A program made the position numbers and the translations under genes. A stretch of 64,000 nt of DNA from Dryomyza anilis. Its lineage: Eukaryota > Arthropoda > Insecta > Diptera > Dryomyzidae. Positions 1-64,000 of the stretch are shown here, in pieces; positions within the stretch are counted from its first letter, which is position 1; the number at the start of each line of letters is the position of its first letter. Location: contig OX638135.1 in assembly GCA_951804985.1 (NCBI GenBank), positions 71,081,695-71,145,694 on the forward strand, written 5' to 3'. The notes under the pieces were generated by a model. The model worked only from the letters and a program-made list of their open reading frames with translations. It was not told the DNA's origin and made no database searches.

Positions 1-500
1 CTGGCCGCTAAGTTGGTCGCCAATTAAAAACTCAGATATCGTACAGTTGTACGATATCCGAGTTCCAGTACACTTGAATACTCAGTGGGTTCGCGGTTTA
101 CTTTGATTGTGACAAGAGTAAAGAGCATAGCATCGTTGTCGCGATCTTGTCGTAACCATATTATTTCTCTGCATCAGAGACAGGACTAATTCATTATTTT
201 TTAATTTAAATTTGTTCATGAATTGAAATTGTTTTCAAATAATTTAATTTCTATTTATTTAAATGGCATTTGAAAAAAGTATTTCAATTCGAAAAATATT
301 TCATTTGAATTGAGTAAACAAATTCCAATTAAAAAAAAAAAATTAAGTGAAATACTTTTATTCAATTCAATTCAATTCAAATTTTACAAAATGGCATTGA
401 TCAATTTAATATAACAAACATGAATTGGAATTGATCAATTCTATTTAAAATACAAAAGCATTTATATTGAAATGCCACTCACTGCATTTTGGCTTGAATG
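1..500. other. AT-rich non-coding DNA with a small hairpin
   Basis: No coding signal is visible. Positions 30-63 form a near-perfect hairpin: 15-base arms with one mismatch around a 4-base loop, each arm containing GATATCGTAC or its complement. From about 230 to 470 the DNA is low-complexity AATTC/TTCAATT sequence, including a short TTCAA run near 360-380. Nothing else is recognised. Confidence 0.5.
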
Positions 501-965
501 TATATCAATGACACAGAATTGCATCCAGATGCATCATGGGATATTTTTCGGTTAATCTGTTGCACCCCGGGCCATATTTGAATCTGTTTTAAGGGGCATA
601 GATTCGCATCTAGGTGGATCATTCGACGTTTTTTGTTGAATCTGTACCAATTAGACACAGATTCTTTTTTTGGGTAAATTCCGTCCTGTGGGACCAGCTA
701 CGCATCTAGGTGCGTCATTGAGACATATTTTGAAAAAAAGGTTTGGATTTGGCCAGAACCCAACTGCGTCATTGGACACATTTATGGACTAATTGGTTCC
801 TTTGGGATTTGCCCAGAACCCTCTTGCGTCATTGGGCAAATTGGTTCCACTGGGATTTGACCAGAACCCAACTGAGTCTTTGGGCATTTGGACTAATTTT
901 TTTGAACAAATTGGTTCCATTGGGATTTGACCAGAATCCGCTGGACATTTTTGGACAAATTGGAT
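500..965. repeat. Degenerate tandem repeat, ~55-bp period
   Basis: Variants of GCGTCATTG, CAAATTGGTTCC and TGGGATTTG(A/C)CCAGAACCC recur roughly every 50-60 bases, most regularly from 700 to 950. Open frames across it read the same repeat in several frames and so are not evidence of a gene. It grades into the cleaner 60-bp repeat that follows. Confidence 0.65.
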
Positions 966-969
966 GTTT

Positions 970-1176
970 CAATGACGCACTTATGTGCTTCTGTTATCCC
1001 ACTGGAACAGATTCATCCAAAAAAAAGTTCCAATTACGCACTTGGGTGCTTCTGTAGTCCCACTGGAAAAGATTCATCCCACAAAGTTCCAATGTCGCAC
1101 TTGGGAGCTTCTGTAATCCCACAGGAACAGATTCAACCAAAAAAGTTTCAATTACGCACTTGGGTGCTTCTGCACA
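970..1176. repeat. 60-bp minisatellite, about 3.5 copies
   Basis: Units begin near 970, 1031, 1090 and 1149. Each contains (T/C)CGCACTTGGGTGCTTCTGT, then AATCCCACTGGAACAGATTC, then an A-rich stretch and AAGTTCCAAT. Units differ by scattered substitutions. The overlapping open frames here are repeat translations, not genes. Confidence 0.85.
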
Positions 1177-1388
1177 GAAAAAAAAAGTTCATACTATATA
1201 TGAATGTGTTCATCAATTTTATGAATTTCTCATTATAACTCAACCAATGAACAAATTCATCCAATTTATGAATCGTTCATAAAACCGTAATGAAAAAGTT
1301 AATAATATTGATGAACGCTTTCATAATATTTATAAATAAATTTTTTTTTTTTTTTTTATTTCATTGTATTTTTTTTTATATTTTATAT

Positions 1389-1550
1389 TAATAATAATAG
1401 TTTGGCACTACAGTCCTATAAGAACTTCGGCCGACCTCTCTCACCATTTTGAGCTGTGCGTGTTATATTTGTACCCAAAGTGGTGGAACCTACAGTTTAT
1501 TGCCGAATCCGAACGGCGGGTCAATGCTTTTCATAGGCAATGTTTTACTG
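1389..1550 (-). mobile_element. Truncated copy of the tRNA-headed SINE family
   Basis: This matches the 3' body of the full SINE at 46010-46328: a (TAA)n-type tail, then ACTTCGGCCGACCTCTCTC, ATTTTGAGCTGTGCGTGTTA and CCGAATCCGAACGGCGGGT, in the same order. The similarity fades after the TTTTCATAGGCAATG segment, so the tRNA-like head is missing. Orientation is inferred from the full copy. Confidence 0.8.
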
Positions 1551-1559
1551 TTTCTACTG

Positions 1560-2160
1560 CAGTAAGCAGCCATTGCTGAACCTGCTGGCAGCAATAAAAA
1601 TGTCTACATCATTAAAATAAAATACAATTAAATCTACCTTAATTTTTATTTGCATTTAATTAGACATTTATGTTTTCGTTACTTTTATGTGCCATCAATT
1701 TGTTTTTAATTGCCAATGTCCATCAATAAAATATAATTGAAGTCCACATAAAAATTAAGAACTTAAAGGAGTCGCAATTGTAATATTTCTTGATTTTTAT
1801 TACTGATTTTTATTGTTATTTATGTTCAAAAGAGTCTGTCATGGCACAAACTCAAGAAGTTCTTTTGCAGGTTGTGTAAAAACTCATTTTAATTTCACTA
1901 CAATTGCAGCAAACAAAAATTAATTACTCATATTTTTATGTTGGCCAAATTGCAAAGTTAGCTCCAGCCTTTTACAAGTGGTGCTGCTTGTGGCGCCTTA
2001 TGACATTGCCGACGTTTAATATGCAATTATTTGATAATTTCCGTTGCTCAAGTGGTACTTTAAAAAGAATTTTAAATATTTTTGGTCATAGCAAATACGA
2101 TTAAATCATTGCTTATATTATATGAGTGTAATTCAAGTGACACATATGAAATTAAAAAGT
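1560..2160. other. Non-coding AT-rich stretch
   Basis: No gene, RNA or element end is recognised. A 66-residue open frame at 1904-2104 has no recognisable motif. Confidence 0.4.
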
Positions 2161-2735
2161 TGCAAAATTCACAAAATCTTTTAAAATTAGTTTAAAATTT
2201 ATTAAAATTTGTTGAATTTTTAAAATTTGTCGAATTTATTAAAATTTGTTGATTTTAATTAAACTTTGTTAAATTTATTAAGTTGTAATGCATTTATTAA
2301 AATATGTTAGATTTATGAAAATTTGTTAATTTCTTAAATATTGGTTAAACTTATTAAAATTTGTTAATTAAATTTTTACAATTTAATTAAATTTGTTAAA
2401 TTTATTAAAATTTGTCAAATATATTAAAATATGTTAAATTTATTAAAATTTGTTAAATTTATTAAAATTTATTTATATATTAATTAAATTTATTAAAACT
2501 TGTTTTAGTTATTAAAATTTGTCAAATTTATTAAAATGTGCTAAATTTATTAATATTAATTAAATTTATTAAAACTTGTTATATATATTTAAATTTGTTA
2601 AATGTATTAAAATTTCTTAATTTTAAAATGTTCAAAATTTGTAAAATATGATAAATTTGTTATATTTGTTTAAATTTCTTAAACTGTTTAAATTTCCTAA
2701 ACTGTTTAAATTTGTAAAATTAATAAAATTTATTG
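2160..2735. repeat. ~20-bp AT tandem array
   Basis: More than 20 diverged units of the type TTAAATTTATTAAAATTTG run across the block, followed by a variant TTAAACTGTTTAAATTTC near 2670-2715. Open frames on both strands here are translations of the repeat. Confidence 0.85.
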
Positions 2736-2878
2736 TTTTTGTTTTACGACCTCTTTTGATTATTTTAAGATATTGTCTTAACGTGCTCAAGGTCCAGTCG
2801 GTACAAATTGGGTGTTTTGTACCAACAAATAAAACAACAAACAATTGGCAAAATGCATTGAGTGGCAGATCGTACAGC

Positions 2879-3241
2879 TGTTTCAGAGGCAGCCAAGCCC
2901 CTTCATCAGCGATCTTTCTCTGCAGATTCTACATTTCAAGTCGCTTAAGTTTTCCTTCTCCAATAAACACAATAAGAATTATGTGTATTGAAGAAAGAAC
3001 CAAAAGCAAAAATGCATCAACTCAAGATTTTGCCAAAGTTGTTGTTGCGTGAAGCAATTTGCTACGTATAGGCTGCAGAGTTTTCACAGAATCAAATACG
3101 TAGGCTGCACTTTGTATAAAAAATGGGTTTTTTTTATTATGTTTTCAAAAATATAAAAAATCTTTTAGATTTTAAACGCCGTGCAATGTAGAATCTGCAG
3201 AGAAAGATCGCTGATGAAGGGGCTTGGCTGCCTCTGAAACA
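2879..3241. mobile_element. Small fold-back element with perfect 57-bp inverted repeats
   Basis: Positions 2879-2935 and 3185-3241 are exact reverse complements over 57 bases, starting TGTTTCAGAGGCAGCC. They are separated by a 249-bp AT-rich spacer and identity stops abruptly on both sides. Perfect arms in an otherwise decayed neighbourhood suggest a recent event or gene conversion. No transposase and no clear target duplication are visible, so the class is unknown. Confidence 0.75.
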
Positions 3242-4960
3242 CAATTGCAATTGGCGGATAAATTAACAAAATGTTTTTATTATAAAATATAGTGATATTG
3301 ACTATAGCATATTTCTATTACTTTCACTTGTGGTTTGTATAGCTTATATTGAGTTCTGCATATTTTAAATTATTTTGTTTTTGATATTGCTATTTATTTT
3401 ATTATTTTGATAATTTTTATTTGTAATATTTTGCATAATATTGTGTCAAAAAACCATTTTATTTTTCCATTTCATTTTCCATTTTCTCAATTACTTCACA
3501 AATTTATAAAAGCAAACATTTTTCTGTTAAAATAACCTGCAGCTCAAGAGTTCCATGTCACTGCATATTTTATTTTATTAGTTTCTTTCAGAGTAAAGAG
3601 ATTTTGCAAAATTTTGAATTGTTCTGCTACTTTTTTTGATGCGGTTTGTTTCAGCTGGGTTTTGAATTCTTGTCAAATGTTTGCAAATTCAATCCACACA
3701 AATAAAGCTGGAATTTTTGCAATTTACTAATATTTTAAAAGTTATATTTAAAAAATATATAAAATTGAATACATTGTTAAATGCAACACACTATGTGCTA
3801 CTCGAAAAAATTAAGTAATGAATTTATTGCCAGAATGTCAGCACTTTTACACATTGACATTTTAATGATTGCCACTTTTCACATCCTTTTCGTGGCACTT
3901 TTGCTCTCCATGCACTGCGGCAAATCAGTGTCAATTGAGGCAAAAATGTCGACTGTTCATTGCAGATGTGCGACACCAATACTTAAATATAAAATACACA
4001 GAAACACGCTGTCATATATAATAGCGCCGTGCAAAAATGACTTTATTGGCAAAAGTAATTTGGGGTTGAAATTTCATTTATTTGCTTATTAAATGCCAAT
4101 GAGCTGATTTTATGATAAAAATAAAAAAATCATATAATATATGTGAACTGTATATGTTTTAGTGTGTGTATATTTTATCTTAAAATATGCATTTAATGTA
4201 TTTTTTTGAGTTCATTAACTATGGCATTGAAGTACGAAACAGCTTGTTTTAAGCGAATTCATTAAATTATAGATACATAAAGTGTTAACTCTACATAAAA
4301 AGAAAAATGTACAACAATTGATTTTATGGTACAAGTATTAAAAGATACTTTAGAATAGTATAATATTTACAAATACAATGCGATGAATTAAATGATTTGA
4401 ATATTATTGATATATTGTAAGAAACACTATTTAGTTAATAGTTGTCCTTATTTTAATTAATTTAGTTTTAACGTTTTACTGGTCGTTGCTCATACGTCAT
4501 GAATTTTATTTAAAATAGCTGGAGCCGTGCACAGATTCGCCAGTGCTAAGTTTTTGTAATTGCAAAACTATATCGTTTGTAAAGTGTGTATACATTTACA
4601 CCCATTTTTCGCTTTTTAGTGTATGACTACGTCGCTATTTTTACAAACCCAATCCCACTCAAATTTTAATAGTCACATTCCACGTGACTATTAAAATTTT
4701 TAAAAAGCCATTTTAAAAAATCCAAGATTTTTGGTTTTTTAATTGAATTTTTAAAGCGGTGATTGAATCTATTAGGTTATGAAGAGTTGTCCTGTTATAA
4801 AGAAGATATGAGAAGAAGACAGAAGACAAAACAGAAAACAGGCACTTAGGCCGTTTCATTGTCTGGCCCATATTACTAATTTAGTATATAGAAGAAAACA
4901 GCTTCCAGATCCGAGACAGATAAATTCTATTGAAATTATGTTATTTATAAATAATCAAAA
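3242..4960. other. Non-coding AT-rich DNA
   Basis: No credible gene. A 103-residue open frame at 3781-4092 is rich in Cys, His and Ile but matches no family I know. Apart from the hairpin at 4661-4699, nothing structured is seen. Confidence 0.4.
4661..4699. other. 16-bp perfect hairpin
   Basis: Arms AAATTTTAATAGTCAC (4661-4676) and its reverse complement (4684-4699) flank a 7-base loop. It could be a miniature element end or a chance stem. No adjacent gene makes it a terminator. Confidence 0.6.
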
Positions 4961-4974
4961 AAAAATCAATAAAA

Positions 4975-7010
4975 TACGTGACGTTTACAATGTTTAATAT
5001 AATCTTTTGTTTCGATTTTAATAACTATGCTCTTAGTAGGTAAAGAGTTATAGCAATTTTAAAGTTTTAGTTGTATGCCCCTTTGTCCAATCCCGCCCAT
5101 ATTTTACGTGACGATCGAGTTTTAAATATGAACATTTGTTTGGATTTTTATAACTCCACTCTTAGCATGTCAAGTTATAGCATTTTTAATGTTTAGGTTA
5201 TATGGAAGGTACCACGCCCCTTTATCCAATCCCACACACATTCTCCATTTTTATAACTCATAGGTTGTTACAGAAGCATTATGATTATATGAAAGTTATG
5301 ATTATATGACGTTATGATTATATGAAAGGTGCCACGCTTCTTTATAAAATTCCATTTTTAATTTTAATTTTTAAAGGTTGTATGGGAGGTACCACGCCCC
5401 ATTGTCCAATTCCATACACATTCTACGTGACGATTACAATGTTTAATATAATCTTTTGATTAGATTTTTATAACTCTGCTCTTAGTAAGCAAAGAGTTAT
5501 AGAAATTTTAAAGTGTTGGTTATATGAGAGATGCCACGCCCCGTTGTACAATCCCGCCCATATTCTACGTGGCGATTGGAGTTTTAAATATGAACATATG
5601 TTTTCAATTTCATAACTCAACTCTTAGTATGTCAGGAGTTAGGGCAATTTTAAAGTTTTGGCTATATGGGAGGTGCCACGCCCTTTAATCCAATCTCGCT
5701 CACATTCTACGTGACGATTGGAGTTTGTAATATAAACCTTAGTTTCGATTTATATAACTGTACTCTTAGTAAGTCAGGAGTTACAACCAGAGTTCGGATA
5801 GTCACATAAATGAATACTCATATTGACTCACTCCTGCATAATGACAAAGCACACATTTAATTTTACTACACACGACATGAGTGAGTAAGAGAAAAAAAAT
5901 CCGACTTACTCTCTACTCATAAATGGTTAATCATCGGAGTTAAAATTTGCTACTCATGAGTCTTGTCTTCAACTCATTTATTTTTCTCCTCACGAAGGAG
6001 TAGCATTACGCATTTTATCTTTTCTCATACTCATAAAAGTACAATGCCAAATTGTACTAACATGATGCTCATTTTTTATATGTATGCAACGAGTAAGCGA
6101 TGTTGCCAGACGAGTTGTTTTGAAACTTAAAAAGTTTTATTTTATAAATAATGCCGGATTTACATCTTCTGTGAGATACACCATATCAACAAGGGTTGCA
6201 TTTCTTTATAAAATTGCTATAATATATAAATGAAACAGAAATATGTTAAAAAAGACAAACATAAATATAAAAATTCGAAACGTTTTTTCAATTAACGCGA
6301 AATCAAAATATAAATGTTGCATTGAGCAATCTCAATATGGGATTTTTTAGATTGTTTTAAAATGTATTTCAATAACTTTATAATCATTCCAAATAATGAA
6401 TTTAAAAAATAGGAACATTTGATATAAATGTTAAAATTGTAAATAATATATATTTTTGCATTTTTTTACGCATTTTTTTGGCAATACATTTCAATAATAC
6501 CACAGATGGAAAGATTCCTACTGAAATGGCAACAATGATCTTACACTTTGCAAGCCTGTACAGTGAGTATATCAACGCATTCTCTTTGTCCTTGAACAAA
6601 TTTGAGTTGACGAAAAGTGAGAGTTTACTTGTTGCACACTTTCATGTGTAATGATGATGGAGAGGTGAAACGCAAAATCCTCTTGTGAGTAGCAAAATCT
6701 CTACTCACAAAATGCGACTCTCTTATGAGTTTGCCGTATATTTTCTGGCTACTCACTCTTGAGGTGAGTACCAGCGAGATAAAAAAATATTTTGCAAAAC
6801 TCATGAGTTTGAGTGAGCGTGAGTGAAGATTTCCGAACTCTGGTTACAACATTTTTATATTTTTAGTCAAATGGAAAGGGACACGCCCTTTATGTCCAAT
6901 TCCACCAACATTTGTAAAAAAAGATAAACAAATACAATATACGTCACTGAGCCAAATTTCATGACTGTGCTTATCTTAATTACACCGATATTTTTAATTA
7001 AAAGTTCAAT
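4975..7010. repeat. ~185-bp 'CCACGCCC' tandem repeat, interrupted by a hAT element
   Basis: At least five diverged units occur between about 4975 and 5787 and resume at 6851-7010. Each contains ATAACTC(T/C)(G/A)CTCTTAGTA, GAGTTATAGCAATTTTAAAG, GCCACGCCCC-TTGTCCAAT and TATTCTACGTGACGATT. The array is split by the element at 5788-6842. No coding capacity is seen. Confidence 0.75.
5788..6842. mobile_element. Non-autonomous hAT element (1.05 kb)
   Basis: The ends are inverted repeats starting CAGAGTTCGGA, fitting the hAT terminal pattern. They are flanked by an exact 8-bp target duplication, GTTACAAC (5780-5787 and 6843-6850). No transposase is encoded. Both subterminal regions are dense in ACTCA/TGAGT motifs in both orientations, plausibly transposase-binding repeats. 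The insertion lies inside the ~185-bp tandem repeat, whose units continue on both sides. Confidence 0.85.
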
Positions 7011-7957
7011 TTTGCCACGCCCGTTTGTATACCTTAGGAGGCGGTTTTAAAAAAAAAATGCATTCGTAGTGCACTCTTACGTCGAAAGATGAACACCCTG
7101 CCCTAATTTCATGGTCCTAGGGTCCAATTTAGATATTTTTCGGCTTTTTTATTGTGTTTTTCCGACTTTTCTTTTTTCCTAAACTACTCTTGCATTGACG
7201 CGAACAAAATACAAAAGGAATTAGGCAAATCCGTCTGTTCGTTCTCTCGTGATACTCTGGCAAATTTATGGACTTTTCATTTTTATATATATAGATAGAG
7301 ATGATGTATTTAAAATAAATAATATATGCATATATATGTACCTTTTATGAATTGTCTTTTTTTTTCATACAATAAAAAGTAAAAGAAAAAAATTGATAAT
7401 TTTTTTATGGAATTGGTAACTTTTTTTTTTATTTGGTAAGCAAAAATATTTTTTAGTGGCAACCCTGACTCTAACTCTAAAAATTGTCTCACCAATTCCG
7501 CTTCACCGATCTTCTCCTCGCCTAGCACCTGGCTGACGTCGCACGTTGGGAAAAATGCAAATACGCGCGCATGAAGGAAAACAAAAACTTACTGGAATGT
7601 TCCATTTTAATTATTATTATATAAAGTAAGAATGCAGATAATAATTCCCGTTTTTTTATGTAAATATTTCTTACCACTTTCGAGTTATGCCATCTGTATT
7701 CAGGTTTATTTCTTCAAAAAATGGTACAACGATATAATGGGTGTACTCAAATGCGTGTGAAATTTTCATTTATAAGTGAAAGACAACCAAATTTTTATCA
7801 CATAGCAATGACACATAGGTCTCTTATCTAACGTATAATTCATGTTAATAGAATGTTCTGTTCAAAGGACATTTGAATGTAAATATACGTATTTTTTAAG
7901 TATTATTCAAAAAAATATAAACTCATACTATATTAAAAGAATAGTAGAATTAATGTT
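7011..7957. other. Non-coding AT-rich DNA
   Basis: It holds low-complexity T/A runs and a short TATATATAGATAGAGATG tract near 7285. A 72-residue minus-strand open frame (7310-7528) is not recognised and I do not regard it as a gene. Confidence 0.35.
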
Positions 7958-8214
7958 AGATCACATATTTGGAAAGCCCTAATCATTACCTATCCAACCT
8001 ACTATAGCAAGTTCCTGCACGGGAACCATGGACGAAGAAGTGGGCACTTTATCATCATGACTTTTTCTTCATATAAATATTTTTGTTCCTTGTAAATGGT
8101 CAAGTTTCAAAAATTCATAAAAAAAATCCAGCGTATGTAGATCACATATTTGGAAAGCCCCAATCATTACCTATTTAACCTACTATAGCAAGTTCCAGTT
8201 CGGGAACCATGGAC
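7958..8214. repeat. Direct duplication, 182-bp offset
   Basis: A 75-base segment at 7958-8032, starting GATCACATATTTGGAAAG and ending GGGAACCATGGAC, recurs at 8140-8214 with a few substitutions. The intervening DNA is unlike the segment. Confidence 0.8.
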
Positions 8215-8231
8215 AGAGTAGTGGCCACATC

Positions 8232-9219
8232 AAGTCCGTGCAGTTAAATTCGTCGAAAACTTAGCGGATACACAAACCATAGAAATTTAACAGTGCTCTG
8301 TTAATATACTGTTAACCATAGTGATGGTGCTCTTTAGGTCAAAATTCCCAAACTCTGAAATACCGGACGGTATCAAAATTAACGAGTCATAATACATTTT
8401 AAAGGTAATTCAATTACCTGTCTAGCGATACTAATCCTGATACTGGCAGGTATTTCAGAGTTCGGGAATTTTAACAAAAATGGTAGACATAAAAAGGCAC
8501 TTAATTAGTCACTGGTTTCACATTTATCATAGTGCGTTAACGAGTCACATTTTGAAGGTAGTTCAATTACCTTTCTAACGATACCAATCCAGATACCGGC
8601 AGGTATTTCAGAGTTCGGGAATTTTGAGCAAAAATTCAAGATCAAATGTCAAATTTTACTTATATGGTCACATATTCTACAGTTTTCATAGTGCGTTAAC
8701 GAGTCATAATACCAGTCAAAAATACCTATTTAATGATACCAATGTTGATTCCGTCCGGTATTTCAGAGTTCGGGAATTTTAACATAAATGGTACATACAT
8801 ACGGCTAAAAAGTAACTTAATTACTCAGTGGTTCCACATTTATCATAGTGCCTTAACGAGTCATAATACGTTTTAAAGGTAATTCAATTGCCTTTCTAAC
8901 GATACCAATCCTGATACCGGCAGGTATTTCAGAAGTCGAGAATTTTAACATAAATGGTAGACATACGGCTAAAAAGTCACTTAATTAGTCACTGGTTCCA
9001 CATTTATCATAGTGCGTAAACGAGTCATAATACGTTTTAAATGTAATTCAATTACATATTTAATGATACCAATTTTGATACCGACCGGTATTTCAGAGTT
9101 CGGGAATTTTTACCTAAAGAGCGCCATCACTATGGTTAACAGTATCTTAACAGAGCACTGTTCAATTTCTATGGTTTGTGTATCCGCTAAGTTCGCGACG
9201 AATTTAACTTCACGGACTT
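8232..9219. mobile_element. Fold-back element with internal satellite
   Basis: Inverted arms of about 130-140 bp (8232-8371 and 9080-9219) start AAGTCCGTG(C/A)AGTTAAATT and share the TTAGCGGATACACAAACCATAG block. Between them lie four to five tandem ~185-bp units carrying GATACCGGCAGGTATTTCAG, TTCGGGAATTTTAACA and GCGTTAACGAGTCATAATAC. This resembles Drosophila fold-back elements, with inverted arms rich in tandem repeats. No transposase is present and the target duplication is not clear. Confidence 0.75.
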
Positions 9220-9224
9220 TAATT

Positions 9225-9665
9225 ATCAGGGCAGGCAAAATGGCACAAAAAAACAGTAAAAAAATAGCACAAAAATAGGCAAAAAATGGCAGAAAAAAAT
9301 AGTCAATAAATGGCACAAAAATAGTAAAAAAATGGCAAAAATGGCACAAAAATAGTCAAAAATGGCAAAAAAAAAAAATGTATAACATTTTTTAATGAAC
9401 TATTTTTGTTGACATCATAGATTTCTCTTTTACATGCTCTAATAATTATGTCGTTAATTTGATTCACAAAATTAAGAATATACAAAAATAAGTACACAAT
9501 AAAAGGACGTCATATATTTTTTTAATACAACCAGAAAATCGAAAATAATATTTAAAAAAGGTTTGCCTGAGTGTAAAAAAGGCATTTTTAGGCAAAGTTT
9601 ATCGAAATTGGCAAATTTACAAAATAATTGAAAAAATGGCATTTTTTGGCAAAAGCCAAAAAAAA
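9225..9665. repeat. Low-complexity AAAATGGCACAAAAATAG repeat
   Basis: Short imperfect repeats of the form (A)n-TGGCACAAAAAT run from 9235 to 9380 and return more weakly near 9560-9660. Open frames here (on the minus strand, Phe/Ile-rich) translate the repeat and are not genes. Confidence 0.7.
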
Positions 9666-9685
9666 GACTTGTCCGGGTAATTATT

Positions 9686-10350
9686 AAGATCGGTCAACTA
9701 TAGCGCAATCTAGACCATTTTTTGTTCATAATATTTACACATTTGTAGGTTGAGTTTAAGTTACAAAACACAAAACAGGAAGTACAAATATAACAATATT
9801 AAACTTTTAAATAATGTTTTTTTTTCATTTTTTTTTGTTTTACAATTTTTTTTTGTCAATTTTTTTTTTTTTTGTGTTTATTTTTTGGTGAATATAGTTA
9901 TATTTTTTATGTATTTAATTACATAATTCTTTGTTCTTTTTTTGTGGTTTTTGATCGATTTTTGATTCAATAATACTTTTGATGAAATGGGAAAAATTAG
10001 ACAGCTCTATTTAAAAAATTATTTATTTGTTGTAGAGAAATGATTTTTTGAGCGGAAGGAAAGGCTCCGTAGGCGAAAATTTTTTCATACAAATGCAAGT
10101 TATTTTTGTGCTTTGAGTCAAAAAATATACCATTGAAATACATAAGAAAAAAAAATAATAAAAAAAAAATTTAAAAAGAAAAAAAAAACAAAATTGAAAA
10201 AAGAAAAAAACAAGAAAATATATACACTCTTTAAAAGTTTAATATTGTTATATTTGTACTTCCTGTATTACTAAACTTAAAATCAACCAACAAAGGTGTA
10301 AATATTACGAACATAAAATGGTCTACAGGGCACTATAGTTGACTGATCTT
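9686..10350. mobile_element. MITE with ~125-bp terminal inverted repeats
   Basis: Positions 9686-9815 and about 10228-10350 are diverged inverted repeats. Both ends read AAGATC(G/A)GTCAACTATAG, followed inward by GAAGTACAAATATAACAATA. The centre is T-rich on the left and A-rich on the right, as if a homopolymer hairpin had expanded. No coding region and no confident target duplication are seen. Confidence 0.75.
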
Positions 10351-10560
10351 AAAAATACTTACATATTAAAAATACTTTCATATTAATCGTGGTACAATTA
10401 CCTTTCATTCGAGTATAAGGATAAGGAATGTCAAAAGAAATGTTCATAATTCTTTTGATACTACGGTAACAATACGGACTGACGGGAAATAGTAAAACCT
10501 AGTCCAAATTGTATAACACTACAATTAAAATAAATAAAACATAAATTAAAATCACACTAT
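10351..10560. other. Short non-coding spacer
   Basis: Nothing recognised. It separates the MITE from the exon-like sequence. Confidence 0.3.
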
Positions 10561-10692
10561 TTAAAAGATTCCTGGGACCCCTAGTTTCTTCTTAAATATT
10601 TATCCGGCCTCTTTTGTATGTTTGAATTGGCAACATTGACCTTAACATCCAAGCCCTTCATGGTGTTATTCCTGGCCAATTGCCAGCGTCTA

Positions 10693-10977
10693 TCATGTAG
10701 TGATAGACGAAATAAACTTACATTTAAATTTGCCCTTGGTCATCTCGTAAGCTACTTGATAATCTTTCAATGTTTTTGGCTTAGTTAATCCGTCATCCTT
10801 TTGCCGATCAGCTATTGCAGCTCTGTTATATCCAGAAATACGACTATTCTGCCTAGTTGTAATCATTCGCTGCAGTGTAGTTGTTATGCGTCCAAATCTG
10901 CTGCTAGCCGAAACGATGTCGCACACATTATGACATGCTTGGATCCTCTGCATATTGTAATTAAAACAATTGAGCAC
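10693..10977 (-). CDS. Unrecognised exon-like ORF, possible host gene fragment
   Basis: I do not recognise this 94-residue frame. Its N-terminal half is rich in Arg, Ser and Thr with few acidic residues (for example SASSRFGRITTTLQRM), as in mitochondrial targeting sequences. It continues with RQKDDGLTKPKTLKDYQVAY. Codon use is more mixed than in the surrounding AT-rich DNA. Near its end is a good donor (AAAT/GTAAGT), and about 50 bases on, near 10672, an acceptor-like CCAG. Joining these gives an immediate stop, whereas another frame after the acceptor reads MKGLDVKVNVANSNIQKRPD. The ATG lies only 34 bp from the left end of the hAT element at 11012. It could be a host exon, a disrupted gene or a pseudogene. 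Confidence 0.35.
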   Translation of the reverse strand: MLNCFNYNMQRIQACHNVCDIVSASSRFGRITTTLQRMITTRQNSRISGYNRAAIADRQKDDGLTKPKTLKDYQVAYEMTKGKFKCKFISSITT

Positions 10978-11172
10978 TTATTTGTTTTGAATTTTCTTTG
11001 ACACTGCAGTGCAGAGACCTGCGCCGAACGGCTAATAGTCGAGTAAGCCGCGCCGCCGACTATTTAGACAAAGCGCCGCCGCCGACAATTGGTCAGCTAA
11101 AAATCGGCTAAAAATAAGCCGCCGTCGAATTTTTTAAATCAGGCAAAATGTTTAATAAATTATCCCTAATGC

Positions 11173-11322
11173 CCTGATTTGACCATGTCATTTTGTGCCA
11201 TATTTGTTTTTACATTTTGATCACGACATGTTGGCATTTTTTTAAATCTTTGCCATGTCAAACATAAACAAATTTCGGTAATTTTCGAATATGAAACTGA
11301 CACAAAATGAGATAGTGAAAAC
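11173..11322. mobile_element. Small MITE, TCATTTTGTGxCA ends
   Basis: Inverted ends of about 27 bp (CTGATTTGACCATGTCATTT on the left, complement of TTTTCACTATCTCATTTTGT on the right) enclose 150 bp. A related copy lies at about 37736-37857. It is nested in the left end of the hAT transposon and has no coding capacity. Confidence 0.6.
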
Positions 11323-11980
11323 TAAACATAACCATTTATTTCAGAAAAAATTGCATGAAGAGAAATTTAATTTCAATACAATTTTTGTTCTCCCAAAAAC
11401 ATTCTATATTAGTATAAAAGGGCTGAATACTATTTTTAATAAACGACTACGAACATCTTAATTACTATAATTTGTATTTTTTTTTTACCTGAACTGGGAT
11501 TTTCCCATATTTGTTGGAAAATGGGACTATTTTTGGGAATGTTTGGTGTCGTCTACGATTCAGGGTAAGTGGGAGTATGTCGTATGCATTATACCCTTAT
11601 GTATGGCAAAATGTATGTATAAATATGCTTCATCGACTACATAACATTACATATGTTCTGTTTTAAAGAATAAAAGATGACAGCAAAATACTATTATAAG
11701 TTCAAAAATAAAAGAATGTAGAATTAAATATAAATAAGAAGAGTCTTATGATCAAATATCTAATCAGAACCTCTGCAAATGTCTTATAAGAAATTTGGTG
11801 TTCACTTTTCCTTGTATTATAGTATAATATTAATATCATATCTTATAAGAATTGTTATCATTTCTTATCATCATTTATAGAATTAAAGGTAAATATAACG
11901 CTTTTGTGCTTTTTTTGCACATCGCGGCATATTTATTGTGAAAATTCCGATTTTTATAAGAATTCTTACTTTGGATTGTA

Positions 11981-12744
11981 CCCAGCAAGACATGCCTTAC
12001 CGAAACTCCAACACAAAGACAATATTATATTTTCTCACTCATACATAAATAATTTGAAATACATCCCTGCAGGATCAATGATAGATATATGACCCGTAAT
12101 TTTACTAGTAATGAAAACTTATATTTTTTGCGCGTTGGTTTGCCACCATTTTTTATTTGTAGGTTATTCATTACGTTTGCCACAGCAGCAAACTTAAATT
12201 ATAAACAAATTATAAAAAGAAAGTATATTAAAAAGAGTATTTTTATAGATTTTTATTTATCTATTTATATTATAGATATCATCAAAATGGAAGGGTCGTC
12301 TGCATTAAACAAATGCATGGAAGGAAGCAAAACAACGGCAAACAAAAGTCGTTTTAATAGAAAATCTGCAAAGCAAGCATTACATTCAACTCAATAAAAA
12401 TGAAAACTAAAGAATTTTGGTTTTATTTGGTTTAGTTTGGTTAGTTTACTAATTATTTAACCGTCCCTAACCTCAAAATAAAATCAGTTTATTTTACGTA
12501 AATTATTTCGTAAATTTACCTGTAATTTAATCGTCACTTATTACCAAAAGAACAGTGACAGACATATATTCAATTGTATCTCATTGTAGATGAGTGAGAA
12601 AGAGATAAAAATTCACACGCACACAAAAGTTTCGGTAAATTATATCCCGACGCTCTTAAAAATGTTATAGAAACTTTTACTGAAACTTTCAGTTTTGCTA
12701 CTAGTAATATTACTGCTAACATGACCGGCAGTGTTCTTGCTGGG
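11981..12744. mobile_element. TA-target MITE, CCCAGCAAGA ends (copy 1)
   Basis: The ends CCCAGCAAGA...TCTTGCTGGG are flanked by TA on both sides (11979-11980, 12745-12746). The same element, with a further insertion, is at 18135-19810. The interior contains CTGCAGGATCAATG, an AAAATGGAAGGGTCGTCTGC segment and no complete transposase. The TA target and short ends suggest the Tc1/mariner group, but this is an inference. Confidence 0.85.
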
Positions 12745-12897
12745 TAGTGCACGTTTTTAAGAAGGTGGCAGCATGTTTTGACCAATGTGGCAACAATGGT
12801 AAGTGAACTGCAACTCTGTTTTAAAAATAATTTGATAACGGGCGCGCTATTTTTCATGCGAAGAAAACTAAAAACTGAAAAAATAGTTATTAGTGAA

Positions 12898-15308
12898 ATG
12901 GATAAAAAAATAACATCCTTTTTTAAAAGAAATGTGCCGGACGAGGTTGTGGATAGTTCCTCCGAATCCGATTCGGTGGAACTACCTGAAATGCGAAGAC
13001 ATTTTGGAGTATGAAGCATTGCTCCGGAGAAAGGACGATTTTAAGAAGAAGTCAACCATTGCACTTCTCCAACAAACTGCCACAGGATCAGCTGTGTGGA
13101 ATTACTTCGGGCAACTGATGTATGGAAAAAAGATGTTGCTGAAAAATCAGTATATTTGCAAGATCTGCTTTGACGAAACACCAGTTTTGCTGAAAGGGTA
13201 AGTACAAATGTATTTAGTTGAACAGTGTTTTTAATAATTAATATACATAAAACCCGTATAATATGAATTACATGATAATTTACTTTACTTTTTAATATAA
13301 TTTGGTCATTCATAAAATGTGTAATTCAAAATTTAGATTTTCAAAGTCAACTTCGACGACTAACATGATGCATCATTTGCGCAAAAACCACAGCATTGAC
13401 ATAAATTCAAAGTCTCATGACCAAACCCAAAAAAAAACAAGGGCTGTACTCTCCGGCACGGATTCAATGTTAAACAAAGATGCACAATTTGGAAAAATAC
13501 GGCTTTTGGTGCAAATGTGTTGCAGGGATTTAAGACCCTTTAACACCGTTGAGTTACCAGGTTTCCAAACCTATATACAAAATATAAGGCCTGACTTGAA
13601 AATGCCCAATGCGACCACTCTGTCACGATCCGCACTACACGACGTGTACAAATTATACGAAGACAACGTATAAAATGTTTTGAGCAAAAGTCCGGACAAT
13701 TTGTCAATTGTTCTTGATATGTGGACTGATGGATTTAAAAGGCTAAGTTACGTTAACATAAAAGTACATTATAGCCAAAATTTTAATATTGTTTGCGTAT
13801 CGCTAAAAACTGAACATTTTCCGCGGCCGCATAACATGCACACCATTGCCAAGAAACTTAGGGATACGTTGGAATATTTCGAAATACAAAATAAAATTTT
13901 TTATGTAGTTAGTGATGGAGGGAGCAATATAGTTGCGGCGATGAAAATTAGTAAAATGAAACGCTTTGGCTTCTGCGCTCATAGCATTCATCGCTTCATC
14001 ACTCACGACATATTAAAAAACAAAGATTTTGAAGTTTTTCAAAATACCACAACAAAATTGAAAAAAATATATAAAATTTTGACCTACAATACAGAAACCA
14101 TATCAGCGCTCCAACAAAATTTTGAAGATGAAGAAATGTTCATTTTCCTGACCGAAACTGCAGAAGTAATCGAATTTTTGGATGCTGATGATAATTTCGA
14201 AATGAGCATTAATGAAGATGTCGATTTTAAAATACAAAAGTTAGGAACTTTAAAAAACGCGAATGAAACCAGATGGAACACTTTGTGCTATATGTACAGG
14301 AGTTTCTCAAAAAATAAAAGAATAATAAACATAGCGTTATCGGAGGCGGACAAGAACGAGTATGTGCTCAACACGCAAGAATAGAATCTCGTAGATGAGT
14401 TTCTAAAATTTTTAGAAGTGTTTGAGATTGCTACAAAATACCTTCAGGGTAGGAATTTCCCTACGTTAAATATGCCTATTCTATTTTGGGAAAAAATAAT
14501 GGAAAATTTTAAAACCAATGATGAGATGGCATGCTTTGAGGAAACAATCAATTTATATTCGTATTCGTGTGAACAATTTCCAAAACGTTTCAAGATAACG
14601 AAGGCGCATTCTGTGGCATCTCTTATGGATCCTGTGCAAAAAAAATTGGCCAAGGTTGAACAAATGGTTAAACAAAATCCCACACAACAACACAATAGAC
14701 TTTAATGCAGACCTCATTGAAAACTATGATAATGCCATATCAAGACATCGTCTAGTTTACATGGAAATTAAAAAACTAGGTAATGAAGACATTCCAACAA
14801 CTTCGAACATTCTAAGAACTGACGACATTCCAACAACTTCGAAATCTGCTGCGGAAAATAATAAAAAAAGATTCATTTTAATAAGAAAACTTTCATTTTT
14901 TTTTTTTTTTTAGAAATTAGATAATGCTATACGCAATGACATAATATCATTCGTTGCAAGTACGTCGGAAATATCGCAAATAGATGATTTGGAAAGAGAA
15001 GTCTCGAAATATTTTGATTCGACCGATACAGAAGAAGCATTTAGTTGGTGGAAAAAAAACCAACAGGTAAATTGAACAAATTTAAAATTTTACATAAATA
15101 AAGTATTTTTTTTTTTTAGAATTTCCCCAGAGTTGCAAAAGTGGCAAATGTAATGCTGGGTATACCGGCCACTTCTTCTGAAGAGGCATTTTCAAGCGCT
15201 GGTTCGCTGGTGACTGCAAGGAGGTCAAACTTAAACCCCTTAACAATAAAGAATGTTCTTTTTATCCACGATAATTATGATATCGTACAAGAGTTATTAA
15301 AAAATTAA
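12898..15308 (+). pseudogene. hAT transposase with BED zinc finger, inactivated
   Basis: This encoded the transposase that cuts and rejoins the surrounding hAT element. The chosen ATG starts MDKKITSFFKRNVPD. An N-terminal BED finger follows (W..YF, CxxC in YICKICFDE, then HHLRKNH), split by an intron at about 13198-13336. Next come the RNase-H-like core (LDMWTDGFKRLSYV; VSDGGSNIV; CAHSIHR; NANETRWNTLCY) and the C-terminal dimerisation region (GIPATSSEEAFSSAG through to FIHDN). A second intron lies at about 15066-15119, and a T-run acceptor precedes the exon starting near 14914. The gene is broken by in-frame stops at 13671 and 14382 and by apparent frameshifts near 13014 and 14670. Length and domain order fit a full-length family member. 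Confidence 0.88.
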
Positions 15309-17696
15309 TATACATTTACTTTGTTTCATTTTTGGTTAATTTTTTATTTCATTAGCCGAATTTCTTGTATTAGTCGATAGAAAATCGACCAAGTCGAACA
15401 TTTGTCGGCTTTTAGCCGACTATGAGCCGCCGCCGGCTATTTTTTGATGTTAAGCCGCCGCAGCCAATTATTGCTCGGCGCAGGTCTCTACTGCAGGGAT
15501 TAAATAAAATTAAAAACCTGCGCCCAGTTAGCAACGACTCTCAGCAACGGAAATGGTTGGACTTGGAACACAGGGTGTTTTTCGTATTATTTAATTTGGG
15601 GAAAATGCGATTTTTGGGGCTTGTTTGGGGTGTTCTTGGTATCAACATTAGATGACACAGCGCCAAGCAATGCGTTAAAAATAAAACTAACACCCAAATG
15701 GGGATATTTTGGAAGATATAAGCATGAATCCTCTAGAGAATTCCGGAGCCGATTTGGAACACTTAGAAACATTCTGCGCATATGACACCTAGTCCTAAAA
15801 TTTTCTAAAAATATAACCTTTTCAAAAATATATGTCCCATGCCAGCAGAATGTTTCTGAATGGGTGAAATCGGCCCTAACCTAAAAATTCGACCACCTGT
15901 ACTGAACCATCTCAGATCGTTTTAACACCTGCCGGAGGTATTTTTAGCATTAATTTGCAAAGAGAATAATGTAATAAAATGTTGAAAACCAAAATCAAAT
16001 CTCCAAACCACTAGATACTCCTAGAAATACTTTTAATCCTCCACTGGAGGATTAATGGAATTCCAGGAGTAGCAAATGAGCTGGAGATTTGATTTTGGTT
16101 TTCAAAAAATTGAAAAAATATCCTCTATATAATGCATTAGGTGTTATAGTAGCAGAATGTTTGTATCTTTTCAAAAAGGTATTTTTACCACTTTTTGGCC
16201 ATTTTTCTTGGATTTTGGAGCACTTAGAAATAAATGCCGAAACTGACAGTTCCATCATTAGGTATATATGTATTTTTCCAATTTTTTGAGACCACTGTCA
16301 TGTCAGCAGAATGTTCCTAAGTGCTCCAAACTCACTCCGAAATCCTGCAACGATATTACAACAACCATATGGAAAATGTAAACAAATGATGTTGTTGTAA
16401 AAATCATTGCTAACTGGACACTAAAGGGTGGTCATTTTCGTTTGTTTAAAAACAGTTTTAAGGACACTGGATTCAACTACATCCATGATAAAGGTGTCAA
16501 AAAATTTCTAAAAATAATATCTTTCGAATGGAATGACTGTCATTTCGTCCACATCTTCCAATTGGCCATAATTTTACAATTATTCTTAAAAATCCGTTGC
16601 TAGCCATTTACAATCATTCTGCTGGCATGACACCTATTTTATTCGATAGATATTATTTTTACAAACATTTTGATACCAATATCAACTTCCTAGCTGATTT
16701 CCTTCTACTCCAAATCCTGGAATTCCTCCAAATTGGCCAAAAATCCGTTCCAGAACACTTGGACATTTTTCACAGTGATGACACTACGAGAGCTGTATAG
16801 AGGGGAATTTTAGATTTTTTTTTACATTAAAATCAACCCTGTACGGCTACTCTTGCAAATCCTTGAATCCTCCACTGGAGGATTTCCAGAATTCCAGGAG
16901 TAGCAAATAAGCTAGAGACTTGATTTTGGTGTCAAAAAATTTGTAAGAATATCCTCTATGGAATGCATTAGATTTCATAATAGCAGAATGTTTATATAGT
17001 TCCAAAAACGATTTTTACTTCTCTTGGATAATGGAGTAGTAACATTGTTTTTTTTTTACTCAAATTCATTCTAAAAATTAATTTGCAATTTCAATATTAC
17101 TTTTTATAGTTAATTAAATTTACTCTTAAAATGAATTCACATATTAAATATTTCTAAAATAGTTGTAATACCATTAATTTGCATATATTATGGTGTTTTC
17201 CAAAAATTTATATTGGTATCACTTTTTCATGGTATTGAAAGAGCGCGAATCTGTGCTACAAGGAGCGAAAATATGGTTGTTTCGTGTTAATGACTACTTT
17301 TTTATGTTCACACGATAAGTCCACATTTCCCTCGCTTTTTCACACATTCGTGCCCTTTCTTTCTATGCATCCATTTACTCTGTGTGGAAAAAAACGAAAA
17401 GGAAAGACGACATAATATAGTGTTGTTTCATTTACTCGCATTGTTGCCATATAAGAAGAAGCGACAGGCAGTGATGTACCATTTTTGTACCTGCAGTGAT
17501 GTACCGTAAAGTATAATTTTTTAATGCTTTTTATATTTCAATATGCAAATAGTGCTTTTTCGAAATAATACTCGGAGTATATATAATATTTTTATTATAT
17601 TTGTATTATAATATTTTGATATTGGGGTACATTTATCACATTTATATAAAGATAATAAATCAAAATATTAATCATAATTTATCATAAATTACATTA

Positions 17697-17839
<143 letters not shown>

Positions 17840-18134
17840 CCAAACATCAATATACCACAAAATACTACAAACTAATAGAAAATAAAATAAATTAAACATT
17901 ATTATTAAACAATTAACGTTCATATTTTTTGAATTGACTTAGGAATATTTATTGAAAATTTAATATGAAAAAAATATATATCAAAAAAGATAAAAATATT
18001 CGAAATTTAAATTAAAATATAGATTAGGATCAGTGTAAATATGCATTCTAAATAGCAAATATAGATTTTTTAAAAAATATATGGTATTTTTGTTTTTACA
18101 TGTGGTAATTTTGTTTGTCCCAAAATTCGACATA

Positions 18135-19810
18135 CCCAGCAAGACATGACTTACCGAAACTCCAACACAAAGACAATATTATATTTTCTCACCCATACAT
18201 AAATAATTTGAAATACATCCCTGCAGGATCAATGACAGTAATGAAAACTTATATTTTTTGCGCGTTGGTTTGCCACCATTTTTTATTTGTACACACAGAA
18301 AAAAAAGTGTGTAAATATAACTAAAATGTTAATCAATCCAATTAATTTTTAATTGAAACTCAGCCGATGTAACTTTTAGTAGCATTGAATCCCATATTCG
18401 TAATAATGAGAATATGTTAATTGGAGAAACATTAATTAATTTTTTTGTCATATTGATTATATTTTTTATTGGGTATTTTTAAATCATTAATTAATTAATT
18501 AGTAACATCAATTAAAAATTTCATTCGATAGAAATTGGATCATTTAAATATTTTGTTAAATTAAATAAAATATTTGTCGAATATATAACATAAAATAAAT
18601 ATTAAATAAGTATTTATACTGTTTGATATGCTTTGTAAATGTTTTACCGAAGTCAGTTTTCACAACTTCTGCAGGTGGGCCAATTAATTGAGTCAAACAT
18701 AAAATTTGATATTCGCTTTTTAATGATTCAATATGCAACAAAATGAGCATCATAAGCTGTTTGTTCAAATTCTTGACCTCAAAAATAAATTGAGCCCTTT
18801 AATGCTTTAATAACATAACATACACTAAATAATGTAATATTCTGTTTTAAAACCGCAACGTAGAAGAAAATAATGTTAGAAGAAACTGAACGACGCCGCC
18901 GACGCACGAGACGCACAAACAAAAAACAAAATGAAAGCCAGAAGAAAAAAACAGTGTTGCAATTTAAGAAAATGAATAAATCAAAAGTAACAAATAAAAG
19001 TAGTTAATACTATTAAAGATTTAGTTGTATTGAAATTATATTAAATTAATTCCTATTAATATTTTAATTAAAAATATGTGTAAATACAATTAATTAATTA
19101 GTAAATACATTCATATTTTTAATTGGAATACGATTTTGTTTGCTATTAATATCAATTGTTATATATACGTACAATATTTTTTTCTGTGTAGGTTATTCAT
19201 TTCGTTTGGCACAGCAGCCGCTACAGCAGGAGTAGAAAATAGATTTTACTTAAATTATAAACAATTGATAAAAAGAAATTATATTAAAAAGAGTATTTTT
19301 ATAGATTGCTTATTTATCTATTTATTTTACAGATATCATCAAAATGGAAGGGTCGTCTGCATTAAAAAAATGCATGGAAGGAAGCAAAACAACGGCAAAC
19401 AAAAGTCGTTTTAATAGAAAATCTGCAAAGCAAGCATTACATTCAACGCAATAAAAATGAAAACTATAGAATTTTGGATTTTTTGATTTTATTTGGTTTA
19501 ATTTGGTTATTTTACTAATTATTTAGCCATCCCTAACCTCAAAATTAAATCAGTTTATTTTACGTAAATTATTTGGTAAATTTACCTGTAATTTAATCGT
19601 CACTTATTACCAAAAGAACAGTGACAGGCATATATTCAATTGTATCTCATTGTAGATGAGTGAGAAAGAAATAAAAAATCACACGCACACAAAAGTTTCG
19701 GTAAGTTTTATCCCGACGGTCTTAACAATGTTATAGAAACTTTTACTGAATCTTTCAGTTTTGCTACTAGTAATATTACTGCTAACATGACCGGCAGTGT
19801 TCTTGCTGGG
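18135..19810. mobile_element. TA-target MITE, CCCAGCAAGA ends (copy 2, with nested insertion)
   Basis: It has the same ends as the copy at 11981-12744 and is flanked by TA (18133-18134, 19811-19812). The inverted arm near 34200 shows the empty site, CGACATATAGTAG when read in the same orientation, which directly confirms a 2-bp TA duplication. Without the nested 18292-19188 insertion it is about 777 bp long. Confidence 0.92.
18292..19188. mobile_element. Nested TA-target MITE, CACA(CA)GAAAAAA ends
   Basis: The ends CACACAGAAAAAAA and TTTTTTTCTGTG are flanked by TA. The uninterrupted sibling at 11981-12744 reads TTATTTGTAGGTTATTC across this point, proving an insertion with TA duplication. 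The interior is AT-rich and non-coding, with unrelated small open frames. A similar end (CACACAGAAAAA) occurs on the fold-back element at 40516-42390. Confidence 0.88.
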
Positions 19811-20007
19811 TATAGTAGTTTTCCATGTGGTAATTACTACATCCCACAAATTATAAATTATCAAAAACATATTTTCCTACAAAACTATCGACAATGCTAA
19901 AAATCACTACCGCGTAGTCCGTAGTAGAGGAATAGAAATATGAAAACCGAAAGGTAGTATATCTAGTCCGAACGTAGTAGAACGTAAACCCTGGTGTTAT
20001 ATACAAA

Positions 20008-20034
20008 ATGTCTGCTGTTTGCTGCACACCAGGT
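20008..20034 (+). other. Possible tiny first exon in left arm
   Basis: The sequence encodes MSAVCCTP and is followed by a GT donor (CCAG/GTACAT). A T-rich tract and acceptor (TTTTTACAG) lie at about 20101-20109, next to the exon-like block. The start resembles the Cys-Cys beginning of THAP-type proteins, but no further THAP residues are visible, so no function is assigned. The R4 arm has the mirror copy near 33979-34005. Confidence 0.25.
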
Positions 20035-20109
20035 ACATTTTTATTACAAAGTTTTATATTTTATATCTATTTAATTGTATATTTAAACATTTGTTTTTAT
20101 TTTTTACAG

Positions 20110-20267
20110 ATTACTCAGTTGGGCAACATGATGCAGTGGTGGGTAAAAGTGTCTAAGGATTATGGCATTAGCGAAGCTCGTTCGAAGTGGCTCGGGCCAA
20201 AATCCATTAGAGGCCAGTTGTGAAAGTGGCAGAATACGCAAACTACAAGCGTTTTACACAAATTCAG
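20110..20267 (+). pseudogene. Unidentified exon-like block, left-arm copy
   Basis: Bounded by an acceptor (TTACAG) and a donor (CAG/GTAACA), it reads ITQLGNMMQWWVKVSKDYGI then SEA before frames diverge. The left copy lacks 2 bases present in the four inverted copies (GCTCG versus GCTCGAG), so the continuations differ. One frame gives AKSIRGQL, another ESSRIRKLQAFYTNSG. It lies just upstream of the exportin-5 fragment. I do not recognise the family. It may be a neighbouring exon captured with exportin-5 or part of an element gene. Confidence 0.5.
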
Positions 20268-20329
20268 GTAACAAAATACATTTTTTTTTGTTTTAAATCG
20301 GCGACTATATTAACAGATTTTATTAACAG

Positions 20330-20655
20330 AAAATCACAATATCATGGAACATTTCGAGCCGTGGAGCAGGCGGTAGAGTTCATTATGCATCCGCAGACCG
20401 TGCATCAAGTCGGCATGGAGGTATAAATGGCCTGTGAACGCCTCAAGGTGGAGTCACCGCTCTTTGTACAGGTCGGCAATGAAGCTGGTGTTGGGCCCGT
20501 TGCAGACACCACGCTATCAGATCTCAAAGACGCCTTGTCGCGCATAATCGTCGAGATGATCAAACGCGGTTGGCCTCAGCAATGGACCACGCTGCTGTCT
20601 GTCTCAAACTGAGCTGGTGCTGTTGATCTTCCTGAGTCCTGTAGGCGGTAGAGCT
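20330..20655 (+). pseudogene. Captured exportin-5 gene fragment, left-arm copy
   Basis: The translation resembles the N-terminal region of exportin-5, the karyopherin that exports double-stranded small RNAs and tRNA from the nucleus in a Ran-GTP-dependent way (Ranbp21 in flies). Visible matches are AVEQAVEFIMHPQT, ACERLKVESPLFVQVG, LKDALSRIIVEMIKRGWPQQ and, after a frame change, QTELVLLIFL. Compared with the animal family, about 50 residues are missing between VQVG and LKDALSR and a linker is missing before TELV. In-frame stops occur at 20424 and 20610. An intron-like gap with a TTAACAG acceptor precedes it. It is far too short (about 90 of roughly 1200 residues) to function as an exportin. 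Identification is from memory of the family, not a search. Confidence 0.75.
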
Positions 20656-21075
20656 TAAATTACTTTTTTTTAAGGACATGAAATTTGAAGTTTAAGAATA
20701 ATGACCATTGGGCATATGTTCATGTTAAGAAGACTTAAATTTTTTCAAAAAATTGTTTTATTAAATTCAAAACGAAATGTTAACGGAGTTTTTAGCATAA
20801 AGAAATATTTCAATATGAACCACGAAACAAAAGTGATCTTTACAATTTTTTAAACTATCTGAAAAAGTGGTGTATCTAAAACTAGTGGTCGGAAAAATAT
20901 AAAAAAAGTTCTATGCAGATCTCGATGCGCGTGAGTTGCAAATCCTGTGCGATTTAGTGTGAAATGACTCAAATACGATATGAAATTTGTATTTCAACAT
21001 TTTAATATTTCGGCATTTTAGTTTTCGACATTTTTTGTTTCTATAAAAAAAAAATGTTTGTGTATTTATAGTTTC
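20656..21075. other. Inner part of the left arm, TTTCGACATTTT-rich
   Basis: Non-coding AT-rich sequence next to the loop. It includes GTCCTT...TTAAGAATAATGACCATTG and then GGTCGGAAAAATATAAA, all mirrored from 21258 to 21676. A short diverged relative of the segment 20680-20890 is present near 48850-49015. Confidence 0.6.
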
Positions 21076-21257
21076 AAAGATTTTTCGACATTTTCTAGCA
21101 TTTAAATATTTTTCGGCATTTTTTGATTCTGCCAAATATTGTTTCGGCGTTCTAAAGCTTTTAAAATTTCGACATTTTTAGGTTTCGACATTTTTATTTT
21201 CTACATTTTTGTCTTCGGTGTTTTTATTTTCGATATTTCAAATTTCGACGATATGTT
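21076..21257. repeat. Loop of the giant inverted repeat, TTTCGACATTTT satellite
   Basis: About 180 bp of short degenerate repeats (TTTCGACATTTTTAG, TTTCGGCATTTT) sit between the two arms, where ATGTTTGTGTATTTATAG pairs with its complement at about 21260-21290. Similar loops precede units R2 to R4. Confidence 0.8.
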
Positions 21258-21676
21258 GAAACTATAAATACACAAACATTTTTTTTTATAGAATCAAAAA
21301 ATGTCGAAAACTAAAATGCCGAAATATTAAAATGTTGAAATACAAATTTCATATCGTATTTGAGTCATTTCACACTAAATCGCACAGGATTTGCAACTCA
21401 CGCGCATCGAGATCTGCATATAACTTTTTTTATATTTTTCCGACCACTAGTTTTAGATACACCACTTTTTCAGATAGTTTAAAAAATTGTAAAGATCACT
21501 TTTGTTTCGTGGTTCATATTGAAATATTTCTTTATGCTAAAAACTCCGTTAACATTTCGTTTTGAAATTAATAAAACAATTTTTTGAAAAAATTTAAGTC
21601 TTCTTAACATGAACATATGACCAATGGTCATTATTCTTAAACTTCAAATTTCATGTCCTTAAAAAAAAGTAATTTA

Positions 21677-22002
21677 AGCTCTACCGCCTACAGGACTCAG
21701 GAAGATCAACAGCACCAGCTCAGTTTGAGACAGACAGCAGCGTGGTCCATTGCTGAGGCCAACCGCGTTTGATCATCTCGACGATTATGCGCGACAAGGC
21801 GTCTTTGAGATCTGATAGCGTGGTGTCTGCAACGGGCCCAACACCAGCTTCATTGCCGACCTGTACAAAGAGCGGTGACTCCACCTTGAGGCGTTCACAG
21901 GCCATTTATACCTCCATGCCGACTTGATGCACGGTCTGCGGATGCATAATGAACTCTACCGCCTGCTCCACGGCTCGAAATGTTCCATGATATTGTGATT
22001 TT
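21677..22002 (-). pseudogene. Captured exportin-5 fragment, R1 copy
   Basis: Inverted copy of the fragment at 20330-20655, with the same stops and internal deletion. Near identity of the two arms implies recent inverted duplication or conversion. Confidence 0.75.
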
Positions 22003-22067
22003 CTGTTAATAAAATCTGTTAATATAGTCGCCGATTTAAAACAAAAAAAAAAAATGTATTTTGTTAC

Positions 22068-22227
22068 CTGAATTTGTGTAAAACGCTTGTAGTTTGCGTA
22101 TTCTGCTACTTTCACAACTGGCCTCTAATGGATTTTGGCCCGAGCCACTTCGAACTCGAGCTTCGCTAATGCCATAATCCTTAGACACTTTTACCCACCA
22201 CTGCATCATGTTGCCCAACTGAGTAAT
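22068..22227 (-). pseudogene. Unidentified exon-like block, R1 copy
   Basis: Inverted copy of 20110-20267 with 2 additional bases. The longest frame starts GNMMQWWVKVSKDYGISEAR and continues to KLQAFYTNSG before reading into the intron-like T/A tract. Confidence 0.5.
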
Positions 22228-23585
22228 CTGTAAAAAAATAAAAACAAATGTTTAAATATACAATTATGTAAAAAAAATTCTAAAATTCCCCTCTATACAG
22301 CTCTCGTAGTGTCATCACTGTGAAAAATGTCCAAGTGTTCTGGAACGGATTTTTGTCCAATTTGGAGGAATTCCAGGATTTGGAGTAGAAGGAAATCAGC
22401 TAGGAAGTTGATATTGGTATCAAAATGTTTGTAAAAATAATATCTATCGAATGGCATAGGTGTCATTCCAGCATGATTGTAAATGGCTAGCAACGGATTT
22501 TTAAGAATAATTGTAAAATTATGACCAATTGGAAGATGTGGACGAAATGACAGTCATTCCATTCGAAAGGTATTATTTTTAGAAATTTTTTGACACCTTT
22601 ATCATGGATGTAGTTGAATCCAGTGTCCTTAAAACTGTTTTTAAACAAACGAAAATGACCACCCTGTAGTGTCCAGTTAGCAATGATTTTACAACAACAT
22701 CATTTGTTTACATTTTTCATATGGTTGTTGTAATATCGTTGCAGGATTTGGAGTGAGTTTGGAGCACTTAGGAACATTCTGCTGACATGACAATGGTCTC
22801 AAAAAATTGGAAAAATACATATATACCTAATGATGGAACTGTCAGTTTCGGCATTTATTTCTAAGTGCTCCAAAATCCAAGAAAAATGGCCAAAAAGTGG
22901 TAAAAATACCTTTTTGAAAAGATACAAACATTCTGCTACTATAACACCTAATACATTATAAAAAGGATATTTTTAAAATTTTTTTGACACCAAAATCAAG
23001 TCTCCAGCTCATTTGCTACTCCTGGAATTCCATTAATCCTCCAGTGGAGGATTAAAAGTATTTCTAGGAGTATCTAGTGGTTTGGAGATTTGATTTTGGT
23101 TTTAAACATTTTATTACATTATTCTCTTTGCAAATTAATGCTAAAAATATCTCCGGCAGGTGTTAAAACGATCTGAGATGGTTCAGTACAGGTGGTCGAA
23201 TTTTTAGGTTAGGGCCGATTTCACCCATTCAGAAACATTCTGCTGACATGGGACATATATTTTTGGAAAGGTTATATTTTTATAAAATTTTAGGACTAGG
23301 TGTCATATGCGCAGAATGTTTCTAAGTGTTCCAAATCGGCTCCGGAATTCTCTAGAGGATTCATGCTTATATCTTCCAAAATATCCCCATTTGGGTGTTA
23401 ATTTTATTTTTAACGCATTGCTTGGCGCTGTGTCATCTAATGTTGATACCAAGAACACCCCAAACAAGCCCCAAAACCACAAAAATCGCATTTTCCCCAA
23501 ACTAAATAATACGAAAAAAAAAACACCCTGTGTTCCAAGTCCAACCATTTCCGTTGCTGAGAGTCGTTGCTAACTGGACGCAGGT

Positions 23586-24132
23586 CGTAATTTCACCGTA
23601 ATTTTACATTGTTAGTCGTTATATGGTCATTAGAATTATTATTTTGCATAGAATTATTATTTGCATAGTTCAACGGTTACCGAGTTATAATTTTTGCCCT
23701 TAACACATTCTGTCGATGTAATTTGAACTACTTTCTGGTCTTTGAAAATGTCCCCAACGATTTCCTGTACCAAGCATTGTCGAGATCAGTTAAGTGATAA
23801 CCGAGATATAAAATTTTGATCTTAACACCCTCTATCGATATAATTTAAAACTACACTCTAGACTATGTTAAGTTTGGTGCCCGCAAGAGTAATTGTACCA
23901 AGTTTTTCATATATCGGTTCAGCAGTTACCGCGATATGTTTTGTCCTTACCGCCCTCTATCTATATAATTTCGAACTACACACTAGCATATCGTCGTTGT
24001 AGAACGAACAATCACCAAATACATTTTCAAAATGCCAAATATTCATTTACAAAAATCTTTATACATCTGTTAACTTTTAATCGATGATATCAATTTTATT
24101 AACCAAATGATTAGAAAATTGAAATTTCAATT
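23586..24132. repeat. Spacer with three degenerate ~110-bp repeats (S1)
   Basis: It lies between the fold-back end and the second element end. Three units share GTTACCGAGTTATAATTTT, then CTTAACACCCTCTATCGAT and ATAATTTxGAACTAC. Copies S2 (about 27509-28053) and S3 (about 31423-31976) are nearly identical. No gene is recognised. Confidence 0.75.
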
Positions 24133-24880
24133 GCGTTCAGTTAGCAACGATGCTCAGCAATGGAAACGGTGTTTGAAACACAGGGTGGTCATATTTAGTT
24201 TGGGGAAATTGATTTTTTTGGGGTTTTGGTGATTGTTTAGGGCGGTACCAATGGCTGCATTCAGCAACCTCAGCAGTTGGTAACTGCTCAGTGACTAATC
24301 GCTCACTGTTACTAAATGCACCGCTATCAAAGCTGTCAATTTATAAATTAATTTATTATTAATATTTTATTAAAATTACATACAACATACATGAAAACAT
24401 ATATTCCAATCTAAATTCCATTTTTGTTTATAAATATTTGAGTTAAAATGTCATCGATTGTCATCGATAACAAAGACAGCGCAAATGTAGCGCAAAAATT
24501 TTATGCTGGAAAAAATGGCGACCGCTCACTAAACATGTTGAGGGTAGCATGCCATTTAAGCTCAAATTGCTCAACAGCTTCACAACTGCTGAGGTCGCTG
24601 AATGCAGCCAATATCAGATGACACAGCCTCAACAATACAGCGTAAACAAAAATTAACACACAAATGTGGATATTTTGGAAGACATAAGCATGAATGCTGT
24701 AGAGAATTCCGGAGCCAATTTGGAGAACATAGGAAACATTCTACGCATATGAAACTTACTCCTAAAATTTTCTAAAAATACCTTTTCAAAAATAAATGTC
24801 CCATGCCAGGGGCGGATCCAGAAGTATGACTTGGGGGGTTTGATTGATTTTTGTGCGCATTTTTTTCCAAATTTTTCTAA
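24133..24880. mobile_element. Second fold-back-like end (copy 1)
   Basis: It starts GCGTTCAGTTAGCAACGATG, a diverged relative of the giant element's end (CAGTTAGCAACGACTCTCAG), and shares the ACACAGGGTGGT and TAGATGACACAGC segments in order. It is interrupted by a 357-bp MITE and ends at a GCCAGGGGCGGATCCAG motif followed by ATTTTTCTAAAA. Other copies start at 28054, 31977 and 36115. Confidence 0.65.
24253..24609. mobile_element. 357-bp MITE, GGCTGCATTCAGC ends (copy 1)
   Basis: The ~28-bp inverted ends read GGCTGCATTCAGC(A/G)ACCTC then AGCAGTTG. The interior has ATTGTCATCGATAAC and no coding region. The related arm sequence near 15645 reads across without it, supporting insertion. The target duplication is short and ambiguous (AAT or CCAAT). 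Confidence 0.8.
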
Positions 24881-25512
24881 AACGTTTGTGTATTTATAGT
24901 TTCAAAGATTTTTCGACATTTTCTAGCATTTAAATATTTTTCGACATTTTTTGATTCTGCCAAATATTGTTTCGACGTTCTAGCTTTTAAAATTTCGACA
25001 TTTTTAGGTTTCGACATTTTTATTTTCTACATTTTTGTCTTCGGTATTTATTTTCGATATTTCAAATTTCGACGATATGTTGAAACTATAAATACACAAA
25101 CATTTTTTTTTATAGAATCAAAAAATATCGAAAACTAAAATGCCGAAATATTAAAATGTTGAAATACAAATTTCATATCGTATTTGAGTCATTTCACACT
25201 AAATCGCACAGGATTTGCAACTCACGCGCATCGAGATCTGCATAGAACTTTTTTTATATTTTTCCGACCACTAGTTTTAGATACACCACTTTTTCCAGAG
25301 ATACAGTTCCAAGTTTAAAAAATTGTAAAGATCACTTTTGTTTGGTGGTTCATTTTGAAATATTTCTTTATGCTAAAAACTCCGTTAACATTTCGTTTTG
25401 AATTTAATAAAACAATTTTTTGAAAAAATTTAAGTCTTCTTAACATGAACATATGACCAATGGTCATTATTCTTAAACTTCAAATTTCATGTCCTTAAAA
25501 AAAAGTAATTTA

Positions 25513-25838
25513 AGCTCTACCGCCTACAGGACTCAGGAAGATCAACAGCACCAGCTCAGTTTGAGACAGACAGCAGCGTGGTCCATTGCTGAGGCCAACC
25601 GCGTTTGATCATCTCGACGATTATGCGCGACAAGGCGTCTTTGAGATCTGATAGCGTGGTGTCTGCAACGGGCCCAACACCAGCTTCATTGCCGACCTGT
25701 ACAAAGAGCGGTGACTCCACCTTGAGGCGTTCACAGGCCATTTATACCTCCATGCCGACTTGATGCACGGTCTGCGGATGCATAATGAACTCTACCGCCT
25801 GCTCCACGGCTCGAAATGTTCCATGATATTGTGATTTT
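25513..25838 (-). pseudogene. Captured exportin-5 fragment, R2 copy
   Basis: Same sequence and same disabling stops as the R1 copy. Confidence 0.75.
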
Positions 25839-25903
25839 CTGTTAATAAAATCTGTTAATATAGTCGCCGATTTAAAACAAAAAAAAAAAATGTATTTTGT
25901 TAC

Positions 25904-26063
25904 CTGAATTTGTGTAAAACGCTTGTAGTTTGCGTATTCTGCTACTTTCACAACTGGCCTCTAATGGATTTTGGCCCGAGCCACTTCGAACTCGAGCTTC
26001 GCTAATGCCATAATCCTTAGACACTTTTACCCACCACTGCATCATGTTGCCCAACTGAGTAAT
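25904..26063 (-). pseudogene. Unidentified exon-like block, R2 copy
   Basis: Same as the R1 copy, with the same splice-like borders. Confidence 0.5.
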
Positions 26064-27508
26064 CTGTAAAAAAATAAAAACAAATGTTTAAATATACAAT
26101 TATGTAAAAAAAATTCTAAAATTCCCCTCTATACAGCTCTCGTAGTGTCATCACTGTGAAAAATGTCCAAGTGTTCTGGAACGGATTTTTGTCCAATTTG
26201 GAGGAATTCCAGGATTTGGAGTAGAAGGAAATCAGCTAGGAAGTTGATATTGGTATCAAAATGTTTGTAAAAATAATATCTATCGAATGGCATAGGTGTC
26301 ATTCCAGCATGATTGTAAATGGCTAGCAACGGATTTTTAAGAATAATTGTAAAATTATGACCAATTGGAAGATGTGGACGAAATGACAGTCATTCCATTC
26401 GAAAGGTATTATTTTTAGAAATTTTTTGACACCTTTATCATGGATGTAGTTGAATCCAGTGTCCTTAAAACTGTTTTTAAACAAACGAAAATGACCACCC
26501 TGTAGTGTCCAGTTAGCAATGATTTTACAACAACATCATTTGTTTACATTTTTCATATGGTTGTTGTAATATCGTTGCAGGATTTGGAGTGAGTTTGGAG
26601 CACTTAGGAACATTCTGCTGACATGACAGTGGTCTCAAAAAATTGGAAAAATACATATATACCTAATGATGGAACTGTCAGTTTCGGCATTTATTTCTAA
26701 GTGCATGACAGTGGTCTCAAAAAATTGGAAAAATACATATATACCTAATGATGGAACTGTCAGTTTCGGCATTTATTTCTAAGTGCTCCAAAATCCAAGA
26801 AAAATGGCCAAAAAGTGGTAAAAATACCTTTTTGAAAAGATACAAACATTCTGCTACTATAACACCTAATACATTATAAAAAGGATATTTTTAAAATTTT
26901 TTTGACACCAAAATCAAGTCTCCAGCTCATTTGCTACTCCTGGAATTCCATTAATCCTCCAGTGGAGGATTAAAAGTATTTCTAGGAGTATCTAGTGGTT
27001 TGGAGATTTGATTTTGGTTTTAAACATTTTATTACATTATTCTCTTTGCAAATTAATGCTAAAAATATCTCCGGCAGGTGTTAAAACGATCTGAGATGGT
27101 TCAGTACAGGTGGTCGAATTTTTAGGTTAGGGCCGATTTCACCCATTCAGAAACATTCTGCTGACATGGGACATATATTTTTGGAAAGGTTATATTTTTA
27201 GAAAATTTTAGGACTAGGTGTCATACGCGCAGAATGTTTCTAAGTGTTCCAAATCGGCTCCGGAATTCTCTAGAGGATTCATGCTTATATCTTCCAAAAT
27301 ATCCCCAGTTGGGTGTTAATTTTATTTTTAACGTATTGCTTGGCGCTGTGTCATCTAATGTTGATACCAAGAACACCCCAAACAAGCCCCAAAACCACAA
27401 AAATCGCATTTTCCCAAAACTAAATAATACGAAAAAAAAAAACACACCCTGTGTTCCAAGTCCAACCATTTCCGTTGCTGAGACTCGTTGCTAACTGGAC
27501 GCAGGTCG

Positions 27509-28053
27509 TAATTTCACCGTAATTTTACATTGTTAGTCGTTATATGGTCATTAGAATTATTATTTTGCATAGAATTATTATTTGCATAGTTCAACGGTTA
27601 CCGAGTTATAATTTTTGCCCTTAACACATTCTGTCGATGTAATTTGAACTACTTTCTGGTCTTTGAAAATGTCCCCAACGATTTCCTGTACCAAGCATTG
27701 TCGAGATCAGTTAAGTGATAACCGAGATATAAAATTTTGATCTTAACACCCTCTATCGATATAATTTAAAACTACACTCTAGACTATGTTAAGTTTGGTG
27801 CCCGCAAGAGTAATTGTACCAAGTTTTTCATATATCGGTTCAGCAGTTACCGCGATATGTTTTGTCCTTACCGCCCTCTATCTATATAATTTCGAACTAC
27901 ACACTAGCATATCGTCGTTGTAGAACGAACAATCACCAAATACATTTTCAAAATGCCAAATATTCATTTACAAAAATCTTTATACATCTGTTAACTTTTA
28001 ATCGATGATATCAATTTTATTAACCAAATGATAAGAAAATTGAAATTTCAATT
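27509..28053. repeat. Spacer copy S2
   Basis: Near-identical to S1, with the same three internal ~110-bp units. Confidence 0.75.
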
Positions 28054-28173
28054 GCGTTCAGTTAGCAACGATGCTCAGCAATGGAAACGGTGTTTGAAAC
28101 ACAGGGTGGTCATATTTAGTTTGGGGAAATTGATTTTTTTGGGGTGTTGGTGATTGTTTAGGGCGGTACCAAT

Positions 28174-28530
28174 GGCTGCATTCAGCAACCTCAGCAGTTG
28201 GTAACTGCTCAGTGACTAATCGCTCACTGTTACTAAATGCACCGCTATCAAAGCTGTCAATTTATAAATTAATTTATTATTAATATTTTATTAAAATTAC
28301 ATACAACATACATGAAAACATATATTCCAATCTAAATTCCATTTTTGTTTATAAATATTTGAGTTAAAATGTCATCGATTGTCATCGATAACAAAGACAG
28401 CGCAAATGTAGCGCAAAAATTTTATGCTGGAAAAAATGGCGACCGCTCACTAAACATGTTGAGGGTAGCATGCCATTTAAGCTCAAATTGCTCAACAGCT
28501 TCACAACTGCTGAGGTCGCTGAATGCAGCC
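28174..28530. mobile_element. 357-bp MITE (copy 2)
   Basis: Same element carried in R2. Confidence 0.8.
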
Positions 28531-29435
28531 AATATCAGATGACACAGCCTCAACAATACAGCGTAAACAAAAATTAACACACAAATGTGGATATTTTGGA
28601 AGACATAAGCATGAATGCTGTAGAGAATTCCGGAGCCAATTTGGAGAACATAGGAAACATTCTACGCATATGAAACTTACTCCTAAAATTTTCTAAAAAT
28701 ACCTTTTCAAAAATAAATGTCCCATGCCAGGGGCGGATCCAGAAGTATGACTTGGGGGGTTTGATTGATTTTTGTGCGCATTTTTTTCCAAATTTTTCTA
28801 AAACGTTTGTGTATTTATAGTTTCAAAGATTTTTCGACATTTTCTAGCATTTAAATATTTTTCGACATTTTTTGATTCTGCCAAATATTGTTTCGACGTT
28901 CTAAAGCTTTTAAAATTTCGACATTTTTAGGTTTCGACATTTTTATTTTCTACATTTTTGTCTTCGGTATTTATTTTCGATATTTCAAATTTCGACGATA
29001 TGTTGAAACTATAAATACACAAACATTTTTTTTTATAGAATCAAAAAATATCGAAAACTAAAATGCCGAAATATTAAAATGTTGAAATACAAATTTCATA
29101 TCGTATTTGAGTCATTTCACACTAAATCGCACAGGATTTGCAACTCACGCGCATCGAGATCTGCATAGAACTTTTTTTATATTTTTCCGACCACTAGTTT
29201 TAGATACACCACTTTTTCCAGAGATACAGTTCCAAGTTTAAAAAATTGTAAAGATCACTTTTGTTTGGTGGTTCATTTTGAAATATTTCTTTATGCTAAA
29301 AACTCCGTTAACATTTCGTTTTGAATTTAATAAAACAATTTTTTGAAAAAATTTAAGTCTTCTTAACATGAACATATGACCAATGGTCATTATTCTTAAA
29401 CTTCAAATTTCATGTCCTTAAAAAAAAGTAATTTA

Positions 29436-29761
29436 AGCTCTACCGCCTACAGGACTCAGGAAGATCAACAGCACCAGCTCAGTTTGAGACAGACAGCAGC
29501 GTGGTCCATTGCTGAGGCCAACCGCGTTTGATCATCTCGACGATTATGCGCGACAAGGCGTCTTTGAGATCTGATAGCGTGGTGTCTGCAACGGGCCCAA
29601 CACCAGCTTCATTGCCGACCTGTACAAAGAGCGGTGACTCCACCTTGAGGCGTTCACAGGCCATTTATACCTCCATGCCGACTTGATGCACGGTCTGCGG
29701 ATGCATAATGAACTCTACCGCCTGCTCCACGGCTCGAAATGTTCCATGATATTGTGATTTT
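29436..29761 (-). pseudogene. Captured exportin-5 fragment, R3 copy
   Basis: Same sequence and same stops as the R1 and R2 copies. Confidence 0.75.
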
Positions 29762-29826
29762 CTGTTAATAAAATCTGTTAATATAGTCGCCGATTTAAAA
29801 CAAAAAAAAAAAATGTATTTTGTTAC

Positions 29827-29986
29827 CTGAATTTGTGTAAAACGCTTGTAGTTTGCGTATTCTGCTACTTTCACAACTGGCCTCTAATGGATTTTGGCCC
29901 GAGCCACTTCGAACTCGAGCTTCGCTAATGCCATAATCCTTAGACACTTTTACCCACCACTGCATCATGTTGCCCAACTGAGTAAT
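29827..29986 (-). pseudogene. Unidentified exon-like block, R3 copy
   Basis: Same as the R1 and R2 copies. Confidence 0.5.
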
Positions 29987-31422
29987 CTGTAAAAAAATAA
30001 AAACAAATGTTTAAATATACAATTATGTAAAAAAAATTCTAAAATTCCCCTCTATACAGCTCTCGTAGTGTCATCACTGTGAAAAATGTCCAAGTGTTCT
30101 GGAACGGATTTTTGTCCAATTTGGAGGAATTCCAGGATTTGGAGTAGAAGGAAATCAGCTAGGAAGTTGATATTGGTATCAAAATGTTTGTAAAAATAAT
30201 ATCTATCGAATGGCATAGGTGTCATTCCAGCATGATTGTAAATGGCTAGCAACGGATTTTTAAGAATAATTGTAAAATTATGACCAATTGGAAGATGTGG
30301 ACGAAATGACAGTCATTCCATTCGAAAGGTATTATTTTTAGAAATTTTTTGACACCTTTATCATGGATGTAGTTGAATCCAGTGTCCTTAAAACTGTTTT
30401 TAAACAAACGAAAATGACCACCCTGTAGTGTCCAGTTAGCAATGATTTTACAACAACATCATTTGTTTACATTTTTCATATGGTTGTTGTAATATCGTTG
30501 CAGGATTTGGAGTGAGTTTGGAGCACTTAGGAACATTCTGCTGACATGACAGTGGTCTCAAAAAATTGGAAAAATACATATATACCTAATGATGGAACTG
30601 TCAGTTTCGGCATTTATTTCTAAGTGCATGACAGTGGTCTCAAAAAATTGGAAAAATACATATATACCTAATGATGGAACTGTCAGTTTCGGCATTTATT
30701 TCTAAGTGCTCCAAAATCCAAGAAAAATGGCCAAAAAGTGGTAAAAATACCTTTTTGAAAAGATACAAACATTCTGCTACTATAACACCTAATACATTAT
30801 AAAAAGGATATTTTTAAAATTTTTTTGACACCAAAATCAAGTCTCCAGCTCATTTGCTACTCCTGGAATTCCATTAATCCTCCAGTGGAGGATTAAAAGT
30901 ATTTCTAGGAGTATCTAGTGGTTTGGAGATTTGATTTTGGTTTTAAACATTTTATTACATTATTCTCTTTGCAAATTAATGCTAAAAATATCTCCGGCAG
31001 GTGTTAAAACGATCTGAGATGGTTCAGTACAGGTGGTCGAATTTTTAGGTTAGGGCCGATTTCACCCATTCAGAAACATTCTGCTGACATGGGACATATA
31101 TTTTTGGAAAGGTTATATTTTTAGAAAATTTTAGGACTAGGTGTCATACGCGCAGAATGTTTCTAAGTGTTCCAAATCGGCTCCGGAATTCTCTAGAGGA
31201 TTCATGCTTATATCTTCCAAAATATCCCCAGTTGGGTGTTAATTTTATTTTTAACGTATTGCTTGGCGCTGTGTCATCTAATGTTGATACCAAGAACACC
31301 CCAAACAAGCCCCAAAACCACAAAAATCGCATTTTCCCAAAACTAAATAATACGAAAAAAAAAAAAACACCCTGTGTTCCAAGTCCAACCATTTCCGTTG
31401 CTGAGACTCGTTGCTAACTGGA

Positions 31423-31976
31423 CGCAGGTCGTAATTTCACCGTAATTTTACATTGTTAGTCGTTATATGGTCATTAGAATTATTATTTTGCATAGAATTA
31501 TTATTTGCATAGTTCAACGGTTACCGAGTTATAATTTTTGCCCTTAACACATTCTGTCGATGTAATTTGAACTACTTTCTGGTCTTTGAAAATGTCCCCA
31601 ACGATTTCCTGTACCAAGCATTGTCGAGATCAGTTAAGTGATAACCGAGATATAAAATTTTGATCTTAACACCCTCTATCGATATAATTTAAAACTACAC
31701 TCTAGACTATGTTAAGTTTGGTGCCCGCAAGAGTAATTGTACCAAGTTTTTCATATATCGGTTCAGCAGTTACCGCGATATGTTTTGTCCTTACCGCCCT
31801 CTATCTATATAATTTCGAACTACACACTAGCATATCGTCGTTGTAGAACGAACAATCACCAAATACATTTTCAAAATGCCAAATATTCATTTACAAAAAT
31901 CTTTATACATCTGTTAACTTTTAATCGATGATATCAATTTTATTAACCAAATGATAAGAAAATTGAAATTTCAATT
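31423..31976. repeat. Spacer copy S3
   Basis: Near-identical to S1 and S2. Confidence 0.75.
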
Positions 31977-32096
31977 GCGTTCAGTTAGCAACGATGCTCA
32001 GCAATGGAAACGGTGTTTGAAACACAGGGTGGTCATATTTAGTTTGGGGAAATTGATTTTTTTGGGGTGTTGGTGATTGTTTAGGGCGGTACCAAT

Positions 32097-32444
32097 GGCT
32101 GCATTCAGCAACCTCTGCAGTTGGTAACTGCTCAGTGACTAATCGCTCACTGTTACTAAATGCACCGCTATCAAAGCTGTCAATTTATAAATTAATTTAT
32201 TATTAATATTTTATTAAAATTACATACAACATACATGAAAACATATATTCCAATCTAAATTCCATTTTTGTTTATAAATATTTGAGTTAAAATGTCATCG
32301 ATTGTCATCGATAACAAAGACAGCGCAAATGTAGCGCAAAAATTTTATGCTGAAAAAAATGGCGACCGCTCACTAAACATGTTGAGGGTAGCATGCCATT
32401 TAAGCTCAAATTGCTCAACAGTTTCACAACTGCTGAATGCAGCC
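32097..32444. mobile_element. 357-bp MITE (copy 3, small deletion)
   Basis: Same element in R3. It lacks about 9 bp of the right inverted end (AGGTCGCTG). Confidence 0.8.
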
Positions 32445-33349
32445 AATATCAGATGACACAGCCTCAACAATACAGCGTAAACAAAAATTAACACACAAAT
32501 GTGGATATTTTGGAAGACATAAGCATGAATGCTGTAGAGAATTCCGGAGCCAATTTGGAGAACATAGGAAACATTCTACGCATATGAAACTTACTCCTAA
32601 AATTTTCTAAAAATACCTTTTCAAAAATAAATGTCCCATGCCATGGGCGGATCCAGAAGTATGACTTGGGGGGTTTGATTGATTTTTGTGCGCATTTTTT
32701 TCCAAATTTTTCTAAAACGTTTGTGTATTTATAGTTTCAAAGATTTTTCGACATTTTCTAGCATTTAAATATTTTTCGACATTTTTTGATTCTGCCAAAT
32801 ATTGTTTCGACGTTCTAAAGCTTTTAAAATTTCGACATTTTTAGGTTTCGACATTTTTATTTTCTACATTTTTGTCTTCGGTATTTATTTTCGATATTTC
32901 AAATTTCGACGATATGTTGAAACTATAAATACACAAACATTTTTTTTTATAGAATCAAAAAATATCGAAAACTAAAATGCCGAAATATTAAAATGTTGAA
33001 ATACAAATTTCATATCGTATTTGAGTCATTTCACACTAAATCGCACAGGATTTGCAACTCACGCGCATCGAGATCTGCATAGAACTTTTTTTATATTTTT
33101 CCGACCACTAGTTTTAGATACACCACTTTTTCCAGAGATACAGTTCTAAGTTTAAAAAATTGTAAAGATCACTTTTGTTTGGTGGTTCATTTTGAAATAT
33201 TTCTTTATGCTAAAAACTCCGTTAACATTTCGTTTTGAATTTAATAAAACAATTTTTTGAAAAAATTTAAGTCTTCTTAACATGAACATATGACCAATGG
33301 TCATTATTCTTAAACTTCAAATTTCATGTCCTTAAAAAAAAGTAATTTA

Positions 33350-33675
33350 AGCTCTACCGCCTACAGGACTCAGGAAGATCAACAGCACCAGCTCAGTTTG
33401 AGACAGACAGCAGCGTGGTCCATTGCTGAGGCCAACCGCGTTTGATCATCTCGACGATTATGCGCGACAAGGCGTCTTTGAGATCTGATAGCGTGGTGTC
33501 TGCAACGGGCCCATCACCAGCTTCATTGCCGACCTGTACAAAGAGCGGTGACTCCACCTTGAGGCGTTCACAGGCCATTTATACCTCCATGCCGACTTGA
33601 TGCACGGTCTGCGGATGCATAATGAACTCTACCGCCTGCTCCACGGCTCGAAATGTTCCATGATATTGTGATTTT
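33350..33675 (-). pseudogene. Captured exportin-5 fragment, R4 copy
   Basis: As the other copies, but with one private change (EAGVGP reads EAGDGP). The A-run in the preceding intron-like gap is longer by two or three bases, which opens the frame so that it joins the exon-like block without interruption (33579-33893). This is a chance fusion, not evidence for a gene. Confidence 0.75.
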
Positions 33676-33742
33676 CTGTTAATAAAATCTGTTAATATAG
33701 TCGCCGATTTAAAACAAAAAAAAAAAAAATGTATTTTGTTAC

Positions 33743-33902
33743 CTGAATTTGTGTAAAACGCTTGTAGTTTGCGTATTCTGCTACTTTCACAACTGGCCTC
33801 TAATGGATTTTGGCCCGAGCCACTTCGAACTCGAGCTTCGCTAATGCCATAATCCTTAGACACTTTTACCCACCACTGCATCATGTTGCCCAACTGAGTA
33901 AT
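33743..33902 (-). pseudogene. Unidentified exon-like block, R4 copy
   Basis: Same as the R1-R3 copies. In this copy the upstream tiny-exon segment is also kept, so the arrangement matches the left arm. Confidence 0.5.
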
Positions 33903-34495
33903 CTGTAAAAAAATAAAAACAAATGTTTAAATATACAATTAAATAGATATAAAATATAAAACTTTGTAATAAAAATGTACCTGGTGTGCAGCAAACAGCA
34001 GACATTTTGTATATAACACCAGGGTTTACGTTCTACTACGTTCGGACTAGATATACTACCTTTCGGTTTTCATATTTCTATTCCTCTACTACGGACTACG
34101 CGGTAGTGATTTTTAGCATTGTCGATAGTTTTGTAGGAAAATATGTTTTTGATAATTTATAATTTGTGGGATGTAGTAATTACCACATGGAAAACTACTA
34201 TATGTCGAATTTTGGGACAAACAAAATTACCACATGTAAAAACAAAAATACCATATATTTTTTAAAAAATCTATATTTACTATTTAGAATGCATATTTAC
34301 ACTGATCCTAATCTATATTTTCATTTAAATTTCGAATATTTTTATCTTTTTTGATATATTTTTTTTTCATATTAAATTTTCAATAAATATTCCTAAGTCA
34401 ATTCAAAAAATATGAACGTTAATTGTTTAATAATAATGTTTAATTTATTTTATTTTCTATTAGTTTGTAGTATTTTGTGGTATATTGATGTTTGG

Positions 34496-34597
<102 letters not shown>

Positions 34598-35072
34598 TTT
34601 TATTTTTAATGTAATTTATGATAAATTATGATTAATATTTTGATTTATTATCTTTATATAAATGTGATAAATGTACCCCAATATCAAAATATTATAATAA
34701 AAATATTATATATACTCCGAGTATTATTTCGAAAAAGCACTATTTGCATATTGAAATATAAAAAGCATTAAAAAATTATACTTTATGGTACATCACTGCA
34801 GGTACAAAAATGGTACATCACTGCCTGTCGCTTCTTCCTATATGGCAACTATATTATGTCGTCCTTCCTTTTCGTTTTTTTCCACACAGAGTAAATGGAT
34901 GCATAGAAAGAAAGGGCGCGAATGTGTGAAAAAGCGAGGGAAATGTGGACTTATCGTGTGAACATAAAAAAGTAGTCATTAACACGAAACAACCATATTT
35001 TCAATACCATGAAAAAGTGATACCAATATAAATTTTTGGAAAACACCAAAATATATGCAAATTAATGGTATC

Positions 35073-35349
35073 ACTCGCCTTCTAGAACTTGAACTGGTCG
35101 GTTGTCTTCTCGACTGTTCTCGTTCGGCGATGTCATTTATAGTTAACGGGAGTAATCCCGTTTTCTAAGTCAAACACATTTACAGTTTTTGTGACGCGAA
35201 CGGCTTCGTTGCTAAGGCGCATAAAGTGTAGATAAAATTACTTTGTAAATCAATTAAACAGACATTAGTTATGGCGTTATAATCGAAAGATTGGCCAAGT
35301 AAATCTTCAATAATTTTATTGAAGTAACTTATAACCAAAAAAAAAAAAA
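35073..35349 (+). mobile_element. Poly(A)-tailed retroposed insertion of unknown origin
   Basis: This 277-bp insertion starts CACTCGCCTTCTAGAACTTG and ends in a 13-base A-run. It is flanked by an exact 10-bp duplication, TTAATGGTAT (35063-35072, 35350-35359). The left arm near 17180-17200 has the empty site. These are hallmarks of target-primed reverse transcription. I see no tRNA-type A or B box and no ORF, so the source could be a 5'-truncated mRNA, a non-coding RNA or a new SINE. Confidence 0.85.
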
Positions 35350-36234
35350 TTAATGGTATTACTACTATTTTAGAAATATTTAATATGTGAATTCATTTTA
35401 AGAGTGAATTTAATTAACTATAAAAAGAAATATTGAAATTGAAAATTCATTTTTAGAATGAATTTGAGTAAAAAAAAAAACAATGTTACTACTCCATTAT
35501 CCAAAAGAAGTAAAAATCGTTTTTGGAACTATATAAACATTCTAATGCATTCCATAGAGGATATTCTTACACATTTTTTGACACCAAAATCAAGTCTCTA
35601 GCTTATTTGCTACTCCTGGAATTCTGGAAATCCTCCAGTGGAGGATTCAAGGATTTGCAAGAGTAGCCGTACAGGGTTGATTTTAATGTAAAAAAAAATC
35701 TAAAATCCCCCTCTATACAGCTCTCGTAGTGTCATCACTGTGAAAAATGTCCAAGTGTTCTGGAACGGATTTTTGGCCAATTTGGAGGAATTCCAGGATT
35801 TGGAGTAGAAGGAAATCAGCTAGGAAGTTGATATTGGTATCAAAATGTTTGTAAAAATAATATGTATCGAATGGCATAGGTGTCATGCCAGCATGATTGT
35901 AAATGGCTAGCAACGGATTTTTAAGAATAATTGTAAAATTATGACCAATTGGAAGATGTGGACGAAATGACAGTCATTCCATTCGAAAGATATTATTTTT
36001 AGAAATTTTTTGACACCTTTATCATGAATGTAGTTGAATCCAGTGTCATTAAAACTGTTTTTAAACAAACGAAAATGACCACCCTGTAGTGTCCAGTTAG
36101 CAATGATTTTACGTGCGTTCAGTTAGCAACGATGCTCAGCAATGGAAACGGTGTTTGAAACACAGGGTGGTCATATTTAGTTTGGGGAAATTGATTTTTT
36201 TGGGGTTTTGGTGATTGTTTAGGGCGGTACCAAT

Positions 36235-36591
36235 GGCTGCATTCAGCGACCTCAGCAGTTGGGAACTGCTCAGTAACTAATCGCTCACTGTTACTAAATG
36301 CACCGCTATCAAAGCTGTCAATTTATAAATTAATTTATTATTAATATTTTATTAAAATTACATACAACATACATGAAAACATATATTCCAATCTAAATTC
36401 CATTTTTGTTTATAAATATTTGAGTTAAAATGTCATCGATTGTCATCGATAACAAAGACAGCGCAAATGTAGCGCAAAAATTTTATGCTGGAAAAAATGG
36501 CGACCGCTCACTAAACATGTTGAGGGTAGCATGCCATTTAAGCTCAAATTGCTCAACAGCTTCACAACTGCTGAGGTCGCTGAATGCAGCC
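36235..36591. mobile_element. 357-bp MITE (copy 4)
   Basis: Same element at the right boundary of R4, with a GCGACCTC variant on the left end that restores a better match between its two ends. Confidence 0.8.
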
Positions 36592-36854
36592 AATATCAGA
36601 TGACACAGCCTCAACAATACAGCGTAAACAAAAATTAACACACAAATGTGGATATTTTGGAAGACATAAGCATGAATGCTGTAGAGAATTCCGGAGCCAA
36701 TTTGGAGAACATATGAAACTACGCATATGAAACTTACTCCTAAAATTTTCTAAAAATACCTTTTCAAAAATAAATGTCCCATGCCAGGGGCGGATCCAGA
36801 AGTATGACTTGGGGGGTTTGATTGATTTTTGTGCGCATTTTTTTCCAAATTTTT

Positions 36855-37007
36855 CTAAAATGCGCCCCAAAAATTTATTTTGCGCCCTTTTTTATATTTT
36901 CTCATCAAATACTGTGAATAATGAATTATACACAACTTCACTTCTTTAAACCAACAGTTTTATTTTCTTAAAAAAGAAAAAAATAGGATGCGATTGGATA
37001 TGTGGTA
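36855..37007. other. Short spacer
   Basis: It contains TGCGCCCCAAAAATTTATTTTGCGCCC-like sequence (36860-36890), which may be the native continuation of the second element end that is replaced by the loop in R1-R3. Confidence 0.35.
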
Positions 37008-37960
37008 CACTAAGAACGATGATTACCAGAAATATCACAGCCCTAAATATCAAGTTATTTACAAATTATTTAGATCGTATTTGAGACAACCATCTCTCAA
37101 ACATCCGTCAAATACGATAATTATTGCTAGCAACCATCTTTCAAATTTACAATTATGTATAGCAACCATCAATTATGTATAGCAACATCTTACAAATAGA
37201 AAGATAGTTGATGAATATTTGGAAAAGGTACTCCATTAGAATTCGCGGAGTATTTTTTATTGAATTGAAAGAAAATGAATCAAATGTATTTTTATTTATT
37301 CTAGAATTAAAACAGTATCCTTGTTATACATCGCCGACGTCTTTATAAATACTTCGAAGGTAAAATTTTACGACTTGAGATTTTTTCGTAGAAGAACCAC
37401 GTCCGTCCGGCGATGCTGCCATCAAAGTAAACTCTGAAAAGAAATATTTTCCATCACGTGTTGATAATTTCAATCCAAGGAAGTTTTATTTTCACTTTTA
37501 CCATTAAAACGTAAATTTTGAGTTGACACTTTTTACACCATTAAATTTACTAAATTGTTGTGGAAATCGAGAGTAAGGAAAAAGTACGCCATTTTCCTTT
37601 TTTCTGGTAGTCAAATGTCAAACTACCTCAAAAGTTTTGCTGCAAATGTCCACGAACTCTAGATGTTTGCTATCAATCAACTGTAAATATCTCAATTTCC
37701 ATTGTTGTTGTGGCAAAAATCTCGTTACTAATGCCTGGTTTTCACTATGTCATTTTGTGTCATATTTGTTTTCTTTACATTATGATTGCGACGCAGAAAC
37801 TGACCAAAATTAAAATGTTAATTCACCATGTCAGTCGATAACAAAATGCCAACATGTTTACTAAATTGTTGTGGAAATCGAGAGTAAGGCTTAAATTTAA
37901 GGCTTAAATTTAAAAGGATAGTTGCAGCAAGACTTTCATAAACATCTTGTTTTCTTAATG
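37008..37960 (+). mobile_element. CACTAAG MITE (copy 1)
   Basis: It begins CACTAAGAACGATGATTACC, ends CATCTTGTTTTCTTAATG and is flanked by TA on both sides. Subterminal repeats of the form CAACCATCT(T/C)TCAAA occur several times in the first 200 bp. It contains a nested fragment (about 37736-37857) of the small MITE seen at 11173. No transposase is encoded. Confidence 0.85.
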
Positions 37961-38368
37961 TACCCTAGAAAAATCGAAAACCGGTGCACCTACAAATTTG
38001 GTCATATAGGTACTCAAATGAAAGGTAATAATGCCACATTTGTAATTATATGGTTATTTTTATGATCTGATAACCATAGCGATTAGGATTTGTAATTATG
38101 TAAACAAAAATAAAAACTAAAATGCTGATTGTTGAGAAAAATATTTAATTATTTATCAAAATGACGACGAAATTTAGAAATAAATAGATAACGCTGAAAC
38201 CCTTTTTAAAATTTTCTAGAAGTGGCCCAACAGTTAATTATAATATTTCGTAGGGAAGTTATATCGAAGAAGCTATATTTAAAAAATTTAAATATTTTAT
38301 TTTTTAAAACATAAATACAAATGTGTATAATAGACTCCTGAGTAAATTTCTTTTCGTTTGGATACCCA
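37961..38368. other. Spacer between two MITE copies
   Basis: AT-rich and non-coding. It contains CCGGTGCACCTACAAATTTG and TATAGGTACTCAAATGAAAG, a weak relative of the 40980-41000 and 44410-44440 segments. Confidence 0.35.
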
Positions 38369-39226
38369 CACTAAGAAAACAAAGATGATTACCAGAAATA
38401 TCACAGCCCTAAATATCAAGATATTTACAAATTATTTAGATCATCTTTGAGACAACCATCTCTCAAACATACAATAAATATTGCTGGCAACCGTCTTTCA
38501 AATTTATGATTATTTATAGCAACCATCACATAAACATCTTACAAATATGAAGATAGTTGCGGAATATTTGGAAAAGGTACTCCATTAGAATTCGCGGAGT
38601 AATTTTTATTGAATTAAAATAAAATGAATCAAATGTATTTTTATATATTCTAGAATTAAAACAGTATCCTGTTAATACATCGCCATCGTCTTTATAAATC
38701 CTTTGAAGGGAAAATTGTACAATGACTTGAGACTTCTTCGCGGAAGAACCAAGTCCGTCCGGCGATGCTGTCATCAAAGTAAACTCTGAAAAGAAATAAT
38801 TTTCCATCACTTGTTGATAATTTCAATCCCAGGAAATTTTATTTTCACTTTTACCATTAAAATGTAATATTTGAGTTGACACTTTTTTACACCATTTGAT
38901 TTACTTAATTGTTGTGGATAAATCGATCATAAGGAAAAAGTATGCCATTTTCCTTTTTTATAGTAATCAAATGTCAAAATACCACAAAAGTGTTGATGCA
39001 AATGTCCAAAAACTCAGGATGTTTGCTATTAGTAAACTATAAATATCTCAATTTTCATTGCTGTTGTGGCAAACCTTTCGTAAATATCTGCATATATGTC
39101 ATATTTAAAAAATATTAATAGTTTTGCTGCAACTTTATTGAAACTTATGGGATATTTGAATATTTGCTATAAGGCGTAAATTTAAACGGATAGTTGCAGC
39201 AAGACTTTCATCTTGTTTTCTTAGTG
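38369..39226 (+). mobile_element. CACTAAG MITE (copy 2)
   Basis: 858 bp, with ends CACTAAGAAAACAA and its complement. The right flank is TA, the left flank CA (probably a mutated TA). It has the same interior as copy 1 without the nested fragment. The 94-residue minus-strand frame inside is not conserved in the other copies. Confidence 0.88.
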
Positions 39227-39857
39227 TAAATGTTCATATAGGTAGGTGTATAAGTTTTCGATTTATCTAGGGTACCACAAGTCTGACCGCGCCCTAATAT
39301 AGTCTGAGACCCAAACAGAGGGGATCGTTTGAAGAAAAAAATATTTTACTTCATACGATTATGTAAAGTTCAGCCAATTTGTTTGTGTGGAGATTTTGAG
39401 ATTTTTTGGTAGGAGTAACGACTTGTTTCCATATATATCAAAAATAATAATTAATTTTGATTTTTATAAATATGTATCTAAAATAAAAATTATATTTGAC
39501 TTTTGAAAATATTTATCAAAAATAATTATTTTTGACTTTGATAAATATTAATCAAACTTTTATTTATAATTTTTAAATATAATTATTAAAAAATATTTTA
39601 AAATTTAACAGTCCTATAATAAAAATAAGGCAATAAATTAAAAATGTTCATCGAATGTTATCTAACGGTACCCTTAGTTATAGAGTTACATCATTTCTTA
39701 CAATGACTTTTTACATATAAATTTGAAAATTATTTTTGGTCTCTGATTTTAGGATGGTGTACATATCTCAGAACCCTTGGAAACAAAATTCAATTTGTGT
39801 ATCATATTAAAGGTGATCAATACCGACATCTCGTTTGTAAACAACTTTTTCTTTCAT
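39227..39857. other. Non-coding AT-rich DNA
   Basis: Degenerate AATAATTATTTTTGA(C/T)TTT repeats lie near 39440-39560. No gene is recognised. Confidence 0.4.
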
Positions 39858-40759
39858 CTTCCGATTTGATCTCGAATCTGAAGTCCGTTTATCAGCTCTG
39901 AGTTCCTCGCAATTTGGGGTAAAAAATGAACAATTAAGGTGTTTAAAGACAGTAATCAGATTATTTTCATTTCAAAAGATACTGATTGGGTTTCTTCAGC
40001 AATGATGTTTATCATGAACAGGTGCATTTTTGTTACTTTGGCACCATCGTCACAACGCTTTCCATATCATTTGTTTTATCGAACTTTAACCATACTAATT
40101 ACAAATTTTGACATACCGCGTGAACTCTTGAAAAAAATATTATACTCTCTTCAGCAAATATATTCCCCATCAAACATAAAGTGTGGTCCTCAAATGACAA
40201 AATTGCCTCAGATCCAGCCATTAAACAGAATAATAAAAAAACAATACACTTTGTATTTTTTTTATTAAGTTACAGGCACATTTCAGTAAAATTTTAGAAA
40301 CTTAAATAAAAGTTATATATTGTTATGGATTTCGACATACTAGAAACATTGGCATATTCAATTTTTTTCGCAAAAGTCCTGTTTGCAGGATATTGTCAGT
40401 CAAATATACAAAATTTAAAGATAGTACATATTTTTTTTTTATTTCAAAAGATACAGATATGGTTTTTTTAGCAAGATTGTTTATCACGAATAGACAGTAT
40501 TATTTTACTTTGACACACACAGAAAAATTCTCTTTTGGCATGAGGTTAATTGAACCAACGTTTCAGTGTAGCAACCGAAATACATTTGTTGTAATCTCAT
40601 GTCATTAAAATGAACGTACCATTTTTTACTCTAACCGGAATGTTAGTCCGCGCAGTTGCGCGTTCGGTTGTCGTAACCTCATGATTTCATTTTTCATTCT
40701 GCCAAAATTTGACGTTTGTGCATTTCTTACGGCAACTGAGTACGTTATTGTATCAACAA

Positions 40760-41455
40760 AAACCAGTTGGGAAGGTTAGATCACATGGAAAATTTTAAAT
40801 TTGGTGTTATTATGATAGTTAGTATTATCAAAATTATAGTAGGCCTAAGCAAACTATACATATCCTACACATATGTGTGGTTACCATTCAAAGTGGTATA
40901 TTGGTCACCAGGGTATACGAATCATGAAAATAATTACAAACATTCAATCGTTGAAGAATTTCCATTCATTTGATACCCATATTTACAAATGGATAGGTGT
41001 ACCGAATTTCGATTTTTTTTTTTGGAACCACAAGTATGATGGAACCACAAGCATGATATCAATATATATTTGACCAAAAAAGTTTACCTCAGCACGTATA
41101 CAGTAAAATTGATCTGTAGATGTAAATTTAATAAGAGGTATATTTGAATATAAATGGATCAGATCACAGGTCACAATGATCCGATCTCGCCAATGGTCCG
41201 ATGGTCCAATTTTTTCGCACATACAGCGTAGTTATATAAGTAATCTAAATTATAAGTTTCATTTATCTAACTCTTCAATTGTTTAAGTAGTAGGGATTTC
41301 AACAGACAGACGGACAGACGGACATCGCTAAATCGACTCAGGAGATCATGCTGATCAAGAATATATATACTTTTCCATAGATGCTTCCTTCTGGGTGTTA
41401 CAAACGGCATACCAAACTGAATATACCCTTTCACTCTTAGTGTAGGGTATTAAAA
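40760..41455 (+). mobile_element. ~700-bp insertion with CGGACAGACGGACATCGCTA tail
   Basis: It begins ACCAGTTGGGAAGGTTAG and ends TTAGTGTAGGGTATTAAAA. The 3' part (41290-41455) resembles the 'gacagacggacat...aatataccctt' tails common in fly repeats. The reverse copy occupies 43988-46735 around an inserted hAT. No coding potential is recognised and the class is uncertain. Confidence 0.6.
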
Positions 41456-41589
41456 TGACAAACGGCAACCTTATGTCTATCAGTTCGATTGCCAGTTTCT
41501 TGCCAAAAATTATGGATACATGTAGAAATAAACAAACGTTAAAAATTTTCACAAGTGCCAAAAAATAGGAAATTCATTAATTAAGTGAA

Positions 41590-42010
41590 AATGCGAAAAA
41601 AAGGGCAAGCATGAGGTTGTGCCAACCTCCTTTTCAGCAAGCATGGGGTTGTTTAAACCTCCATCTCAGCAAGGATGCCGAAAGCTCCAATTGAAATTTT
41701 ATTTTAAGAATTTTATTTGTATATAGAAAACTTATTTATATAAAGTTTTATATATGTGTTTTTGATGCGTAAATATGTCACGCATACAATTTCAAAAAAT
41801 GTATCTATAAATTCTTGTTCTCTGAAAAATAAAAACAGTATGAAGACACATTTAATATTTTATTTCATCATAATTAAACAAAATAGAAAAACTATTTATA
41901 ATGCCACATACGATCATATATTTTTATTATATTTCACTAACTAAACAGCAATTTGTATTGAATTCATTCATTTATTTAATTAATATTCATATATTTATTT
42001 CGCATTTTTA
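41590..42010. other. Loop of the fold-back MITE
   Basis: AT-rich. It includes a short direct repeat, AGCAAGCATGxGGTTGTxxxAACCTCC (41607-41660), and nothing coding. Confidence 0.4.
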
Positions 42011-42822
42011 CTTAATTAATGAATTGGCCACTTGTGAAAATGTTTGACGTTTACTTATTTCTGCATGTATCCATAATTTTTGACAAGAAACTGGCAACCG
42101 AACTGCTGATAGACATGAGGTTGCCGATTGTCATTTATTTTGTTGATACAATAACGTACTCAGTTGCCGTAACAAATGCAAAAACGTCAAATTTTGGCAG
42201 AATGAAAAATGCAATCATGAGGTTACGACAACCGAACGTGCAGTTGCGTGGACTAAAATTTCGGTTAGAGTAAGAAATGGTACGTTCATTTCAATGACAT
42301 AAGTTTACAACAAATGTATTTCGGTTGCAACACTGAAAATTTGGTTCAATTAACATCATGCCAAAAGAGGATTTTTCTGTGTGCATAAAAATGAGACGAT
42401 GTCCTCAAACCACAAAATCGTCTCAGATTTAGCCATTTAACAGAATGAACCATAAACTTTGTATTTTGTTTATTACGTTGTATGCAAAATTTTCGACAGC
42501 AAAAATAAAAGTTATATATTCTTATGAATTCAATATTATAAAAATAATGGCGTTTGCAGTTTTTTTCCTAGACGTTCTGTTTCAAGGATATACGACAAAA
42601 GCGAAATGCTGTTTTTTAAGGCATACTTTTGTTTCATAGAGGTTAAGCTTATAGATTTTGGATCCAAAATAAGCACAGACGAATTAATATTATAATGCAG
42701 TTTTAAAACTGATATAATTTGCTGAGCTAAAACCTTAAGACTAGAATGGTGTTCACCTGGATGCCAAGAAATAAATACCCTAAAATGTTTTTTTATATCC
42801 CAAATTGCTACTTTTTTACATA

Positions 42823-43664
42823 CACTAAGAAAACAAGATGTTTATACGTGTTTTACGCCTTGTAGCAAATATTCAAACATCCCATAAGTTTCAATAAAGT
42901 TGCAGCAAAATTATTAATATTTTTAAATATGACGTATATTCAGATAGTTACGAGATGTTTGCCACAACAGCAATGAAAATTGCGATATTTGCAGTTGACT
43001 GATAGCAAACACCAGAGTTTTTGGACATTTGCAACAAAACTTTTGAGGTATTTTGACATTTGACTACCATAAAACGGAAAATGGCGTACTTTTTTCTTAC
43101 GCTCGATTTATCCACAGCAATGAAGTAAATCAAATGGTGTAAAAAAGTGCCAACTCAAATATTACATTTTAATGGTAAAAAAGAAAATAAAATATCCTGT
43201 GATTTAAATTAACAAAACGTGATGGAAAATATTTCTTTTCAGAGTTTACTTTGATGACAGCATCGCCGGTCGGACTTGGTTCTTCTGCGAAGAAATCTCA
43301 AGTCGTTGTACAATTTTATTTTCGAAGGATTTATAATGACGATGGCGATGTATAACCAGAATACTGTTTTAATTATATAACAATTAAAAATACATTTGAT
43401 TCATTTTCTTTCAATTCAATAAAAATTACTCCGCGAATTCTAATGGAGTACCTTTTCCAAATATTCATCAACTATCTTCCTATTTGTAAGATGTTTAATT
43501 GATGGTTGCCATAAGTAATAGTAAATTTGAAAGATGGTTGCTAGCACCATTTATCGTATTTGACGGATGTTTGAGAGATGGTTGTCTCAAATAAGATCTA
43601 ATTTATAAATATCTTGATATTAACGGCTGTGATATTTCTGGTAATCATCTTTGTTTTCTTAGTG
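42823..43664 (-). mobile_element. CACTAAG MITE (copy 3, inverted)
   Basis: 842 bp, flanked by TA on both sides and in the opposite orientation to copies 1 and 2 (it ends ...ATCTTTGTTTTCTTAGTG). It sits at the centre of the inner palindrome formed by 42430-42640 and 43775-43990. Confidence 0.88.
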
Positions 43665-43987
43665 TATATCTCGAAAACCATGATGTTTTTTTAAAATCAA
43701 TATCAATACTAAATGTGTGAGCATTTATGTAAATTTTAGATACAAGATATATGAGTGTGACTTTCCACCTAACGCCTACCATGCAAAATCATGCCTAAAA
43801 ACAGAATTTTCTTTTTTGTCAAATATCCTTGAAACAGGATGTCTAGGAAGAAAAATAAATACGCAATTGTTTGTAGAATGTCGAAATTCACAAGAATATA
43901 AATTTTTTATTTCAGCTTTCGAAAAACTTTGTGAAATGCGCCTGCAACGTTATAAACAAAGTACAAAATATATTGTTTTTTATAGCT

Positions 43988-44553
43988 TTTTATACCCTAC
44001 ACTAAGAGTGAAAGGGTATGTTCAGTTTGGTACGCCGTTTGTAACACCCATAAGGAAGCATCTCCGGTATGGAAAATGATATATTCTTGATCAGCATGAC
44101 CTCCTGAGTCGATTTAGCGATGTCCGTCTGTCCGTCTGTCTGTCTGTTGAAATCCCCACTACTTTTAAAATTGAAGATCTAGATAAATGAAACTTATAAC
44201 TTAGATTACTAGTATACCTACGCTGTATGGCGAGATCGGTCCATTGTGACCTATGATCCGACCACTTATGTTCAAATACCTCATATAAAGATCAATTTTT
44301 ATGTATACGTGCTTAGGTAAACTTTTTTGGTCAAATATATATTGATATCATGCTCAAATACATGATAGTAATTTTTTCCGGCGAAAAGACTTGTGGTTCA
44401 CAAAAAAAATTCGGTACACCTACCCATTTGTAAATATGGGTATCAAATGAATGGAAATTCTTCAGCGATTGAAAGTTTGTAGTTATATTTAGGATTGGTA
44501 TTCCCTGGTGACCTATATACCACTTTGAATGGTAACCACACATATGTGTAGGG
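43988..44553 (-). mobile_element. Inverted copy of the ~700-bp insertion, outer part
   Basis: Reverse complement of about 40885-41455, including CCCTACACTAAGAGTGAAAG and the GATGTCCGTCTGTCCGTCTG tail. It continues at 46626-46735 beyond the hAT insertion. Confidence 0.7.
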
Positions 44554-46009
44554 CAGGCATGTCAAACACGCGGCCCGCCAACCTTTCATCTGCGGCTCGC
44601 GAAGACTTTTTAAATATTATTAATATATTTAATAATATTAAATATTTATTTAATTTTCAGGCGTCAAAATGAATATTATGTATTCTTGTGCATTTTTGAG
44701 CAACGCAATGTATTCAATTTAACATGCCATATATGAAATTAAATTATTAATCTTGGTTAAAAACTTATAATTTATTAAAAAAGATCAATATTTTTGTAGG
44801 TACATTATTTTCTAAAATTTAATGTCATTATAAATATTATACATGACTTTGCAAAATGGCACAACAATAATTTTTACATTTTTTTCATGAAGTAATATTG
44901 TTTTTTATTTAAAAATTTAAAATAAATTGTAAAGTTTGGAATATAAAAAATATATATTGCCGCAAAGTTTTGTACGTCTATCACCGAAAAGAAAATTACA
45001 TTATTGTTTTTGATTCGACTATTAAAAATAAAAGGAGAGAAAAATAATTAAAACTTAAAAATTTTAAAAACTGGACCCAATTTAACAAAACCATTTTCGG
45101 AATTTGCTCCAGTATCAAATAAAGCCGCAACAGACTATGCACTTTTATAAAAAAACGACAAGTTTTGAACCAAGAAACTTGCTTTGCACAAACTGGAATT
45201 GGAATCATTTAAATTTTTTTTTAGTAAGTAATTTTTTTTTGTATTAGAGACATTCCACACCAAAACTACCAGAGTTCAACACTCACCTTCTCCAAAGATA
45301 CATTGGTTCAAAGTTTCAAAAATGAATCAATAATCACTTTTTGTAGAAAAAAAACTCTTGACCGTAGAAAGCAGCAAACCTCGCATTAAGGAAATAAAAC
45401 CAACTTCGTCATAAGTCCTAAATCTGAACATCTAATCAATGGTCACTTTCATTGTAATTTAAATTAATTGTTCATAAAAAGGACACCTTTTCAAATTTAT
45501 TCAAATATCAAATTTATATACGGAATTTTAAAAAACAAACTTTTTCAATAGTTTAAGTATTGTTTGTATCGAAAAATCTAAATAAATAGGTTACCAGTCT
45601 GACATGTCATTTATGCCTTGAAGTTTCCTCGAACAAACTTGGATAACCAAAATCCAATCTTGTTGCTAATTTTTAAAATTTTGCAATTTTCGTAGAGTAA
45701 AATTTTATGTTAGGATAATTTAAACATTTTCCACATCGATATCGCAATGCTTTTCAAATAAATATCGATATATTTTAAATATTTGATGCAGTATTAATCC
45801 AGAATAATTTTTATTATCGTTTCGAAAAAAAAACTGCGATATGTCGCTTTGAACTATTTTTGCAGTTTTAGTACGATTTGGCCTTCGATATTGGTACAAG
45901 ATCTAATTCGATATCGTACAATTTTGCCGACATAAAAAATTACAACAATTTTGGATGATTGTCAGGTGTCTGTTTTATAAAATTTTCTCTAGTGTTTGAA
46001 ATATAGGTA

Positions 46010-46328
46010 ATATAATAATAATAGTTTGACGCTACAGTCCTGTATAGAACTTCGGCCGAGCTCTCTCACCATTTTGAGCTGTGCGTGTTATATTTGTACT
46101 CAAAGTGGTGGGACCTACAGTTTATTGCCGAATCCGAACGGCGGGTGAGAGCTTTTCATAGGCAATGGTTTTACTCTCGTAGGTTTGCCATTTACTGACG
46201 AGAGGTAGCGCGGTATAGAAAAATGTTTCTATGAAAAGATGTTGTTAGCCCCAGTCCAGGCTTGAACCGGGGACCTTTCGGCTCGCAGTCCAACGCACTA
46301 ACCACTGAGCTACCGCGGCTACATATAG
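46010..46328 (-). mobile_element. Full-length tRNA-derived SINE
   Basis: On the minus strand it begins with a tRNA-like head containing an A box (TAGCTCAGTGGTTAG, about 46299-46313) and a B box (GGTTCAAGCC, about 46258-46268). A ~200-bp body and a (ATT)n tail follow. It is flanked by an exact 14-bp target duplication, TTGAAATATAGGTA (45996-46009, 46329-46342). The head is transcribed by RNA polymerase III in this class, and mobilisation depends on a partner non-LTR element. The truncated copy at 1389-1550 confirms a family. Confidence 0.92.
46228..46322 (-). other. tRNA-like head of the SINE
   Basis: It starts AGCCGCGGTAGCTCAGTGG and has internal promoter boxes A and B at normal spacing. The anticodon arm pairs poorly, so it is a decayed tRNA-related promoter, not a functional tRNA gene. 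Confidence 0.75.
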
Positions 46329-47552
46329 TTGAAATATAGGTACTCCACTGTAAATTCCTCAGACAAAATATTTGGCAGGATCAAAGAAGTTCGGACATTT
46401 TTTCAATTATTTCAAACAGACAAAAATCGCACCATATTTTACAAAAAAAAATCGCCAGGGGCGCTTTTAACGACGATCTATGAAAAATTTGATAATCTTA
46501 ACATTGAATTTTTTAACAAATGTAAAAAACGAGCGATTTTTTTTCTTATGGTACACAAATGCGGCCCGCCTCATCATTTGAATTGCCAATGCGGCCTGTG
46601 ATGCCAACTGAGTTTGACATACCTGGTTTAGGGTATTTATAGTCGGCTTAGACCTACTATAATTTTGATAATACTAACTATCATAATAACACCAAATTTA
46701 AAATTTCCCATGTGATCTAACCTTCCCAACTGGTTTTTGTTGATACAATAACGTACTCAGTTGCCGTAAGAAATGCACAAACGTCAAATTTTGGCAGAAT
46801 GAAAAATGCAATCATGAGGTTACGACAACCGAACGTGCAACTGCGCGGACTAACATTTCGGTTAGAGTAAAAAATGGTACGTTCATTTGAATTACATGGG
46901 GTTACAACAAATGTATTTCGGTTGCTACACTGAAACGTTGGTTCAATTAACCTCCTGCCTGTGTGTGTCAAAGTAAAATAATACTGTCTATTCGTGATAA
47001 ACAATATTGCTAAAAAACCATATCTGTATCTTTTGAAATAAAAAAAATATGTACTATCTTTAAATTTTGTATATTGGACTGACAATATCCTTCAAACAGG
47101 ACTTATGCGAAAAAAATTAATATGCCAATGTTTCTAGAATGTCGAAATCCATAACAATATATAACTTTTATTTAAGTTTCTAAAATTTTACTGAAATGTG
47201 CCTGTAACTTAATAAAAAAAATACAAAGTGTATTGTTTTTTTATTATTCTGTTTAATGGCTGGTTCTGAGGCAATTTTGTCATTTGAGGACCCCACATTA
47301 TGTTTTATGGGGAATATATTTGCTGAAGAGTTCACGCGGTATGTCAAAATTTGTAATTCGTATGGTTAAAGTTCTATAAAATATGTGTTATGGAAAAGCG
47401 TTGGGAAAAAATGCGCGTGTTCATGATAAACATCATTGCTCAAGTAACCAAACCTGTATCTTTTGAAATTAAATTTTTTTGTAATTTTATTTAACTTGGA
47501 CAACTTTTATTAAACTTGGACAAATAATGCATTAAATTGCCTCATTTTAGGG

Positions 47553-47945
47553 GGTAAAATCTCTACACGGATAGAAAAGATTTGTTAAAAATTTTTGAAT
47601 TTAATAAAAAATAATACGAAATTAACATACATGTATTACGAATGAAATGTAATTAAATTATAATCTAAATTGAATTTATTTATGTTCAGTAATAACATAT
47701 TATTATGTGTAAACATAATTATATTGTCCAGTATTTGTCATTTTTGGGGGTAGGTTAAAATCCCTACACGGATAGAAAAGATTTGCTTGAATATGTTTGA
47801 ATTTAATTAAAAAATAATACGAAATTACCATACATGTATACAAAAAAAAAAGAATGAAATGTAATTAAATTATAATCGAAATTAAATTTATTTAAGTTCA
47901 GTAATAACATATTACTATGTGTAAAAATAATTATATTGTCCAGCA
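47553..47945. repeat. Tandem duplication of ~195 bp
   Basis: Two units each contain CTACACGGATAGAAAAGATT, AATAATACGAAATTA, GAATGAAATGTAATTAAATT and CAGTAATAACATATTA. They interrupt the outer right arm of the palindrome. Confidence 0.85.
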
Positions 47946-48345
47946 GAATCTGTCAAATTTACCATAAATATTATACAACACAAACATAAAAATCTAATTG
48001 CATTTGAATATACTATTTCTTGGCAGTTTACTTAGTTATAACTATGTTTCAAAACAAACAAAAAATCCTATTCAAATCTAATTATAACGTACGTTCGCAA
48101 AGCTCGTCTTCATTCGGTTAGTTACCGACAGACGAAGTTCGCAACGTTGCGCAGCATTTTCTACCTATGTCTCTTTTGTCGTCTTGTGAAGTATGTATTG
48201 GTCCTTTTAAACATACTGATGTTTGAAAACAAACAAAAAAAAAATAAATTAGACGTATTTAAACACCTTAATTGTTCATATTTGACGCTAAATTGTGAAG
48301 AACCCAGAGCTGATGGATCAAAACGGACTTCAGATTCGAGATCAG

Positions 48346-49015
48346 CGACCCCATGTTACCCTAAAATCGTTATCAAATCTGAAGATGGTATTTTTTGCTG
48401 CATTGTGTTTACTTTTCAAGTCAGCATATTTCGAAAACCATAAATACAAAATATTTTAATTTGTTTTTTTTTTTTAAGTACAACATTTGTTCCAAGTTTG
48501 ACGTTTCACCTATTTTTTTGTACCATTTATTCAAGAAGTAATAAGTAATAGTTACTTGGCCAATTATTAAATTAATTTACAACAGAGTTTTTTTAATTTC
48601 AAAAAGACTGAAAACGTAAAAACAGTATTATAAATCGTCGTTATGAACTAAAAGTCATCAAATAAATTTTGTTTCAATATCAATTTCATTGCATTTTCAG
48701 CCATATTAAAAATCACTATAAGGACCATTCCACAACAAATCGACCAAAAAAAGTTAAATTTGAGATTTTACCTTTTCGATTTCAATAAAATTTGCGCAAC
48801 TTAGAAAGGGTGCCCAGATATGTACTCACCAATTTTTTTTTATTTTTTTTTCGTCCAGTACTTCCAGAGATACAGTAGCTCAAAGTTACAAAAAATGGGC
48901 CAAAAATTACTTTTGTTTGGTTGTTCATATTTAAATATCTCTTAAACTAGAAATGCTAGAAACTTCTAGAAAAATTAAGTTTTAACTTCTAAACATGAAC
49001 ATGTGGCTCGTGGTC
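48346..49015. other. Non-coding DNA with a diverged dispersed repeat
   Basis: 48720-49015 contains GACCATTCCACA, TTCCAGAGATACAG, CAAAGTTACAAAAA, TTTTGTTTGGTTGTTCATAT and TAAACATGAACATG in the same order as 25300-25460. A weaker relative is at about 45242-45445. No gene is seen. Confidence 0.5.
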
Positions 49016-49099
49016 AGGCCCTTCTGATTCTGTACTCGTTTTCAACGCATATCGGGCCACAGATTTTCCGAAGAATCTTTCTCTCGAACGCTCCTAAAG

Positions 49100-50086
49100 C
49101 TCGCTCATCGGTGTTGGCAAGCGTCCATGCCTCAGCGTCATAGAGGAGGACTGGCATGATGAGCCACTTATAGAACGTAATTTTTGTCTATCGTGAGAGG
49201 GCTCTGCTCCTCAATTGCCTACTGAGCACAAAGTATCACCTGTTGGCAAGAGTTATTCTTCGGCTAATCTCCAGGCTGACATTGTTTTCCTTGTTGATGC
49301 TGGTTCCTAGGTATACGAAGTCCTTCACAACTTCGAACTTGTGGTTGTCAATAGTGACGTATTGTCCAAGACGCCGGGACTCCTTGTTTGTTGACACTAG
49401 GTACTTCGCATTGTCCTCGTTCACCGTAAGACCCATTCGGCGAGATTCCCTCTCTAAACTGGAGAATGCTGCACTGACTGCTCTGCCCAATGATGTCGAT
49501 ATCATCAGCGTACCCGAGCAGCATGAAACTCTTGTTGAAGATAGTGCCATTGTGATGGAGTTGTGCAGCTCTTACAATCTTCTCCATTATTAGGTTGAAG
49601 AAGTCACACGATTGGGAATCGCCTTGTCTGAAACCTCGTTCGGTATTAAACATGTCGGTGAGGTTGTTCCCAATTCTCACTGAGCAACGTGTGTCGCTCA
49701 GAGTCATTCTGCAAAGCCTTATAAGTTTCGCAGGTATACCGAATTCAGACAGGGTGGCGTATAGGCGACTTCTTATCGGACTGTCGAAGGCAGCTTTGTA
49801 GTCGACGAAGAGATGGTGGGTGTCGATCTGCCTCTCTTTGGTCTTTTCCAGGATTTGGCGCAATGTGAAAATCGGTTCTATGGTGGACTTTCCAGGTCTG
49901 AAGCCGCACTGATAAGATCCAATCATTTTGTTGACGATGGGCTTCAGTATAAGTTTCACATAATACGCTCGTTAGAACTTTATACGCGATGTTAAGGAGA
50001 CTTATACCACGGTAGTTGGCGCGTATCGTGGGATCTCCCTTCTTAAGGATTGGGCAGAGTATACTGAGATTCCATTCGCTAGGCAT
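49100..50086 (-). pseudogene. Non-LTR reverse transcriptase, broken
   Basis: Order of motifs: [20 protein letters not shown] (finger), [24 protein letters not shown] (first catalytic Asp), GFRQGDSQSCDFFNL and LLGYADDIDIIGQ (catalytic Asp pair kept). A frame change then leads to the thumb region, with MGLTVNEDNAKYLVS and DFVYLGTSINKENNVSLEI. At least two frame changes (near 49960 and 49500) prevent translation. Downstream residues to 49016 still resemble the conserved C-terminal region. Confidence 0.85.
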
Positions 50087-50390
50087 GCTTTATTCTGACC
50101 ATATTCTGCTGATGAGCTGGTGCATGCTCGTTATGAGCTCATCGCCTTCGGTCTTAAATAACTCAGCAGGCAGACCATCCGATCCTGCGGCTTTGTTGTT
50201 TTTCAGCCTGTTGATGGCTGTGCAGACCTCTTCACGGTCAGGCGACGGTATGTCATCGCCGTCGTCAGCAACTGGGGTTGTAAAGCTGTCTTCTCTATCA
50301 GCGGAATAGTTGTCATGATCGCCTGCTAAAAGATCAGAGAGCTCTCTCCATAACCTCAGTGTACCCTGGACATCTGTTACTAGATTCCCG

Positions 50391-51680
50391 TCATCGTCCC
50401 GTCATCATCTTGCGCATAAAAAGATGTCTTTCCTCATTTCTCTTCTCTCTGTATCGCTCTTTCACTGCTCGCGTAACTACTAACTGTATGGTGGCTCTAT
50501 ATGCAGCGTCTTTCTCTGAAGTGGCTGCGCGACACTCTTCGTCATACCACTTGTTCCGTGGGCGTTGGAATCCAAGCACCTCTTCGGCAGCCGTACGCAT
50601 TGAGCGGGAGACGTGTGTCCACTGTGCGCATATATCATCGAGAGGGGGAGTTTCTTGGGCAAGCAGGTGTCGAGAGTCGAGCGGCATAGGCTTGTTCGGT
50701 CTGTTGTGTATGCAGCTTACTGACGTCTAGCTTTCTTTTCGTGGGTTTCCGTGCGTTTTTCAAAGCGCATAAGCGTGTGCGAACCTTGGCTGCTACAAGG
50801 AAGTGATCCGAGTCGATGTTGGCATTTCGGATCGAGCGTACATTCATCACACTAGAAGCGTGCCTTCCGTCAATCACAACATGATTAATTTGGATGAGTG
50901 TGTTCTGATCGGGTGACCGCCACGTGTCCGTGTGAATATTGAGATGCTTGAATCTAATACTACTAATTAGCATGTTTCGTGCAGCGGCGAAGTCGATCAG
51001 CCTCATTCCAGTGACGGAGGTGTTGTCGTGGAGGCTGAATTGTCCAACCGTTTAACCAAAGATACCCTCATGGCCCACCTTGGCATTAAAGTCGCCAATC
51101 ACAATTTTGATGTCATGACTTGGGCATAGGCTTCGTCGAGGCGCTCATGGAAAGTCTCTTTAGTTTCATCGTCCTTTTCATTCATCAGAGCGTACGCACA
51201 AATTAGGCTGATATAGAAGTTTTTAGCCTTTATGCGAATTGTTGCTAGTCGTTCGTTCACGGGTGTGATCCTAGAGACAATGTGGCGGAGTCTCTTGCCG
51301 ACTACAAATCCACAACCAAATTCATGCCTCTCCGCATGGAAGCTGTAGTAAATGTCACAGGATGCCTGTTTACAGCAGCCTGTCCATCGCATTTCCTGGA
51401 TTGTGGTGATGTCAGCCTTGTATTTTTCGAGGATATCAACCAACTAGATAGTGGCACCTTCCCTATAAAGGGTTCGGACATTCCAGGTGCATAGCCGTAA
51501 ATCATGGTCCTTTATACGTTTGCGTAGGTTCACATCGTGTTTTTGGGTCGATATCCAAAGCATTTTTTCTGTTTTCGTTGAATCAGCTTTTTTTATATGG
51601 CGGGGCACAAGCCCAACGCACAACCCCCGTTGTGGAGGGCCACTATCGCTGTCTCGTTTGTCCCCGACCAGACCTCCCAC
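50391..51680 (-). pseudogene. Non-LTR element endonuclease domain and linker, broken
   Basis: This is an APE-like endonuclease that nicks target DNA for reverse transcription. Visible pieces in order are LRLCTWNVRTLYREGA, an in-frame stop at 51444, MVDILEKYKADITTIQEMRW (with the conserved Q-E-M-R-W), GDFNAKVGHEG, MRLIDFAAARNMLIS and NIDSDHFLVAAKVR (the SDH motif). A frame change occurs near 51010-51100 and another before the linker frame that starts with LDSRHLLAQETPPLDD (50391-50687). The same protein type is often annotated in insects as craniofacial-development-protein-2-like. I do not assign a clade. Confidence 0.8.
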
Positions 51681-51993
51681 CGGGGTTGAAACCCGATCTT
51701 CAGCTGGTTGCTCGGGTTAACGGGGTTCACCAACGCGAAGGTGAGACTAGGAATTTTGTAGGAGAGGCTATGGCAACTAACAGAAGTCGGCATAATTAAG
51801 AACTTTAAAATTAAGGTGTACAAGTACATATCCCACATTAATATCTCCACCGAAGGTGTATGGTATTCCATAGTCGGGCCCGACCGACTATAAAAGTTCG
51901 TCCAATGTGACAGAACTTACCCATGTGACCAACTCGTTTTTATTCTATAAAAATTTTATTGATGTTAAAACGTATTGAGAAATTTAAAAAAGG

Positions 51994-52471
<478 letters not shown>

Positions 52472-52479
52472 GGCGTCGT

Positions 52480-55252
52480 TTGCTGTCCCTGTGACTCTAC
52501 TTTTGTAGCGTCCCTGTTGAAAAAAACTTCAATTCAATATATCACAAATGAAGAACAATACTCCATAGTTTTTAAAAATAGTTCTGATTGAGTTAGGACG
52601 AATTTCTGTACTTTAGTCTTCCACCTCCCATCAGCCGTTGGACACCATTTCTTCTAACATTTTTGATAACACTAATCACAACTATGGCTTACAACTATCG
52701 CTTATTTTATTTCAGTTTAACAATATTTCAATATTTTTCGAAGAATCGATTTCATATAAGCCAAAAATTTTAAATCTGGACCTATCTCAGGCAGTTTAGA
52801 GGGTTACATCCTTTTGAACAAATTATATAATATTGATCTATACGGATTTCAGCAGTCCCTTGCTCGTTTATTTGGATCTTTAATCCATTTTTTCGATTTT
52901 ATTTGGAACTTTAAATTATCTCAGTTTAAATCTCATCTTCACCTCTTGGTAACTCCGGCCACTGTACTGTTTCCGGTGAGTTTCTAGTTTACGCGCCTCT
53001 TCGATTAAAGCCCCGAAGAGGACTGTATGATTTTACGAAAAAGCAAATTGGGTTGCGTTAAATGATTTTTATCGCAACTTTAATTGGAAATTGTGCTTCG
53101 CTGATAGAGACATAAATGCTGCGGCTTTAATGGTACAAAATATTATTTTATTAGGTATGCGGTCCTTTATATCTTCTAAAAAGATTAGCATTAAACCAAA
53201 GGACCACTCTTGGTTTAATGAGACTTGCAGGATTGCAATCAGGTTGAAAGAGGCAGCCTTTCAGAATTGGCGTTCTAACAAGAATGATAATACAGAATGA
53301 CTTCGCATACAGGCTAGGAATCGCTGTAATGCCGTGATCTCGCACGAAAAGTTTCTTCACAAACAAAACGCGCGCAAAAAGGTCCTACTCTACCACAGAG
53401 GTAGTAAAAATGTATGGTCATTTGTAAAAAGGGTGAAGAATCAGACGACATCGTTTACTCCACCACTTATTATGAATGGCCAGACCTTCACTGACCCAGT
53501 TGATAAAGCTAATCTCTTGGCAGAATTATTTGCAAATAATACAACGCTCCCAGAAGTTAATCAACCACTGCCCGTTGTCGATTTTGTTTCTTCTGCAATG
53601 CCGGAGATACAATTTCGAACTCGGGCTGTTAAAATGGTTTTAGCAAAACTTAACATTAACAAAGCCTCTGGGCCAGAGGGCATATCTGTCCATGTGATGA
53701 AGAAGTGCGCGTCAACGCTGGTTTGTCCGTTGCGTATCTTTTCAACATCTCCTACACGACAGGAGTTTTTCCATCTTGTTGGAAGGTTGCCAATGTCCAG
53801 CCAGTTCTGAAAAAGGGCGAGGCCACGAACCCTGCCAATTACCGACATATTTTAATATGCTCTGCACTCTCCAAGGTAATGGAGAGCGTAATTAACTTCC
53901 ACCTTGTGAACTATCTTGAGCACAAAGAATTGCTCAGTGACCGACAATACGGTTTCCGTAGGACCAGATCCACAGGTGACTTGATGACGTTCCTCTCCGA
54001 AAAGTGGAATAATTGTGTTCACCTTTTCGGAGAGAGCAAGGCTGTTGCTCTCGATATTTCCAAGGCTATTGATCGAGTGTGGTATAAAGCCCTCGTTTCA
54101 AAACTAATTGCATATGGTGTCGGTGAATCTTTTATTCGATGGATATCGAGTTTTCTCCAGGGTCGTTCAATACGAGTTGCGATGGATGGTGTTCTTTCGG
54201 AACAACATTTCATCAATTCTGGAGTTCCGTAGGGTTCCGTCCTATCACCGTCCCTATTTCTGGTCATTGATACATTTTGTCATTGACCCAGAACCCAATT
54301 CAGAACACCCAGAACATTTGTCATTCATACTCGTTCAACAAGCGCCCAAACTCTTTGGAGATTGAGAGTAAACGATGCACTATGAATGACACACTCAATA
54401 ATGACCTTAAATCAATCGCCGAGTGGGGTGTTGCAAATAGAGTAGATTTTAATGCAAGCAAGACCCAATGTTGTCTGTTATGGATTCACCACTTCCACCC
54501 CACTCCCCTCAATATGGGTGCAGTGGATATTGCGCAGTCACCTGCTCTTGACGTTCTGGGCATATCAATTCAATGTGATCTCCGTTGGAACGACCACATA
54601 TTTAATGTGTCGAAAGAAGCGGCCAAGTGCCTCGTTTTTTTAAAACGGTGTAAAACATACTTCATTTCTGCTGTCCTACGCACTGTCTACACTATATAGA
54701 TACGGCCTATATAGATACGGCCTAAAATGGAATTCAATTCGCACAATTGGGCAGGGGACTAAAAATCCTCCTTGGAGTTCCTGGATCGAATCCAACAACG
54801 TGCGATATATTTAATAGGGGATGAAAATATTTCATCGTCTACTGGTTCTCTTGAGCACCGAAGGACCGTCGGGTGTGTAAGCCTGTTTTATAGGTATTAC
54901 AACGGCAAGTGTGCGAGGGAAATACATGGCCTGATTCCATCAGGTCGTGTGTTCTCTCGTTCAAGTCGGGCGTCAAACCAAGCCCACCCTTCGTAGTCCA
55001 CTCGACTCTCAACAGAACCACGCATTATAGAGAGAATTCGTTCTTCAGTCGCACGATTCGTTTGTGGAACAATCTCCCTGCGTCCGTTTTTACCGACATT
55101 TTTGATATTGGCAAGTTCAAAACAAACATTCACCGACACTACTCTATCTTTCCCCCCTCCTTTTAACCTATAATCCCTTCTTACGATCAACACTGTTCTT
55201 TGCATGTATAGGGGGCATCCCCTGAACGTTGGTTAATTTGTAAAAAAAAAAA
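52480..55252 (+). mobile_element. Non-LTR retrotransposon, 5'-truncated
   Basis: This plus-strand element carries an upstream ORF remnant, reverse transcriptase and the conserved C-terminal region. It ends in a 12-base poly(A) run at 55241-55252, which directly abuts the minus-strand endonuclease fragment at 55253. It belongs to a Jockey/CR1-like group and is unrelated in sequence to the element at 49-52 kb. Confidence 0.85.
53091..55166 (+). pseudogene. Jockey/CR1-like reverse transcriptase, inactivated
   Basis: Visible in order: DHSWFNETCRIAIRLKEAAF (linker), a stop at 53298, [20 protein letters not shown] (the K-A-S-G-P signature), a frame change near 53705, GVFPSCWKVANVQPVLKKGE, SDRQYGFRRTRSTGDLMTFL, KAVALDISKAIDRVWYKALV, FIRWISSFLQGRSIRVAMDG and SGVP followed by a stop at 54230. 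The region that should hold the catalytic Y-A-D-D is missing: CHSYSFNKRP follows a scrambled NPIQNTQNI stretch. The C-terminal parts (LDVLGISIQCDLRWNDHI, LEHRRTVGCVSLFYRYYNGK and RTIRLWNNLPASVF) are present in shifted frames. Confidence 0.88.
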
Positions 55253-55916
55253 ATCACTATTTTGATGTCGTGACGGGGGCATAGGCTACGTCGAGGCGCT
55301 TATAGAAAGTCTCTTTAGTTTCATCGTCCTTCTCATTCATCAGAGCATACGCACAAATTTGGCTGATATAGAAGCATTTATGCGGATTGTTGCTAGTCGT
55401 TTGTTCACGGGTGTGATCCTAGAGACAAGGTCTCTTGCCGACTACAAATCCACAACCAAATTCATGCCTCTCCGCATGGCAGCTGTAGTAAATGTCACAG
55501 GATGCCTGTTTGCAGACGCCCTGTCCTGTCCATCGCATTTCCTGAATTGTGGTGATGTCAGCCTTGTATTTTTCGAGGATATCAACCAGCTGGATAGTGG
55601 CACCTTCCCTAAGGGTTCGGACATTCCAGGTGCATATCAGTAAATCATGGTCCTTTATACATTTGCGTAGGTTGTCATCGTGTTTTCAGGTCGTTATCCG
55701 AGGCATTTTTTCTATTTTCGTTGAATCAGCTTTTTTTATATGGCGGGGCACAAGCCCAACGCACAACCCCCGTTGTGGAGGACCAATATCCCTGTCTCGT
55801 TTGTCCCCGACCAGACCTCCCACCGGGGTTGAAACCCGTTCTTCAGCTGGTTGCTCGGGTTAACGGGGTTCACCAACGCGAAGGTGAGACTAGTAAATTT
55901 GTAGGAGAGGCTATGG
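55253..55916 (-). mobile_element. Endonuclease-end fragment of the minus-strand non-LTR element
   Basis: It corresponds to about 51097-51776 with small deletions: CATTTTTTCTATTTTCGTTG, the GCGGGGCACAAGCCCAACGC stretch and AGGGTTCGGACATTCC, in the same order. It ends exactly at GCTATGG, where a candidate LTR begins. Confidence 0.8.
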
Positions 55917-56514
55917 TGTTGTAAAATTTAGATGATTTATTTTACAATTTAATTAATAAAAAGACACTTTTAAATTTTAGAGTTGAAAGAACACTTTTAT
56001 TATTTTAGTACCTCCACTTGAGGTTGGTTAAACTACTCTATTTAAAATTACAACGAAAGGTATTAACAATACCTTCGTTGCAAGCTTTTCTTAAATTCTA
56101 TTTTCACAATGTTCTAGTGAATTTTCACTTTCACTCAATTTTGGTGTACGGGACTTTTGAAGAAAGTCCGACTTGCAGTTTTTGGCTGACACCAATTGCG
56201 AAATAGTATAATTGTTGGAGAACCGTTGCTTGCCTTTTTTTTGACATAGACCCAAAATTATGCAATGGAAAATTGTATTGCAAGAGGTGTGGTCTATGTA
56301 AAGCTTTAGCGTTTTGCCAAATTATTGCAAGCTTCTGTTAACTGTGCAAGCTAACTTGAAAGAGGTGTGGTCTAAGCATAGCTTTAGCGCTTTTCCAAAT
56401 TATTATCATTGTTGGCAACGTGAAGCGTTGGGACAATGCTATGAACATGTTGCTGTACAACATGAGTTCAACATGCTATAAAAACATGATGCGCTTAACA
56501 TGTGTACAGCAACA
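55917..56514 (-). mobile_element. Candidate solo LTR
   Basis: On the minus strand it starts TGTTGCTGTACACATG and ends ...ATTTTACAACA, a TG...CA terminus. An AATAAA-type signal (AATAATAAAAGTG) lies near the end and short ACATGTT repeats near the start. The left border coincides with a sharp break in the neighbouring non-LTR fragment. The 5-bp flanks do not match each other (TATGG, TCCAA), so a rearranged or chance TG...CA structure is possible. An internal GGTGTGGTCTA(T/A)G repeat is found at about 56288 and 56364. Confidence 0.45.
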
Positions 56515-58734
<2,220 letters not shown>

Positions 58735-59398
58735 ATCACTATTTTGATGTCGTGACGGGGGCATAGGCTACGTCGAGGCGCTTATAGAAAGTCTCTTTAG
58801 TTTCATCGTCCTTCTCATTCATCAGAGCATACGCACAAATTTGGCTGATATAGAAGCATTTATGCGGATTGTTGCTAGTCGTTTGTTCACGGGTGTGATC
58901 CTAGAGACAAGGTCTCTTGCCGACTACAAATCCACAACCAAATTCATGCCTCTCCGCATGGCAGCTGTAGTAAATGTCACAGGATGCCTGTTTGCAGACG
59001 CCCTGTCCTGTCCATCGCATTTCCTGAATTGTGGTGATGTCAGCCTTGTATTTTTCGAGGATATCAACCAGCTGGATAGTGGCACCTTCCCTAAGGGTTC
59101 GGACATTCCAGGTGCATATCAGTAAATCATGGTCCTTTATACATTTGCGTAGGTTGTCATCGTGTTTTCAGGTCGTTATCCGAGGCATTTTTTCTATTTT
59201 CGTTGAATCAGCTTTTTTTATATGGCGGGGCACAAGCCCAACGCACAACCCCCGTTGTGGAGGACCAATATCCCTGTCTCGTTTGTCCCCGACCAGACCT
59301 CCCACCGGGGTTGAAACCCGTTCTTCAGCTGGTTGCTCGGGTTAACGGGGTTCACCAACGCGAAGGTGAGACTAGTAAATTTGTAGGAGAGGCTATGG
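58735..59398 (-). mobile_element. Endonuclease-end fragment, duplicated copy
   Basis: Copy of 55253-55916 in the second tandem unit. Confidence 0.8.
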
Positions 59399-59996
59399 TG
59401 TTGTAAAATTTAGATGATTTATTTTACAATTTAATTAATAAAAAGACACTTTTAAATTTTAGAGTTGAAAGAACACTTTTATTATTTTAGTACCTCCACT
59501 TGAGGTTGGTTAAACTACTCTATTTAAAATTACAACGAAAGGTATTAACAATACCTTCGTTGCAAGCTTTTCTTAAATTCTATTTTCACAATGTTCTAGT
59601 GAATTTTCACTTTCACTCAATTTTGGTGTACGGGACTTTTGAAGAAAGTCCGACTTGCAGTTTTTGGCTGACACCAATTGCGAAATAGTATAATTGTTGG
59701 AGAACCGTTGCTTGCCTTTTTTTTTGACATAGACCCAAAATTATGCAATGGAAAATTGTATTGCAAGAGGTGTGGTCTATGTAAAGCTTTAGCGTTTTGC
59801 CAAATTATTGCAAGCTTCTGTTAACTGTGCAAGCTAACTTGAAAGAGGTGTGGTCTAAGCATAGCTTTAGCGCTTTTCCAAATTATTATCATTGTTGGCA
59901 ACGTGAAGCGTTGGGACAATGCTATGAACATGTTGCTGTACAACATGAGTTCAACATGCTATAAAAACATGATGCGCTTAACATGTGTACAGCAAC
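59399..59996 (-). mobile_element. Candidate solo LTR, duplicated copy
   Basis: Copy of 55917-56514 in the second unit, with a one-base longer T-run. Confidence 0.45.
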
Positions 59997-60428
59997 ATCC
60001 AAAACTGAATGAATAGTGAAGAACCACAAAGAAAAGAAAAATTTGTGAGCAAGTGGAAAATGAGCAAATGGAAAAAAAAATAATATTAATATTAAGAATA
60101 ATAATAATTTTTTACTAGATATCTTAAGAATATTTTTGAATATATAGAAATGATGTTTTCTTAGAATTAATATTAAGAATAATAACGATTATATGTATAT
60201 TTTAAAATATAAAATATATAAATATGTTATTTTAACAATAATAATATGTTTATTTTTTTTTCAAGTTATCTATAAAAATATTTTTGAATATTTGAATGTG
60301 TGCCAATAATAATATATATATATTTTTATATATATAATTTTTTTTAATTTTTTTTTTTTATATATAAATATCTGTTGTTTAATTTGTTAATACTCATAAT
60401 GGTAATCCAACCGAATTAATACTTGTGA

Positions 60429-60430
<2 letters not shown>

Positions 60431-60500
<70 letters not shown>
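60431..60500. repeat. (TA)n at the end of tandem unit 2
   Basis: About 70 bp of TA, followed by GTATGTTGGTTCTGAATTAA of different origin. Confidence 0.98.
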
Positions 60501-60506
<6 letters not shown>

Positions 60507-60860
60507 TGGTTCTGAATTAATTTTATATTTGGTTTGGAGAGTTGTAAAAAGATTGTATGAGTGACTTTTCCTGTTGGACCAGATTTCTCCTCTTGTTCTT
60601 CTGTGTGCTGGGACGGACTTGTCTTGTTCATCTTCAATGGTTCTTTGTATGTGGTGCGTTGGGTCTGTTGGGCTTCGATGGTTCTTGTGGAATTTGCAAA
60701 TGGTGCTATCTCCAGTGGGCGACGTCATGTCAATACTCTGGACTCTAAATCGTTCAGGAGAGTTTTGTCCCATTGACTCGGTTGTCGATATGTTCGAGAT
60801 GAGTGTTTTATTTTTTTGCGATCTGGTCAAACAAATTTTTTGAATCATCTTGGTGCTCAT
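60500..60860 (-). CDS. Unrecognised ORF on the Gypsy-like side
   Basis: An open frame of about 120 residues (before it runs into TA repeats) begins MSTKMIQKICLTRSQKNKTL and includes GDSTICKFHKNHRSPTDP and EDEQDKSVPAHRRTRGE. It is polar and basic, rich in Ser, Thr, Lys and Arg, without a zinc knuckle. It lies on the same strand as the Gypsy-like pol and could be part of an LTR element or unrelated. I do not recognise it. Confidence 0.3.
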
Positions 60861-60889
60861 GTCGCGTTATGTAGGATATTTTAGATTTC

Positions 60890-62034
60890 CGAATTGTTGA
60901 TATCAGAAAACATTGTGGTTTTTTTTAAACTGTGTTAATTTAGTGTAAAAATTTATTAAATTTCCAATACAAATTTGTATATCTCTTTTAAAAGTTTAAA
61001 AATAAAATGTTAGATAAAAATTAAAATAAATTAATAAATTTTTTTTTTAATTTTAGTTCCTCTTATTTTTTTTATATATTTAAAAAAAAAATTAATAGTT
61101 AATATCTGTTATTTATATATTTTTTTCTCTTCTCTTATTTTTTCTCTATATTTTTCTTCTTCTTTTTTTTTCTTCTCTTTAATTAAAATGTTCTCCTTTT
61201 TTTTAAATTTTAGTTCCTGTTTTTTTTCATATATTTTTTTATCTCTTTTTTTTATTCTTTAAAAATTTAATAGTTAATATTATTATTTTTTTTTTGTCTT
61301 TTTTTTTCTTTTTAATAAAAATTTGTATTCCTTTTTTTAAATTTTAATTCCCCATTTTTTTTTTCATGTTTATTATTTTTTTTTTCATATTTTTCTTTCA
61401 ACTCTTCTTATTATTTTTTTTTCACTTTTTTTTTCTTTAAAATTTAAAAATTCTTTTTTTTTTTTAATTGATATTTAATACTTGTATATATATTTTCTTC
61501 ATTTTATTTATTTTACTAATATGTTTCCTCTTTTTTTTTCGTTTCAATTATTAAAACTTTTTTTTAATTTTAACTGCACTAAATTTTTTAATGCATAAAT
61601 CTCTATTTTTTAAATTTTAAAGTCTTTGTTTTTGATTTTTTTTATATCTGTTATAAATTTAATGTTTAATACCTGTTTTTTTATTTTATTTTATTTATTC
61701 TACTATTATATTTTCTTGTTTCCTTTTTTTTTAATTTTAACTGTACTAAATATTTATATATCTCTGTTTTTTTTTTTAAATTTGAATACTAACTGATATT
61801 TTTTTCTTCTTTTAGTAATATAAATTATTATAAGTAAGTTCTTCAAATTCATTTAAAATGTATTTGTTATATTTAAGCTTATTCAAATTGAATTATATTA
61901 ATGTACAAAGTACCTATGATTTCTCTGCATGTAATTCACTATAATTGGAGTTGCGATTTCTTTTTTTAAACATGTTTAAAATGTTATTATATTATTTTCG
62001 TGTTCTTATATAAGTTATATTCTATGATATTTAT
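60890..62034. repeat. Pyrimidine-rich degenerate repeat
   Basis: More than 1 kb is T-rich on the plus strand, with recurring TTTAAATTTTAGTTCCT(C/G)TT and TTTTAACTG(C/T)ACTAAAT segments every 100-150 bp. On the Gypsy strand this is an A/G-rich region downstream of pol. No gene. Confidence 0.6.
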
Positions 62035-62628
62035 TTGCATTGTTTATGGTATCAAAACAAACTGCAAGATCTGCATTTACATGCCAGCTACGAACGCTCG
62101 CTTCACGTATGCGCTATTAAATATAGGTCAGTAATGCAATTGTTGGTTTGCGTTATCTGCATTGAATACGACAATTTTATGACGAATTTTCATTTAATTT
62201 TATATGAAGGCAATTTGTTGCCTTTCCTTATTTTTTTTTTTTTTAATTTTTCTAACTTTAAAATTATAAGTTCTTCTCCTAAAATAGTTACATATATATA
62301 TTTTTTTTTATTACTAAATTATTGTTTTTAATATGTCCTAAGTTTTTTTTATTTTTTTATTATTATATTTTTTCTTTTGCTTGTTACTTACTGTTTTCCT
62401 ATTTATATTTATTTCTTCCTCTAAATGATGAGTTATTTAATGTTTTATTTAATGATTACTCTATATCTTATGGTTATATTTATTTTTTCTACATGTTGCA
62501 TAATGTTTTCATAACGTTGCAATCTACGAGTTTAATTGTCAACGCATAGCTAATTGGTTTTATATTGTTACTTTTATGGGTTCTAACCTAGGGTAATATT
62601 ATAATATTTTAAGTTTTAACGGCATACA
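62035..62628. other. Region downstream of the Gypsy-like pol, no gene recognised
   Basis: It contains a short, more GC-rich patch (62060-62175: CTACGAACGCTCGCTTCACG) and T-rich flanks. Plus-strand open frames here (62035-62331, 62322-62549) are hydrophobic Phe/Tyr-rich translations of T-runs. The expected 3' LTR was not identified. Confidence 0.35.
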
Positions 62629-63138
62629 CTATTTGTGATATGCCTTTAACAAATTATTGTGAATTCTCTTATCTTTGTATTTGATCATTATCGTCGTGGT
62701 CACTGGCCCACTTCCCTCTACGACCACGTAGGGTCCCTTCCAAATTGGAGAGAACTTATTCTTTCTCGTTTGGTTTTTCATTAAAACCATGTCGTGTGGT
62801 TTGAATTGTATAGGGTTGAGGTTCTTGTCGTATTTTTTTTTCGACACCTCCTTGGCCCTACATTGATTTTGCCTGACGATCTCGTGTGATCGCTGTATTT
62901 GGTACTTTAATACCTTATTGTAGTCTTCTGCGCTATATAAAGGTGAACATTTACGCTTTAAATTCGTAGGCATGTCGAAGTCAAACCCGTACAACGTGGG
63001 GAATGGTGTTTGACCCGTCTACGTATACACCGTGTTATTATGAATATGCATTGCAGAATTTAACCAATGGTCCCAGTTTGACCCATCCTATTTAGAAAAA
63101 CTACGTAAATATTCAGCTAGTGGACGATGACTTCGTTC
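62629..63138 (-). pseudogene. Gypsy integrase C-terminal region
   Basis: After stops near 63137, 63085 and 63020 the frame continues with TPFPTLYGFDFDMPTNL and AKEVSKKKYDKNLNPIQFKP. A GPY/F-type module follows (MVLMKNQTRKNKFSPIWKGP then YVVVEGSG) and ends HNNLLKAYHK. In the family this part contacts DNA and completes the Pol protein. The terminal stop is at about 62629. Confidence 0.85.
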
Positions 63139-63560
63139 CTATGACCCATTAGCCTGTGGATGGTAGGGTGTTATATGTAATTTTTTAATTCCTATCAATT
63201 TACATGTATCCGAAAATAATTTGGAAACGAAGTTCGATCCATTGTATGTTACGAATACTTTGGGTATATTGCGACGTGTAACTATTTCGTTGAAGAATGC
63301 TTTTGCTACGGTATTGGCTTCCGCATCGGGTATAGCCACACAGCACATAGATTTAAAGAAATCTTGAAACGTTAAGATGTATTTATTCCCTGAAATGGTT
63401 TCAGGCAGAATACCCACCAGGTCCATGTACACTTTGTCAAAGGGTCTGACTGGCGTATCAGTTAGAACCATTGGCATCTTTGTAAGCCTTGAACTCTTGT
63501 TTACCTGGCATTTTGAACCATTTTTCAGATAATCTTTTATTTGCTTCTGCCTACCCTTCC
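63139..63560 (-). pseudogene. Gypsy integrase, zinc-binding region and catalytic core
   Basis: This part of integrase inserts the DNA copy into the genome. The zinc-binding end shows one Cys only (NGSKCQVNK), where two are expected. The core reads PFDKVYMDLVGILPE (first acidic residue kept), SGNKYILTFQDFFKS and IPKVFVTYNGSNFVSK, in which the second catalytic Asp is replaced by Tyr. After HPQANGS there is a stop before ERSHR, so the third acidic residue is separated from the frame. It cannot be active. Confidence 0.9.
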
Positions 63561-63614
63561 ATCGTTACTGTTGCAGAATTCTTAAAAATGTTTTTACACC
63601 ACCTTGTTGACCAC

Positions 63615-64000
63615 CTAACGGTGAATTGTGATATCTTTAATTATCGTCTCTATGTCGCGGTGTTCAGTAAGAATTATTATATTATCATTTTTCTTTGTTA
63701 TCAAATCGTCAAAATCGCATTCTGACCATTTCTTATCCTCTTCCTTATCTCTTTTCATGGTTTTCAAACGTGTTTGTACTACAACTACTTCTTCTGTATT
63801 ATTTGGTATGCGCCTAAGCTCATCTGCGTTTAAATTGCTTTTTCCAGGTTTGTAAAGAATTTCGAAATCATAATCCGATAATTTGTGCCGACAACGCGCA
63901 AGGCGTGATGTCTGATCTTTTAAGTTTGCAATACCTTTTAGGGGCTGATGATCTGTATAAATTTTATATTGCCTTCCCAAAAGATATGCCCTAAAATTTT
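63615..64000 (-). pseudogene. Gypsy RNase H, C-terminal part
   Basis: This is the domain that degrades the RNA strand during reverse transcription. Visible are YKIYTDHQPLKGIAN, LARCRHKLSDYDFEILYKPG and NLNADELRRI, the family's final A-D-x-L-S-R motif with a Ser to Arg change. A charged linker toward integrase follows (KEEDKKWSECDFDDLITKK). Its start lies beyond the window. Confidence 0.88.

Follow-up and report, generated by a model that had tools for sequence, protein, structure and literature searches.

The window analysed in this work, a stretch of 64,000 nucleotides from the fly Dryomyza anilis, contains five remnants of the N-terminal coding region of exportin-5, one on the plus strand and four on the minus strand, which were located by tblastn with the exportin-5 of Lucilia as the query. 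Copy 1 occupies 20361..20652 on the plus strand, where tblastn matched 20361-20600 and 20602-20634 and the last 18 bases were added by eye, while copies 2 to 5 occupy 21698..21971, 25534..25807, 29457..29730 and 33371..33644 on the minus strand, as bounded by tblastn. Inspection by eye indicates that the match in copy 1 may extend to 20652 and may start at a methionine at 20344. The first-pass annotation of this DNA had described just such a set, with five degraded N-terminal segments within 20330-33675 divided between the strands in this way and situated in the arms of an inverted repeat, and tblastn, the self-comparison of the window and the lesions described below are in agreement with that description.

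Identity and decay of the remnants

The tblastn E-values obtained with Lucilia exportin-5 are 7e-22 for four of the copies and 5e-21 for the fifth. When only the first 175 residues of the protein are used, the scores are 88.2 bits at four copies and 85.5 at the fifth, compared to a top score of 28.1 bits among 300 shuffled Lucilia exportin-5 queries, and this same 175-residue query reaches at most 20.8 bits anywhere outside the five copies. In the reverse direction, a search of a large protein set using the fragment with its stops written as X yielded 66 candidates, 41 of them at E<=1e-3; an organism name is attached to 30 of the 41, all of which are from Diptera, and one further match is named exportin-5. 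Wherever one of the 41 has been given a specific name, it is exportin-5 or exportin-5-like, and the others have generic names or none. The top match is from Lucilia cuprina (E 3.9e-21), and the other best scores include Glossina and Musca. All 41 proteins, each over 600 amino acids in length, match only these five places in the window at E<=1e-3 and none matches past query residue 182, so the rest of the exportin-5 gene is absent from the window at this threshold.

Among solved structures the fragment scores 34.1 bits (E 2.3e-7) with exportin-5 and 13.3 bits with exportin-1, the next family; judged by these comparisons, the fragment is exportin-5 rather than exportin-1. The best match is exportin-5 and no other family, and the two peptides which the first-pass annotation had named as family signatures, ALSRIIVEMIKRGWPQQ and QTELVLLIFL, are both found in the translation of 20110-20655, in different frames owing to a frameshift. 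One result counts against the identification: the Pfam Xpo1 model scores 14.7 bits, below its cutoff of 22.7, in one of the three frames scanned. In a phylogenetic tree a very long branch (1.19) leads to the fragment, to which the tree gives no firm placement.

The residues of Lucilia exportin-5 that are matched are 14-139 and 150-160. The first of these stretches, which spans 126 residues, is covered by 80 codons, a net loss of 46 residues located after about residue 52; ten further residues are lost between 139 and 150, the frame changes at 20600/20602, and a stop codon also lies inside the remnant. The loss of constraint can be gauged from the residues shared without exception by the exportin-5 proteins of 24 flies, of which 19 belong to named species. 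Eight of 48 interior invariant residues are changed in the remnant, compared to 0-1 of 48-49 when each real fly protein is evaluated against the others, and if ragged ends and deletion borders are counted as well, the figures become 16 of 57 and 0-2 of 57-59, respectively. With its broken frame and lost constraint, the remnant is, on its sequence, a pseudogene. Because the deletions, the stop codon and the frameshift are common to all five copies, the decay is taken to have preceded the amplification. Variable columns among the copies are less frequent in the exportin-5 part (1 of 292) than elsewhere in the repeat unit (12 of 713, including four next to an indel), a difference that could hint at constraint, but with a Fisher p of 0.12 selection on the exportin-5 part is not claimed.

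Upstream of the remnant lies an exon-like stretch, at 20110..20267 on the plus strand, which is preceded by AG and followed by GT. It has an open frame of 53 codons in the four minus copies, and is 2 bases shorter in the plus copy. No relatives of it were found in Pfam, in solved structures or in the large protein set (protein lengths of about 275-875 amino acids; 4 candidates, none at E<=10). The stretch may be a 5' exon of exportin-5, it may come from a second captured gene, or its appearance may be due to chance.

Organization and growth of the array

The architecture was mapped by comparing the window with itself using BLAST, and the map describes pieces of at least 200 bases among the matches listed; smaller repeats may be missing from it. 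From left to right the array consists of an inverted left part, a loop and four head-to-tail units. The left part comprises S1' (15516..16827, minus strand), which forms the outer left arm and is an inverted copy of 22266-23585; the spacer X' (16827..20072, minus strand), whose counterpart in the fourth unit is 33941-35686; and E+ (20072-21077, plus strand), which was delimited by self-BLAST. The loop between the inner arms (21078..21255) contains degenerate 15-base repeats of the TTTCGACATTTTT type. The four units, each of which contains a loop, the segment E- with the exportin-5 piece, and the segments S1 and S2, have a length of about 3.9 kb and were delimited by their junctions at 21051..24878, 24879..28799, 28800..32713 and 32714..36856. 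The fourth differs from the others in keeping the spacer X (33941-35686), which is missing at the matching place in units 1-3, as seen from the junction sequence in units 1 and 2 and from the BLAST borders in unit 3; in addition, just 427 bases of its S1 match in self-BLAST, and its S2 ends at about 36857. An exact tandem duplication of 82 bases was detected in units 2 and 3 only, at 26622-26786 and 30545-30709.

The three internal junctions between S2 and the loop (J1-J3) are identical, with TTTTTCT joined to AAAACGTTTG, while the sequence that follows S2 in the flank is AAAATGCG and that of the loop is AAAATGTTTG. An AAAA(T/C)G microhomology is present at the junctions, and the motif is found in the loop as well as where S2 ends ahead of the flank. 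The identity of the junctions fits a single tandem duplication joined at this microhomology, which would then have been followed by unequal exchange. The similarity of the units is high: 22786-30025 and 26704-33941 are 99.56% identical over 7247 aligned bases.

Near-identity of this kind is also what would be seen if chimaeric long reads had introduced false inverted or tandem copies into the assembly, but this explanation is hardly credible for the array as a whole, because its arms are set apart by an insertion whose site is empty in the opposite arm, by spacer X, which is present or absent, and by substitutions at scattered positions. The insertion (18135..19810) lies in X' and is found in the left arm only; it has CCCAGCAAG ends as inverted repeats together with a TA duplication, and comparison of the filled and empty sites places the empty site retained by the right arm near 34202. 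These differences imply separate histories for the two arms, so that the palindrome is no simple artefact of assembly; the number of near-identical units could still be wrong. A second element with CCCAGCAAG / CTTGCTGGG ends is situated at 11981-12744.

The divergence between the arms is uneven. The outer arms are 96.5% identical over 1325 aligned bases and differ at 28 of 1307 sites, and the inner arms are 98.8% identical over 1012 aligned bases and differ at 5 of 1005. At seven columns within 20814-21029, four of which are beside an indel, copies 1 and 2 agree with each other against copies 3-5, and the same 12 bases are absent from both. On this pattern the inner arms are taken to have undergone partial gene conversion with each other, most visible beside the loop. 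Five columns still distinguish copy 1 from copy 2, so the conversion, if real, would be incomplete.

Comparison with fold-back elements and hairpin loci

The first-pass annotation had proposed that the exportin-5 piece was captured and amplified inside a fold-back element. Such a reading, in which the piece was captured and is moved by a transposon of the true fold-back or Pack-TIR kind, ending in long inverted repeats, and the present locus is one rearranged copy of that element, draws on several features of the array: the long inverted arms found by self-BLAST, the degenerate short repeats in the loop, and a piece of S1 (22669-23581) whose 18-base ends match by eye as inverted repeats (GYGTCCAGTTAGCAAYGA). 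It is nevertheless rather unlikely. No exact target-site duplication of 7-12 bases was found at six pairs of borders, although a decayed one would be missed by such a search and two 6-base AT matches occur at one of the pairs; no transposase domain was found by Pfam in the read-through frames of the repeat parts scanned; and tandem duplication alone accounts for the four minus copies. The parts scanned with Pfam were 16400-17180 and 22300-24800 in the plus frames, 33941-35686 in six frames and 22266-24882 in the minus frames. Hits of read-through frames to SBP_bac_6 (E 0.17) and Glyco_transf_5 (E 0.017) were below the cutoffs and were taken as chance. Long inverted repeats, a feature of fold-back elements, are present as arms that may or may not be the termini of an element, and the array contains host-gene sequence, which a Pack-TIR element would hold between the terminal inverted repeats of a transposon. 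What stands of the proposal is the exportin-5 origin, the degradation, the five copies and their location in inverted arms; capture by an element is not supported, and the four minus copies can be accounted for by duplication head to tail at a junction that does not change, for which transposition is unneeded. S2 (24132-24882) starts with an end similar to that of S1 and is arranged head to head with it, and S1 and S2 look like a small non-autonomous DNA transposon family.

Two fly systems serve as precedents for the fold-back reading. In D. melanogaster the element FB4 has amplified the gene Ssk to give Ssk-FB4, a Pack-TIR family (PMC8277862), and this report weakens the expectation in the first-pass annotation that it would be unusual for a fly fold-back element to capture and locally amplify a small-RNA export factor. 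As in the exportin-5 array, host gene sequence has been multiplied along with inverted-repeat fly DNA (PMC8277862); however, the carrier in that case is FB4, a defined transposon, and its copies are reported to form a young family of proteins (PMC8277862), while the array described here has no defined element, no target-site duplication that could be found, and a dead gene piece. Tetris of D. virilis is a fold-back element that seeds satellite arrays (TIR-220), and it resembles the present array in being an inverted-repeat unit, parts of which have become head-to-tail arrays (PMC4079207). Tetris is reported to have target-site duplications of 8-10 bp, repeats of about 220 bp and many genomic copies (PMC4079207), in contrast to the exportin-5 array, which yielded no target-site duplication and has a unit of about 3.9 kb.

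The inner arms also raise the question of a hairpin RNA (hpRNA) locus, in which a transcript of 20072-22266 would fold into a duplex of 1 kb and some of the siRNAs that Dicer-2 derives from it would match and lower the native exportin-5 mRNA, or the locus would silence exportin-5-derived copies elsewhere. The long inverted repeat is able to form dsRNA in the predicted fold of 20072-22266, where 1001 of the 1006 bases of the left arm pair with the opposite arm, the exportin-5 bases are paired at 274 of 274 positions, and perfect stacks reach 423 bp. At the protein level the arms are homologous to the exportin-5 of other flies (tblastn), and identity with fly exportin-5 over peptide runs of 15 and 10 residues would permit perfect matches of 21 nt. 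D. simulans has hpRNAs that contain inverted pieces of the genes they target, and these often occur multiplied in tandem (PMC10317233). Against this, copies 3-5, three of the five, lack a neighbour in the opposite orientation, and many residues have diverged, which makes a match to the native mRNA uncertain. An hpRNA function of this kind is judged improbable. Known hpRNA loci resemble the array in the inverted copies of a host gene exon seen in Dsim-hp58 and in the tandem multiplication seen in the hp-CG4068 cluster (PMC10317233); the present array differs from these Drosophila loci (PMC10317233) in that only one of its five copies is opposite to the rest and in that it is known here from DNA alone. 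A related comparison is with the co-amplified genes of the X and Y, which share with the array the local amplification of host gene copies but are sex-linked and transcribed, with small RNAs (PMC6690552); neither exportin nor Ranbp21 appears in the main text of that source.

Other features of the window

Several further repeats are present outside the array. A direct duplication of 3.45 kb (53569-57021 and 57051-60504), 99.94% identical and with an (AT)n run at the joint, contains an RVT_1 reverse-transcriptase stretch at 53660-54232; it is either very recent or an assembly duplication. Direct and inverted repeats of another family, with identities of about 80-94%, extend over 37012-47330, and no link between this family and the exportin-5 array was found among the self-BLAST matches listed. 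Remnants of reverse transcriptase and retroelement integrase (RVT_1, rve) occur at 49348-49971 and 63139-63564, and tandem arrays at 8379-9118, 966-1172 and 5381-5783 repeat about every 164, 59 and 142 bases, respectively. Rfam at its gathering threshold gave nothing in the window. Comparison of the DNA with plasmids (near matches) and with viral and genome contigs (one exact pattern each) also gave nothing, as expected for insect DNA.

Conclusions

The explanation that we consider probable is that the array is a passive gene remnant, multiplied by inverted and tandem duplication and homogenised by gene conversion. A piece from the 5' end of an exportin-5 gene of a fly would have been copied into repeat-rich DNA and would have decayed there before its multiplication; an inverted duplication of the locus would then have taken place, as well as head-to-tail duplication of the region running from the loop through S2, giving four units at the microhomology junction, with gene conversion homogenising the copies, most visibly between the inner arms beside the loop. 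The fragments do not give rise to exportin-5 and probably have no function. Among the observations that run against a purely passive remnant are the exon-like stretch, with its splice-like borders and its open frame in four copies, and the inner hairpin, whose predicted fold has the form expected of a functional hpRNA.

It is very doubtful that the locus is a transcribed hpRNA locus with siRNAs acting on exportin-5, a factor that exports RNA in the small-RNA pathways. In that event an RNAi-type hairpin would tune the export of small RNAs and tRNAs in a feedback or conflict loop, and the conflict would have produced the tandem array. Small RNAs from the locus, if found, would provide a test of whether hairpin RNAs can be directed at the very machinery of RNA export; otherwise the array is ordinary repeat biology. 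Among the matches listed in a literature search of titles and the starts of abstracts, with most subscription journals outside its scope, there was no report of exportin-5 fragments in an insect inverted repeat. Under the passive-remnant explanation, the array offers a clean example of how a piece of a host gene can be carried and multiplied by palindrome formation and tandem duplication, with junctions that can still be read.
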